From assembly GCA_016874175.1 (NCBI GenBank), contig VGUP01000004.1:1-51201 (forward strand): a DNA stretch of 51,201 nucleotides. The letters are read 5' to 3'. The position numbers were made by a program, and so were the translations under genes. Shown one piece after another: positions 1 through 51,201 of the stretch (the first letter of the stretch is position 1; each line of letters begins with the position of its first letter). Below the pieces are notes generated by a model. It made no database searches and was not told where the DNA came from. It saw only the letters and a program-made list of their open reading frames with translations. This DNA comes from Gammaproteobacteria bacterium. Its GTDB lineage: Bacteria; Pseudomonadota; Gammaproteobacteria; Steroidobacterales; Steroidobacteraceae.

Positions 1-836
1 AAACTCGCCTTGAGCAGGCGCAAATTGCCGGGATCGAACTGCAGTCGTGGCTCGATGCGCGCTACCAGCACTCGACGTCCATCCGGATATTCGAATGCAC
101 CCTGCACTTTTTCGTGGCGCCAGCCCTCACCTTCGTAGACCAGGTAATACTGCATGTAGGCATACGCCGAGGATCCAGACCCAAAGAGCACCGGATTCCA
201 TACGGCGAGCACTCGGGGCGGATGGCTATCCATCGGGTCGGGTTGCATGCCCGGCATGGGGCCACCCACCGTCGGCCGCACGCCCCAACTGCGATCGCGC
301 GCCATCACCCAATCGCGCACCTCGGTCCGCACTCCCTCGACCTCGATCCAACCGCTCGCAGTGCCGATTTGATGGAAGCGGATTTGATCTGCGCTCCGGC
401 GATAACCGGTGAGCGTGCGTCGATCTTCGCGCTCCTCTGCCGTGCACGGCGTGATGCCGCGCAGCTCAAGATCGAAGGCGACCGGCTGTGCAGCGTTGCG
501 CTCGAGCCTGACCCGAATGACTTTGAGCGGGTCAATGATTTGGTAGTGCAGCGGACCGACATTGATGTGATCAACATCGCTCGAGAGCGCACGACTCGCC
601 CGGACCGACCATTGCTCGACGCCGCGACTGACGCCACCAAACCCATCGACGACATTACGATTGACGTACTTGCCAAAACCAAAGCTCACGGCGAGCGCGC
701 CGCCGGGACTGAAGACACTCCCCCACACTTTCTCGGTCCATGAGGGATCGGTATGCAGTACTGTGGCATGGGTCTCGACGATCTGGTGGTTGAACCACTC
801 ATCTGCGGCGACCAATGGACCGATGCTTCCCGACAT
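1..836 (-). CDS. DUF7064/CrtC-AttH-like protein, C-terminus beyond window
   Basis: I translated this by eye because the ORF has no stop inside the window and is missing from the track. The ATG at 836 lies two bases after the stop of the phosphotransferase gene. About 278 residues are visible, with no signal peptide or membrane segment. The motif RDRSWGVRP near residue 195 is typical of the lipocalin-like tocopherol-cyclase/hydroxyneurosporene-synthase (CrtC, AttH, DUF7064/DUF7065) families. No reaction can be assigned. It is the last visible gene of the leftward operon that begins at 4113, directly after a phosphotransferase, so the two probably act together. The reading frame is well supported; the family name is from memory of the motif. 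Confidence 0.6.
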   Translation of the reverse strand, partial: MSGSIGPLVAADEWFNHQIVETHATVLHTDPSWTEKVWGSVFSPGGALAVSFGFGKYVNRNVVDGFGGVSRGVEQWSVRASRALSSDVDHINVGPLHYQIIDPLKVIRVRLERNAAQPVAFDLELRGITPCTAEEREDRRTLTGYRRSADQIRFHQIGTASGWIEVEGVRTEVRDWVMARDRSWGVRPTVGGPMPGMQPDPMDSHPPRVLAVWNPVLFGSGSSAYAYMQYYLVYEGEGWRHEKVQGAFEYPDGRRVLVARIEPRLQFDPGNLRLLKAS

Positions 837-838
837 GT

Positions 839-1903
839 TCAGACTCCGAAGTTCAAATGCTCGGCATGAGCGGCGAGCAGCGTGGCGCCACCATTGCGCT
901 CATCCATGTCCGAATCTTCGGGAATCCAACCGCGAGTTTTGAACATCTGCGCGATACGTGCCATGACGAATGCCAAGCGCCAGGCGGCATACACCTCGTA
1001 ATACTCGAGATGCGTCGCCTGAAAGCCGCTCGCCCGTTCCCAGATCGCGATCGACTCGGCGCGCGACGGTAGCCCCGCCAGGCGCGGCACGCCGTAGCCA
1101 CGTGACAATGAGTCATCGAGCATCAGCCACCACGCGAGATCATCGACGGGATCGGCGAGCGTCGCCTGCTCAAAATCGAGTACACCGGCGAGCTCGCCAT
1201 CTTTGAATAGACAGTTGCCCAGTTTGGCGTCACCCCAGGAGAACACCAGCGGGTCTTGTTGCGACCTCGAACCGTGATGCGGTTGATTTACCCGCAGCCA
1301 GTGCTCCGCGGCGTGCAACAAAGGATAGCTTCGACCCGCGAGACTTTCCGCCCAAAGAATAGCGTGATGGTAATAGTCGAGTTGGCGTTTGAGCCCAGCC
1401 TCTTCGGCCAGAAAGCCCAAACCGAGAGCACGCCAATCGAGACGCGCCATGTGCGCGGCCGCCTCGAGCCCTGCCACCCAATAGCGTCGGCGAAGCGACT
1501 CAGGCAGGTCATGAAACCAACCTTCGAGGTGATAGAGCGGATTTTCGTTCGGAACCTGCCCCTCGATCTGCGCCATCAAATAAAACGGACTGCCAAGCAC
1601 ACTGGCGTCAGGCTCTACGCCCAATAGGCGCGGCACAGGCAACGCGGTCGCCGCGAGGGCCTGCATCACACGACACTGCCGCAGCACATCGTGGCCGGGA
1701 TAAATGGCATCGCCCGAGGGCTGCAAGCGCAGCACAAAAGGCTGCTCGCGTCGCTGGCCACCCTCCCGCCAACGCAAGCTACCGAGCATCGTGATGTTGG
1801 AGTACCCCGCGCCCGGCACCGTGAGCGCGCCGAGTTCAAGATCTTGTCGCTGTGGGTGAGCAGAGCGCAGCCAAGGCAACAGACGCGGCGCAAGCTCGCT
1901 CAT
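839..1903 (-). CDS. Phosphotransferase family protein (APH fold)
   Basis: A 354-residue cytosolic protein of the aminoglycoside phosphotransferase/ACAD10-11 N-domain family (PF01636). The catalytic loop reads WGDAKLGN, where most members have HGD-x4-N, so the first His is Trp while Asp and Asn remain. The Mg-binding region follows as VLDFEQATLADP. I chose the ATG at 1903 (MSELAPRLLP), not the track start at 2053, because the longer version would overlap the flavin reductase by about 140 bases; 1903 sits 10 bases after that gene's stop. Such kinases occur with acyl-CoA metabolism genes and may phosphorylate a hydroxylated acyl intermediate. The substrate here is unknown. Confidence 0.78.
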   Translation of the reverse strand: MSELAPRLLPWLRSAHPQRQDLELGALTVPGAGYSNITMLGSLRWREGGQRREQPFVLRLQPSGDAIYPGHDVLRQCRVMQALAATALPVPRLLGVEPDASVLGSPFYLMAQIEGQVPNENPLYHLEGWFHDLPESLRRRYWVAGLEAAAHMARLDWRALGLGFLAEEAGLKRQLDYYHHAILWAESLAGRSYPLLHAAEHWLRVNQPHHGSRSQQDPLVFSWGDAKLGNCLFKDGELAGVLDFEQATLADPVDDLAWWLMLDDSLSRGYGVPRLAGLPSRAESIAIWERASGFQATHLEYYEVYAAWRLAFVMARIAQMFKTRGWIPEDSDMDERNGGATLLAAHAEHLNFGV

Positions 1904-1913
1904 GCAGCCAGCT

Positions 1914-2438
1914 CTAGAGCCAGGTGCCGCGCGGATCGGGCCAAGGACTGACTTCGCTCGCGGACTGATCGATGCTGAATCGTCCAAAGCGACTCGCATG
2001 AAACGCGAGCGGCTGAGCGTTACGGGTGCTAACCTTATCGATGGCTCCGACAATGATCGTGTGATCGCCGCCCGGATAGAGGTGTGATACGTGGCACTCG
2101 ATGCGCGCGAGCGCGCCTTCGATGTCGGGCGGCGTGGGATGGCTGCGCCACCAGGCTTCTACCTCGAACTTAGAAGCTTCGGAGCGCGCGAAGTGCAGTG
2201 CAATGTCTGCCTGATGCGCCGCCAGAATATGGATGGCGAACGGTGCGCTCAGTGTAAAGGCTTTGAGACTGCTGCTCTTGTTGCCTAGACACCAAAGAAT
2301 GAGCGGCGGATCGAGCGAGACCGAGGTCACCGAATTGGCGGTCACCCCCACCGGCTCGGGTCCCGGATTGATCGCCGTCACCACTATCACGCCGGTGGTG
2401 AAGAGACCGAATCCTTTGCGTAACTCGCGTGGATCCAT
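1914..2438 (-). CDS. NAD(P)H:flavin reductase, HsaB-type
   Basis: A 174-residue protein of the flavin reductase-like domain family (HpaC/HsaB). The N-terminal part has the family pattern FTTGVIVVTA and then GVTANSVTSVSLDPP, the flavin-binding region. The track starts at TTG 2444; ATG 2438 gives MDPRELRKGFG, which matches the usual family start, and leaves six bases after the upstream stop. Its likely job is to supply reduced FMN to the two-component monooxygenase HsaA/TesA2 at 16791-17993, since no other small flavin reductase is visible. In actinobacteria hsaB lies beside hsaA; here it is about 14 kb away in a different operon. The family is clear; pairing with HsaA is inference. Confidence 0.82.
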   Translation of the reverse strand: MDPRELRKGFGLFTTGVIVVTAINPGPEPVGVTANSVTSVSLDPPLILWCLGNKSSSLKAFTLSAPFAIHILAAHQADIALHFARSEASKFEVEAWWRSHPTPPDIEGALARIECHVSHLYPGGDHTIIVGAIDKVSTRNAQPLAFHASRFGRFSIDQSASEVSPWPDPRGTWL

Positions 2439-2444
2439 CGACAA

Positions 2445-3308
2445 TCAGTAGACGCGCGCGGGGTGCTGCTTACGCGGTTCACCGAGCATCTCGCGGTAGG
2501 TCGGCGGCTGCTTGCCGTTACGATCCTTAAGTACGTAGTGCTGCGCGATCTCGGCGCCGACCAACGTCTGCCCGGAAAGCTTGGCGTTCTCGGGATCGGC
2601 GGCGATAGCGTAGAGAATGTCGCCCGAGAACTGCGGGGTCTCGACCACTTCGAGGAAGGGCGCGTATTGATCGGGACGCTCGCGGAAAGCCTTTTGCGAG
2701 CGTTCGGTGAGCAGCGGGCCCATCCACAAAGACACACAGCACACGCCAGTGTTTTCGAAATCGACCGCCATGTCGGCCGCGAACTTGTCGACGCCGACTT
2801 TCTGTGCGCCGTAGGCAGGCCCATGCATGTAGCACGCCGAGCCGAACGACGACGAGAAGGAGATCAGCCCCTTGCCCTGTCGCACCATGATGGGTGCTGC
2901 GTGGTAACACGCGTAATAAGCGGACTTCAAACCAACATCGAGGATACGCACGAGATCGACCGAACGCTTCCAAAACGGCTCGGGCAGGATGAGATCGTCA
3001 TGAATGAAAGTTACGTTGTTATGCAGAATGTCGATGCGGCCCTGCTCGCGCTCGACCTGCTTGATGAGTGTCTCGATTTGCGCGGGCTGCTCGTGATCAC
3101 ACACGACGGCGATGCCTTTGCCGCCCGCAGCGGTGATCCCATCAGCCGTGCGCTGCACCGTACCGCCGAGAAAGTGATCTTCTTCGCGTGTGCTGCGCCC
3201 GGTGACATATACCGTCATGCCCTTGTCGCCGAGCGCGAGTGCAATCCCCTTGCCTGCCCCGCGGCTTGCACCGGTGACGATGGCGACTTTCGGTTGGTAA
3301 TCGGACAT
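2445..3308 (-). CDS. SDR oxidoreductase, DHRS1-like
   Basis: A 287-residue classical-type short-chain dehydrogenase. The nucleotide-binding motif TGASRGAGKG is at residues 13-22 and the catalytic YGAQK is in the middle. The pattern VYVTGRS followed by GGTVQ...GGKGIAVVCDH resembles the DHRS1 subgroup, some members of which reduce steroid carbonyls. NNAG is replaced by NNVT, also seen in that subgroup. The start at 3308 has a good ribosome-binding site (AGGAG) and trims the track's 67-residue N-terminal extension, which overlaps the upstream SDR. It lies between another SDR and the flavin reductase in one leftward operon. The substrate is unknown, probably a ring or side-chain keto group. Confidence 0.83.
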   Translation of the reverse strand: MSDYQPKVAIVTGASRGAGKGIALALGDKGMTVYVTGRSTREEDHFLGGTVQRTADGITAAGGKGIAVVCDHEQPAQIETLIKQVEREQGRIDILHNNVTFIHDDLILPEPFWKRSVDLVRILDVGLKSAYYACYHAAPIMVRQGKGLISFSSSFGSACYMHGPAYGAQKVGVDKFAADMAVDFENTGVCCVSLWMGPLLTERSQKAFRERPDQYAPFLEVVETPQFSGDILYAIAADPENAKLSGQTLVGAEIAQHYVLKDRNGKQPPTYREMLGEPRKQHPARVY

Positions 3309-3321
3309 GGCGATACTCCTG

Positions 3322-4113
3322 CTATGACCGTCGTGCAAGATCGAGGTAAATCGGTGTTTCGCCACCACCGTGCACGGCGATCTGCGCGCCGCTGACATAG
3401 GCCGCGAGGGACGAGCAAAGGAAAACACAGGTACCGGCGACATCCTTCGGCTCGCCCATGCGACGCAGTGGCAACATCTCGCCAATGCGCGCCACGCCTT
3501 CGCTGCCACCGTAATGCGCCAGTGAATTTGGCGTCGCGATCAGGCCGACGATGAGCGCATTGACACGAATATTCTTTGACCCCCACTCCATCGCCAGTGA
3601 CTCGGTGAGATTCACGAGCCCAGCCTTAGCGGCGCCGTAAGCCGCGCTCCAGGGCGAGGCGCGCACCGCCGAGACGCTCGCGATGTTGATGATGGAGCCG
3701 CCCGCCGGCTGTTGGTGCATCACCTGATAGGCTGCCTGGCTCATGAAAAAAGGCGCCGTGAGGTTCAGCTGTATGATCTTCTCGGTGAGCGCGGGGTCAG
3801 CATCCGCCGAGGGTACCTCGGCGCTGCCGCCGGCGTTATTGATGAGCGCATCGAGCCGACCGTACTTGGCGACGACGCGCTCGATCAGCGATCGACACTC
3901 GGCAACCTTGCGCACGTCGCAGCTGCGGTAATCGACTGTCCGGTCGGCATACCGCGGCAGCTCCGCAGGGGCGCGACGCGAGCAGGCGACCACGGTCGCC
4001 CCCGCCTCCAAAAATCGCACGCTGATGCCCGCACCGATGCCGCTTACGCCGCCGGTGACCAGCACCACCTTGCCGGTAAAATCGAGTACCCCGTCCAGTT
4101 GATTGCCCCGCAC
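3322..4113 (-). CDS. SDR oxidoreductase, first gene of left operon
   Basis: A short-chain dehydrogenase of about 263 residues. TGGVSGIGAG forms the dinucleotide-binding motif, NNAGG is intact, and YGAAK is the catalytic motif. The C-terminus HGGGETPIYL resembles SDRs found in mycobacterial cholesterol (KstR2-type) gene sets, but I cannot name an ortholog. No ATG lies close to the conserved core. GTG at 4113 is the best start, although only seven bases separate it from operator A and no ribosome-binding site is visible, so the transcript may be leaderless or start at CTG 4098. It heads the leftward operon of SDR, SDR, flavin reductase, APH-like and DUF7064-like genes. Confidence 0.8.
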   Translation of the reverse strand: MRGNQLDGVLDFTGKVVLVTGGVSGIGAGISVRFLEAGATVVACSRRAPAELPRYADRTVDYRSCDVRKVAECRSLIERVVAKYGRLDALINNAGGSAEVPSADADPALTEKIIQLNLTAPFFMSQAAYQVMHQQPAGGSIINIASVSAVRASPWSAAYGAAKAGLVNLTESLAMEWGSKNIRVNALIVGLIATPNSLAHYGGSEGVARIGEMLPLRRMGEPKDVAGTCVFLCSSLAAYVSGAQIAVHGGGETPIYLDLARRS

Positions 4114-4120
4114 GGCGAAT

Positions 4121-4148
4121 GCGTAAAAAAATGCTATGTTATTTACGC
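4121..4148. promoter_or_regulatory. Operator A: 28-bp inverted repeat
   Basis: GCGTAAA (4121-4127), a 14-base spacer and TTTACGC (4142-4148) form a perfect 7-bp inverted repeat in the divergent gap between the SDR at 3322 and fadD3. The same arm sequence and spacing recur at three other divergent junctions. The right arm also belongs to a second, 10-bp perfect palindrome, TTACGCGTAA (4143-4152). The site begins seven bases upstream of the SDR start and ends 68 bases before the fadD3 start, a position where a bound protein would block one or both promoters. The regulator is not identified. Confidence 0.75.
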
Positions 4149-4216
4149 GTAACGACGATTCTAGTACCAATTCATACGTCGGTCGCGAATTTTTCGACAG
4201 GGGTCAGCGACGAATC

Positions 4217-5782
4217 ATGCAATCGGAGGGCCTCAACACCCTACCGGGCGCCCTTGCCCGGGCCGCAGCCACGTATGGCGGGTTGATCGGCATCGAGGAC
4301 GGCTCACAGCGCCTGTGCTTCGTCGAGCTCAAATCCCTCGTCGATCAAACCGCCGCGGCCTTTGTGGCCTCCGGAATTCGGGTGGGCGATCGCATCGCCA
4401 TCTGGGGTCCAAATGCCGCGAGCTGGATCATTGCGGCGCTCGGTGCGCAGTCGGCAGGCGCCGCCATCGTTCCGCTCAATACCCGGTTCAAGGGTCGCGA
4501 AGCGGGCTATATCTTGCGTCGCAGCGGCGCCCGCATGCTCTGCTACTCGGGCCGCTTTCTGGGTATCGACTTCGCCGGACTCCTGAAGGACGAATCGCTG
4601 CCCGAGCTGCACGAACTCATCGAACTCGACTCTTCCGCGTGGGCAAATTTCTTGATGCGGGCCACGCCGCAAACAGAGGTTGAAGTCACAACGCGACTGG
4701 CGAAACAGCGCCCGGAGGATCTCGCCGATGTGATGTTCACCTCCGGAACCACGGGCGCGCCCAAGGGTGTGATGGCGAGCCACGGGCAAAACGTTCGTGT
4801 CTTCAGCGAGTGGAGTTCCATTATCGGACTCGGCCCACAAGATCGATATCTCATCGTCAATCCGTTTTTCCATGCCTTTGGTTACAAGGCTGGCTGGCTG
4901 TCCTGTCTGCTGACGGGAGCGACCATCCTGCCGATGGCCGTATTCGACGCCGCAGAGGTCATCCGCCGGATCGCGGCGGATCGCATCAGCGTGCTGCCTG
5001 GCCCGCCCACGCTTTTTCAATCGATGCTCGCGCATCCCTCTCTCGATCGCGCGAGCACCTCGAGCTTGCGCCTCGCGGTCACGGGCGCCGCCAACGTGCC
5101 GGTTTCTCTGATCGAGCGGATGCGTGACAAGCTCGGCTTCAAGACCATTGTCACGGGCTATGGACTCACCGAATCGACTGGCACGGTCAGCATGTGCCGA
5201 CCCGGCGACGACCCGCAGACCATCGCGCAAAGTTGCGGCGCACCGCTGCCGGGCGTCGAAGTCAAGGTGGTCGACGATGCCGGTCGCGAACTACCGCGCG
5301 GCAGCGAAGGCGAACTTTGGGTGCGCGGCTACAACGTGATGCAGGGTTACCTCGACGACGCCGAGGCCACCGCCGCGGCAATCGACAGCGAGGGCTGGCT
5401 GCACACCGGCGATATCGGCACCATGGATACGCATGACTACCTGCGTATCACCGATCGCAAGAAAGACATGTTTATCACCGGCGGTTTCAATTGTTACCCC
5501 GCCGAAATCGAATCTTTGATCAGCGCCCACCCTGCCGTGGCGCAGGTCGCGGTGGTCGGCATCGCCGATGAGCGCTTGGGCGAAGTGGCTGCCGCCTACG
5601 TGGTGCTGCGTCCGACGGTAAAGCTCGAGCCGTCTGATTTCATTGCCTGGTGTCGCGACAACATGACCAACTACAAAGTGCCGCGGCGCGTGCATTTCGT
5701 AGATCAACTGCCGACGACCGCTTCGGGGAAAGTACAGCGATACGCCCTGCGCTACACCCACGACGGCGCGCGCAAGGCTTGA
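4217..5782 (+). CDS. fadD3: HIP-CoA ligase FadD3
   Basis: A 521-residue ANL-superfamily acyl-CoA synthetase. FTSGTTGAPKG (about residue 174) is the ATP-binding loop, GYGLTES (about 314) the second core motif, and ITDRKKDMFITGG (about 410) the hinge and CoA region, ending with the lysine of TASGKVQR. The stretches AIWGPNAASWI, NPFFHAFGYKAGW and VLPGPPTLFQS match my memory of mycobacterial FadD3, which activates the propionate side chain of the C/D-ring intermediate HIP. I chose ATG 4217 because the track start at 4136 lies inside operator A. It starts a five-gene rightward operon. The IpdAB, IpdC, EchA20 and FadE30 genes elsewhere in the window support the role. Confidence 0.85.
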   Translation: MQSEGLNTLPGALARAAATYGGLIGIEDGSQRLCFVELKSLVDQTAAAFVASGIRVGDRIAIWGPNAASWIIAALGAQSAGAAIVPLNTRFKGREAGYILRRSGARMLCYSGRFLGIDFAGLLKDESLPELHELIELDSSAWANFLMRATPQTEVEVTTRLAKQRPEDLADVMFTSGTTGAPKGVMASHGQNVRVFSEWSSIIGLGPQDRYLIVNPFFHAFGYKAGWLSCLLTGATILPMAVFDAAEVIRRIAADRISVLPGPPTLFQSMLAHPSLDRASTSSLRLAVTGAANVPVSLIERMRDKLGFKTIVTGYGLTESTGTVSMCRPGDDPQTIAQSCGAPLPGVEVKVVDDAGRELPRGSEGELWVRGYNVMQGYLDDAEATAAAIDSEGWLHTGDIGTMDTHDYLRITDRKKDMFITGGFNCYPAEIESLISAHPAVAQVAVVGIADERLGEVAAAYVVLRPTVKLEPSDFIAWCRDNMTNYKVPRRVHFVDQLPTTASGKVQRYALRYTHDGARKA

Positions 5783-5790
5783 GCCAGAGC

Positions 5791-7512
5791 ATGACCAGCC
5801 CCTGGTTCTCGCAAGTCGAGCAAGTGCAAGTCATCGACGACCCCGAGGTCTTTCGGTGGGATCTCGATACGGATTTTTTGGTGGTGGGTTCCGGCGCAGC
5901 GGGCGCGAGCGCCGCAGCCGAGGCCGGCGAACAAGGCCTGCGGGTCACCATGATCGATCGTTATGCGGGTGGCGGCGCGAGCGCAGCGAGCGGCGGCGTG
6001 CTTTATGCCGGCGGCGGCACGGCCATCCAGCGCGCGGCGGGTATCGACGACAACCCCGAGAACATGTTCGCCTACTTGTCGATGGAAACGCGCGGCTGCG
6101 TGACCGAGCGCACCTTGCGCCGATTTTGCGAGCAGAGCGCCGAGACCGTCGACTGGTTGATGGCCAAGGGCGTGGAGTTTCGCGCGAGTCTCTATCCCGA
6201 CAAGACCTCTTATCCGCAGATCGATTACTTTCTCTACCACTCCGACAATTCTTTGTTGCCGGAATATACGGCGCGTGCCAAATCTGCTGCGCGCGGTCAT
6301 CGCGGCGCCGGGCGACTCTCGCGCAAGCAGATGCTCACGGCCGTGGGTCTTGGCGGATCCATCGTCTGGCCGCTGCACGACTGGTTGCGCGAGCAAGGGG
6401 CGAATGTCATGCCCTACACCGAGGCCCGTCAGCTGTTGGTGGATCGCAGCGGACGCGTCATCGGCGCCAAGCTCCTCGAGCTGCCCGCGAGCAAAGCACG
6501 CGATGAATTCATCGCTCACCAACGCGCCGCGCAGCGACTCTACGCGCTCATTCCGCCCATTCTTCCCGGGGCGCATCATCTGCTGCGCTTCGCCGTATGG
6601 CGCTTCAAGAAAGCGGCCACCATCGAGGCCACACGGCGTGTGGTGCGTTACGTCCGTGCGCGCAAGGGGCTTTGCCTCGCCGCAGGCGGCTTCGTCTTCA
6701 ACCGACGCATGCTCGCGCATCACGCACCTCGCTATCTCTCGGGCTACCCGCTCGGCACCCCGGGCGATGATGGCAGCGGCATTCACTTGGGCCTCTCGGC
6801 GGGGGCTGCTACGGATCGCATGGATACCGTGACCGCGTGGCGCTTCATCAATCCGCCCAAGGCTTGGGCCGAGGGTATCGTCGTCAATCGGCGCGGCGAG
6901 CGCATGGTCAATGAAATGGCCTATGGCGCGCGCCTCGGCCACGAAATCGCCGAGAAGCATGACGGTGAAGGCTGGCTGATCCTCGATGGCGCACTGATCG
7001 AGAAGTCGAGACAACAGATCGCGCCGGGCAAGACGCTCGCCTTCCAGCGTGATCTCGCAAGGCTCAATATGATGATCGGTCGGCGCACGGCAAAAAGCCT
7101 CGCGGGTCTTGCTCAAAAATTGGGTATCGATGCCACGGGGCTGGAGCGTACGGTCGAGCGTTATCGGCAGGCCGCGCAGGGCGTCGCGGTCGATGAATTC
7201 GGCAAACCGGCCAGCGACTGCGCGACACTACTGCAGTCCCCCTTCATGGCGATCGATGTAGGGCTTGCCGCGAAGCTCTTCCCCTGTCCCACCCTGACAC
7301 TGGGCGGTCTGGTCGTCGATGAAGACACGGGCGAGGTACGCAGTACCGCCGGACACGCTATTGAAGGTCTTTATGCGGCGGGACGCACGGCAGTCGGCGT
7401 CAGTTCCGGGCTCTATGTCTCCGGACTCTCGATCGCCGACGGCATTTTTTCAGGACGTCGCGCGGGGCTGCATGCGGCGCGTGGCGTGACGTGGCAGCGC
7501 ACTCGAAGCTGA
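5791..7512 (+). CDS. FAD-dependent ketosteroid dehydrogenase-like flavoprotein
   Basis: A 573-residue member of the fumarate reductase/KstD FAD-binding family. VVGSGAAGASAAA (about residues 31-43) is the Rossmann motif and ends in the ribose-binding Asp of MIDRY. ASGGVLYAGGGT is the second FAD-contact region, and GLYAAGRTAVGVSSGLYVSG is the C-terminal FAD motif. The SGG-V-Y-GGG version resembles 3-oxosteroid 4(5alpha)-dehydrogenases (TesI type) more than the 1-dehydrogenase, whose ortholog is probably the gene at 13122. The ATG at 5791 lies eight bases after the fadD3 stop; the track's longer form overlaps fadD3 heavily. Family certain, bond specificity uncertain. Confidence 0.75.
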   Translation: MTSPWFSQVEQVQVIDDPEVFRWDLDTDFLVVGSGAAGASAAAEAGEQGLRVTMIDRYAGGGASAASGGVLYAGGGTAIQRAAGIDDNPENMFAYLSMETRGCVTERTLRRFCEQSAETVDWLMAKGVEFRASLYPDKTSYPQIDYFLYHSDNSLLPEYTARAKSAARGHRGAGRLSRKQMLTAVGLGGSIVWPLHDWLREQGANVMPYTEARQLLVDRSGRVIGAKLLELPASKARDEFIAHQRAAQRLYALIPPILPGAHHLLRFAVWRFKKAATIEATRRVVRYVRARKGLCLAAGGFVFNRRMLAHHAPRYLSGYPLGTPGDDGSGIHLGLSAGAATDRMDTVTAWRFINPPKAWAEGIVVNRRGERMVNEMAYGARLGHEIAEKHDGEGWLILDGALIEKSRQQIAPGKTLAFQRDLARLNMMIGRRTAKSLAGLAQKLGIDATGLERTVERYRQAAQGVAVDEFGKPASDCATLLQSPFMAIDVGLAAKLFPCPTLTLGGLVVDEDTGEVRSTAGHAIEGLYAAGRTAVGVSSGLYVSGLSIADGIFSGRRAGLHAARGVTWQRTRS

Positions 7513-7546
7513 CAACACAATAAAAGATCAAACGAGGCAGACGACA

Positions 7547-8698
7547 ATGACTCAAGGCCAGCAGATAATACGCGGCGGAATAGGGTTCCTACTGGCGGCA
7601 AGCGTGGCGTCTTCCATCGGCGGCCTACCATTCAATACCCTGCCGATTCTACTCGGCGCGTTCGCCGATCGTCTGGCGCTTGGCCCAGCAGAGCTCGGTA
7701 CCTTGGGCAGCGCCTGCACAGGTGGCTATCTCATCAGTACGCTGCTCGGTCCGCTCTGGGTCGATCGCGTACCTTGGCGACTGGCCACCGGCGTAGCCGT
7801 CGCGGGGACCGCCGCCGCGCTCATGTGGAGCGCGCATTCTTCGGACGCGCCCTACGCGCCGCTCGCCGCGTTCGGTTTTGCGGCTGGGCTGATGCATTCG
7901 CTCGGTATGCGCATGGTCGGTGAAGTCGCCAACAAAGAGCGCGCCTTCGGCGCACGACTTTTGACTGAGCTCATCATCGTCGCTGCCCTGCTCTTCTTTC
8001 TGCCCATCCTCATCGCGAGCAGAGCCATCGAAGGCGGTATGTCGCTGCTCGCCATTGCCGTAGTCGCGATGGGATTTTCCGCCTTCTTCATTCCGCACGG
8101 ACCGAGCGTACATCACGACGCCACGGCCTCGGCGACATCGCCTGCGTCGACGGTCAGCGCGGCAGGCTGGCTGGCGCTGGCCATCTTTGTGGTGTTTGCC
8201 TGTGGACAGGTGGCACTCTGGGTATTCATTGAGCGCATCGGTCGCAGCATCAATGTCGCGGCTGATGAAATGGGCCTCGTATTCTCGATGCTGAAAGTAG
8301 TCGGCGGCCTGAGCGCTGCGCTCGTCGCCCTGCTCGGCGATCGACTCGGCAATCGCTGGCCGCACATCATCGGTTTCGTCGTCATCGCCATCGGTGTGGC
8401 ACACCTCGCCGCCCCGTCATCGTTCATGATCTATGCACTCGGCGCCTGGATCTGGGAGGGCGCGTTCACCGTCTGCTGCGTCTATCAGACTGCAGCCATC
8501 GCCAAGCTCGATCGCAGCAACAAGCTCGTGGTGCTCGTCCCCGCAGCGTTTGCCGTCAGTGCTTTCGTCGGGCCGGAACTTGCCGGTCGACTCGCTGAAA
8601 GCGGCGGCTTTACGCCGCTCTTCATTCTGGCGGTCGGTTGCGCGGCCATTCCGGCCGTGGCCTATTGGACATTGTCGCAGCGGGTCACCCCGACATGA
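7547..8698 (+). CDS. MFS transporter
   Basis: A 383-residue, very hydrophobic inner-membrane protein with about 12 predicted transmembrane segments and a central hydrophilic loop near residues 185-205. The basic motif between segments 2 and 3 appears as WVDRVPWR, a weak match to the usual G-x-x-x-D-R-x-G-R-R. A GAGG ribosome-binding site precedes the ATG. It follows the flavoprotein gene by 34 bases and overlaps the DUF2889 gene by four (ATGA), so it is translationally coupled within the fadD3 operon. Uptake or efflux of a steroid acid is plausible from context; the substrate cannot be read from sequence. Confidence 0.82.
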   Translation: MTQGQQIIRGGIGFLLAASVASSIGGLPFNTLPILLGAFADRLALGPAELGTLGSACTGGYLISTLLGPLWVDRVPWRLATGVAVAGTAAALMWSAHSSDAPYAPLAAFGFAAGLMHSLGMRMVGEVANKERAFGARLLTELIIVAALLFFLPILIASRAIEGGMSLLAIAVVAMGFSAFFIPHGPSVHHDATASATSPASTVSAAGWLALAIFVVFACGQVALWVFIERIGRSINVAADEMGLVFSMLKVVGGLSAALVALLGDRLGNRWPHIIGFVVIAIGVAHLAAPSSFMIYALGAWIWEGAFTVCCVYQTAAIAKLDRSNKLVVLVPAAFAVSAFVGPELAGRLAESGGFTPLFILAVGCAAIPAVAYWTLSQRVTPT

Positions 8699-9483
8699 GC
8701 GGCATTGCAGACCCGAAAGTTCAGCCGCGCTTCTCCGACGAGCACAATCCGACATTCGGTCAAGGTGCACTGCGGCGACGCGTGAAACTGATCGCCGAGA
8801 AAGGCCTGGTGCGCGCGGGCGTGGAAGATTCTTATCACTCCTTTCGTCTGACCCTGCGCCATGACGGGGCGCGCATCACCGCGATCGAACCCGTTTTTTT
8901 GCGTGTACCGCTCACCACCTGCCCCTCGGCTGAACAACCGCTGCGGGGCTTCATCGGCATGCCGCTCAATCTGCCTTGGCGTCAGTTGGTCGCTCAAGAA
9001 AATCCGCGCGCCCACTGCACGCATCTGCACGATCTCTGTCAGCTCGCGATGGCGCAGGCGCGTCGCAGCGGGTCGCGTAGTTACGAAGTGACGGTGCCCG
9101 ATGAATTCCCCGATCCGGTGTGGACGACGCTGTATCGCGACGGCAAGTTGGTGCTGCGCTGGAAAACCTTTCGCGGCACGGTGCTCGAGCCCGAAGCCTA
9201 CGCCGAGCGGCCCCTGCTGCGGGGCTTCTCTTCGTGGGCGAACACCGAGTTTTCGGGCGATGATCTCGAGGCCGCGCTCGTGCTGCACAAAGCCTATTTC
9301 GTCAGCCGCGCCCGCTCCTGGAATGTCGAAGCCTCCGCGGGCAAAAGCGTCGCTCACCATGAAGTGATGCGCGGCGCCTGCCATAGCTACAACGAACCGC
9401 AGATGTCGGTGGCGATACGCAATCGCGACAACAATATCGACACCAGCGATCCTGCCCTGCCCCTGCTTGCCGATCTCGACTGA
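8695..9483 (+). CDS. DUF2889 domain protein
   Basis: A 262-residue soluble protein matching the DUF2889 pattern from memory: an RR-x-V N-terminal segment, an HDGARITAIE strand, then GLRGF-like and THLHDLCQLA segments with conserved His and Cys. The ATG overlaps the MFS stop as ATGA, so the track's extra 19 residues are discarded. No signal peptide, no membrane segment and no recognisable catalytic motif beyond THLHD. DUF2889 genes recur beside steroid and aromatic degradation genes, but I know of no established activity. It sits between the transporter and an SDR in the operon started by fadD3. Confidence 0.72.
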   Translation: MSGIADPKVQPRFSDEHNPTFGQGALRRRVKLIAEKGLVRAGVEDSYHSFRLTLRHDGARITAIEPVFLRVPLTTCPSAEQPLRGFIGMPLNLPWRQLVAQENPRAHCTHLHDLCQLAMAQARRSGSRSYEVTVPDEFPDPVWTTLYRDGKLVLRWKTFRGTVLEPEAYAERPLLRGFSSWANTEFSGDDLEAALVLHKAYFVSRARSWNVEASAGKSVAHHEVMRGACHSYNEPQMSVAIRNRDNNIDTSDPALPLLADLD

Positions 9484-9500
9484 CTTTTCGGAGAACGGCC

Positions 9501-10253
9501 ATGAACAAACTTTTCGATCTTTCTGGACGGGTCGCTCTCGTGACCGGCGCGGGCCAAGGCATGGGCCTCGGTATCGTACGCGCACTGGCGACGCAGGGCG
9601 CACGCGTGCTCCTCAATGATTACCACGCCGATCGCGCGCAGGCCGCAGCCGCGGCGTTGCGCGAACAGGGTCTCGAGGTCAGCGCAGCCCCCGGCGATAT
9701 CACCGCGGCCGGCGCTCCGGAATCTTTGGCAGTAAAAGCTCGCGAGATCTATGCCGATATCGATGCGCTCGTGAACAACGCGGGCGTGCCGATCGGCATG
9801 TCGACCTCGCTACGCACTTTCGAGCATCTCGGCAGTGCCGACTTCGAGCGGCAACTCGATCTGAACTTTCGTGCCGTCGTCAATCTTTGCCGAGCTGTAC
9901 TGCCCGCGATGCGGCAAAGAAATTTTGGTCGCATCGTCACCATTTCATCTGAGTCTTGGCGACTCGGCCAAAGCATGGGCCTCACCGACTACGCCGCCGC
10001 CAAGGCAGCCACCATCGGTTTCATGCGCAATCTCTGCAAAGAGGTCGGTCCTGATGGCATCACGGTGAATGTGCTGTCGCTGGGCGCCATGAACAACTAC
10101 GGTTACGATGACATCGCGCGCAAAGTCACCGCGGTCGGCCGTGCTGGTACGCCGGAAGACGTGGGTGCGGCAGTCGCTTATCTCGTCGCCAACGAAGCGA
10201 GTTGGATGACCGGCCAGATGATTCCGCTCAACGGCGGCTCGACGACCTGCTGA
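9501..10253 (+). CDS. SDR oxidoreductase
   Basis: A 250-residue classical short-chain dehydrogenase of normal length. TGAGQGMGLG (about residues 15-24) binds the nucleotide, with Asp after the second strand (LLNDY) suggesting NAD(H). NNAGV is intact, Ser is in TISSES, and YAAAK is the catalytic pair. GGAG-type ribosome-binding sequence precedes the ATG. It is the last gene of the fadD3 operon and ends six bases from the convergent DUF1254 gene with no terminator-like hairpin between them. Substrate unknown; a hydroxy/keto steroid or an acyl-CoA intermediate is the likely class. Confidence 0.83.
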   Translation: MNKLFDLSGRVALVTGAGQGMGLGIVRALATQGARVLLNDYHADRAQAAAAALREQGLEVSAAPGDITAAGAPESLAVKAREIYADIDALVNNAGVPIGMSTSLRTFEHLGSADFERQLDLNFRAVVNLCRAVLPAMRQRNFGRIVTISSESWRLGQSMGLTDYAAAKAATIGFMRNLCKEVGPDGITVNVLSLGAMNNYGYDDIARKVTAVGRAGTPEDVGAAVAYLVANEASWMTGQMIPLNGGSTTC

Positions 10254-10258
10254 GCTCG

Positions 10259-11707
10259 CTAGCGCCGCGACGTTTCTTCGAGTTGCGGCGGCGCGTAACG
10301 CCCATCGAGCACGCTGGGACCGGGCTCGTACAGCCTGAGAATGAGGTAATACGGGCCCTCACCCACCGGCAGCCAATTCTCGCGCCGATCGCGCGGCGGG
10401 TCGCGCGCGATGCGAACGGTAAACGAGCCGTCCGCAGCCATCCTGAAACCCTCGCTATGATCGCCGATGCTGTAGCGCTCCATGGCGTTCGGCATCAGTG
10501 AAAAATCTTTGGCCTGATACGCGCTCAGCGACCAAAAGGCACCGACCGGCGGTCGCGCCCCAGCCGGAAAATGCAGTAGGTAATCCTGCTCGCCTCGCAA
10601 GGGCTGCCCGCGAGAGTCGCCCGTCAGCGCGGCATAGACCGTTTCCTCGGGCAGGTTTGCGTAGCCCCCGAAGGCCACCGTCGCGCGCATAAGGTAATCG
10701 TGCCCGTAGCGACCGAGTGTCAGCGGAAAAATCCAGCCATTGCGAATATCCGGCATCGGTCGTTGCGAAGCCGCGCGCAGCATCGCCCGCGCATCATCGA
10801 TGGCGCGCTGCAAACCCCGGCGCGTCGCTTCACTGCTGCGCGAGAGATCAAAAGCCCGCGCGGGCCCGAAGCCCACGGCATCGAACTGAGCAAGCAGCGC
10901 CTCTTCACCGCCCACGCGCGGGTTATCGCGCAGCCACCAATTGAGCACTGCAAAGAATTCGGGTGTTTCGGTGGGCTGCCAAGGCTCGACCGACTCGAAC
11001 TCTGCGGTGGGCGGCATCACGCGCTCACCGCGCTGCCAACGCGCAAGCGGTATGACATGAAAACCCTGGAGCACCGAACGCGCCGCCGTTAAATCATTTG
11101 CACCCTTGACGAGCACGCGCCCCAGCACCCACGCCTGATGCGTCGGCAAGCGAATCTCGCGCACGCCGGCGGGTACCTCACCTTTGAACGCCGGACCCAC
11201 GAGCGCGAAGTCCTGCGCGGCAGTGCCCGTGGTCCGTCGACCCACATGCTGTACTTCGGAGTAAAAGTCGGTGATGGCGAGCGTGTAATAACGACCGACC
11301 GTATCGGGTGCGCGAATGATCATGGGTTCATCGCGCAGATCGAACCAGCCGCTGAGATAGAGCGTATCGCTGTTGGGCGCGCGCAGCGTCCCAGCGGTCG
11401 TCGGCGTGACGCGCTCGCGAAACCGGTAGAACTGATTGATCGCCGCACGCGGCGCCGAGGGCGGCGCGCCTGACACACGCTGCGTCTCGCGGTACATGTT
11501 TTGCAGCATGTCGACGATGGGAAAGCCATAGAGGTAGGCGAGCGTGCCAACATGATAGGTGTGCGCTTCTTCGAGCTGCGCCGTCGCGAGCACACGCGGA
11601 TCCGCGGGGGCCTCGGCCTGCGCCACAGAGAGCCCGAGCCCGATTGCGAGCGCAGGCACCCAGACAAGCAAAGTCGCCGAAATCACTGACCGGCGGTTAG
11701 CACTCAC
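10259..11707 (-). CDS. Exported DUF1254/DUF1214 protein
   Basis: A 482-residue protein with an N-terminal signal peptide (basic start, about 20 hydrophobic residues, likely cleavage after AQA), so probably periplasmic. The DUF1254 part has YLYGFPIVDM and RAPNSDTLYLSGW. The C-terminal DUF1214 part has RYGHDYLMRA, then FWSLSAY and RENWLPVGEGPYYLILRLY. GTG at 11707 is preferred over TTG at 11710 because GAGG lies five bases upstream. It is the last gene of the leftward operon with the P450, KstD, HsaE and HsaD. The family has no settled function. Its presence in a ring-degradation operon is notable, because the other products look cytosolic. Confidence 0.82.
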   Translation of the reverse strand: MSANRRSVISATLLVWVPALAIGLGLSVAQAEAPADPRVLATAQLEEAHTYHVGTLAYLYGFPIVDMLQNMYRETQRVSGAPPSAPRAAINQFYRFRERVTPTTAGTLRAPNSDTLYLSGWFDLRDEPMIIRAPDTVGRYYTLAITDFYSEVQHVGRRTTGTAAQDFALVGPAFKGEVPAGVREIRLPTHQAWVLGRVLVKGANDLTAARSVLQGFHVIPLARWQRGERVMPPTAEFESVEPWQPTETPEFFAVLNWWLRDNPRVGGEEALLAQFDAVGFGPARAFDLSRSSEATRRGLQRAIDDARAMLRAASQRPMPDIRNGWIFPLTLGRYGHDYLMRATVAFGGYANLPEETVYAALTGDSRGQPLRGEQDYLLHFPAGARPPVGAFWSLSAYQAKDFSLMPNAMERYSIGDHSEGFRMAADGSFTVRIARDPPRDRRENWLPVGEGPYYLILRLYEPGPSVLDGRYAPPQLEETSRR

Positions 11708-11739
11708 CAAGCCCTCACCCTGTCCTCTTGCTCATCCGC

Positions 11740-13125
11740 TCACCGCCAACTCACCCGCAGCGGCAAACTTTTGAGGCCGCCGGTGAAGTTGCTCTCGATG
11801 CCGCGGACTGGCCCCGCAAGCTCCACCTCAGCCAATTGCGGCAGCAGGCTGGTGAAAAATGCTCGGATCTCGGTCAGCGCGAGCAGTCGACCGAGACAGT
11901 GGTGCACGCCATGCCCGAAGCCAAGATGCGGATTCGGTTTGCGATCGATCCGCAACGCAAACGGATCGGCGAACGCCAGCGCATCGCGATTCGCCGAATT
12001 GAAGAACAAGGTCACCGACTCGCCTTGCGCGATGCGCACGCCATGAACTTCGGTGTCACGGGTGGCGGTGCGACAAAAGTGCCTGACCGGCGTGCTCCAC
12101 CGCACCACTTCGTCGGCGAGCGTACGCGCCATCTCCGGCGTCGGCTCAAAGCGAGCGCGCTCCGCCGGGTTTTCGACCAAGGCTTGCATGCCGTTCGCCA
12201 GCGCCGCACTCGTCGTCTCATGCCCCGCAGTGACCACGATGAGCAGATAGGACAGCGTCTCGACCGGGCCGAGCGGTCGGCCGTCGATACGCGCCCCGGC
12301 AATCAGGCTGACGAGATCCTCGCCCGGATGTCGGCGGCGATGCCGCACGATGTCGCGAAAATAGCCAAATAATTCGCCGACCACGTCAACGCCGTAGGCC
12401 TCCGATTTGCGCAACTCCGGATCGCTGGCGTTCAGCAGCTGCTGCGTGGTGCGCAGAATGAAGGGCGCGTCGCACTCGGGCAGGTCGAGAATCGACATGA
12501 TCACTGATAACGGGAACCATACCGCCACCTCACGTGCAAAGTCGATTTCTTTCCCCTCTGCTCGCATGCGGGCAATCGAGCGCTCGACCATCGCATCGAC
12601 CTGCCCCTCGAGTCGACGTACGCCAACCCCCATGAACCAGGACTGCGTCAGCTCGCGAAACTTGCGGTGCTCGGGCTCGTCCATGTCGATGAGCGTACGC
12701 ACCCGCTCGCGTCGCCCGCGCTTGCGATTTTCTTCACGCGCCTGCAACCACTCGACGAGATCCCCCAAGGGCCGTTGCGACAACCGCGCCAGCGTCATCA
12801 GCACCCTTAGAGTTTCACGCAGGCCGCCGGCCATGGCCGAGCCCGACTGCTCTTCAATCTCGCGCGGAATGAGGCAAAGTCGCGGCTCGTTGATGAAGAG
12901 CTCATGCTGACGCTCGATCGCCAAAATGTCATCATGCCGCAAGATCGCCCAGAACGGCCGATACGGCGCACGATCGACCCACGCCACGGGCGAGATCTCA
13001 CGCAGCCGCGTGAACTCGGCATCGAGTGCCCGCATGTCGCCGTAAAGTTTCGGCGACGTGATGTCGGTTTCGAGACTGCGACGGTCTCGCGGTGCAATGC
13101 TGGCGACGGCGGCAGTGCCGCTCAC
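11740..13125 (-). CDS. Cytochrome P450 monooxygenase
   Basis: A 461-residue soluble bacterial P450. AGHETT is the I-helix oxygen-activation motif, the ExxR is in the DEVVRWSTPVR region, and FGHGVHHCLGR supplies the heme-thiolate cysteine. This is longer than the usual 400-420 residues because of an insertion of roughly 45 residues before the IDMDEPEHRKFR segment. Its stop lies 29 bases upstream of the DUF1254 gene, and its start overlaps the kstD stop as ATGA. A steroid side-chain or ring hydroxylase is likely, in analogy to CYP125/CYP142 in actinobacteria, but I cannot assign a CYP family or carbon position. No ferredoxin or ferredoxin reductase is nearby. Confidence 0.87.
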   Translation of the reverse strand: MSGTAAVASIAPRDRRSLETDITSPKLYGDMRALDAEFTRLREISPVAWVDRAPYRPFWAILRHDDILAIERQHELFINEPRLCLIPREIEEQSGSAMAGGLRETLRVLMTLARLSQRPLGDLVEWLQAREENRKRGRRERVRTLIDMDEPEHRKFRELTQSWFMGVGVRRLEGQVDAMVERSIARMRAEGKEIDFAREVAVWFPLSVIMSILDLPECDAPFILRTTQQLLNASDPELRKSEAYGVDVVGELFGYFRDIVRHRRRHPGEDLVSLIAGARIDGRPLGPVETLSYLLIVVTAGHETTSAALANGMQALVENPAERARFEPTPEMARTLADEVVRWSTPVRHFCRTATRDTEVHGVRIAQGESVTLFFNSANRDALAFADPFALRIDRKPNPHLGFGHGVHHCLGRLLALTEIRAFFTSLLPQLAEVELAGPVRGIESNFTGGLKSLPLRVSWR

Positions 13126-14840
13126 GCACTCTCGCCTGCGGCGTGCGCGGTGGCGTGCAAGGCTGCGAGATAACCAAAAGTCATCCCGGAACCCAAGGTG
13201 GCGCCCGCCGCCGGATAGCTCTTACCCATCGACGAAGCCGAGCAATTGCCGGTGGCATAGAGCCCGGGAATCGGCACGCCGTCAACATTGAGCGCGCGTG
13301 CATGCTCGTCGGTGACGATGCCCCCGTTGGTACCGATATCGCAGGGCTGTATGGGAATCGCATAGAACGGCGCCTTGGCGAGTGGCGCGAGGCAACAATT
13401 CGGTGTCACCGCCGGATCACCGTAATAACGATCATAGAGACTCTCGCCGCGCGCGAAATCTTCGTCCTTGCCGGTAGTTGCCTGCGCGTTGAAACGTTCG
13501 ATCGTCGCCTGCAGATTGTCGGCCGGCACGCCGATCTGCTGCGCGAGTTCGCCGATCGAAGCCGCCGAACGCAGGATGGCGCGCATGCTTGGGCGAATGC
13601 TGCGATCAAAACTCGGCGGGCCCGGAAAAATCGGCCCGAGCGCATACTTGCCGCGATAGCGCCCATCAAAGATAAACCAGCTAGGGACCGTGCCCCCGTC
13701 ACTCGCACGATACCCTCGGGCCATCAGGCCGCCCGTCACGTGATAAGAGGCGGCTTCGTTGCAGAACCTGCGCCCTGCTCCATCGACCATGATGGAACCC
13801 GGCAACGAACGCTCGACGAACATCGGCCGCGCGCGATCTTCATCGGCGAGTTTGTAGCCCGGCGCCCACCACGCCGAATCGAGATTGGCCATTTTGGCGC
13901 CAAGCTGCATGGCAGCGATCGTTGCTGAACCCGTATTGAAAGGATTGCCCGCCGACCACGCCGTTGTCGTCGGTCCGGGCAGATGGCGCGTGCGCAACTC
14001 CGCGTTCCGCTCAAAGCCCCCGGAAGCCAGAATAACGCCGCGACTCGCATGGATGCGCTGCGGAATACCGTTGTTGAGCACCTGCGCACCCACGACGCGA
14101 CCGTTTTCGACGATGAAGCCCGTGAGTTCGGTCGATAGCTGCATCGGTACCTTGCGCTTGCGCAAAGACCAGCGCAGCCGCGCGACCAGCGCGCCGCCGC
14201 CCGTGAGTCTTCGGTCACGCGAGGTTTTCCAGCGCTGCCGCACGTCGAGGTAATACTTGGCGGCGATCTTCAAAAATATCTGCTTGGCACCCTTCGATTG
14301 CGTGATCAGCGGGTGCGCCTCGCGCGCGGTCCAGTTGATGCACCCGAAAGCGGTGGTGCCGACGTGCGGCGGTTGCAGCATCTCAAACTCGCCGCCGAGT
14401 ACATCGCAATCGATGGGCAGCGCCTGGCAGCTTCGAAACCCGGACCGACCACCCGGCAACTCTGGATGGTAGTCACAATATTTCGTGAGACTTTCGAATT
14501 TAACGTCGGTTTTTTCATCCAGCCAGCGAAACATGCGCGGTGCGTACTCGACAAAAGCGCGGATGCGCTGCGGCGACGAGAAACCCTCTGCGAGCGCCGT
14601 GATGTAGCGCTCGGCATCTTCGGCGCTATCGCTCCCACCCGCGGGGCCGATGAGATGGTTGTTCGGAATCCAGATCGTGCCGCCCGACGTCGCCGAGGTA
14701 CCACCGAAAAGATGCCCCTTCTCGATGATCAAAACTTTGGCGCCCTGATCGGCTGCCGTGAGTGCCGCAGTAAGCCCACTCGCGCCGCTGCCGACGACGA
14801 GAGCTTCGGTTTGCTGATCAGGCAGAGAGGTCGGTTGCAC
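13122..14840 (-). CDS. kstD: 3-ketosteroid delta1-dehydrogenase KstD
   Basis: A 572-residue FAD-dependent enzyme that introduces the C1-C2 double bond into 3-ketosteroids. VVGSGASGLTAALTAAD (about residues 16-32) is the FAD Rossmann motif with Glu in IIEK. GGTSATSGGTIWIPNN is the hallmark second FAD region of KstD. NEAASYHV and FYAIPIQPCDIGTNGG correspond to the regions that hold the catalytic Tyr residues and the Gly oxyanion position in Rhodococcus KstD. GLYATGNCSAS closes the FAD site. Length fits the family (about 510-575). It is coupled to the P450 gene and follows hsaE by 29 bases. A 4-ene dehydrogenase is a less likely alternative. Confidence 0.85.
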   Translation of the reverse strand: MQPTSLPDQQTEALVVGSGASGLTAALTAADQGAKVLIIEKGHLFGGTSATSGGTIWIPNNHLIGPAGGSDSAEDAERYITALAEGFSSPQRIRAFVEYAPRMFRWLDEKTDVKFESLTKYCDYHPELPGGRSGFRSCQALPIDCDVLGGEFEMLQPPHVGTTAFGCINWTAREAHPLITQSKGAKQIFLKIAAKYYLDVRQRWKTSRDRRLTGGGALVARLRWSLRKRKVPMQLSTELTGFIVENGRVVGAQVLNNGIPQRIHASRGVILASGGFERNAELRTRHLPGPTTTAWSAGNPFNTGSATIAAMQLGAKMANLDSAWWAPGYKLADEDRARPMFVERSLPGSIMVDGAGRRFCNEAASYHVTGGLMARGYRASDGGTVPSWFIFDGRYRGKYALGPIFPGPPSFDRSIRPSMRAILRSAASIGELAQQIGVPADNLQATIERFNAQATTGKDEDFARGESLYDRYYGDPAVTPNCCLAPLAKAPFYAIPIQPCDIGTNGGIVTDEHARALNVDGVPIPGLYATGNCSASSMGKSYPAAGATLGSGMTFGYLAALHATAHAAGESA

Positions 14841-14869
14841 GCAGGTAACTCCTGAAATGAACTACTCGA

Positions 14870-15703
14870 TCAAACGAAGCGAACCGAGGCCCGGCCCAGC
14901 TGATCGAGATCGAGTTCGAAGACATCGCCGGGTCGAGCAGGTTCCAGCGGCACCAGCGAACCCGAGAGAATGATATCCCCGGCATCGAGGGTGACGCGGT
15001 AGGCGCCCAAGGTATTGGCAAGCCAAGCCACGGCGGCCAGCGGCGAGCCCTGCACGGCAGATCCAAAGCCCCGCGAGAGCGGCGCGCCATTCTTACTGAC
15101 GCGGACCTCGAGCGCCGCAAGATCGAGCCCCTGCGGCGAGCGTCGCTCGGCGCCTAGCACGAAAAGGCCACAGGACGCGTTGTCGGCAACGGTATCGACG
15201 ATACGGATATCCCAACGATCGATGCGCGAGTCAACGATTTCAAAACAGGCAGCCACGCTCACTGTCGCCGAGAGTACGTCAGCTTCGGTGACCCCGGGCC
15301 CCTTCAGCGAAGATCCGAGAATCAGGGCGATTTCGGCCTCGGCACGCGGCTGGATCATGCGTTCGCCGATGACGATGGTGCCGCCGTCATCGACCTGCAT
15401 CGCATCAGTCAAAAAACCGAAATCGGGTTGATGCACGCCCAGCATGTCCTGCACGGCCTTGCTGGTGACGCCGATCTTCTTGCCGACGATACGTTCGCCC
15501 GCGGCAGTCCGGCAAGCCATGCAGCCCAAAGAAATCGCGTAGGCATCATCGATCGTGAGCCAGGGATGGCTCGTGCGCAGCGGAGGCAGCGTACGGCGCT
15601 CGCGCCACGCGGCGTGCAAATCTGCGGCAATCTTTGCGACCTCCGCAGCGCGCGCCGCGGCCGAAAGGTTCGAGGAATCAGGTTGCGAGGAAGTGGATGA
15701 CAT
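14870..15703 (-). CDS. hsaE: 2-hydroxyhexa-2,4-dienoate hydratase HsaE/TesE
   Basis: A 277-residue member of the MhpD/HsaE/TesE 2-keto-4-pentenoate hydratase family (FAH superfamily fold). GKKIGVTSKAVQDMLGV, QPRAEAEIALIL (metal-binding Glu residues) and SGSLVPLEPARPGD are family hallmarks. In the pathway it hydrates the C6 dienoate released by HsaD to 4-hydroxy-2-oxohexanoate. Its start overlaps the end of hsaD by 26 bases, so the two are translationally coupled. The next enzymes, aldolase HsaF and aldehyde dehydrogenase HsaG, are absent from the window and must be encoded elsewhere. The N-terminal 20 residues are Ser/Ala-rich and not conserved. Confidence 0.87.
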   Translation of the reverse strand: MSSTSSQPDSSNLSAAARAAEVAKIAADLHAAWRERRTLPPLRTSHPWLTIDDAYAISLGCMACRTAAGERIVGKKIGVTSKAVQDMLGVHQPDFGFLTDAMQVDDGGTIVIGERMIQPRAEAEIALILGSSLKGPGVTEADVLSATVSVAACFEIVDSRIDRWDIRIVDTVADNASCGLFVLGAERRSPQGLDLAALEVRVSKNGAPLSRGFGSAVQGSPLAAVAWLANTLGAYRVTLDAGDIILSGSLVPLEPARPGDVFELDLDQLGRASVRFV

Positions 15704-16541
15704 GACGATTGAACTCCGCAGCGCGCTCGATCATCACCCAATGACCGACGCGCGAATAAATCACGAGCTCGCTTTGCGGGCAGGCGGCCGCCAGCTTGAG
15801 CGCGCTCGACGCCGGACAGAACTGATCCTCAACGCCCCAGAAACCGAGGATGGGCAGCGTGAGTTCCGGCAGGCGTGGTGAAAGATCGGGGATCCGCATC
15901 CGACCGAGCACATCCTGGGGCATCAGCTTCAAAATCGCGAAGCGCTCGGCCACGAGAGAATCGGTGACATGCTGCGGATCGAAAGCCAGCATCTGCAGGA
16001 TGCCGCGCAACCACTGCAGGTTGATCTCACCACCGACAAAGCCCGAGACCATTTTTTGTATACCGGGCATCTTGAAATAGATTTCGGTGGTCTCGATGCC
16101 GCCGCAGCCCATCACGATGAGCTTGCGAACGAGACCGGGTCGCGCGAGACAAATACCTATCGAGACTGCGCCACCCAAAGAATTGCCGACGAGCACGCAA
16201 TCCCGAACCTCGAGTGAATCGAGCAGCTCGAGCGTCGTCGAAACAAACAGCTCGAGGGTGTAGTCGAGACCCGTGGGCTTCGAGGAATAGCCGAAGCCGA
16301 TCAAGTCGGGAACGATGACGCGGTGCCCGGCAGCGCGCAGCGGCTCGATGTTGTGGCGGAAGTTGCTCCAGCCGTTGGCTCCCGGACCACTGCCCTGCAG
16401 CAGCACCACGGTCGACCCGCCGCTCTTGCGGCTCGCGGCCCCGGTGTCGTGGAAATGCAGTTCGTGCCCGCTTGGCAGCTGGCGTATCTCCGCCGCCGGC
16501 GGACCACCCTCAGCCATGGCTGCAGCCGCGATTTCACTCAT
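15678..16541 (-). CDS. hsaD: 4,9-DSHA hydrolase HsaD/TesD (meta-cleavage product hydrolase)
   Basis: A 287-residue alpha/beta hydrolase of the C-C bond hydrolase family (MhpC/BphD/HsaD). GNSLGG carries the nucleophilic Ser, WGVEDQFCP the Asp and RVGHWVMIE the His. The oxyanion segment reads LLQGSGPGANGWSNF, whereas the family normally has His-Gly; here it is Gln49-Gly50. The enzyme should cleave the meta-cleavage product made by HsaC/TesB into HIP and a C6 dienoate. I start it at ATG 16541 (MSEIAAAA); the track adds 12 residues from a TTG. It is the first gene of the leftward operon hsaD-hsaE-kstD-P450-DUF1254 downstream of operator B. Confidence 0.86.
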   Translation of the reverse strand: MSEIAAAAMAEGGPPAAEIRQLPSGHELHFHDTGAASRKSGGSTVVLLQGSGPGANGWSNFRHNIEPLRAAGHRVIVPDLIGFGYSSKPTGLDYTLELFVSTTLELLDSLEVRDCVLVGNSLGGAVSIGICLARPGLVRKLIVMGCGGIETTEIYFKMPGIQKMVSGFVGGEINLQWLRGILQMLAFDPQHVTDSLVAERFAILKLMPQDVLGRMRIPDLSPRLPELTLPILGFWGVEDQFCPASSALKLAAACPQSELVIYSRVGHWVMIERAAEFNRHVIHFLAT

Positions 16542-16674
16542 TGTATATGCCCCCGTCGACCCCATGACGGTGCCCAACGATAGTGCGTTTTCGCGGAAGC
16601 GGCAAACCCGGCTCGTAGAACCAGCCGCCGAAAACGATGGAGAATGCGATTTCCGGCCGCCCGAACGTTCAAAT

Positions 16675-16702
16675 GCGTAAAAAGATCGTCCGTATTTTAC
16701 GC
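16675..16702. promoter_or_regulatory. Operator B: 28-bp inverted repeat
   Basis: This is the best copy. GCGTAAA (16675-16681), 14 bases, then TTTACGC (16696-16702), and the symmetry extends to 9-bp arms, ATGCGTAAA and TTTACGCAT (16673-16704). It sits between hsaD (minus strand, start 16541) and hsaA (plus strand, start 16791), so one site could control both. The spacer length is identical to operators A, C and D while spacer sequence differs, which is what a dimeric binding site two helical turns wide would look like. The rest of this 249-base gap shows no ORF or terminator. Confidence 0.8.
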
Positions 16703-16790
16703 ATCACGCTTGCGCAGCCCCACCCCCGGCGCTAGCATCGACACGGGGTTAGACACTCTTCAGCCTCAGACATCTATCAGGGGGATCACC

Positions 16791-17993
16791 ATGGCTACCG
16801 CCGCCGCCCACGTTTTCGAGGATCAGATTCCGACACGCGCCGAACTCGTTCGTCGCGCCCGCGCCATGTTGCCCGCGCTCAAAGCGCGACAGACCGAGGC
16901 CTACACCAATCGTCGACTGCCGGCTGAGACCGTGCACGAAATAGTCGAGGCCGGCTTCTTCCGCATCTTGCAGCCGAAGCGCTACGGCGGCTACGAGATG
17001 GATCCGCAGGTTTTCTTTGATGTGCAGATGACGCTGGCCGAGGCTTGTATGTCCACGGCTTGGGTACTCGGCGTGGTCGGCTGCCATCCCTACCAGCTCG
17101 CGCTGTTCGATGATCGGGCGCAGGCCGAAGTGTGGGGGTCGAACTCCGACACGCTCGTCAGCTCGTCGTATCAGCCGGTCGGCAAAGTCGAGGTTGTCGA
17201 GGGTGGCTTCAGGCTTTCGGGCCGCTGGGGCTTCTCGAGCGGCAGCGAATATTGCGATTGGATCCTGCTCGGCTCGCTGATTTTTAATAAAGATGGTCCG
17301 CCCGAGATGCGCACCTTCCTGTTGCCGCGCAAGGACTACAAGATTCTCGACAACTGGCACACCTTCGGCATGCAAGCCACGGGTAGCCAGGACATCGTGG
17401 TCGAAAACGCCTTTATTCCCGAGTACCGCACGCACAAAGCCATCGACGGCTTCATGTGCAAAAACCCGGGTCAGGCGGTCAACACCGGCCCGCTATACAA
17501 GTTGCCTTGGGCGCAGGTGTTCGTTCGCTCCGTCTCGACGGCGAGCATCGGTGCCGTACAGGGTGCGCTTGATGCTTTCGTCGACGTCGGCAAGAAGCGC
17601 GTGTCGACCAACACCGGCAAGGCCACCAAACAGGATACGAGCGCGATCCTCGCCGCTGCGCGCACGCAGTCGGCGGTGGACGAGATGAAGACTCTGCTCT
17701 ATCGCAATTTTGACGAGATGATGGCGACGGTGCGTGCAGGCGGCGAGCTCACCATGGAGCAGCGCGTGCGTTATCGCTACCAGTCCTCGCAGATCGGCCG
17801 CCGCTGCGCCGACCTCATCGACGATCTGATGCCGCTGCTCGGCGGCCGCGCGATCTACACCGACAGCCCGATCATCCGTTACTGGCTAGACGCCAATGCG
17901 GCGCGTGCGCACGTCGCCAACGACCCGAACCTGATCGGCTCGACGCTCGGCGGCATGTACATGGGCGAGCAGCCCCAAGATTTCTTCGTGTGA
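16791..17993 (+). CDS. hsaA: 3-HSA monooxygenase oxygenase subunit HsaA/TesA2
   Basis: A 400-residue flavin-dependent monooxygenase with the acyl-CoA dehydrogenase fold (HsaA/HpaH group D). The N-terminal helical part holds RRLPAETVHEI and AGFFRILQPKRYGGYEMD; the middle has WGFSSGSEYCDW; the C-terminal helical bundle ends near GSTLGGMYMG. In the pathway it adds a hydroxyl to 3-HSA to give the catechol 3,4-DHSA using FMNH2 from a separate reductase. The ATG at 16791 has a strong AGGGGG ribosome-binding site; the track's 49 extra N-terminal residues run back through operator B and are rejected. It is followed four bases later by kshA. Confidence 0.88.
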   Translation: MATAAAHVFEDQIPTRAELVRRARAMLPALKARQTEAYTNRRLPAETVHEIVEAGFFRILQPKRYGGYEMDPQVFFDVQMTLAEACMSTAWVLGVVGCHPYQLALFDDRAQAEVWGSNSDTLVSSSYQPVGKVEVVEGGFRLSGRWGFSSGSEYCDWILLGSLIFNKDGPPEMRTFLLPRKDYKILDNWHTFGMQATGSQDIVVENAFIPEYRTHKAIDGFMCKNPGQAVNTGPLYKLPWAQVFVRSVSTASIGAVQGALDAFVDVGKKRVSTNTGKATKQDTSAILAAARTQSAVDEMKTLLYRNFDEMMATVRAGGELTMEQRVRYRYQSSQIGRRCADLIDDLMPLLGGRAIYTDSPIIRYWLDANAARAHVANDPNLIGSTLGGMYMGEQPQDFFV

Positions 17994-17997
17994 CGCC

Positions 17998-19074
17998 ATG
18001 GCCAAGACCGCGGACTACAACATAGGACCGCACACCTTCCCGCGCGGCTGGTTCATGATCGGCATCTCGAGCGAGATCACCGACCAGCCGCAGGGCGTGC
18101 GCTATTTCGGGCGCGATTTTGCGCTCTATCGCGGCAAGAAAAGCGGCAAGGTCATTCTGCTCGATGCGTATTGCCCGCACATGGGCACGCACCTCGCCAA
18201 AAATAAAACGTCATATACGGCGCGCGACGGGCATGTGATCGACGATGACATCCAGTGCCCCTATCACGCCTGGCGTTTTGGCGCGGACGGTCGTTGCAAT
18301 CACATCCCCTATTACAACGGCGTGATTCCCAAGGCGGCCAGCGTTAAAAGTTGGCCGGTGCGCGAGCATGCCGGACTCGTTTTCATGTGGCACGACCCCG
18401 AAGGCGGCGAACCCGACTTCGACCTGCCGGCACTCAGCGAATACGGCCAGCCGCATTGGGTGCCGTGGAATGTCGACAAACTCGGCGTGATGGCGAGCCA
18501 TCCGCAGGAAGTCATCGACAACATCGCCGACTTGCCGCACCTCGGCCCAATCCACGGTTCAACCGTGGAATACTTTGAGAACGAGTTCCGTGGACACAAG
18601 GCTATTCAGCGTCAGGCCGGTGGCCATCGCACGCTGGTCGCGGGGCCCAACGACAAGCTTTACACCGACACGGTCTATCACGGCCCCGGAATTCTGGTCT
18701 CGCATCTCACCGGACTTTTTGACACCGTGCTGCTGATCGCGCACACGCCGGTGGACGATGGCGTGATCGAGGTCTGGCACGCCCTGCTCGTCAAAACGCC
18801 GAACGCGGTGCCAACTGATGCCGATCGCGAGGCCGCGCGCGGCTTCAATGAATCGAGCCGACTCGCGTTCCTGCAAGACTTCGAGGTCTGGGGTAACAAG
18901 CGCGCCGCGATCAACATCCTGCAGATTCCGACCGACGGCCCCTTTCACAAGGCCCGCATCTGGTACAAGCAGTTCTATCACCCGCGCAGCGAAGCCAAGC
19001 GCATCATCGGACCGATTGAGGGTGTGCACGTGGTTCCTGGCACACCGGGTTGGCCGCTTGATCGCGTGTCCTGA
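17998..19074 (+). CDS. kshA: 3-ketosteroid 9alpha-hydroxylase oxygenase KshA
   Basis: A 358-residue Rieske non-heme iron oxygenase. CPHMGTHL (about residues 60-67) and CPYHAW (about 83-88) bind the [2Fe-2S] cluster as C-x-H...C-x-x-H. NIADLPHLGPIHG (about 176-188) gives the Asp and two His of the mononuclear iron and matches KshA closely. The enzyme 9alpha-hydroxylates 3-ketosteroids and, together with KstD, triggers ring B opening. It needs the reductase KshB, which is not in the window. It is coupled to hsaA (4-base gap) and ends 52 bases before the convergent FadD19-like gene; that gap has no convincing terminator. Confidence 0.9.
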   Translation: MAKTADYNIGPHTFPRGWFMIGISSEITDQPQGVRYFGRDFALYRGKKSGKVILLDAYCPHMGTHLAKNKTSYTARDGHVIDDDIQCPYHAWRFGADGRCNHIPYYNGVIPKAASVKSWPVREHAGLVFMWHDPEGGEPDFDLPALSEYGQPHWVPWNVDKLGVMASHPQEVIDNIADLPHLGPIHGSTVEYFENEFRGHKAIQRQAGGHRTLVAGPNDKLYTDTVYHGPGILVSHLTGLFDTVLLIAHTPVDDGVIEVWHALLVKTPNAVPTDADREAARGFNESSRLAFLQDFEVWGNKRAAINILQIPTDGPFHKARIWYKQFYHPRSEAKRIIGPIEGVHVVPGTPGWPLDRVS

Positions 19075-19126
19075 TTCGCAGGGCCCAACCCGGCAGTCCG
19101 TTCACGCCGGTAAAAGTTTGGCGGCA

Positions 19127-20755
19127 TCAGAGACCTGCGGCGAGCGCCGCTTCGCGCGCCCAGACATAGTCGGGTTTGCTCGTGTTGGTGCGCTGCACCG
19201 GCGCTGCAAAGACTAGCGCGCGCGGCACTTTGTAACCCGCAATCAGCGTGCGGCAATGCTCGCGCAAAGATTCTGCATCGACTGTGCCGCCCTCGCGCGA
19301 TATCCCGTCTCGCAGTGACACCACGGCGACCACACGCTCGCCCCAGCGCGGGTCAGGCACGCCGACGACGAGCGCATCAAACACGGCCGGATGGGCCTTG
19401 AGGGCCTGCTCAACTTCCTCCGGGAATACTTTCTCGCCGCCGGTATTGATGCAGGTCGAGCCGCGTCCGAGCACCGTCACCGAACCATCAGCCTCGAGCC
19501 GCGCGGAATCCCCCGTGATAGCGAGCCGCTTACCCTCAAGCGTGATGAAGGTGTGCGCCGTGCGCTCCGGATCGCCGAAATAACCCTGCGGCAACGGACC
19601 GCTGCGCGCGAGCACACCCTCTTCACCGGGCGCGGCAAAGCGCGAGCGGTCGACAACCACGTGAATATCGGGGCGTGGTACGAAACGCATCAGACCGCTG
19701 CCCTCGGCGGCGGCGCCCGCACCAAGCGTGCCAGACTCGGTGGTGCCCAAAGAACTGCTGGTGTGCAGCCGCGGCAAAGAATTGCGCAAAGATTGCTGCA
19801 CGGCCTGTGAAAAGACAGCGCCGCCAGAGCCGACATGCACCAGCGTCTCGAGGGACCACCTTCCCGGATGGGCCGCGAGGGCATCAGCAAGCGGCCGACC
19901 CATACCATCGCCCACGATGACCAAAATATTCACGCGCTCGCGAGCGCAGAGATCGAGCGCATTCACGGGGTCGAAACTGCGCCCCGCCTGCAACACGATC
20001 GTGTGCCCGGCAAAGATCGATGAGAGCGCGGCCCAGAGTGCAGCGCCGTGCATCAGCGGCGCCACCGGAAACGTCACGAGCGGCGGCGATTCACGCACGC
20101 GATCGATAATTTCTTCGGGCGTCGTGATCGGCCCCTCGCGCGAAAAAAAACCACCGCCGCCGAGCGACGCGAGCAGCATGTCGTGGTGGCTCCAGACCAC
20201 GCCTTTCGGTATGCCGGTGGTCCCGCCGGTATAGATGATAAGCGCGTCATCGCTGCGCGGTACGCGTGCCGGCGCGGGCAGATTGGTGCCTTCGCGCAGC
20301 GCGGCAGCAAAACCCGTGTCGCCCTCGCCCTCGCCCTCGCCTGCTGCGACCACGATGCGCGGACAAGATCTGAGACCGCGAACGTGCGGCAGGAATTCGC
20401 GCTCGACGATGGCCGTACCTGTCTTGGCATTGTCGTAGAGATACTCGAGCTCCGCCTCGACGTAACGGTAATTGACATTGAACGGCAATACACCGAGCCG
20501 ACATGCCGCAAAGAATCCGATCAAATATTCCGGACGATTGCCGCAGTGCAGCGCGAGTGTTTCGCCGGCGCGCAGTCCGCGACGATCGAGCGTCGCTGCC
20601 AAGTGCCCGACTCGACTCGCAAGCTCGGCATAGCTCATGCGCTCATCGCCACACACAAGCGCGGTGCGCTGCGGCACCTCGCCGGCCACGAGCGCCAGCA
20701 AGTCGGCGAAATTGAAACTGCGAGCCGTATTCACGGGCATATTTTCATTGGGCAT
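19127..20755 (-). CDS. Steroid side-chain acyl-CoA ligase, FadD19-like
   Basis: A 542-residue ANL-superfamily acyl-CoA synthetase. IIYTGGTTGIPKGVVW is the ATP loop with the YTGGTTG variant typical of FadD17/FadD19, and STCINTGGEKVFPEEVE is the hinge region characteristic of FadD19. The end SKPDYVWARE replaces the common GK lysine region with a Lys in the same place. FadD19 activates C26/C27 sterol side-chain acids, which suggests this strain handles long sterol side chains. The start at 20755 (MPNENMPVN) has an AGGGGTG ribosome-binding site and follows the MFS stop by five bases; the track's 123 extra residues are inside the MFS gene. Confidence 0.8.
   Translation of the reverse strand: MPNENMPVNTARSFNFADLLALVAGEVPQRTALVCGDERMSYAELASRVGHLAATLDRRGLRAGETLALHCGNRPEYLIGFFAACRLGVLPFNVNYRYVEAELEYLYDNAKTGTAIVEREFLPHVRGLRSCPRIVVAAGEGEGEGDTGFAAALREGTNLPAPARVPRSDDALIIYTGGTTGIPKGVVWSHHDMLLASLGGGGFFSREGPITTPEEIIDRVRESPPLVTFPVAPLMHGAALWAALSSIFAGHTIVLQAGRSFDPVNALDLCARERVNILVIVGDGMGRPLADALAAHPGRWSLETLVHVGSGGAVFSQAVQQSLRNSLPRLHTSSSLGTTESGTLGAGAAAEGSGLMRFVPRPDIHVVVDRSRFAAPGEEGVLARSGPLPQGYFGDPERTAHTFITLEGKRLAITGDSARLEADGSVTVLGRGSTCINTGGEKVFPEEVEQALKAHPAVFDALVVGVPDPRWGERVVAVVSLRDGISREGGTVDAESLREHCRTLIAGYKVPRALVFAAPVQRTNTSKPDYVWAREAALAAGL
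20321..20338. repeat. Three tandem copies of a 6-bp unit
   Basis: GCCCTC is repeated three times inside the FadD19-like gene and encodes an alternating Gly-Glu run (GEGEGEG) on the minus strand. The unit length keeps the frame, so slippage would lengthen or shorten a surface loop without breaking the protein. Confidence 0.7.
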
Positions 20756-20760
20756 AGCGA

Positions 20761-22074
20761 TCACCCCTGATGCCGGATCCCTCTGGCTGCGGCTTCCGCG
20801 TGCAGGCTGCGGGCGGATCGATGAATAATCATGGCACCCACGAAACTCACTGAAATTGCCACCACCAAGCCGTAGCGTAAAGACTCGTCGCCGAACCTTG
20901 CCGCAAAAAGATCTGAGAGCATACCGGCGAACCACGGGCCCATCGCAATGCCCATCAGGTTGACGACGAACCAGAACACCGCGGTGCCGGTCGCGCGCAA
21001 GTCGGGGGGCAAGGCGTTTTGCGTCGTTGACTGCATCGGCAGCACCCAGCCACCGCCAACCAGCCCCATCGGAATAGTCAAGAGCACGAGGGCGCTGAAC
21101 GAGGGCATCCAACAGGCAAGGCACAGACAGGCGGTGGCAAACGTCAGCGCGTAACTCGACGCGCGTACCGGTGCATTGAGGTCGCGACGCACGAGACGAT
21201 CGGCGACGAAGCCCGCAACAATCGTCCCGGCCAGCGCCGACAGCAGATACGGGGGCGCAAATACCGTACCGATCGTCTGCAGATCAACGCCGTGCGAGCG
21301 CATCAAAAAAGGTGCAGACCAACCGGCGAAGGCCTGGCCGCCGAAGACCCCGAGTGCCGTCCCAAAGCAAAGATTACGAAAACTGCGGTACGCCCAGAGG
21401 GTGCGCAGCGCGGTCGCGAGGTCGGCACGCGCTGTATCGGCAGAGGTCTTGGAGGCTTCCATGGTCCCGCGCTCGGGCTCACGCACGGTGAGATAGGCAA
21501 CCAATGCCACCACGATGCCGGGGGCGCCCGCATAAATGAAGACGTCGCGCCAGCCCAAGGATGCGCCGAGCATCGCGCCCGTCACCATGCCGGTTACCTG
21601 GCCAAAATAAACCGCGAGACCGAGCAGGGACAGCGCCCGCGCTCGATACAACACCGGGAAGTAATCGGCGAGGATTGAGTACGCCGGCGCCAGGAAGGCC
21701 GCCTCGCCGATGCCCACGCCGACGCGAAAGAGAGCGAGTTGTTGCCAGGTTTGTGCGTAGGCCGTGGCGATCGTGAAGCCGCTCCACACGATGCAGCCGG
21801 CGACGATGATACGGATGCGACTCGCGCGATCGGCATAGCGGGCGATGGGGATGCCGGCGAGCGCATAAAACACCGCGAAGGCAGGCCCGACGAGGAAGCC
21901 CATGATCGTGTCCGAGGCGCCAAGGTCCTCTTTAACGAGCTGCGACAGCACGTTGAGGACCGAGCGGTCGATATAATTGATTAGGTAGATGACGAACAGC
22001 ATGCCGGCGACGTACCACGCGTACCGGCCGGGCTTTGCCACCGATTTATTATTCGCTGTGTCCTGCTTGTGCAC
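20761..22074 (-). CDS. MFS transporter, Spinster-like
   Basis: A 437-residue inner-membrane protein with 12 predicted transmembrane segments. The N-terminal INYIDRSVLNV segment, followed by a loop ARYADRASR, is typical of the Spinster/ACS-like MFS groups found in proteobacterial catabolic clusters. It is the first gene of the leftward pair with the FadD19-like ligase and lies opposite the TonB receptor across operator C, a natural two-membrane uptake pair. The substrate is probably a sterol-derived compound, by context only. Confidence 0.83.
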   Translation of the reverse strand: MHKQDTANNKSVAKPGRYAWYVAGMLFVIYLINYIDRSVLNVLSQLVKEDLGASDTIMGFLVGPAFAVFYALAGIPIARYADRASRIRIIVAGCIVWSGFTIATAYAQTWQQLALFRVGVGIGEAAFLAPAYSILADYFPVLYRARALSLLGLAVYFGQVTGMVTGAMLGASLGWRDVFIYAGAPGIVVALVAYLTVREPERGTMEASKTSADTARADLATALRTLWAYRSFRNLCFGTALGVFGGQAFAGWSAPFLMRSHGVDLQTIGTVFAPPYLLSALAGTIVAGFVADRLVRRDLNAPVRASSYALTFATACLCLACWMPSFSALVLLTIPMGLVGGGWVLPMQSTTQNALPPDLRATGTAVFWFVVNLMGIAMGPWFAGMLSDLFAARFGDESLRYGLVVAISVSFVGAMIIHRSARSLHAEAAARGIRHQG

Positions 22075-22181
22075 CGCCCCCCCAACACCGCCGGTGGCAG
22101 CCCCCGCTATGGGGGGTTTCGTGGCGAAAGTGCCACACCGCTGCGATATTAACAGTCCGGTGGTCTAGATAACGTCGCTTT

Positions 22182-22209
22182 GCGTAATTTCGATTGACAT
22201 GGATTACGC
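22182..22209. promoter_or_regulatory. Operator C: 28-bp inverted repeat
   Basis: GCGTAAT (22182-22188), 14 bases, then ATTACGC (22203-22209) form a perfect 7-bp inverted repeat. The seventh base of both arms changes together relative to operators A and B (A to T on one side, T to A on the other), so symmetry is kept. It lies in the 255-base divergent gap between the MFS gene and the TonB receptor, 120 bases before the receptor start. The rest of the gap has a C/G-run hairpin near 22105-22125 without a T tract and no ORF. Confidence 0.76.
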
Positions 22210-22329
22210 GAATTGAAAATATGCGCTCACGGGGGCATCCGCTTTAGGTCGCCTATTTGGCTTCGCCTCGGGCAGATGGCTGGTAACGAGTGTCGCAGAA
22301 AAATATATCTACGTGGAGGGGTGGGAAAC

Positions 22330-24987
22330 ATGAAGGCGAAGCATTCATTGGCGTCGATCCTTGCCGGGTTTGTCGCCGCGTTCATCACCGGACTCGCCGG
22401 AGCACAAGAAGCCGATCAGGCTGGCCTAGAAGAAATCGTCGTGACGGCGCAAAAGCGCGCCGAGAACTTGCAGACCACGCCAATCGCGATCACGGCGCTC
22501 ACCGCCAACACGATTGCGGAACTTGGCATCAGCAACAACAAGAATCTTTTCGGTGTCGTGCCGAACGTGCACGGCTTCGAACCGCCCTCCTCACGCGGCA
22601 ACCTCTCGATCAACATCCGCGGCGTGCCCTCGGGTAACGCCAACAGCGTGTCGAACGATCCAGCCTCAGCGCTCTATGTCGACGGCGTTTATGTGGTCAA
22701 GGGCCTCGGCGTCGGCCTCGATGTCATGGACCTCGAGCGCATCGAAGTGCTGCGTGGTCCGCAGGGCACGCTCTACGGTCGCAACTCCACGGGTGGTGCG
22801 GTCAACTTTGTCTCGCGTAAGCCGGGTGGCGACTTCCGCCTCGATGCGCGCGTCGTCACGGGCGACTACAGCCTGCGCGACTATCGCGTGGCGGTCGACC
22901 TGCCGAGCATGGGTTCGCTCGCGAGCAGCTTCTCCTACTTCAAGCGCGAGCGTGATCCGCTCTATCGAAACACGAATCCGGCCAACGAGGGCTCAGAGAA
23001 CCTGAATCGCGAGGGCTGGCGCCTTGCGCTCGAACTCACGCCCAGCGAACACTTCACCGCGAGCTACAGCTTCACGCATTCGGAGCTCGACGAATTCGCG
23101 CAGGCCCTGAAGCCCGTTGGTCTCACGCCGGCGGCGTCCGCAGTCACCGCGACGCCAGGTTATCCGACCAATGTGCAGCTGACGAGCCGCAGCCGGTCGC
23201 AGACGCTCGCCGGCATCCAGGGGAATCTGGCCTTCCTCGGCCCTGCGGCGCAAACCCCGCAGGTTCGCCAGCTCAGTCAGTGGATCACCGACTACACTGT
23301 CTGGGAAAACAACATCTACGCGGCAGGCGTCGGCCGGCCGAACATGATTTCCAGTGACAACCCGCTGCGCTCGAGCAACGATGTCGACGCGCATGGTCTG
23401 ACGCTCTCTTGGCGGCCGAACATGCCCTCGCTCGGCGAGGTCGAGTTTAAGTCGATCACGGGCTATCGCAAACTCGAGAACCTCAATCAGGGTGACCTCG
23501 ATGGCGTTGACGGCACCGTTCGTCCACTCCCCAACGGTCTGACGACGGGCGTAGTGCACGATCTGGTGCTCGCCACCATCGGCGGTCTTTTCTTCAACGC
23601 GGTTTCGCCGCAGATTCCCGCGGCGACCGAGTTTGCCGCAGCGGTGAATATCGTCGATGCGATCAATGCCACCGGCATCCAGCGTTCTTTTGCCAACCGG
23701 GCGCTCACCAACGTCGAGTCCTTCCAGCAGGAATTCTCGATGGTCGGCAAGAAGGGCAACCTCGATTACGCCACGGGCATCTTCTACTTCAAGGACGAAG
23801 GTGAGTTCCGTAACAATCGTTGGGCGCTGTTCCCGATCTCGGCCTCTGACACCACCTCGCATGACAACGGCACTGAAGCTACGGCCATTTATGGTCAAGG
23901 CACTTGGCGCATGAACGAGGACAGTCCGCTCGCCATCACGCTCGGTCTGCGTCACACCAAAGAAACCAAGGACGTCACTTACCTGTGGCGCAGCAGCGCC
24001 AATCCTTCAGGCTTCTTCGGCTTCGTGTTTGCGGGTCAGTCGGTAGCGCGCGCCTACGTGGCCGATGCACTCAGCGAGACGCAGGCCCCCGTCGCCAATA
24101 TCTTTGGCAAAGCCTTCAACAAGGACTTCAGCAACACGAGTGGCAAGCTGACCTTGGGCTATGACGCCAGCGATGACGTCCATACCTATCTCACCTACTC
24201 CACGGGCTACAAGAGCGGCACCTACAACGGTGACTTCTATGACACCGTGAACAACACGGGCGACCTGTTGCAACCGGAGAAGATCACCAACCTCGAAGCG
24301 GGTCTCAAGGCGGATATCACCCCGCGCTTCCGCATCAACGCTGCGGTGTTCAAGTACGATTACAAAGACATGCATATCTCTACGCTCTTCGTGCGCCCGA
24401 ACGGCAGTGTGGTCGCCCGCATTCAAAATGCGGGTCGCGCCAAGCGCTATGGTGGCGAGCTTGAGCTCACGTTGCGGCCGATCGACAGCCTCACGGCGTC
24501 GCTCTCGTGGTCGGCCATACGTGGTGCCTTCGATGAGTTCCCGCTCGCACGCAACGCAACCACCACCATCCCGAACACGGTGGACTTCGCTCACCGCGCC
24601 ATAGCTCCGGACAATACGATCACGGCCAACCTCGACTGGCAGCTCGCCAAGACCGAGCTCGCTCGTATCTCGCTCAACGTGAATGCAAACTACCAGTCAG
24701 AGGTGTTTCCGATAGCGATCTCCACCGACTCGTATGCGTCGGGTCCGGTGATCTTCGCGCAGCGGCCCAACAACTCGCGTACCATCGTCAACAGCCGCCT
24801 GAGCTTTAGCGATATGCAGGTCGGCCGCTCGAAGATGCGGATCAGCGTTTGGGGCCGCAACTTGTCTGACGCCGACTACCAGGAGTTCGCTTTCGGTTAC
24901 GGCGCCTCGCTCGGTCTCAACGTCGCCCAGTATGGCGAGCCGCGCACCTACGGCGTGGAATTCGCGGTGCTGCTCGGCGACAAGTAA
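22330..24987 (+). CDS. TonB-dependent outer-membrane receptor
   Basis: An 885-residue precursor. The signal peptide covers about residues 1-25, followed by the TonB-box-like EEIVVTAQKR. The plug domain has the family hallmarks LSINIRGV and LRGPQGTLYGRNSTGGAVNF, then a long 22-strand barrel region ending in SDADYQEFAFGYGA. The last residues are LLGDK, not the usual terminal aromatic residue. GGAGG precedes the ATG at 22330; the track's 39 extra residues are non-conserved. It is transcribed alone from the operator C region and ends at a strong terminator. Import of sterols or bile-acid-like compounds is likely from context; no direct ligand evidence. Confidence 0.9.
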   Translation: MKAKHSLASILAGFVAAFITGLAGAQEADQAGLEEIVVTAQKRAENLQTTPIAITALTANTIAELGISNNKNLFGVVPNVHGFEPPSSRGNLSINIRGVPSGNANSVSNDPASALYVDGVYVVKGLGVGLDVMDLERIEVLRGPQGTLYGRNSTGGAVNFVSRKPGGDFRLDARVVTGDYSLRDYRVAVDLPSMGSLASSFSYFKRERDPLYRNTNPANEGSENLNREGWRLALELTPSEHFTASYSFTHSELDEFAQALKPVGLTPAASAVTATPGYPTNVQLTSRSRSQTLAGIQGNLAFLGPAAQTPQVRQLSQWITDYTVWENNIYAAGVGRPNMISSDNPLRSSNDVDAHGLTLSWRPNMPSLGEVEFKSITGYRKLENLNQGDLDGVDGTVRPLPNGLTTGVVHDLVLATIGGLFFNAVSPQIPAATEFAAAVNIVDAINATGIQRSFANRALTNVESFQQEFSMVGKKGNLDYATGIFYFKDEGEFRNNRWALFPISASDTTSHDNGTEATAIYGQGTWRMNEDSPLAITLGLRHTKETKDVTYLWRSSANPSGFFGFVFAGQSVARAYVADALSETQAPVANIFGKAFNKDFSNTSGKLTLGYDASDDVHTYLTYSTGYKSGTYNGDFYDTVNNTGDLLQPEKITNLEAGLKADITPRFRINAAVFKYDYKDMHISTLFVRPNGSVVARIQNAGRAKRYGGELELTLRPIDSLTASLSWSAIRGAFDEFPLARNATTTIPNTVDFAHRAIAPDNTITANLDWQLAKTELARISLNVNANYQSEVFPIAISTDSYASGPVIFAQRPNNSRTIVNSRLSFSDMQVGRSKMRISVWGRNLSDADYQEFAFGYGASLGLNVAQYGEPRTYGVEFAVLLGDK

Positions 24988-25047
24988 AACGTAGGAACGT
25001 GACCGATTCGAGGTCGGTCACGGCTCCGAAGTCTTCTGCAAAGCACT

Positions 25048-25080
25048 AGGCCCGGTCGACAACGACCGGGCCTTTTTTTT
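25048..25080 (+). terminator. Rho-independent terminator of the TonB receptor gene
   Basis: A perfect 10-bp stem, GGCCCGGTCG with a 4-base ACAA loop and CGACCGGGCC, is followed directly by eight T. It lies 60 bases after the receptor stop and faces the plus-strand transcript. On the minus strand the hairpin is not followed by a T tract, so it would not serve the converging operon. Confidence 0.93.
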
Positions 25081-25083
25081 GCT

Positions 25084-26679
25084 TTATTGCGCGGCGCGTA
25101 ACAGAAAATCAGCTGCCCGCTCGCCGATCATGACGCAGGCGGCGTGGGTGTTCCCGGAGATCAACGTCGGCATCACCGAGGCATCGGCGATGCGTAGACC
25201 AGTCACACCCTGCACTCTCAACTGCGGATCGACCACCGCATCGGGATCACTGCCCATGCGACAGCTACCCACCGGGTGATAGCCCGTCGAGCCGAACTTG
25301 CGGGCGAAATCGAGAAGCTCGGCATCGCTCTGTGCCAGCTCTCCCGGGTTAATCTCGACTTCGATCAAAGATCCGAGTGGAAGGGCTGCGGCCACATCAC
25401 GGGCGATCCGCATGCCGCGAACCGTCAGTTTTTGATCGGCCTCGGCGAGCAGATATCGATGAGCGATCTGCGGCGGCGCCAACGGATCGGTGGAAGCAAT
25501 GGCCACTTCGCCTCGCGATGTCGGGCGCATGACGCAGGGCGCGATGGTAAGCCCCGGATATTGGCTGAGCGCACCCTTGCCGCCCTTGGCTGCGATCTCG
25601 AGATCGCCGGTGACCGGCAAGCAGTGATACTGCAGGTCGGGTCGCTGCTGCGCTGGATCGCTGCGCACGAAAGCGCCACTCTGCGCCGCCGGAATAGTGA
25701 GCGGCCCGCTGCGCTGCAGCAGATAACGCCAGAAATTGCGCATCAAGCCCCAGCCCGCCAGCTCCCCGTTGTAGCTGAAGACACCGGGTTTGACCCGAAA
25801 GCCCATGGGGACAACGTAATGATCCTGCAGGTTTGCACCCACGGCGGGCCGATCGAGCACCACGCTGATGCCGTGCTCACCGAGCAATTGCGCACCACCA
25901 ACGCCCGATAGCTGCAGCAACTGCGGACTGTGATAAGCCCCTGCCGCGAGGATGATTTCGCGTCGCGCGCGGAGAACCGTCCGCTCGCCGCCGAAATCAT
26001 ACTCGATACCGCTCGCCCGAACACCCGCATCCCCCCGCGCAAAAACGATACGTCTTGCGACAGTCGCGGTGAGAATTTTGAGATTGTCGCGATCTTTGAT
26101 CGGCTGCAAAAAAACTCTTGCCGCCGACCAGCGCTCGCCGCCGTCAATGATGGCATCGTAGTAGCCGCTACCCCACTGCGAGCCGTCATTGAAACTGTCG
26201 GTGACCGGCGTGCCGGTCGCAGCAAACGCGGCGATCACCGCGTCGTTGGTCGAATCTTTCTCGGTCGCTTTTTGCACCCGCAGTTCGGACTGCAAGAACC
26301 AGGGAAGCACGTCAGACCAACTCCACCCCGTTGCACCCGCAGCCGCCCAGTCTTCGTAGTCGGCTGCCTGGCCGCGGATGTAGATGAGCCCGTTGATGTT
26401 CGATGAGCCACCGAGACCCTTGCCGCGCGGCAACAACACCCGTCGACCATCGAGGCCGAGCTCGGGCGCCGAGAAGTAATGCCAGCTGAGGCCGGGCTCG
26501 AAAGCGATCTTGCCGTAACCGATCGGCATGCGAACAAAAAAACTGGCAGCGTTGCCACCCGCCTCGAGAAGCGCCACGTGATGACGCCCGCCTGCACTCA
26601 GTCGGTTGGCGAGCACACAGCCCGCGGAACCTGCACCGACGATGACGAAGTCAAAGTCGCCAGTGTCGCGCACTGCCAA
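25084..26679 (-). CDS. GMC-family FAD oxidoreductase
   Basis: A 531-residue glucose-methanol-choline oxidoreductase. FVIVGAGSAGCVLANRL (about residues 11-27) is the FAD motif with Glu in LLEAGG, PRGKGLGGSSNINGL is GMC signature 1, GAYHSPQLLQLSGVG is signature 2, and STGYHPVGSCRMG supplies the catalytic His. GNTHAACVMIGERAAD closes the family pattern. It oxidises an alcohol, perhaps a steroid hydroxyl or side-chain alcohol. Start is TTG 26679 or GTG 26673; neither has a clear ribosome-binding site. It is the last gene of the 17-gene leftward operon. Confidence 0.85.
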   Translation of the reverse strand: MAVRDTGDFDFVIVGAGSAGCVLANRLSAGGRHHVALLEAGGNAASFFVRMPIGYGKIAFEPGLSWHYFSAPELGLDGRRVLLPRGKGLGGSSNINGLIYIRGQAADYEDWAAAGATGWSWSDVLPWFLQSELRVQKATEKDSTNDAVIAAFAATGTPVTDSFNDGSQWGSGYYDAIIDGGERWSAARVFLQPIKDRDNLKILTATVARRIVFARGDAGVRASGIEYDFGGERTVLRARREIILAAGAYHSPQLLQLSGVGGAQLLGEHGISVVLDRPAVGANLQDHYVVPMGFRVKPGVFSYNGELAGWGLMRNFWRYLLQRSGPLTIPAAQSGAFVRSDPAQQRPDLQYHCLPVTGDLEIAAKGGKGALSQYPGLTIAPCVMRPTSRGEVAIASTDPLAPPQIAHRYLLAEADQKLTVRGMRIARDVAAALPLGSLIEVEINPGELAQSDAELLDFARKFGSTGYHPVGSCRMGSDPDAVVDPQLRVQGVTGLRIADASVMPTLISGNTHAACVMIGERAADFLLRAAQ

Positions 26680-26684
26680 GAACT

Positions 26685-27164
26685 TTAGCCGTCGCGCTTG
26701 CGAGTGATGATCTTGGCGACGCGGTGATCGTATTTCAGCGTCGACACGGCGATGGAGGTCTCGACATGACGTACACCGGGCAGCGCCAGAATGCGATTAT
26801 GGGCGATCGAGACAATCTCTTCGAGCGAACTGAAGAGGCCGATGCAGAGGATGTCATAGCGACCCGCCATCGCGATCACGCAACCGATCTCGCGCATTGC
26901 CGAGATGCGCGAACAAAGATTTTGTACTTCGTTGAGCTGCGCCTGAATGCCGATCAGCACCACTTTGGGCGCGCCGATGGAGGCTACGTTCGTCACTGCG
27001 GTGAAGCGGATGAGGTTAGCGGCCTCGAGACGCTTGATGCGGCCCCGCACCGTGCCTTCGGTGACACCCAAAGATTGTGCAAGCAGGCGATTGCTCGCCC
27101 GCGCATCGCTCGTAAGCTTGTCTATGATCCTGCGATCCAGTTCGTCGACGATGTACTCGATCAC
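26685..27164 (-). CDS. Lrp/AsnC-family regulator 2
   Basis: A 159-residue Lrp/AsnC protein: an N-terminal helix-turn-helix (LDRRIIDKLTSDARASNRLLAQSLGVTEGTV region) and a C-terminal RAM/AsnC ligand domain with GRYDILCIG. I chose GTG 27164, which overlaps the upstream stop as GTGA and gives the standard family length; the track's 18 extra N-terminal residues overlap the other regulator. The two tandem regulators share the fold but differ clearly in sequence, so they are old paralogs that may form a mixed complex or bind different ligands. Candidates for controlling this operon. Confidence 0.86.
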   Translation of the reverse strand: MIEYIVDELDRRIIDKLTSDARASNRLLAQSLGVTEGTVRGRIKRLEAANLIRFTAVTNVASIGAPKVVLIGIQAQLNEVQNLCSRISAMREIGCVIAMAGRYDILCIGLFSSLEEIVSIAHNRILALPGVRHVETSIAVSTLKYDHRVAKIITRKRDG

Positions 27165-27643
27165 GATATCGGCGCCACTTCGAAGTTGTACTTCACGACC
27201 TCGGCCGCGATCCCGCACTCGATGCTGCGTATGCCCTTGATCTTGGCAATGTCGCGCAGCAGCAGTGAATGCAATTCATCGAAATCGTGCAAAGCGACAA
27301 GCGTCTCGATGTCGCGCGCACCGGTCACTACATGCACGCTAAAGACCTCTGGCAGGCGCGCAAGCTCATGGGCGACATGCTCTGCCGGCCGGCCCTGCAC
27401 TTGCACGCCGACCGCCAGCAGCACCTTGTAGCCGATCGCGGCAAAGTCGGTGACGGCCACGACCTTCATGGCCTTGGAATTCTCGAGCCTGCGAATGCGG
27501 GCGCTGACCGTGGCGGCGGCCATGCCGAGCTTACGAGCGAGTTCCTGGTTGGTCGCGCGACCGTCCTTGCGCAGCAGCGCAATGATTTTTTGATCGACCT
27601 CGTCGAGCTGGATCGTGGGAGCCTGTTCGTTGACCTTGGCCAT
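27161..27643 (-). CDS. Lrp/AsnC-family regulator 1
   Basis: A 160-residue Lrp/AsnC protein. LDEVDQKIIALLRKDGRATN starts the winged helix-turn-helix, MAAATVSARIRRLE is the recognition helix, and GARDIETLVAL is the AsnC ligand-domain segment where many members have G-x-x-D. The ATG shares one base with the MaoC stop (TGATG). It is embedded in the HIP operon and not transcribed on its own, so the operon probably controls its own level. Such regulators usually sense small molecules; a CoA-linked or acid intermediate is possible but not shown. Confidence 0.87.
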   Translation of the reverse strand: MAKVNEQAPTIQLDEVDQKIIALLRKDGRATNQELARKLGMAAATVSARIRRLENSKAMKVVAVTDFAAIGYKVLLAVGVQVQGRPAEHVAHELARLPEVFSVHVVTGARDIETLVALHDFDELHSLLLRDIAKIKGIRSIECGIAAEVVKYNFEVAPIS

Positions 27644-28119
27644 CAGTGTCTGCCCTCTACGCCGGCCACCATGAAGCGGCTCATGGTATCAGCGACACAG
27701 GCGGGACGGTCGCTACCTTCGACCTCGATCGTCACGCGCACCACGGTTTGAATGCCGCCCGTGACATCGGTGACTACGATGATTTCACCCTTGCCGCGGA
27801 TGCGACTGCCCACGCGCACGGGCGCCGGAAAGCGCACCCGATCGAGTCCGTAGTTGATCCCTATGCCGGAGATCTCGACGCGCATCAGCTGCGGCAGGAA
27901 ATAACTGCAGAGTGATAGTGTCAGGTAGCCGTGAGCGATCGTGCCCCCGAAAGGTCCTTGGCGTGAGCGCTCGACATCGACGTGTATCCACTGGTGATCG
28001 CCCGTGGCGTCGGCAAAGCCATCGACGCGGGACTGCTCAATCGTGAGCCAGTCCGTCGGTCCCATCGTGGTGCCCGCGGCAGCGCGCAGCTCATCGATGG
28101 TTTTGAAAATGCGGGTCAT
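27643..28119 (-). CDS. MaoC-like enoyl-CoA hydratase
   Basis: A 158-residue single hot-dog protein of the NodN/MaoC type. FADATGDHQWIHVD (about residues 35-48) carries the catalytic Asp and His of the (R)-hydratase 2 motif, and PFGGTIAHGYLTLSL continues the active-site wall. It would hydrate a 2-enoyl-CoA in ring C/D or side-chain oxidation. It sits between ipdF and the Lrp genes with a 12-base gap to ipdF. Being a complete single-domain enzyme, it probably acts as a homodimer, unlike the split ChsH1-ChsH2 pair. Confidence 0.85.
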   Translation of the reverse strand: MTRIFKTIDELRAAAGTTMGPTDWLTIEQSRVDGFADATGDHQWIHVDVERSRQGPFGGTIAHGYLTLSLCSYFLPQLMRVEISGIGINYGLDRVRFPAPVRVGSRIRGKGEIIVVTDVTGGIQTVVRVTIEVEGSDRPACVADTMSRFMVAGVEGRH

Positions 28120-28131
28120 GCGAGTCTCGCT

Positions 28132-28929
28132 TCAGGCGTGCTGACTGGACACGGAGAGTATTTCGCCGGTCATGTAACTCGAGAGGTCGGACGCCAAAAA
28201 AATCATGGCGTTGGCGACTTCCCAGACCTCAGCGGGCCGACCAAAGGCTTCACGCCGCGCGAGCTCGGCAAGCAACTCAGGCGTCGTCGTCTTGGCAAGA
28301 AACGCGTGCATGGCGATCGACGGCGCCACCGCGTTGATACGCACACCGTGTGGCGCCGCCTCGATCGCAGCACAGCGCGTGAAGGCCATCACGCCCGCCT
28401 TGGCGGCCGCGTAGTGTGACTGACCGGCCTGCGCTCGCCAGCCGAGCACCGAAGCGTTGTTGACGATGGCCCCGCGTCGGCGGCTTTGCATATGCGGCAA
28501 GATCGCCCGCGTCATGCGCATCACGCTGGTCAACGACACGTCGATCACGCGCGACCACTCGACGTCTGTCATGTCGATGACGTTGGCCGTACCACCGAGG
28601 CCCGCGTTGTTGATCAACACATCGATGTGGCTCAAGGTCTCTATGGCGCTCGCGACCAAAGCATCGACATCTGATTGCTTGGTCACATCGCAGGTTTTGG
28701 CAAACACCTGCTGCGCGCCGGCCGCGCGCAGACGCTCGACCGCTTCACCGAGACGGCGCTCGTGAATATCGCTGACGAAGACCCGCGCACCCTCTTCGAT
28801 GCAGCGTTTCGCGGCGGCGAATCCGATACCGGTGCCGGCGGCCGCCGTCACCAGCACGGTCTGTCCGGCCAGAAGATTTCGGCCCGGGGGATATTGGAGG
28901 GATGGTGGAGTGATCGGTTCAGCGGTCAC
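28132..28929 (-). CDS. ipdF: IpdF, 5-hydroxy-HIP(E)-CoA dehydrogenase
   Basis: A 265-residue SDR that matches mycobacterial IpdF (Rv3559c) in several unusual places from memory: VTAAAGTGIG replaces the normal TGxxxGIG glycine motif, and ASVLGWRAQ, SHYAAAKAGVMA and the C-terminal SVSSQH tail are shared. IpdF oxidises the 5-hydroxyl of the C/D-ring CoA thioester. GTG 28929 is the best start: it overlaps the fadE30 stop by 11 bases and gives the family length; the track's longer N-terminus lies within fadE30. Gene order fadE30-ipdF is the same as in Mycobacterium, which adds support. Confidence 0.87.
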   Translation of the reverse strand: MTAEPITPPSLQYPPGRNLLAGQTVLVTAAAGTGIGFAAAKRCIEEGARVFVSDIHERRLGEAVERLRAAGAQQVFAKTCDVTKQSDVDALVASAIETLSHIDVLINNAGLGGTANVIDMTDVEWSRVIDVSLTSVMRMTRAILPHMQSRRRGAIVNNASVLGWRAQAGQSHYAAAKAGVMAFTRCAAIEAAPHGVRINAVAPSIAMHAFLAKTTTPELLAELARREAFGRPAEVWEVANAMIFLASDLSSYMTGEILSVSSQHA

Positions 28930-30109
28930 CGCGCGACTCCTTCGGCAGACCAAGCGCACGCTCGGCGATGATGTTGCGCTGGATCTGATTGGTACCGCCG
29001 TAAATCGTGTCGGCTCGAGAGAACAGATATAGATAGGGCAGGTCGGCCAGTCCGTAGCCTTCGTCGGTACACAACTCGCCCGGCGCACCCACGACGTCCA
29101 TGGCGAGCTCGCCCAGCTTTTTGCGCCAGGTGGCCCAGTACAGCTTGTAGGTCAAAGCCTCGGCGCCCAGCGAGCCGGAAGTGGCGCGCGACAGCATGCG
29201 CAGCGCGCTGTAGCGCATGATGCGCAGACCCACCCAGGCCTCGGCAATGCGCTGCCTAATGAGCGGATCTTTGGCCGCGCCGTTCTCGCGTGCTGCGGCG
29301 ATTAGCAGGTCGAGCTCGTTGCGAAAGGTCATCTGCTGCGCGAGCGTAGACACGCCGCGCTCGAAAGCGAGCGTACCCATGGCCACCTTCCAACCCTCGC
29401 CCGGCTTGCCCACGCAATACTCTGCCTTGGTACGCGCACCATCAAAGAAAGTTTCGTTGAATTCGGCATCGCCCGTCATCTGCCTAATCGGTTTGACGGT
29501 GACACCCTTTTGCTTCATGGGCACGAGCAGGTAGGAGATTCCCGCGGGACCCTTGCTGCCCTCTTCGGTTCGACACACCACGAAACACCAGTCCGCAAAC
29601 TGCGCGAGCGAGGTCCATATTTTTTGACCCTCGATGACCCACTCGGGACCGTTCGGACCATGCTCGAGTCGCGCGCGCGTGCGCACATTGGAGAGATCAG
29701 AACCCGCGTTCGGTTCACTGTAGCCCTGGCACCAAAACTCTTCACCACGGGCAATCGGCAACAAAAAGCGCTCGCACTGCAGATCGTTGCCGAAGTGCAG
29801 GATGGTGGGCCCTGCGAGCTCGGTGCCGAGATGTCCGACGCGACCCGGTGCACCCGAGCGGGCGTACTCCTCGGCGAAAATCACTTGCTCGGCGAGCGAG
29901 GCATCGCGACCGCCGTATTTTTCGGGCCAGCCGATCACGCTCCAACGCGCGCGGCCAAGTGCCCGCTCCCACTCCATGCGCTGCTCGGCACGAAATGTTT
30001 GACTGACGATGCCGCGAATGTCGGCGAAGGGCCCCGAGATTTGCTCGTTGAGCCAAGCCGCGCACTCGGCGCGGAACGCCTCTTCGGCTGCAGTGAAACG
30101 AATTTTCAT
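28919..30109 (-). CDS. fadE30: Acyl-CoA dehydrogenase FadE30
   Basis: A 396-residue acyl-CoA dehydrogenase with all regions: N-terminal helices with WPEKYGGRDASLAEQ, the beta domain WCQGYSEPNAGSDLSNV, KIWTSLAQFADW, and the C-terminal TIYGGTNQIQRNIIAE. The WCQGYSEP and WTSLAQFADWCF stretches and adjacency to ipdF match FadE30, which dehydrogenates 5-OH-HIP-CoA. The C-terminal Glu position of many family members (YEG) is Gly here (YGG), so the base must come from elsewhere, as in other FadE proteins. Start overlaps the upstream gene stop as ATGA. Confidence 0.83.
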   Translation of the reverse strand: MKIRFTAAEEAFRAECAAWLNEQISGPFADIRGIVSQTFRAEQRMEWERALGRARWSVIGWPEKYGGRDASLAEQVIFAEEYARSGAPGRVGHLGTELAGPTILHFGNDLQCERFLLPIARGEEFWCQGYSEPNAGSDLSNVRTRARLEHGPNGPEWVIEGQKIWTSLAQFADWCFVVCRTEEGSKGPAGISYLLVPMKQKGVTVKPIRQMTGDAEFNETFFDGARTKAEYCVGKPGEGWKVAMGTLAFERGVSTLAQQMTFRNELDLLIAAARENGAAKDPLIRQRIAEAWVGLRIMRYSALRMLSRATSGSLGAEALTYKLYWATWRKKLGELAMDVVGAPGELCTDEGYGLADLPYLYLFSRADTIYGGTNQIQRNIIAERALGLPKESRGDR

Positions 30110-31272
30110 GGCGCCCCCATCGACGCGTCGAGACCGATCAAGCTCGCGATGCGCTCGCGATGATGTTGCGGATGACCCAGCAAGTTGATCGTTGCGCGTG
30201 CGCGCTTGAAAAAGAGATGCGTGTCGTATTCCCAGGTAAACCCGATACCGCCGTGCAGCTGGATAGCGTTGCCTGCAACCTCATGAAAGCCAGCCGAGCA
30301 TTGAACTTTGACCAGCGCCGCCGCCTCGGCAAGCTCCTGCGCACCACTCGATGGATCGGCCCGATATTCATCGACCACGCAGGCTGCGTAGTAGACCGCC
30401 GAGCGTGCCGCCTCGCAAACTACCATCATGTCGGCGAGTCGGTGCTTGATCGCCTGAAAGCTGCCGATCACTCGTCCGAACTGCACGCGCTGACTCGTGT
30501 AACCCGTGGTGAGTTCGAGCACCGTCTGCATCGCACCCAATTGTTCCGCTGCCAAAGCCACTTGGGCGATCTGCAAACCACGCGCGGCACAGGGCGTGCC
30601 GCCGTCGGCCAGCACGGCCTGAGGCGGGGTATCTTTGAACACGAGTCGCGCGTAAGGCCGCGTGAGATCCATGGCCGCCAGTTTTTTGATCTCGAGACCC
30701 CAAACGCCCGCCCCGATGGCGACCAAGGCGAGTCCGCTCTTTCCGGTACGCCGGTCATGCGCAACCACCACAAAAATATCGGCAGTGTGTCCGTTGAGCA
30801 CAAACGAGGCATGCCCCTGCAGCAGCGCGCGGCCATCGCGCTCGATGAGCTCGGCCGCAACAGCGAGCTCATCGGAACGACCGGTATCGCCCGTGATGGC
30901 GGCAGCCGCGCTGGCTTCACCGCTCGCCAGGCGGGACACTAGTGCATCGCGCGTCTCGCTGGCAGCAGACTCGAGCAGCAAAGCACTCGCGATACCCGCC
31001 GAGGCCAAAAACGGCCCGCCGTAAAGACAGCGTCCCTGCTCCTCGAGCAGGATCGCGAGCTCCACCATGCCGAGCCCACTACCGCCTGTTGACTCAGGCA
31101 GAGCGATCCCCGCCCAGCCAAGCTCACGGGTCATGGCCTGCCAGAGCGCCGGATCGTGGCCCTCGGGCCGCGTGATATCTTTGCGCAGCTGCGCGATGCT
31201 CGCGCGCTCGCTCAAAAATTCGCGAGCGGTTTCGCGGATGAGATTTTGGTCCTCGGTAAAAGCGAACCGCAT
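30106..31272 (-). CDS. Acyl-CoA dehydrogenase, small/partner-type subunit
   Basis: A 388-residue acyl-CoA dehydrogenase of the shorter type found as one half of alpha2-beta2 steroid FadE complexes. LGWAGIALPESTGGSGLG is in the N-terminal domain; the middle beta domain is weakly conserved; QFGRVIGSFQAIKHRLADM and IQLHGGIGFTWEYD are in the C-terminal domain. The ATG at 31272 lies eight bases after the SDR stop; the track adds 30 residues. Its likely partner is the adjacent FadE30-like protein or one of the pair at 33376-35629. Substrate is a ring C/D or side-chain acyl-CoA. Confidence 0.84.
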   Translation of the reverse strand: MRFAFTEDQNLIRETAREFLSERASIAQLRKDITRPEGHDPALWQAMTRELGWAGIALPESTGGSGLGMVELAILLEEQGRCLYGGPFLASAGIASALLLESAASETRDALVSRLASGEASAAAAITGDTGRSDELAVAAELIERDGRALLQGHASFVLNGHTADIFVVVAHDRRTGKSGLALVAIGAGVWGLEIKKLAAMDLTRPYARLVFKDTPPQAVLADGGTPCAARGLQIAQVALAAEQLGAMQTVLELTTGYTSQRVQFGRVIGSFQAIKHRLADMMVVCEAARSAVYYAACVVDEYRADPSSGAQELAEAAALVKVQCSAGFHEVAGNAIQLHGGIGFTWEYDTHLFFKRARATINLLGHPQHHRERIASLIGLDASMGAP

Positions 31273-31280
31273 CGGCGACC

Positions 31281-32186
31281 TCAGCTTCCCCAGACTTTCT
31301 TTTGTGGTGGCCGCTCGGCGACGAGCTTGGCAATGACCGGACCGAGCTCGGCCGGTTCCCACCGCGCGCCCTTGTCGGTGGTCGGACCATCGTTCCAGCC
31401 GTTTTCTATGGTGATGCGACCACCTTCGATATCGAAGACCATGCCGGTCACGTTCGAAGACTGCGCACTGCCCAACCAGACGACGAGCGGCGCGATATTG
31501 GCGGGGCTCTGGCGATCGAAGCCTCCGTCGGGCGCGCGCATTTTGTTGGCAAAGACTTGCTCGGTCATCCGCGTTCGCGCGGCGGGCGCGAGCGCATTAG
31601 CCGTTATGCCATAGCGGCGCAACTCGACCGCCTGCACCAGCGTCAGGCTCGCGATGCCGCCCTTGGCAGCAGAGTACACACTTTGACTGAAGCTGCCCTG
31701 CAGGCCAGCACCCGAACTCGTATTGATGATGCGCGCATCCACCGGACGCCCCGCCTTCTGTTCGGCTCGCCAATGCGCCACTGCATGACTCGTCACACAG
31801 AAATGACCGCGCAGGTGAACACGGATGACGGCATCCCATTCCTCTACAGTCTGACTCACGAACATGCGATCGCGGACGAAACCCGCATTGTTGACGATGA
31901 CATCGAGCCGACCAAAAGTTTGCACCGCGGTCTGCACGATGCGCGCGGCGCCCTCCCAGTCGGCGACATCATCGCCATTGGCAACGGCTTCACCGCCGGC
32001 GCTGCGGATCTCATCGACGACGGCCTGCGCAGTCGAAAGATCATGGCCTTCGCCTGTCAGACTAGTACCCAAATCATTGATGACGACTTTGGCGCCCTCG
32101 TGCACAAACGCGAGAGCGTACTCACGGCCGAGACCGCGCCCTGCGCCCGTGACGATGACGACGCGGTTTTCGCAGAGGCCACTCAT
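31281..32186 (-). CDS. SDR, MFE-2-type 3-hydroxyacyl-CoA dehydrogenase-like
   Basis: A 301-residue SDR. TGAGRGLGRE, the INDLGTS segment, NNAGFVRDRM, HLRGHFCVTSHA and YSAAKGGI match the dehydrogenase unit of peroxisomal multifunctional enzyme type 2 and of bacterial Hsd4A-type enzymes. These oxidise (R)-3-hydroxyacyl-CoA, including steroid side-chain thioesters. The ATG at 32186 overlaps the fadA6 stop as ATGA and has GGAG upstream; the track's first 30 residues lie inside fadA6. About 40 residues after the usual SDR end (WEPAELGPVIAK region) look like a linker tail without the hydratase domain. Confidence 0.83.
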   Translation of the reverse strand: MSGLCENRVVIVTGAGRGLGREYALAFVHEGAKVVINDLGTSLTGEGHDLSTAQAVVDEIRSAGGEAVANGDDVADWEGAARIVQTAVQTFGRLDVIVNNAGFVRDRMFVSQTVEEWDAVIRVHLRGHFCVTSHAVAHWRAEQKAGRPVDARIINTSSGAGLQGSFSQSVYSAAKGGIASLTLVQAVELRRYGITANALAPAARTRMTEQVFANKMRAPDGGFDRQSPANIAPLVVWLGSAQSSNVTGMVFDIEGGRITIENGWNDGPTTDKGARWEPAELGPVIAKLVAERPPQKKVWGS

Positions 32187-33385
32187 GAATTCTTCGCTCC
32201 ACTCGACGAGCCCGTACTGCTCGATGCACGCAGATTTTCGATGACGGTGACGTTGGCCTGGCCACCGCCCTCGCACATGGTCAACAAGCCGTAACGCCCA
32301 ACGCGGCGCTCGAGTTCACCGAGGAGCGAGGTCATGAGCCGCGCGCCGGTCGCGCCGAGCGGGTGACCGAGTGCAATCGCGCCCCCGTTGACGTTGATTT
32401 TTTGCGGATCGACGCCAAGTTCGCGTTGCCAGGCCAAGACCACCGAGGCGAACGCCTCGTTGATTTCGAAGAGATCGATATCTTCGAGCCGCAGGCCAGA
32501 TTTTTTGAGGGCGTACTGCGTGGCCGGTATCGGCGCCGTCAGCATCCAGACGGGATCGGCCGCGCGCACGCTGAGGTGCACGATACGCGCACGCGGCGCA
32601 AGGCGATGCTCGCGCACTGCCTGTTCCGAAGCAATGAGCAAAGCCGCAGAACAGTCGGCTATTTGACTCGCCACCGCAGCCGTGACCCGACCGCCCGCTT
32701 GCAGGGGTTCGAGGGTCGCCATTTTTTCGAGCGAGGTGCCACGACGCGGTGTCTCATCGCGAGCAAAAGCGCCGACCGGCGAAATCTCGGCGTCGAAGAG
32801 ATCGCCATCGATGGCTGCGATCGCACGTTCGTTGCTGGCGAGCGCAAAGCGCTCCATGTCTAGGCGCGAGATCTGCCACTTCTCGGCAATCATCTCTGCA
32901 GAGCGAAACTGCGAGACTTCCTGATCCCCATAGCGAGCGCGCCAGCCCGGTGAGTCGCGGAATGGATCGCGAAAGCCGAGCGCCTGCCCTGCGATCATGG
33001 CCTGTGAAATCGGGATCAAATTCATCTGCTGCACACCGCCCGCGACCACGAGGTCCTGCGTGCCACTCATGACGCCCTGCGCAGCAAAATGCAGAGCCTG
33101 CTGCGATGAACCGCATTGACGATCGATGGTAGTGCCGGGCACGTGCTCGGGCAGGCCCGCCACCAACCAGCAGGTACGCGCGATATCGCCCGCCTGCGGA
33201 CCGATGGTATCGACACAACCAAAGATCACATCCTCGATCGCCGCAGGATCGACCGCGCTGCGCTGCATGAGCGCTGCGAGCGAATGCGCGCCGAGATCTG
33301 CGGGGTGCATGGTTGCAAGGCTGCCCTTTTTGCGTCCGACTGGAGTGCGAACTGCATCAATGATGTACGCCGTGCTCATGCCCAT
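32183..33385 (-). CDS. fadA6: Thiolase FadA6
   Basis: A 400-residue thiolase. DRQCGSSQQALHF holds the nucleophilic Cys, GGAIALGHPLGATG the catalytic His and MCEGGGQANVT the second Cys, in the CEGGG form used by FadA6 where others have CxGxG. ARAADPVWMLTAPIPAT also matches FadA6 from memory. In the HIP pathway it performs the terminal thiolysis steps. ATG 33385 has GAGG close by; ATG 33379 overlapping the previous stop as ATGA is an alternative. The C-terminus carries a short Ser-rich extension of about 15 residues. Confidence 0.88.
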   Translation of the reverse strand: MGMSTAYIIDAVRTPVGRKKGSLATMHPADLGAHSLAALMQRSAVDPAAIEDVIFGCVDTIGPQAGDIARTCWLVAGLPEHVPGTTIDRQCGSSQQALHFAAQGVMSGTQDLVVAGGVQQMNLIPISQAMIAGQALGFRDPFRDSPGWRARYGDQEVSQFRSAEMIAEKWQISRLDMERFALASNERAIAAIDGDLFDAEISPVGAFARDETPRRGTSLEKMATLEPLQAGGRVTAAVASQIADCSAALLIASEQAVREHRLAPRARIVHLSVRAADPVWMLTAPIPATQYALKKSGLRLEDIDLFEINEAFASVVLAWQRELGVDPQKINVNGGAIALGHPLGATGARLMTSLLGELERRVGRYGLLTMCEGGGQANVTVIENLRASSSTGSSSGAKNS

Positions 33386-34410
33386 TGCGCCTCGAGTTCA
33401 CCGCGCAGCAAACTTTGATGCACGGCAGCAAATTGTGCGGAGCGCCCGCCGTTGAGGCCGGCCAGCGCCCAAGCACGCTTGGCGTAGAACTGCAGATCGA
33501 CTTCCCATGAATAGCCCATGGCACCGTGGACCTGAATAGCGGCCCGCGCAGCACGATCTGCGGCCTCGGCCGCCGCAACGGCCGCATGGGCAACGCGGAC
33601 GGGCGCGAGGGTAGCCGCAGCGGCATAGACCACCGGGCGCGCGAATTCGAGCTTGACCATCACATCGGCCAGCGCATGTTTGACCGCCTGGTTGCTGCCG
33701 ATGGCCTTGCCGAATTGCTTGCGCTCGAGCGAATAAGCCACGGCGATCTCCAGCATCCGTGCCCCAAGCCCGAGCAGCTGCGCAGCATTCAAGACCGTGC
33801 TGCGTGCACGCGCGGCTTGCCATGCGCTGGATGTCGTAGCGCCGGTCACCCTGGCGATGGGCTTAGCGTCGTGCAGCGCAACTTCGCTCAGCCGTCGCAG
33901 CGGATCGACGCTCTCACGGTGAGTCAAAGAAATATCGGACGCACGATACAGCGCGAGTTCGTCATCACGGCGACTGAGCAGCAGGTATTGCGCAAAAGCG
34001 GCGTTGGCAAGCACCGTGGTGCCCGGCGCCGCGCTCAGCACCAGCGCCGAGCCCACCAGCGTCTCTTGCAGCGTACTCTCACCAAGCTCGCCAAGCGTCG
34101 CCAACAAAGGATGCGCAACGCCCTCGACGTCGACCAACGGTTCCGGGAGCGCGGCGCGGCCGGCTTCTTCAGCGAGCAACACGAAATCGACCACTCCGAG
34201 ACCGAGCCCACCCTGCTCTGCAGGTACCAGCGCTCCGGCGAGACCGAGCTCAGCAAGCCGCGCCCGACGTGTGGCACAGGCCGCCTCGAAGGATGGAAGA
34301 TCGCGGGCGTTGGCCGCTCGACGCAGGTCGCTGCCCTGGCAGTGATCGTTCAGCAGTTCGCGCAAAGATTGCGCGGCAAGTCGTTGCTCTTCGTCGAAGG
34401 TGAAGTCCAT
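33376..34410 (-). CDS. Acyl-CoA dehydrogenase, small subunit type
   Basis: A 344-residue acyl-CoA dehydrogenase, shorter than the usual 380-400 because the central beta domain is reduced. LGLAGALVPAEQGGLGLG marks the N-terminal domain; QFGKAIGSNQAVKHALADV and IQVHGAMGYSWEVD mark the C-terminal domain. This architecture fits the partner subunit of heteromeric FadE enzymes such as FadE32/FadE33 or ScdC2. It lies four bases after the full-length acyl-CoA dehydrogenase at 34415, its probable partner. ATG 34410 replaces the track start, which lies deep inside that gene. Confidence 0.83.
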   Translation of the reverse strand: MDFTFDEEQRLAAQSLRELLNDHCQGSDLRRAANARDLPSFEAACATRRARLAELGLAGALVPAEQGGLGLGVVDFVLLAEEAGRAALPEPLVDVEGVAHPLLATLGELGESTLQETLVGSALVLSAAPGTTVLANAAFAQYLLLSRRDDELALYRASDISLTHRESVDPLRRLSEVALHDAKPIARVTGATTSSAWQAARARSTVLNAAQLLGLGARMLEIAVAYSLERKQFGKAIGSNQAVKHALADVMVKLEFARPVVYAAAATLAPVRVAHAAVAAAEAADRAARAAIQVHGAMGYSWEVDLQFYAKRAWALAGLNGGRSAQFAAVHQSLLRGELEAQWA

Positions 34411-34414
34411 GGCT

Positions 34415-35629
34415 TCAGCCTTTGGGCATGCCGAGTACGCGATCGGCAATGATATTGCGCTGGATTTCATTGGCACCCGCGTAGATCGGGCCCGCCAGCG
34501 AAAAGAGAAATCCGTCCATCCAACGCGTGGCTTCGTCTGCGGCCTTTGCGAGAGCAACGCCCTCGACACCGGCAAGACCGCGCAATTCAGCCCGTGCACC
34601 CAGAATGGCCAACGCCGCTCGGTGCATGGAAAGATCAAGCTCAGACCAGAATATTTTGTTGAGGCTGGCTTCGGCGCCGATCGACCCTCCGGCGATCAAT
34701 CGCGAGGCTGTCATGTAGGTCGAGAGCGCGTAGGCCTCGGCATCCATCCAGCACTGGGTGACCGTAGCGGCCACGCCGGGATCGATCGGGGCAGTCTGCT
34801 GCTCCCGCCGAGTCAGTTCCTCCCGCCGATAAAGTTCGATCAGACGCTGTGCGGTGCGCTGAAAACGCGCCGGGCTGCGCAGCATCAAGCCGCGCTCGAA
34901 GCCAGCCGTCGCCATGGCAATCGACCAGCCCCGCCCCTCATCGCCAATACGATTGGCCACCGGGACCCGCGCATTCTCGAAAAAGATCTCCGCGAAACCC
35001 GACTCGCCATCGAGTTGCGGAATGCCACGCACTGTCACACCCGGCGTGCGCAGCGGCACGACAACGTAGGAGAGCCCACGGTGACGCTCCGAGGCGCCAT
35101 CGGTGCGAAACAACCCGAAGCCCCAGTCTGCATAGACTGCGCGCGTCGACCAGATCTTGTGACCGTTGATGACGTAATCGTCGCCGTCGCGAATGGCCGT
35201 CGTGCGCAGCGCGGCAAGATCGGAACCTGCCTGCGGCTCAGACCAGACTTGCGCCCAAATATCCGCGCCGGAGGCAAGCCGCGGCAGGAAGCGGGACTTT
35301 TGTTCCGGCGTGCCGTACTCCATGAGTATAGGGCCGAACAGGAACACTCCGTTCTGATTGACGCGGCCCGGCGCATCGACGCGGTAATACTCTTCTTCGA
35401 AGATCAGCCACTCGATGAGATCGAGCCCGCGGCCGCCGTACTCCTGCGGCCACGTCACCATACTCCAGCGGTCGGAGTGCAGCTTCGTCTCCCAATGACG
35501 ATGCGCCTCGAAACCCTCTGCGGTGTCGTACGACGGCAGCGGCTCACGCGGCACATTCGCCTCCAGCCAAGCGCGAGCTTCGGCGCGCAGCGCGTGCTGT
35601 TTCGGCGTGTATTGCAGATCGATTGCCAT
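34415..35629 (-). CDS. Acyl-CoA dehydrogenase, large subunit type
   Basis: A 404-residue acyl-CoA dehydrogenase. WPQEYGGRGLDLIEW, the QVWSEPQAGSDLAAL beta-domain motif, KIWSTRAVYADW and PIYAGANEIQRNI cover the expected regions. The C-terminal YEG position is YAG. It is adjacent to the small-type subunit at 33376 with a four-base gap, as in FadE31-FadE32 and ScdC1-ScdC2 pairs, so an alpha2-beta2 enzyme acting on a ring C/D thioester is the likely product. The exact substrate cannot be told from sequence. Confidence 0.84.
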   Translation of the reverse strand: MAIDLQYTPKQHALRAEARAWLEANVPREPLPSYDTAEGFEAHRHWETKLHSDRWSMVTWPQEYGGRGLDLIEWLIFEEEYYRVDAPGRVNQNGVFLFGPILMEYGTPEQKSRFLPRLASGADIWAQVWSEPQAGSDLAALRTTAIRDGDDYVINGHKIWSTRAVYADWGFGLFRTDGASERHRGLSYVVVPLRTPGVTVRGIPQLDGESGFAEIFFENARVPVANRIGDEGRGWSIAMATAGFERGLMLRSPARFQRTAQRLIELYRREELTRREQQTAPIDPGVAATVTQCWMDAEAYALSTYMTASRLIAGGSIGAEASLNKIFWSELDLSMHRAALAILGARAELRGLAGVEGVALAKAADEATRWMDGFLFSLAGPIYAGANEIQRNIIADRVLGMPKG

Positions 35630-35647
35630 GCCTGTGCGATCGCACGC

Positions 35648-36397
35648 TCAGAACTTTGCCGCTTCCTTGCCTTCGATGAAGGCATCGCGCGACTTTTGCG
35701 AATCAGGGCTCATGTACATCTCGAGCGTGAACCCCTGCTCAAAGCGGTACGAGCGATCGACATCGGTCGGCTCGATGCCGTTGAGCGATTCTTTGGCGAG
35801 CACCAGCGCGCGGCGACTCTTGGCGGCAATCACGCCGCAAAATTCACGTGCTTTCTCGAGGAGCTCGGCCCGCGGCACCACCTGCTCCACCGCACCAAGC
35901 CGATAAGCCTCGCTCGCCGGACATTTGCCGCCCGTGAAAAAGAGCGCTCGTACTTTGTGAAGCGGCAGCATGCGCGCAAGGTGGGACGCACCGCCCATGG
36001 CGCCGCGGTCGATCTCCGGCAAAGAGAAAAAGGCATTGTCCGCGGCAATGACCACATCGCTTGCGCCACAGATCCCGATGCCGCCACCGATGATGAAGCC
36101 ATGAACCGCAGCCACCACCGGAATCTCGCAGGCGCGCACTGCGCGAAAGGTCAGGTAATTGCCGCGATTGACCTCGACGATACGATCCGGGTGACCTTGT
36201 AATTCTTTGATATCGACGCCGGCGCAAAACCCTTTGCCCTCGCCGCGGATCATCACGCAGCGCACCTCCGGGTTGTGCCCAGTGCGCTTGATGGTTTCGG
36301 CCAGCTCGAGCCAGGTGCGGACATCAAGCGCATTCACCGGCGGATGCGCGAGTACGATCTCGGCCACACGCTCACGAATTTCGACTTTGATCGGCAT
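35648..36397 (-). CDS. echA20: EchA20, C/D-ring opening crotonase
   Basis: A 249-residue crotonase. PPVNALDVRTW, FCAGVDIKELQ (oxyanion hole), GGGIGICGASDVV and PEIDRGAMGGASHL match mycobacterial EchA20, as does the SYRFEQGFTLE C-terminal stretch. EchA20 hydrolytically opens the last ring of HIEC-CoA, so it acts as a C-C hydrolase, not a hydratase. The gene lies one base from the ipdC stop, and in Mycobacterium echA20 also borders the ipdABC genes. Length agrees with the family. Confidence 0.86.
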   Translation of the reverse strand: MPIKVEIRERVAEIVLAHPPVNALDVRTWLELAETIKRTGHNPEVRCVMIRGEGKGFCAGVDIKELQGHPDRIVEVNRGNYLTFRAVRACEIPVVAAVHGFIIGGGIGICGASDVVIAADNAFFSLPEIDRGAMGGASHLARMLPLHKVRALFFTGGKCPASEAYRLGAVEQVVPRAELLEKAREFCGVIAAKSRRALVLAKESLNGIEPTDVDRSYRFEQGFTLEMYMSPDSQKSRDAFIEGKEAAKF

Positions 36398-36398
36398 C

Positions 36399-37466
36399 TC
36401 AGACTCCTGTGCAGAGCTGGCGCAGGCGCGCCTCGGCGTCGTTAACCATGCTGGCGACCAACTCGTCGCAACTCGGCAGATCGCCGAGGATGCCGGCCAC
36501 CATCCCCGTCGACATCACGCCTTCAGAGGGTCGACCCTGAATCATCGAGCGCTCAATCAACACCGGTGAGTTGGCCGCCATCAGCGCCTGTCCGAACGAC
36601 AGCCCACCTTCGCGTTGCATGCCGCGAGCCGCGACCACGAGCTCGCCGAGTTTGGCCCCCGTCAAGCGCTTGAGACGCAGTGCATTGCGTAGGGCACCCA
36701 CCAGCAGGCGCGTCGGGCCGGCGTGTTCGATATCGGCCAAGACCTCGTTGCGGATCAGCCGATGCTGCAAACCATCGAGACGTGTCGTGAGGACAATGTC
36801 ATCAAGCCCCGCAGTGACGTAGCGCTTTTTGGTGACCTCGGGGACGGGACAATCGCGGGTCATAAGGAATCGGGTGCCCATGGCAACCCCTGCCGCCCCG
36901 TAAGCGAGCGCGGCCGCGAGGCCGCGACCATCAAAGAAACCGCCCGCCGCAACCACCGGTACTTTGACGGCATCGAGCACCTGCGGCAGCAGCAACGTGG
37001 TCGGTACCGAGCCCGTGTGACCACCGCCCTCGCCGCCCTGAATGATCAAGACATCGATGCCGATCTGCACCATTTTTTGAGCATGGCGGAGGGCGCCGAC
37101 GGTAGGCATGCAGACGATGCCGGCATCGCGAAAGCGCTTGATCATGACTTTGTCGGGGCCGCGCCCGAAACTTACCGCTTTGACCTTGGCGGCGATGATG
37201 GTGTCGACGATCTGTGCCGCTCCCGGCTGAAACATGTGGAAGTTGACGCCGAACGGACGATCGGTGAGCGAGTGCACCCGATCGATCGCGGGGCCGACTT
37301 CTTTGGCACGCAGCGAGGCGGCCGCAAGAAAGCCGAACGCACCCGCGTTGCAGGATGCCGCAACGAGCTCGGGTCGCGCCACCCAACCCATGGCGGTCTG
37401 CACGATCGGATAGCGGCAGCCGAGCAAGTCGACGAGCGGCGTGTGCAACAGGGTGGTCACACTCAA
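36399..37466 (-). CDS. ipdC: IpdC, flavin-dependent HIP pathway oxidoreductase
   Basis: A 355-residue TIM-barrel flavoprotein of the nitronate monooxygenase/enoyl reductase-like family. PIVQTAMGWVA starts the barrel; IQGGEGGGHTG and VAAGGFFDGRGLAAAL are the FMN-phosphate loops; GAAGVAMGTRFL follows. The combination GWVA and GGFFDGRG is typical of IpdC (Rv3553), known as ScdK in proteobacteria, which acts on a ring C/D CoA thioester before ring opening. Its start overlaps the next gene stop as ATGA. Flanking echA20 and ipdAB support the call. Confidence 0.86.
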   Translation of the reverse strand: MSVTTLLHTPLVDLLGCRYPIVQTAMGWVARPELVAASCNAGAFGFLAAASLRAKEVGPAIDRVHSLTDRPFGVNFHMFQPGAAQIVDTIIAAKVKAVSFGRGPDKVMIKRFRDAGIVCMPTVGALRHAQKMVQIGIDVLIIQGGEGGGHTGSVPTTLLLPQVLDAVKVPVVAAGGFFDGRGLAAALAYGAAGVAMGTRFLMTRDCPVPEVTKKRYVTAGLDDIVLTTRLDGLQHRLIRNEVLADIEHAGPTRLLVGALRNALRLKRLTGAKLGELVVAARGMQREGGLSFGQALMAANSPVLIERSMIQGRPSEGVMSTGMVAGILGDLPSCDELVASMVNDAEARLRQLCTGV

Positions 37467-38365
37467 CCCTCGCGAGTCGGCTTTTCTTTGTTGGCGCTGG
37501 CCATCGATTTGACGTCCATGCCGCCGAGATTATTGCCCATGGTGAGATCACCCTGAGCGTGCGCAAAGTGATGCATGTGGAACACGGCGTCCATCGCCGA
37601 ACGCTTGCCCTGCAAATCTTCGACGTGATTGATCGCCTGCTTGGTGAGCGCAAGCCCGAGCCGCGGCATGCCGGAAATCCGCTCGGCAAGCTGTGTCGTC
37701 GCAGGCTCAAGGTCGGCGCGCGGCACGACGCGGTTGACCATACCCATCTGATAGGCGCGTTCGGCGCTCATGCGCTCGCCGGTGAACAGGAATTCTTTCG
37801 CGATGCGCGGATTGAGCTCGTAAGGATGGGCAAAATATTCGACGCCGGGGATCCCCATGCGCACCACCGGATCTGCGAAATAAGCGTCGTCAGCCGCCAT
37901 GATCAGATCGCAGACCCAGGCCAGCATCAGCCCGCCGGCTATGCAGGCACCGTGCACCATGGCGATGGTGGGCTTCGGCAGCTCGCGCCAGCGCCGACAC
38001 ATGCCGAGATACACCTCTTGCTCGCGTGCGTAAAAATATTCGGCGCCCGGCTTGTTCACGTGGTCGTACCAGAGCGTTTTGCGCTCGGGCCAACTTTTGG
38101 CCACATCGCGCCCGGGCGTGCCGATGTCGTGACCGCCCGAGAAATGCTTGCCCGCGCCGCGCAGCACGATCACTTTGACGGCGTCATCGGTCACCGCCTT
38201 GCGCAAGCAATCATCGATGGCATAAGTCATTTGCGAGTTCTGCGAGTTGGCAAACTCGGGACGATTCAGCGTCAACCACGCCACCGCGCCCCGGGTTTCA
38301 TAGAGCACGGGCGTTTCGGTTTCGTAGCAAATGTCTGCAGTGCGTGGTTCGACGGTTTCGCTCAT
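37463..38365 (-). CDS. Enoyl-CoA hydratase/crotonase
   Basis: A 300-residue crotonase distinct from EchA20. TLNRPEFANSQNSQM, FSGGHDI (oxyanion hole) and ACIAGGLMLAWVCDLIMAADDA are the family hallmarks; HPYELNPRIAKEFLFTGERM follows. It may be the hydratase for an unsaturated ring C/D or side-chain CoA thioester (ScdN/ScdY class). I chose ATG 38365, which has AGGGGAG upstream, over the GTG at 38374 in the track. It lies between ipdB (18-base gap) and ipdC (ATGA overlap), so it belongs to the same operon and step sequence. Confidence 0.82.
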   Translation of the reverse strand: MSETVEPRTADICYETETPVLYETRGAVAWLTLNRPEFANSQNSQMTYAIDDCLRKAVTDDAVKVIVLRGAGKHFSGGHDIGTPGRDVAKSWPERKTLWYDHVNKPGAEYFYAREQEVYLGMCRRWRELPKPTIAMVHGACIAGGLMLAWVCDLIMAADDAYFADPVVRMGIPGVEYFAHPYELNPRIAKEFLFTGERMSAERAYQMGMVNRVVPRADLEPATTQLAERISGMPRLGLALTKQAINHVEDLQGKRSAMDAVFHMHHFAHAQGDLTMGNNLGGMDVKSMASANKEKPTREG

Positions 38366-38383
38366 GCGGGCCACTCCCCTGCG

Positions 38384-39178
38384 TCAGCGCCGGTCGCCCG
38401 GCGGATCACCCTTGAAGACAGTACCGCGCAGGTTGCGCGGATCGAGTCGCTCGCGAATGAGCGCAAGTTGTTCGTCGGTAGGCGCCGGCGTGACCGGGGT
38501 CTCGGCTTGCACGACGATCGGGAAACCCGTCGCCTCTTGCACCTGCGCCACTGTCACGCCCGGATGTCCCGACAACAGACGCACGGCGTGATTCGCCGCG
38601 CCGAAGTCGAGCACACCGAGATCGGTGATCATTCGGCCGATACGCAAGGTCGATGGAACCTTGCCCTCGGGCCAACGCTGCGGGTTGTACCCCGCGCTGC
38701 AGACCATATCGACTTCGCCTGCCACGAACACGCGCGTCGAATGATTGGGCACGAAGATGCTGTTGGCGTGCGAGATGGAATTGCCCGGAAACCCGCGTGC
38801 ACCGAGGATCGCCGCCTTGGGCTTGGTGTAATCGCCGACCACACTGATATTCATTTGACCAAAGCGGTCAACCTGCGCGGGACCGACCAGCGCATGTCTC
38901 CGCCCACCCCAAAGCAGATCAAAGGTGCGCGAATACGGCATCCAGCCTTCAACCAGAGGATCGCGGGCGCGACGGGGACCGAGCGCGACGGGTTCTGCGA
39001 GCAGATAGGCCTCACCGTCGGTCATCAATAAATCGGGATTGAAGCTGAGGCGTGCGAGACCCGCCGCAATGCGCGGGATGACACCGATGCCGGTGGCGAG
39101 CACTTCGCCCTCGCCGCGCCACACTTCGGCGCATTGCGCAATGCAGAGCTCGGCGAGTGTGTAGGAGTGAGTCGTCAT
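38384..39178 (-). CDS. ipdB: IpdB, COCHEA-CoA hydrolase beta subunit
   Basis: A 264-residue CoA-transferase-fold protein. LATGIGVIPRIAAGLARL, LLMTDGEAYL, GPAQVDRFGQMNIS and the FVPNHS then HPGVTV segments match IpdB (Rv3552/ScdL2). IpdAB uses this fold to hydrolyse a C-C bond and open ring C of COCHEA-CoA. ATG 39178 is preferred; the track start is a TTG overlapping the ipdA stop as TTGA, which is also possible. It pairs with ipdA immediately upstream. Confidence 0.88.
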   Translation of the reverse strand: MTTHSYTLAELCIAQCAEVWRGEGEVLATGIGVIPRIAAGLARLSFNPDLLMTDGEAYLLAEPVALGPRRARDPLVEGWMPYSRTFDLLWGGRRHALVGPAQVDRFGQMNISVVGDYTKPKAAILGARGFPGNSISHANSIFVPNHSTRVFVAGEVDMVCSAGYNPQRWPEGKVPSTLRIGRMITDLGVLDFGAANHAVRLLSGHPGVTVAQVQEATGFPIVVQAETPVTPAPTDEQLALIRERLDPRNLRGTVFKGDPPGDRR

Positions 39179-39186
39179 ACCATTGC

Positions 39187-40065
39187 TCAATAAACCGGCG
39201 GCGGAATGCTGTTGATCCGCAAGCGACCGCCCACCGCCGCGACGTAGTCATCGTGGGTGGGCAGATCGACGTAGCGGGCTCGATAGGCCGCCCAGGCCTC
39301 GGAGGTAGTCGCTGCGTTGTATTCTTTGAGGTGATCGATGTCGATACCGTAGCCCGGCACGCCAGCCGTCGGGTGGGCGCCAAAAGGCGCCTCGACCACG
39401 CCGGTGACGACCGAGCGCTCGAAGGGCTGATAACGCGCACGATCGTGATTGCAGATTTTGGTCGTAGCCACGATTTGCTCGCAGCTCAAATAAACACGGT
39501 CGGCGGCTCGTCCCATGAGATCGTCAAAGAAAGGATCGGGACTCAGGATGACACTGTTGCCGCGCTCGTCCGCCTCGGTGACGTGCAGCAGCGCGGCATC
39601 GAGCCGCAACGCGGGCATGGCGACCAAGGTTGAAGCATCGTCATAAGGAGAGCGCACGAGCCGGATGCCCGGATTGCGCACCACGACATCGGTGCCGAGA
39701 CCGACTGGCGTCGGCAAAAATGGCACACGCATCACCGCCGCACGCAGACCGAGCTGCACCATACCCTCATCGAGTTCCATCACTTCGAAGGCCCCCGCCT
39801 GACGTGCATTGCGGAAATGCATGTCGAGCGGCAGCACATCGAGTGACACGAACCCAAAGATCAATTTGCGCAGTTTGCCCGCTGCCGCGAGCAGACCCAC
39901 GTCCGGGCCGCCGTAAGAAACCACGGTCAGATCGCGCAGCGGCGAGCGCATGATTTCGCGCACCAAAGCCATCGGCTTGCGTCGCGTGGCCCAGCCACCG
40001 ATACCGATCGTCATGCCGTCGCGCAATTGAGCGACGACGTCTGCGGCAGTCATTTTTTTGTTCAT
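39187..40065 (-). CDS. ipdA: IpdA, COCHEA-CoA hydrolase alpha subunit
   Basis: A 292-residue CoA-transferase-fold alpha subunit. AQLRDGMTIGIGGWATRRKPMA, VVSYGGPDVGLL and FGFVSLD match IpdA (Rv3551/ScdL1). ELDEGMVQLGL contains the Glu that aligns with the essential catalytic Glu of mycobacterial IpdA. It forms a complex with IpdB to open ring C. The gene is ten bases downstream of hsaC and overlaps or abuts ipdB. Putting ring A/B hsaC directly in front of ring C/D ipdAB fuses the two halves of the pathway into one transcript. Confidence 0.9.
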   Translation of the reverse strand: MNKKMTAADVVAQLRDGMTIGIGGWATRRKPMALVREIMRSPLRDLTVVSYGGPDVGLLAAAGKLRKLIFGFVSLDVLPLDMHFRNARQAGAFEVMELDEGMVQLGLRAAVMRVPFLPTPVGLGTDVVVRNPGIRLVRSPYDDASTLVAMPALRLDAALLHVTEADERGNSVILSPDPFFDDLMGRAADRVYLSCEQIVATTKICNHDRARYQPFERSVVTGVVEAPFGAHPTAGVPGYGIDIDHLKEYNAATTSEAWAAYRARYVDLPTHDDYVAAVGGRLRINSIPPPVY

Positions 40066-40075
40066 GCGGGCGTCT

Positions 40076-40969
40076 TCATGCCGGCGGTGGCGACCACTTG
40101 TGACCCCAGGTGTCGGCGATCAGGCTGCGAGTTGGCACCCAAGTGCTCCAGTCCGGCGTCAGCCCCATGCAGCCGACTTCGAGATCGAAGCCGCCGGGCG
40201 TGGCGACATAGAAGCTGATCATCCCATCATTCGAGTGTCGGCCCAGCGACGAAGAAATGTGATACCCAGCGGCGACACAGCGATCGAGTGCGCGACCGAC
40301 ATCATCGATATCGCGCATCTCGACCATGGTGTGCACGAGGCCCGAGGGCACCGGCATCGGAATGAGCGCGAGACTGTGGTGACGCCGACAGCTCGCGTGC
40401 AGAAAACGGATGCACAGCTCGGGCACGGCAGGATCCGGAGACATCACGAGACGCATCTCGTCGGTGTCACCGAAGCCGAGCAAAGATTTGTAGAAGTCGA
40501 CGCTGCGCTCGAGCTGCGGCGCCGGCAGCACCACATGGCCCGTGCCGAGATCGCCGGTGACGAAACCGGATACGCCCTGCGAAGACATGAACGGGTCGTA
40601 GCCGCGGAAGCGGCCCCAATAAAGTTCGAAGGCGTTACCATCGGGATCGGTGCCTGCCACCAGACCATGGGCGCAACGCGCTTTGAGTTCTACGGCGCTA
40701 CCATCTTGCAGCGCGACGCCGGCGGTGCGCGAACGTTTTACGGTCGCGTTGAATTCGGCCTCGCTCGGCATCTCCCAACCGGCGGCGATAAAACGATCGG
40801 CCTCGCCTTTTTCGATGACGAAGCGGAACGGCCGATCATCGGTCCGCAGCCACAAGCTGCCGTCCGGCGCCTCTGCCGGCATCATGCCGATGACCTCGAC
40901 GCCAAAACGACGCCACGGCGCAAGATCACGCGCCATGACTCGAACGTAACCTAGTGAGTGAACCGCCAT
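40076..40969 (-). CDS. hsaC: 3,4-DHSA extradiol dioxygenase HsaC/TesB
   Basis: A 297-residue type I (vicinal oxygen chelate) extradiol dioxygenase with two beta-alpha-beta module pairs. GTGHVVL (about residue 142), GLVHTMVEM (about 215) and FDLEVGCMG (about 265) supply the 2-His-1-Glu iron site; HSN near 245 is a second-sphere His. It cleaves the aromatised A ring of 3,4-DHSA. It is the first gene of the 17-gene leftward operon, and its ATG is 20 bases before the first obvious promoter-like A/T-rich tract on the minus strand. Family and pathway placement are strong. Confidence 0.9.
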   Translation of the reverse strand: MAVHSLGYVRVMARDLAPWRRFGVEVIGMMPAEAPDGSLWLRTDDRPFRFVIEKGEADRFIAAGWEMPSEAEFNATVKRSRTAGVALQDGSAVELKARCAHGLVAGTDPDGNAFELYWGRFRGYDPFMSSQGVSGFVTGDLGTGHVVLPAPQLERSVDFYKSLLGFGDTDEMRLVMSPDPAVPELCIRFLHASCRRHHSLALIPMPVPSGLVHTMVEMRDIDDVGRALDRCVAAGYHISSSLGRHSNDGMISFYVATPGGFDLEVGCMGLTPDWSTWVPTRSLIADTWGHKWSPPPA

Positions 40970-41118
40970 CTTGCAACCCCTTTTGCGACAAGTCGCCTTG
41001 CGCAGATCAACGTCACCGCGCCAAGTTTATGAAACCACGTCTGCAACCCTTATTTTTGCGCGATTATGGTATCCGCAGGGGCTGTAATCATCAACTTCAT
41101 CAATTTTTTACATGTTTT

Positions 41119-41127
41119 TTTACGCAT
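41119..41127. promoter_or_regulatory. Operator half-site in hsaC/OYE divergent gap
   Basis: TTTACGCAT matches the right arm of operator B exactly. At the position where the left arm should start (41098) the bases read CATCAAT, agreeing with GCGTAAT at only three of seven places. The surrounding 220-base divergent gap between hsaC and the OYE gene holds no ORF and an A/T-rich stretch at 41091-41121 that is a likely promoter area. It may be a weak or single-arm site. Confidence 0.4.
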
Positions 41128-41189
41128 CTTGCTTGTCTCTGGGGAATCATGCGGGCCATAATCGATTCGTCATTTCGACGAGTCACCAC

Positions 41190-42434
41190 ATGTGGTCCAA
41201 CTCTTCCCTGACCCCGTCGGCCCGCGCCTTCGAGCCGATGCAGCTGGGGCCGATCACCTTGCCCAACCGCTTCGTGAAGGCCGGCACCTACGAGGGCATG
41301 AATTTCGCCAACGGGCCGAGTGCGGCGTTGGTCAAACACCACGTGGATATCGCCCGCGGTGGCGTCGGCATGACGACCCTCGGCTACACAGCCGTTCATC
41401 CGGATGGGCGCACCTTCGAAGAAGAAACCTCCATCGGCACCGACAACGTGGGGCGTTTTCGCGCCCTGACCGATGCCGTGCACGCGGCCGGGGCGCGGGT
41501 CTCGCTGCAACTCGGCCACTGCGGCACGATGACCCGCACGCCCAAGCGCAGCACGCGCAAGCCCCTCGGCCCCTCCAAAACTTTGAACCTCTACGGCGCC
41601 ATGGTGGGCGCCTTGTTCACGAGCGAGATGACGAGCGCCGACATGCAAAATGTCAGCGACCAATTCGTCGCCGCCGCCAATTACGCCGTTGAGGCGGGCT
41701 TCGATGCCATCGAACTGCACATGGGCCACGGCTATCTGCTCAGCCAATTTTTGAGCCCGCTCGCCAACAAACGCAGCGACCAGTACGGTGGTAGCGCGGA
41801 AAATCGTCTGCGTTTTCCGCTAGAGGTGACCGAGCGTGTGCTCGCCGCGGTCGGTGACAAGATCGCGGTCGTCGCCAAGCTCAACTTGCGCGATGGCGTG
41901 CGCTCGGGCGTCGAGATCGCCGATTCCATCAAAACCGCGCAAGCCCTGCAGGCCGCCGGCCTGCATGGTCTCGTGATGACGGGCGGTTTCTCGCCTTATT
42001 CGCCGATGTATCTCTTTCGCGGCAATTCGCCCGTGCCTTCGATGCTACAAACCGAAAAAAGCGGTTGGAACCGTTTTTTGCTCAAACTCGGTGCGAAAAC
42101 GGCCTTTCGCGACACGCCCTTCGAAGAAATGTATTTTTTGAAGCACGCACTGCAGATGCGCGAAGCGGTGACGATGCCACTCGGGCTTTTGGGCGGATTG
42201 CGCAGCGGCGACAACGTCGCCGAAGCCATGCGTGCCGCCTTCGATTTCGTGGTGCTCGGTCGACCGCTCATCTCGCAAGCGGACTTCGTAGCCAGAATCG
42301 CCAAGGACCCAAGCGCACGGTCCAACTGCATCAACTGCAATCGCTGCGTCGCAGAGTTTTCGACGCCGGGTGGCGTACGCTGCGTGCTCGGTGAGCCGAA
42401 TGATCCTGCGCTCAACGCCCGCCCGGCGACCTGA
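41190..42434 (+). CDS. OYE/2,4-dienoyl-CoA reductase-type flavoprotein with Cys cluster
   Basis: A 414-residue NADH:flavin oxidoreductase (old yellow enzyme barrel). LGPITLPNRFVKAGTYEG is the N-terminal family start, HMGHGYLLSQFLSP and NKRSDQYGGS are the FMN and active-site segments, and LGRPLISQADF the phosphate loop. The C-terminus has C-x2-C-x2-C-x11-C, similar to the [4Fe-4S] motif of 2,4-dienoyl-CoA reductase (C-x2-C-x3-C-x11-C), but the flavodoxin/NADPH domains that follow in that enzyme are absent. ATG 41190 is chosen over 41112, which overlaps the half-site. It is transcribed alone and overlaps the convergent SDR by 23 bases. Confidence 0.82.
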   Translation: MWSNSSLTPSARAFEPMQLGPITLPNRFVKAGTYEGMNFANGPSAALVKHHVDIARGGVGMTTLGYTAVHPDGRTFEEETSIGTDNVGRFRALTDAVHAAGARVSLQLGHCGTMTRTPKRSTRKPLGPSKTLNLYGAMVGALFTSEMTSADMQNVSDQFVAAANYAVEAGFDAIELHMGHGYLLSQFLSPLANKRSDQYGGSAENRLRFPLEVTERVLAAVGDKIAVVAKLNLRDGVRSGVEIADSIKTAQALQAAGLHGLVMTGGFSPYSPMYLFRGNSPVPSMLQTEKSGWNRFLLKLGAKTAFRDTPFEEMYFLKHALQMREAVTMPLGLLGGLRSGDNVAEAMRAAFDFVVLGRPLISQADFVARIAKDPSARSNCINCNRCVAEFSTPGGVRCVLGEPNDPALNARPAT

Positions 42435-43287
42435 AGTCGCGGCCGAAATCGAACTCGGGATTTCGACCCTCAAGCATCGCGGCCTGCCGCGCCGGCAATG
42501 CGGCGAGCATTTCCGGATGCGGAAACACCCAGAACCGGCCGCTCTCGATGGCCTCGAAGGTGACGGCCGCCACCTGTTCCGGATGCATGCCCCTTCGGGC
42601 CGTGCCTGCGATCATCGCTTCGCGCATCGCGGCTCCGGCGCCTGCCAGTGGCTCCGCACCCGCCTCGCGGTGCCGCTCGGCTTCAAAGATTCGACTGCGC
42701 ACTGCTCCTGGTGCCAGCAATGAAACTCCGATGGGTGCCTTGGTCGCGGCGAGATCGAGGTAAAGCGTCTCGGCGATCGCCGCAAGCGCAGCCTTGCTCC
42801 CCGAATACGCACCGAGCATGGGCGAAGCAATCAGCCCAGCCATCGAGCCCGTGATCACCACATGAGCTTCACGGCCAGCATCGCGACCGCGCGCCAACAT
42901 GCCGGGGACGCAGGCCCGAATGCCGTTGACGACACCTTTGACGTTGACGTCCAACAACCAGTCGAATTCGCGAGCCGTTTGCTCCCAGAGCCGCCGGGGA
43001 ACGAGTACGCCCGCATTGCAAAAGAGCAGGTCCACTCCGCCCCATTCTCGGGTGATTTCCATCACCCGATTTTCGAAGGCGATGGCGTCACGCACATCGA
43101 GCACGCGCGCCTGGGACGCTGGCGCCCCTGCAGCGAGGCATTCCGCGGCGACTGCCGCCGTGCTCTCGGTCTCGATATCACAGACGAGCACGCGCATACC
43201 ACGCGCTGCCGCGACAAGCGCGAGCGAGCGCCCTATCCCACCCGCCGCGCCCGTGACGAGCGCCGTGCGCCCCGTGAATTCACGCAC
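42412..43287 (-). CDS. SDR oxidoreductase of the Rieske-amidohydrolase module
   Basis: A 291-residue short-chain dehydrogenase. TGAAGGIGRS binds the nucleotide with Asp in VCDIE (NAD preference), CNAGV replaces NNAG, TGSMAGL holds the Ser, and YSGSK the catalytic Tyr and Lys. The C-terminal 60 residues include FPHPEML, often seen in proteobacterial steroid and terpenoid SDRs. GTG 43287 is the start. It is the last gene of the leftward module with the Rieske protein, the amidohydrolase-fold protein and the AMP ligase, so it may oxidise the alcohol made by the Rieske enzyme. Substrate unknown. Confidence 0.82.
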   Translation of the reverse strand: MREFTGRTALVTGAAGGIGRSLALVAAARGMRVLVCDIETESTAAVAAECLAAGAPASQARVLDVRDAIAFENRVMEITREWGGVDLLFCNAGVLVPRRLWEQTAREFDWLLDVNVKGVVNGIRACVPGMLARGRDAGREAHVVITGSMAGLIASPMLGAYSGSKAALAAIAETLYLDLAATKAPIGVSLLAPGAVRSRIFEAERHREAGAEPLAGAGAAMREAMIAGTARRGMHPEQVAAVTFEAIESGRFWVFPHPEMLAALPARQAAMLEGRNPEFDFGRDFRSPGGR

Positions 43288-43322
43288 GACCGAGCGGAAC
43301 CGCGCTGAGCTCGCGAGCCAAC

Positions 43323-44438
43323 TCAGTTCGCCTTGCGCGCGAAGCTGCGATTGGCGATCGGCGTGCCTTCATCCCGCGGCAGCTCGGCATAGAACTGACG
43401 GTAATACTTGCGGAAGGCCGAGATCGGACCGTCACCGTCGCAGAGCAGCGCATCGTGGGTGTACCGCTGACGATCCCAGACCACCTTGTCCTGATCGAGC
43501 TGACGACAGATATCTTTGACCATCGCTCGCGCCACGCCTGCCGATGGCCCGTCGATGGCTGACTTCAGCTGCGTGAATGCGAATCGTACGTGGGTGCAAT
43601 CCGGTGCGATCGGCGTGATCCCGGCGACCATCAGCGTTTCGCAGATCCCCGCAAAGCGCGTCCAAGCTTGGCCAGCGCCCACCGTGCCATAAGAAATGGT
43701 GCCATCAACGTCACCGCGTGGTGTCGGCATCTTGGCCGCGACGGACGCCACACGACGAATGCCTTCGAACTTGACGTCGTAATTGGGCAGGCTCGCCGTG
43801 CCGTGGATGTAGCGAAAATGCGCCGCATCCACGCCGTTCTCGGCCATGTTTTGCAGTGGCCCATACACGAGCCACTCGTGTTTGTCGTAATCGCTCCACT
43901 CGGGCGAGGCCGCCTCGGGCAGCGCTTCGACCTCAAAAGTGGGCTCGACGTTTTCCGGGTGATACCACGCCCAAATAAAACGATTGCGCTCGACGAGGCG
44001 CCACGGCTTCACGCAGCTGCGCTTGGCCTGTGGCGGGATGACTTTGGCGTAGGGAATCTTCGTGACCTCGCCCTTGCCGTTGTACTGCCAAGAATGGAAC
44101 GGGCACTCGAGATCATTGCCTTGAACGCGCCCGGCATACCCCATGTGGGCGCCGAGGTGACGACAGTAGGCATCAACCATACGCGGCGTGCCGTCCTCGC
44201 CACGCCACAACGCGAGCTCGCGATTGAAATAGCGCAGCGGCTTGACCTCACCCACTTTGAGCTCATCGGAATAGCTGACGACGAACCAGCCAAAGGGCAT
44301 GGGCAAGTCGATGCCGCGATCGGCCGCCGATACGGGTCGGTCGAGCGGCGCCGTGCGCCAAGCGAGCAACTCCTCTTTCGAGAAGCGCGAAAGGTACTGG
44401 CGGGCAGCGGTGTTCGATGGAATGTCTTCGTTGCTCAT
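43323..44438 (-). CDS. Rieske oxygenase, second type
   Basis: A 371-residue Rieske non-heme iron oxygenase. CRHLGAHMGY and CPFHSWQYN bind the [2Fe-2S] cluster; AENGVDAAHFRYIHG supplies Asp and two His for the mononuclear iron. PFGWFVVSYSDEL before the cluster resembles KshA and the DAF-36/Neverland cholesterol-desaturase group more than aromatic dioxygenases. It is clearly different from the KshA at 17998, so it is not a second copy. ATG 44438 overlaps the amidohydrolase stop as ATGA. A hydroxylation or desaturation of a sterol-like substrate is plausible; position unknown. No dedicated reductase nearby. Confidence 0.84.
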   Translation of the reverse strand: MSNEDIPSNTAARQYLSRFSKEELLAWRTAPLDRPVSAADRGIDLPMPFGWFVVSYSDELKVGEVKPLRYFNRELALWRGEDGTPRMVDAYCRHLGAHMGYAGRVQGNDLECPFHSWQYNGKGEVTKIPYAKVIPPQAKRSCVKPWRLVERNRFIWAWYHPENVEPTFEVEALPEAASPEWSDYDKHEWLVYGPLQNMAENGVDAAHFRYIHGTASLPNYDVKFEGIRRVASVAAKMPTPRGDVDGTISYGTVGAGQAWTRFAGICETLMVAGITPIAPDCTHVRFAFTQLKSAIDGPSAGVARAMVKDICRQLDQDKVVWDRQRYTHDALLCDGDGPISAFRKYYRQFYAELPRDEGTPIANRSFARKAN

Positions 44439-45313
44439 GACGGCGGACCTCCGAACAGACGGGCGGCATTTTCGTAAAGGAATTTCGGCCACACTGAATC
44501 TTTGAACGGCACATCGGGCAGTTCGCGAAAGATACGCTCGAGCGACAAGCCCATGGGCCAATACCCGGCGTACATGATCCGATCAGCCCCGCGCGTGTTG
44601 GCGTAATCGATGATGGCCTTCGGATAATGTTTGGGTGCAAAGGCACTGGTGGAATAAAAGAGATTCGGCCATTTGAGCATCAGCTTGACGGCGAGATCCT
44701 CCCAAGGCTCGGCCCCGTGACGCATCACGAACTTCAGCTCCGGGAAAAACCAGCAGACTTCATCAACAAGCTCAGCGTGTTGCGGCGCCATCGGTAATCG
44801 CGGCCCCGGTACACCGACGTTCACGAACACCGGCAAATCGAGATCCACGCAGGTCGCGTAGATCGGATAAACCTTTTTGTCATTGATGGGCACCTGCGGG
44901 TTGTTGCCGCAGGGAAAGAAACTGACCGCGTGTATGTGGCCGGCAGCCTTCAAGCGACGTATTTCACGCACATCATCCATCCCTTTGTTGGGATTGACGT
45001 GATAATCAAAGATAAAGCGATCCGGGTAAACCTCGCGCGCCCGCTTGATGCCGGCCGACCCCTCCCAATAGCCGACCATGGCGCGCGCGATGTGATAGCG
45101 ATCCATCTGCGCGACCGTGTAGTCAATATAGTCGGAATCGGTGGGCAGCACCGGGATATCTTTGAACATGTACTGCGCCGGCATCTTGAACGCCTCGCGG
45201 CTCTCGCGATCGAGTAGCAGCGGCAGATAGGGCGTGTACCACTCGGTATTGGTGGTACTGACCGGTATCCCCAACATCAGATCAATGACTTTGGCGCCCT
45301 GCGGAAACCCCAT
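44435..45313 (-). CDS. Amidohydrolase-fold protein (PF04909) lacking metal ligands
   Basis: A 292-residue protein of the amidohydrolase_2/ACMSD family by overall pattern (Y-x-L-P-I-x-A-type core, VNVGVPGPR, MRHGAEPW, RIMYAGYWP). The N-terminal metal site H-x-H is replaced by VIDLMLG, and the later catalytic Asp of the usual GSDYP is replaced by AGYWP; only the His of RHGAEPW remains. The protein is full length and in frame, so this is not a pseudogene. It may be a metal-free hydrolase/decarboxylase or a binding protein. Start ATG 45313 is 27 bases after the ligase stop. Confidence 0.72.
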   Translation of the reverse strand: MGFPQGAKVIDLMLGIPVSTTNTEWYTPYLPLLLDRESREAFKMPAQYMFKDIPVLPTDSDYIDYTVAQMDRYHIARAMVGYWEGSAGIKRAREVYPDRFIFDYHVNPNKGMDDVREIRRLKAAGHIHAVSFFPCGNNPQVPINDKKVYPIYATCVDLDLPVFVNVGVPGPRLPMAPQHAELVDEVCWFFPELKFVMRHGAEPWEDLAVKLMLKWPNLFYSTSAFAPKHYPKAIIDYANTRGADRIMYAGYWPMGLSLERIFRELPDVPFKDSVWPKFLYENAARLFGGPPS

Positions 45314-45340
45314 CTTGTTGCTGCTCCCGTTCTTGTCTGG

Positions 45341-47062
45341 TTACGATGCGCTGTATCGACGGCGCAGTTGTACCTTGTCGACCTTGTCGAGATGGTTGCG
45401 CGGCAAAGCTTCGTGCTGAACCAAAACTTCGGTGGGCACCTTGTAGGCCGCCAAGTGCGCCGCAACATGCTGCTTCACCTCATCGCCGGTAATGAGCCCC
45501 GCCGAGGCATGAGGTTCGACGATCGCCATCAGACGCTCGCCGAGTCGGGAATCTGGCACGCCAAAAGCCACCGCTTCCGCGAGACCCGGATGTGCGAGCA
45601 GTACCCGCTCGACCTCGGCGCAATAAATATTCTCGCCCGCAGAGATCACCATGTCCTTCTTGCGATCGACAATATAAAGGAAACCGTCGGCATCGAGATA
45701 GCCGATATCACCCGAGCGCATGAAGCCTTCGTTGTCGAAGGCGCGCGCTGTCTCCTCGCGATCGCCCCAGTACTCGAGCATGTTTGAAACCGACCGCATG
45801 CAGATCTCGCCCGCTTCGCCCGGCGCGGCGAGGCTGCCGTCTTCAAGCACGATTTTGACGAGTGTCGTGTCGAGCATCCGCCCGGCGGTCCCCGGATGCG
45901 CGAGATATTCTTCGCCCACCGACATGGCCACCGCACCCGTGGTTTCAGTCATGCCGAACCCGGTGCCGGGTACGGCATGCGGGAACGCTTTAGCGATTTC
46001 GCTGAGCATGCCCGCCTGCAAGGCCTGACCGCCCGTCGAGACGCTGGTCAAAGATTTGAGATCGTACTGCGAAATATTTGGCGAACGCAGCAGGTCCCAC
46101 ATCATGGTCGGCACACACGGAAACTGCGTCACTTTCTCGGTTTCGATAAGCTGCAATGCCGCAGCCGCATCCCACCGCCGCATCAAGACAATCTTGCCGC
46201 CGCGCACCAGCGTCGATAGCAGGCCGGTGTGCAGACCGCTGGTGTGAAAGAACGGGAACATGAGCAGCATGCAGGTCTGCGGTGACATGGCCGCAAGCTG
46301 CTCGAGCGTCATGCCGTAGCGGGCCGCCATGTTAGCAGCGATGCGGTACCCGGCATAGAGATTGGTCCACACCGAATTGCTCGTGCCCCAGTGACTGAGC
46401 ACCGCACCCTTCGCGCGACCGGTGGTCCCAGAAGTAAACAGGATGGTCGCAGGATCGAGGGGCTCGACCGACGGCGCGGCCGGGCCGGCATTCGCGGGAG
46501 CTTCGGCCAGCAGATCGGCAAGGCGCACGGCCCCCGCAGCGACCGCCGCATCGATCACGGCAAATTCGCGCTGCCGATCATCACCGCTCAAAGAATCATC
46601 CGCCGCCACCATGAGCGGACAGGTGGCAGGATGAGTCGCGAGCTCTCGCGCGCAGCGGCTGTCCGTGATCAGCAGTGAAACCCCGGTGCCATCGCGCGCC
46701 GCCGCGAGCTCATCGCCTGAAGCGCGACTGTTCATCGCCACTGGGATGGCGCCAAGGCGGACGAGCGCCAAAAACGCGTACACCCACTCCGGCAGGTTAC
46801 GCATGGCGAGTCCGACACGACTCCCCGCCCCGATCGAGCAGTGTGACTGCAGGGCGTACGCGAGACGATCGACGGTAGAGGACAAATCGCGGTAGCTCAG
46901 CCGCAACGGGCCGTAGACGATGGCAATAGCGTCCGAATTCCAGGGGACAGCCTTGAGCAGCGCCGGCAGAGTCCGGGGCGCACGACTGAACACGCGGCAG
47001 CGGTAGCCGCGAACCAGCTCTTCGACGAGCTCGAATTGCCCTTCCGTTGACACCCCGACCAC
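45341..47062 (-). CDS. AMP-dependent acyl-CoA ligase
   Basis: A 573-residue ANL-family ligase. ILFTSGTTGRAKGAVLSH is the ATP loop, GFGMTETTGA the A5 motif, IVDRKKDMVISAGENIYCAE the hinge, and the C-terminal Lys is in LDKVDKVQLRR. FadD-like with an N-terminal extension of about 25 residues. GTG 47062 or GTG 47053 start; neither is decisive. It is the first gene of the leftward module (ligase, amidohydrolase-fold, Rieske, SDR) downstream of operator D, so it probably activates an acid whose CoA ester is then handled by the module. Substrate unknown. Confidence 0.84.
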   Translation of the reverse strand: MVGVSTEGQFELVEELVRGYRCRVFSRAPRTLPALLKAVPWNSDAIAIVYGPLRLSYRDLSSTVDRLAYALQSHCSIGAGSRVGLAMRNLPEWVYAFLALVRLGAIPVAMNSRASGDELAAARDGTGVSLLITDSRCARELATHPATCPLMVAADDSLSGDDRQREFAVIDAAVAAGAVRLADLLAEAPANAGPAAPSVEPLDPATILFTSGTTGRAKGAVLSHWGTSNSVWTNLYAGYRIAANMAARYGMTLEQLAAMSPQTCMLLMFPFFHTSGLHTGLLSTLVRGGKIVLMRRWDAAAALQLIETEKVTQFPCVPTMMWDLLRSPNISQYDLKSLTSVSTGGQALQAGMLSEIAKAFPHAVPGTGFGMTETTGAVAMSVGEEYLAHPGTAGRMLDTTLVKIVLEDGSLAAPGEAGEICMRSVSNMLEYWGDREETARAFDNEGFMRSGDIGYLDADGFLYIVDRKKDMVISAGENIYCAEVERVLLAHPGLAEAVAFGVPDSRLGERLMAIVEPHASAGLITGDEVKQHVAAHLAAYKVPTEVLVQHEALPRNHLDKVDKVQLRRRYSAS

Positions 47063-47147
47063 CTTGATGTGGAATGTGGTGATAGTAGCAGTTGCGACCC
47101 TGAAAACAACGTTTTTGACGGTCGGAGTGGCTCAGAACCATCAGAAT

Positions 47148-47175
47148 GCGTAAAGATCGCTATCGGTTTATACGC
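47148..47175. promoter_or_regulatory. Operator D: 28-bp inverted repeat, one mismatch
   Basis: GCGTAAA (47148-47154), 14 bases, then TATACGC (47169-47175). One base differs from the perfect right arm; flanks AT before and A after extend the symmetry as in operator B. It lies in the 151-base divergent gap between the AMP ligase (minus, start 47062) and an SDR (plus, start 47214), 38 bases before the SDR start. Spacer length is the same as at the other three sites. Confidence 0.7.
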
Positions 47176-47213
47176 ACTTGCAATATGCGGCGAATGCCGC
47201 CCGGGGGTGAAAA

Positions 47214-47990
47214 ATGGGTCGTCTTGCCGGTCGAGTTGCCCTCATAACCGGGGCCAGTCAAGGAATTGGGGCCGCTATCGCAGCGCGCTTTGCCGCCGAG
47301 GGTGCGCATGTCGCCCTTTGCGCACGTCGCGCCGAACCACTCGAGGCCAGGGCGGCCGCCATTCGGGCGAGCGGCGGCTCGGTCAGCCAGCGCGCCTTCG
47401 ATGTCGCGGACCACGCGGCGCTCGCCGATTTCGTCGCTACGACGGCTGCGCAGCACGGGCGGCTCGACGTGTTGGTCAATAACGCGCCGTCGGTCACCTA
47501 CTCGGCGATCGTCGACATGACCCCGGAAAGTTTTCGTAAAGATTTCGAGGTCAACGTCAACTCGGCTTTTGTCGCCACGCGTGAAGCGTTCAAGGTGATG
47601 CTGCCCGCGCAGCGCGGCTCGATCATCAATATTTCTTCGATCAACGGGCTCTTAGGGCTCGGTAACATGTCGGCCTACGGCGCGGCCAAAGCCGCTCTTA
47701 TCCACTTCACCAAATGTGCCGCCATGGAGGGTGCTCGCGCCAATGTTCGCGTCAATGCGATCGCGCCGGGTGTCATCAATACGCCGGCGACCGTAGCAGG
47801 CTTTGCGGGACCCTACGCAGACTGGGGCAAGAAGATCGCGAGTCAAGTACCGATGGGTCGCTTCGGCGAAGCCCATGAAATCGCCGGCGTCGCGCTATTT
47901 TTGGCCAGCGACGACTCGGCCTATGTCACCGCGACCTGTATTTCGGCAGATGGCGGCAAAGCGGCAGAACTCGTCGTCCCTCCGCCCTAA
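47214..47990 (+). CDS. SDR oxidoreductase
   Basis: A 258-residue short-chain dehydrogenase. TGASQGIGAA binds the nucleotide with ARR after strand 2 (NADP preference likely). NNAG is NNAP here, which is uncommon. SSING holds the Ser and YGAAK the catalytic pair. GGGGGTG precedes the ATG. It is the first gene of the rightward pair after operator D, followed 71 bases later by another SDR. Substrate unknown; a hydroxy- or ketosteroid acid is the likely class. Confidence 0.82.
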   Translation: MGRLAGRVALITGASQGIGAAIAARFAAEGAHVALCARRAEPLEARAAAIRASGGSVSQRAFDVADHAALADFVATTAAQHGRLDVLVNNAPSVTYSAIVDMTPESFRKDFEVNVNSAFVATREAFKVMLPAQRGSIINISSINGLLGLGNMSAYGAAKAALIHFTKCAAMEGARANVRVNAIAPGVINTPATVAGFAGPYADWGKKIASQVPMGRFGEAHEIAGVALFLASDDSAYVTATCISADGGKAAELVVPPP

Positions 47991-48061
47991 GGCAATTTTT
48001 TTAGCTATCCCATCGCGAGTCAGCAAATCACTCAATAACGAACCAAACAGCGAGGCGCAGC

Positions 48062-48889
48062 ATGTCACTTTCAGGCAAGGCAGCTTTGGTTACTGGCGCG
48101 GGTCAGGGCATCGGGCGCGCTTGCGCACTTGCCCTCGCCGAAGCCGGCGCACGAGTCGCCGTTTTTGATCTCAAGCAGGAATCCGCTGACGCCACCGTCG
48201 CCACGCTGCCGAATCCCACCGCGCACTTGGCGATTGCCGGCAACGTAGCCGACAGCGCTGCGGTCAAAGCCGCTTTTGCGCAAGCCGTGGCGGCGTTTGG
48301 GCGGCTCGATGTGCTCGTCAATAATGCCGGCACCGGCACTGGCCCGAACGACGGTAGCGCCAAAATGTACGAGCTGATGGCGCAGCGTAACGCCGAACTC
48401 GCGCGTGGCGAAACACCCAAGACCCATGTCGAGCAAACCGTCTTCATGGAAGACGAAGGCTGGCGCGCGGTGATGGCTGTCAATCTCGACGGTGCTTTCT
48501 TTTGCGCGCGCGAGGCGCTGCGCGTTATGGCCGAAAAAAACATCAAGGGCTCGATCATCAATATCGCCTCCACGGCCGTGCAGTCGGGCGAAGGTCCCGT
48601 GCACTACGTCACCAGCAAGGCAGCGCTAGTCGGCATGACCCGCGCCCTCGCCCGCGAAGTCGCCTCACGCGGCATCCGTATCAATGCCGTGGCCCCCGGC
48701 CCCACCGACACCCCGCTCATGCGCTCCATTCCCGACGAATGGATTGCAAGCCTCGAAAAAGCCATCCCACTCGGCCGTCTCGCGAAGCCTGCCGAAGTTG
48801 CGGCAGCCGTACGCTTTCTCGCGAGTGACGAGGCCTCGTACGTGACCGGCAGTGTGCTGGTCGCCAACGGCGGCTCGTATTTCTTTTAA
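48062..48889 (+). CDS. SDR oxidoreductase with extended loop
   Basis: A 275-residue short-chain dehydrogenase. TGAGQGIGRA binds the nucleotide with Asp in VFDLK (NAD). NNAG is followed by an insertion of about 25 residues (rich in Gly, Glu and Lys, PNDGSAKMYEL onward) before the usual W-x-x-V-x-x-VNL segment. IASTAVQ holds Ser and YVTSK the catalytic Tyr and Lys. GAGG precedes the ATG. The loop would lie near the active site. Second gene of the operator D rightward unit; it ends 73 bases before the acyl-CoA dehydrogenase remnant. Confidence 0.83.
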   Translation: MSLSGKAALVTGAGQGIGRACALALAEAGARVAVFDLKQESADATVATLPNPTAHLAIAGNVADSAAVKAAFAQAVAAFGRLDVLVNNAGTGTGPNDGSAKMYELMAQRNAELARGETPKTHVEQTVFMEDEGWRAVMAVNLDGAFFCAREALRVMAEKNIKGSIINIASTAVQSGEGPVHYVTSKAALVGMTRALAREVASRGIRINAVAPGPTDTPLMRSIPDEWIASLEKAIPLGRLAKPAEVAAAVRFLASDEASYVTGSVLVANGGSYFF

Positions 48890-48962
48890 GTTTCTTGAAT
48901 TTTTTTCTTTGGGAAATCGATCGTGTCCATGACGAATTCCGTTGACCGCGTTGCGGTGACTC

Positions 48963-49157
48963 TCATCGCGCGAGGCCTGACGGCTCGCCGCGCTCGCGCA
49001 TGCGTTCAAACCACACGCGCTGATCTTTGCTGCTAAAGCACAGCTGCGAGCCCCCCCAGACCATTTCTTTGGGCGTGATGGGCAGGCGCATCGAGGCCGG
49101 GCAGTTGGCCTCTTGCTATGCACGTACCTCGGCGCGCCAGACCTTGGTATCTACCAC
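48963..49157 (-). pseudogene. Acyl-CoA dehydrogenase N-terminal remnant with in-frame stop
   Basis: Reading the minus strand from GTG 49157 gives VVDTKVWRAEVRA, a TAG stop (49118-49116), then QEANCPASMRLPITPKEMV, WGGSQLCFSSKDQRVWFERM and a frame end at 48963. This is the start of a large FadE-type acyl-CoA dehydrogenase, which normally reads AEVRAWLEANCP; one base change (TGG to TAG) makes the stop. After RMRERG the homology ends and the remaining 330 or so residues are missing. The first codons overlap the end of the upstream ligase gene, as in an intact operon. No track ORF covers it in full. Confidence 0.8.
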
Positions 49158-50956
49158 ACGACCTCCTGCAGCTGGTCCATCGCTGTCAAAGCGACATAGG
49201 TTTTGCGGTCGTCGCGGCGCAGATACAGGGGCTCGGTGATGGTTTGCGTATCGTAGGCCTGGCGTTGTAAATTGACTTTGCGCAGCTTGTAGTTGCCTGT
49301 CATATCGGTGCTGGGCGCAATGCGTAAAAAGTAAGGCACCGCGTAAGCGGGCAGACGTCCGAGCGCGATTTTCCAAAAAGCCTGCGGATCGAATTGGGCG
49401 CCCTCCTGCATGACCAGAGCGGCCATGCCGGCGCGTCCCTCGCAGCCGGGCACTTGTACGCCATAGACGGTGATAGCATCGAGACCGGGGAAATCGCCCA
49501 GTGCATCGGCGACTTCGGTGGTGGAGACGTTTTCACTTTTCCACCGGTAGGTGTCACCGATACGGTCCACAAACCAAAAATAGCCGTCCTCGTCGTAGCG
49601 CAGCAAGTCGCCCGAAGACCACCAAGCGTCGCCGGATTGAAACACATTGCGCAAAATCTTGCGTTCGGTGGCGGCGGCCGAAGTGTAGCCCTCAAAGCGC
49701 CCGGCCACCACATCCGGGATGTCAATGATCATGCCAATCGCCTCGCCCACTTCGCCGGGTGCGCATAGCTGCATAAAGCCCTTGTCGTCCCGCAGATGGC
49801 ATTGGTTATCGGCGTCATAGCGCGCCAGGCGCAAATTGGACTTTTCCCAAAACGGGACGCGCCCGCAGGAGCCCACGCGGTTGTCCAAGTTAATGGTGTT
49901 GGTGTTGGCCTCAGTGGCGCCCCAGCCCTCGTAAATTTCAAAATCGCCAAAGCGACGCACCCACTGCTCCCACACTTCGCTGGCCATGCCGGCGCCTACC
50001 ATTTTGCGCAGGCTGTGTTCGCGCTCGCCCGGCTGCATCGGTGTGGTGAGCAAAAAACGAACAATCTCGCCTACGTATTGGCAGATGGTGACTTGGTGGC
50101 GACGCACGTCAGCCCAAAACTCGCTGCGGCTGAATTTGCGGCGCAGCAGCAGGCTGGCGCCGCTGGCAATGGCCGTGGCCCCCACTGACAGCGAGGCCGC
50201 ACCGTGGTAGAGCGGTAAAAAGCAGTAAAAACAATCGCTGGGCTGCACGTCCATGGTGATTTGCATGACGTCACCGGTAATCAGCCAGCGTGCGTGGCTG
50301 ATGATCGCCGCCTTTGGCAGCCCTGTGGTGCCCGAGGTGAAGATGTAGACAGCCGGTCTCTCGGCCACCAGTCCGGCACGCCAGTCGGTGGGCGGGTTGG
50401 CGCTGTCACTTTGGAGCGATAACGCCTGCAAATCCAGGACGGTTACCGACTTGTCCAGGGCGGTGGCCGGGCACTCGGCATCAGGCCAGAGCCAACAGCG
50501 AAGCCCCGGGGGCAGCGTGGTTACGGCGAACTGGGGCAAACACTCCTCACCGACCACGACTAGTTGGGCGCCCGTTTCGCTCAAGTTATGCTCAAGTGAC
50601 TTACCGCGCTCATTGGTATTGAGAAAAACCGTGGTGACCCCCAACTTCATCAGAGCAAACCATACGAATATGAAACCCGGCCGGTTCTCCATGCACAGCG
50701 CGACCACGTCCCCGCAGCGCAAGCCCAACTGGTGACTAGCATGCGCCACCTGGTTAATACAAGCATTGGTTTGCGCGTAGGTCAGGCTGGTGTCACTGTA
50801 GTGCAGGCAGGGGCGATCAGCGTAACGCTGGGCGCTTTCCTCGAAGCGCTCGGCCAAGGCATAGGTCTGGGAGGCCCGATGGCGCTGGCTAGCCCGGTTG
50901 CGGCGGTCCAGCTTGGACTGTGTGACTTCGCGGGGCACAATGGGACAGTTTTTCAT
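49151..50956 (-). CDS. FATP-type very-long-chain/bile-acid-like acyl-CoA synthetase
   Basis: A 601-residue ANL ligase of the FATP/SLC27 (FadD6) type, not the FadD3 type. IFTSGTTGLPKAAIISH is the ATP loop in the FATP form, EGWGATEANTNTI the A5 region, GDTYRWKSENVSTTEVADAL the FATP signature hinge, and TGNYKLRKVNL the C-terminus. This group includes the human bile-acyl-CoA synthetase, so a steroid C24 acid is a reasonable substrate. It starts at ATG 50956 close to the acyl-CoA dehydrogenase at the window edge (28-base gap) and its end overlaps the acyl-CoA dehydrogenase remnant. Confidence 0.84.
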   Translation of the reverse strand: MKNCPIVPREVTQSKLDRRNRASQRHRASQTYALAERFEESAQRYADRPCLHYSDTSLTYAQTNACINQVAHASHQLGLRCGDVVALCMENRPGFIFVWFALMKLGVTTVFLNTNERGKSLEHNLSETGAQLVVVGEECLPQFAVTTLPPGLRCWLWPDAECPATALDKSVTVLDLQALSLQSDSANPPTDWRAGLVAERPAVYIFTSGTTGLPKAAIISHARWLITGDVMQITMDVQPSDCFYCFLPLYHGAASLSVGATAIASGASLLLRRKFSRSEFWADVRRHQVTICQYVGEIVRFLLTTPMQPGEREHSLRKMVGAGMASEVWEQWVRRFGDFEIYEGWGATEANTNTINLDNRVGSCGRVPFWEKSNLRLARYDADNQCHLRDDKGFMQLCAPGEVGEAIGMIIDIPDVVAGRFEGYTSAAATERKILRNVFQSGDAWWSSGDLLRYDEDGYFWFVDRIGDTYRWKSENVSTTEVADALGDFPGLDAITVYGVQVPGCEGRAGMAALVMQEGAQFDPQAFWKIALGRLPAYAVPYFLRIAPSTDMTGNYKLRKVNLQRQAYDTQTITEPLYLRRDDRKTYVALTAMDQLQEVVW

Positions 50957-50984
50957 GCGCGTTCACGTCCGATATTATACGGGC

Positions 50985-51201
50985 TTAGCGTGCCGTGCGC
51001 GGCATCTGCAGACCGAATTGGGCGACGAGCTCGCGCTGGATTTCATTGGTGCCACCACCAAATGTCAGGGTCGTCGCAGCGCGCACTTCGTATTCCAGAT
51101 CGCCCATAAGCAACTCCGCGCTGCTGCCCTGGCGCACCAGTGCGCTGTTGCCCACAATCTCGATGAGGTTTCGCAGGATTTTGACCACGCTCTCGGAGCC
51201 A
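50985..51201 (-). CDS. Acyl-CoA dehydrogenase, C-terminal part only (runs off window)
   Basis: The last 71 residues or so of an acyl-CoA dehydrogenase read on the minus strand from the window edge; the frame stays open to 51201. TLTFGGGTNEIQRELVAQFGL is the C-terminal FAD/dimer motif. The track lists only the part from an internal GTG (51188). It lies 28 bases upstream of the FATP-type ligase in the same orientation. Being only a fragment in view, its subtype cannot be assigned. Confidence 0.8.
   Translation of the reverse strand, partial: GSESVVKILRNLIEIVGNSALVRQGSSAELLMGDLEYEVRAATTLTFGGGTNEIQRELVAQFGLQMPRTAR

Follow-up and report, generated by a model that had tools for sequence, protein, structure and literature searches.

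A metal-less clade of amidohydrolase-fold proteins in steroid catabolic clusters, frequently encoded beside a Rieske oxygenase

Introduction

A metal site is the defining feature of the amidohydrolase superfamily, and this raises the question of what a protein of this fold might do once that site is gone. We address it here for a gene located in a 51,201-nt stretch of DNA from a gammaproteobacterium of the Steroidobacteraceae (contig VGUP01000004.1 of assembly GCA_016874175.1), hereafter referred to as the window. A preliminary description of this locus had proposed that an intact gene, translationally coupled to that of a Rieske protein, encodes an amidohydrolase-fold protein devoid of its metal site, and had envisaged either a metal-independent enzyme or a scaffold for the Rieske partner. 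Within the superfamily, LigI (2-pyrone-4,6-dicarboxylate lactonase, cog3618) is an enzyme that works without a divalent metal, yet it keeps the His and Asp residues of the metal site that have disappeared from the window protein.

Results

The open reading frame at 44435-45313 of the reverse strand is real and intact, and its 292-aa product begins MGFPQGAKVIDLMLGIP. It matched the Pfam profile PF04909 (Amidohydro_2) with 76.6 bits against a curated cut-off of 26.4 (E 3.6e-21), although the alignment spans only profile positions 34-288, that is, it starts after the H-x-H segment, which remained unmatched. AlphaFold2 modeling with 50 relatives confidently rendered a (beta/alpha)8 TIM barrel of the amidohydrolase type (pLDDT 91.4, pTM 0.90), in keeping with the fold assigned beforehand. 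The PDB neighbors of this model were amidohydrolase-superfamily barrels, headed by BB4693 (3irs) and followed by 2,6-dihydroxybenzoate decarboxylase, 5-carboxyvanillate decarboxylase, LigJ, and ACMSD; besides LigJ, many of these matches act on C-C bonds, namely both decarboxylases and ACMSD. The fold matches also include 4i6k, which we take to be a probable LigI homologue. No NCBIfam family matched either the 292-aa protein or its sister groups.

For inspection of the metal site, the window protein was aligned with members of its clade (one side of a branch supported at 100/100), with sister groups lacking H-x-H, and with canonical relatives of the same phylum, resulting in a site table of 149 family sequences that includes 119 clade members and 22 canonical ones. 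ACMSD provided the reference numbering, with His9, His11, His177, and Asp294 as zinc ligands, whereas His228 does not bind the metal and contributes to catalysis by activating the water held on it (PMC11650718, PMC6362003). The window protein has the fold, the length, the strand-6 catalytic His, and the frame of the C-terminal strand-8 motif in common with PF04909 enzymes (ACMSD, LigJ, and the 2,6-dihydroxybenzoate and 5-carboxyvanillate decarboxylases), but H-x-H, the strand-5 His, and the strand-8 Asp are all replaced. Indeed, the five site positions read H, H, H, H, D in 22/22 canonical relatives and M13, G15, N165, H199, Y251 in the window protein. The motifs VIDLMLG and AGYWP occupy the metal-site places exactly as first described. 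On the reverse strand, D11-L-M-L-G15 (45269..45283) stands for the D-x-H-x-H of strand 1, the codon at 44819..44821 specifies N165 at the position of ACMSD His177 on strand 5, and that at 44561..44563 specifies Tyr251 in place of the strand-8 metal Asp. The His of RHGAEPW, formerly regarded as the one retained residue of the metal site, is present (His199, codon 44717..44719) but aligns with the strand-6 residue His228, a catalytic second-shell His and not a ligand. The middle metal ligand is a strand-5 His, replaced by N165 in this protein; none of the four ligands remains, and the loss is thus more complete than originally stated.

This loss extends to 119/119 clade members, which belong to Pseudomonadota, Actinomycetota, and Myxococcota. 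H-x-H is absent from all 118 members having the region; position 13 is Met in 106 clade members, with Met, Ala, Leu, and Phe as the replacements across the clade and a lone His in one member. Position 15 is mostly Gly (Gly/Asn/Ala/Asp/Gln, with Asp in five), position 165 is Asn in 88, Cys in 19, Thr in 11, and Tyr in 1, and position 251 is Tyr in the 118 sequences with this column. A search for other His or Asp residues at the site positions retrieved none that is conserved, the lone His13 (1/119) and the five Asp15 being the only instances. On the other hand, R198, H199, G200, E202, K210, K214, and Y220 are invariant in the 119 sequences, so that a polar R198-H199-G200-x-E202 stretch plus Y251 characterizes the clade; H199, also kept in the canonical outgroup, is its sole conserved His. 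Comparison with three relatives further yielded dN/dS values of 0.058, 0.032, and 0.035, each below that of the neighboring FadD gene, which shows that purifying selection on the gene is strong. A loss shared by 119 clade members and dN/dS of 0.03-0.06 rule out a one-off event or decay, as had been argued from the intact gene.

Relatives outside the clade display other states of the site. One sister group has D-x-W-x-Q, a strand-5 Gln, and a strand-8 Asn, and another has D-x-V and a strand-5 Gln with the strand-8 Asp kept; the deep branching around the clade has only moderate support (92/85). These states fit an order in which H-x-H and the strand-5 His would have been lost first and the Asp replaced by Tyr last. 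A paralogue of the D-x-V type in the same genome (L002, G000:C37:12959-13558) has likewise lost H-x-H and the strand-5 His while keeping the strand-8 Asp, and a Mycobacterium branderi plasmid protein (L119:5701-6594) carries Trp/Asn at H-x-H and Asn on strand 5, with His199 and the Asp kept. The gene cluster around the latter holds P450, thiolase, and Zn-ribbon OB-fold genes. The closest solved structure by both sequence and fold, the uncharacterized BB4693 of Bordetella bronchiseptica (PDB 3irs/3k4w), also misses two ligands, having Met on strand 5 and Ala on strand 8. However, it is only ~24% identical to the window protein and resembles a separate IIDFRLRPP-type group, which has no Tyr251 and may represent an independent loss of the site.

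The gene is the central one of a conserved FadD-amidohydrolase-Rieske operon, the usual order in Proteobacteria. Upstream lies a FadD acyl-CoA synthetase gene (45341..47062, reverse strand), whose best NCBIfam match is the steroid-24-oyl-CoA synthetase CasG, far below cut-off; downstream, a KshA-related Rieske oxygenase gene (43323..44438, reverse strand) retains intact CxH/CxxH and E-x3-D-x2-H-x4-H motifs. The Rieske ATG overlaps the amidohydrolase TGA (ATGA, 44435-44438), which substantiates the translational coupling proposed earlier. The operon is flanked by SDR genes, one downstream of the Rieske gene and kept in several close relatives (42412..43287, reverse strand), and two divergent ones kept in many relatives (47214..47990 and 48062..48889, forward strand). 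A Rieske gene adjoins the clade member in 59 sampled loci, 55 times downstream and four times upstream. The 2Fe-2S motif is present in 55/55 linked Rieske proteins, and the mononuclear-iron motif was checked and found in that of the window. In the tree, the linked proteins split at 100/100 from KshA, including the full KshA encoded in the window itself (17998-19074, forward strand). Sphingomonad operons often go on with an amidase gene (N. aromaticivorans pNL2, Novosphingobium sp. ES2-1 p1, Sphingobium TomTYG65) and in other cases with acyl-CoA dehydrogenase genes. No Rieske gene was found in the fetched flanks of many clade members, for example those of Actinomycetota and Endozoicomonas.

The window constitutes a gene cluster for steroid catabolism. 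Its ring-degradation genes (28919..40969, reverse strand) specify acyl-CoA dehydrogenases, including IpdE2-like ones, a steroid-type thiolase, enoyl-CoA hydratases, a FabK/NMO-type protein that is IpdC-like by position, an IpdA/B-like CoA-transferase pair whose B partner is assigned by position only, and an HsaC-like extradiol dioxygenase. A further block (13122..19074) comprises, besides the forward-strand KshA gene, reverse-strand genes for a 3-ketosteroid delta1-dehydrogenase (13122-14840), an FAA hydrolase (14870-15703), and an HsaD/BphD-like alpha/beta hydrolase (15684-16460; 144 bits, short of the curated threshold). Co-occurrence was scored within one sphingomonad-type family (251 genomes), where a strong KshA match (>150 bits) was found in 23/29 genomes with the gene versus 6/222 without it (p 9e-22); for any KshA_C match the figures are 28/29 versus 11/222, but the linked Rieske protein itself then counts. 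The metal-less group is an old and widespread subfamily tied to steroid catabolism, something that the preliminary description did not foresee.

Other arrangements occur across the clade. At loci L035, L037, L041, and L043, the clade member is directly followed by genes for an HsaA-like oxygenase of the acyl-CoA dehydrogenase type and an HsaC-like extradiol dioxygenase; in L035 and L041, the opposite strand bears a KstD-like gene. This order brought up replacement of HsaD by the clade member, a possibility weakened by the HsaD/BphD-like hydrolase of the window, with due regard to its sub-threshold score. Five loci from Acidimicrobiia/Actinomycetota (L044, L045, L047, L048, and L054) carry two or three tandem metal-less copies and no nearby Rieske gene, one paralogue type having Ala13 and Thr165. 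In one Acidimicrobiales genome, a class II aldolase gene lies immediately upstream of a clade member (L066:1861-3501), and L074 has a similar order. In Yinghuangia and Embleya (L058, L059, L076, and L077), the clade member is found near a squalene-hopene cyclase gene, hinting at a triterpenoid rather than a sterol substrate in these bacteria.

A link to published bile-salt clusters emerged from the sphingomonad locus L164, with the order MFS transporter-TetR-clade member-Rieske-acyl-CoA dehydrogenase-acyl-CoA dehydrogenase-CoA ligase-MaoC hydratase-alpha/beta hydrolase. Sequence alone identified the transporter, TetR, and the final hydrolase, whereas the assignment of MaoC and one dehydrogenase comes from Pfam matches in the sister locus L165. 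The same nine-gene order recurs in Caenibius tardaugens as the bsd I cluster (EGO55_16295-16335), which is induced by cholate; its amidohydrolase, EGO55_16305, is ~21-fold up on cholate and has been suggested to hydrolyze conjugated bile salts (PMC12882949). From this gene order, and not from the sequence of EGO55_16305, we infer that the latter is the counterpart of the L164 clade member. It is L164 and not the window, with its FadD-amidohydrolase-Rieske arrangement, that has the bsd I gene order; compared with the side-chain cluster of C. tardaugens and Sphingobium Chol11, the window has FadD directly upstream and lacks the paired acyl-CoA dehydrogenase-MaoC genes. In Chol11, SclA is Nov2c230, the demonstrated amidase Bsa is Nov2c227, and Nov2c228 is a Rieske monooxygenase believed to carry out a hydroxylation needed to degrade the side chain; side-chain removal in this type of pathway is described as 'largely unknown' and lacks homologues of the usual aldolases and thiolase (PMC8399759, PMC12175502). 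Given the sphingomonad order FadD-amidohydrolase-Rieske-amidase, Nov2c229 is predicted to be a clade member. Our literature search found nothing usable on Nov2c229 or on metal-independent amidohydrolases.

Discussion

The family-wide loss of metal residues, the strong conservation, and the adjoining gene for a steroid-hydroxylating enzyme together make it probable that the 292-aa protein is an enzyme working without metal in some step of steroid breakdown. The reading we favor, and consider on balance likely, is that of a metal-independent acid/base catalyst of amidohydrolase fold acting in series with the Rieske oxygenase of the adjoining gene, whose product it would cleave or rearrange. FadD would activate a steroid carboxylic acid as its CoA thioester, hydroxylation by the Rieske oxygenase would come next, and the amidohydrolase-fold protein would then cleave the hydroxylated product in a retro-aldol or retro-Claisen type of reaction, or rearrange it, using His199 with Arg198, Glu202, and Tyr251 in place of a metal-bound water. 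The invariant strand-6 Arg-His-x-x-Glu and the Tyr at the place of the metal Asp appear suited to acid/base catalysis, whereas hydrolysis through metal-activated water is unlikely because the metal site is gone. We infer that the protein is catalytic, with a hydroxylated steroid side-chain CoA ester as substrate and C-C cleavage as chemistry; it is perhaps a retro-aldol or retro-Claisen lyase of CoA-activated steroid side chains. The analogy is with CouO and HpeF, Rhodococcus beta-ketoacyl-CoA hydrolases of the amidohydrolase superfamily that take acetyl-CoA off a CoA-activated side chain (PMC4737184, PMC9618137); both act on aromatic substrates and are likened to the window protein by chemistry and superfamily, not by sequence. 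Placed after the Rieske step, a C-C lyase resembling CouO would close the recognized gap in the pathway. The most far-reaching version of this proposal is speculative: a stepwise, clade-wide loss of the metal center would have produced a C-C lyase that needs no metal and relies on an R198-H199-E202-Y251 site. Paired with a KshA-like Rieske hydroxylase dedicated to it, this lyase would account for a removal of steroid side chains independent of aldolase and thiolase, the missing step of bile-salt degradation in sphingomonads.

The same polar site, bereft of metal ligands, would serve equally well an enzyme of the same pathway that, without metal and without breaking a C-C bond, isomerizes, tautomerizes, or (de)hydrates a steroid intermediate. 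ACMSD, of the same fold, tautomerizes oxaloacetate even as the H228A variant, and in some clusters the gene is already found together with those for a MaoC hydratase and acyl-CoA dehydrogenases. Nonetheless, what the known pathway lacks is a step that cleaves a C-C bond, and several C-C bond enzymes rank among the best superfamily matches by fold, which makes this alternative a rather doubtful one. A non-catalytic role as a scaffold or stabilizer of the Rieske oxygenase, the second possibility raised initially, would account for the overlapping adjacent genes, the separate clade of linked Rieske proteins, and the lost metal site. Such a pseudoenzyme is nevertheless unlikely, since 119 sequences all keep the polar residues of what was once the active site and many clade members occur without a Rieske gene in the flanks fetched, such as the Acidimicrobiia tandem copies and that of Endozoicomonas; of the two options first put forward, the evidence thus favors an enzyme over a pure scaffold.

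A further possibility is that the protein still binds a metal, now through other ligands that might include H199 and E202. Both residues are invariant and close in sequence, but H199 is the only conserved His, and the ligand positions of strands 1, 5, and 8 have no conserved His, Asp, Glu, or Cys; alternative coordination was therefore rejected and strikes us as very unlikely, if slightly less so than hydrolysis of the amide bond in glyco- or tauro-conjugated bile salts. The latter, a published suggestion for C. tardaugens EGO55_16305, draws on the family name and on cholate induction. However, every residue for metal activation of water is gone, a separate amidase-family protein is encoded beside the Rieske protein in the same sphingomonad operons, and Chol11 already possesses Bsa, so that we give this role hardly any credence.

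The fold, metal-free activity in the superfamily (LigI), and a solved relative lacking at least two ligands (3irs) were already known, whereas the literature searched appears to contain no description of the metal-less clade, of its partnership with a Rieske protein, or of its steroid setting. A large conserved subfamily with every ligand replaced, flanked by relatives at intermediate states, constitutes a natural experiment on how enzyme chemistry changes. Its genes sit in steroid operons whose side-chain C-C cleavage is openly called unknown, and a specific, testable gene can therefore be named for this step. The analysis also corrects the automatic label 'amidohydrolase', from which the proposed role in amide hydrolysis derives.

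The substrate may differ from, or be broader than, side chains, because some clade members lack a Rieske neighbor, namely those with HsaA/HsaC-like neighbors, the tandem copies of Acidimicrobiia, and those near squalene-hopene cyclase genes in Embleya and Yinghuangia. As a minor observation, loci L004, L048, and L071 carry steroid-type genes in MAGs labeled Klebsiella pneumoniae or Bifidobacterium breve, labels that look wrong.
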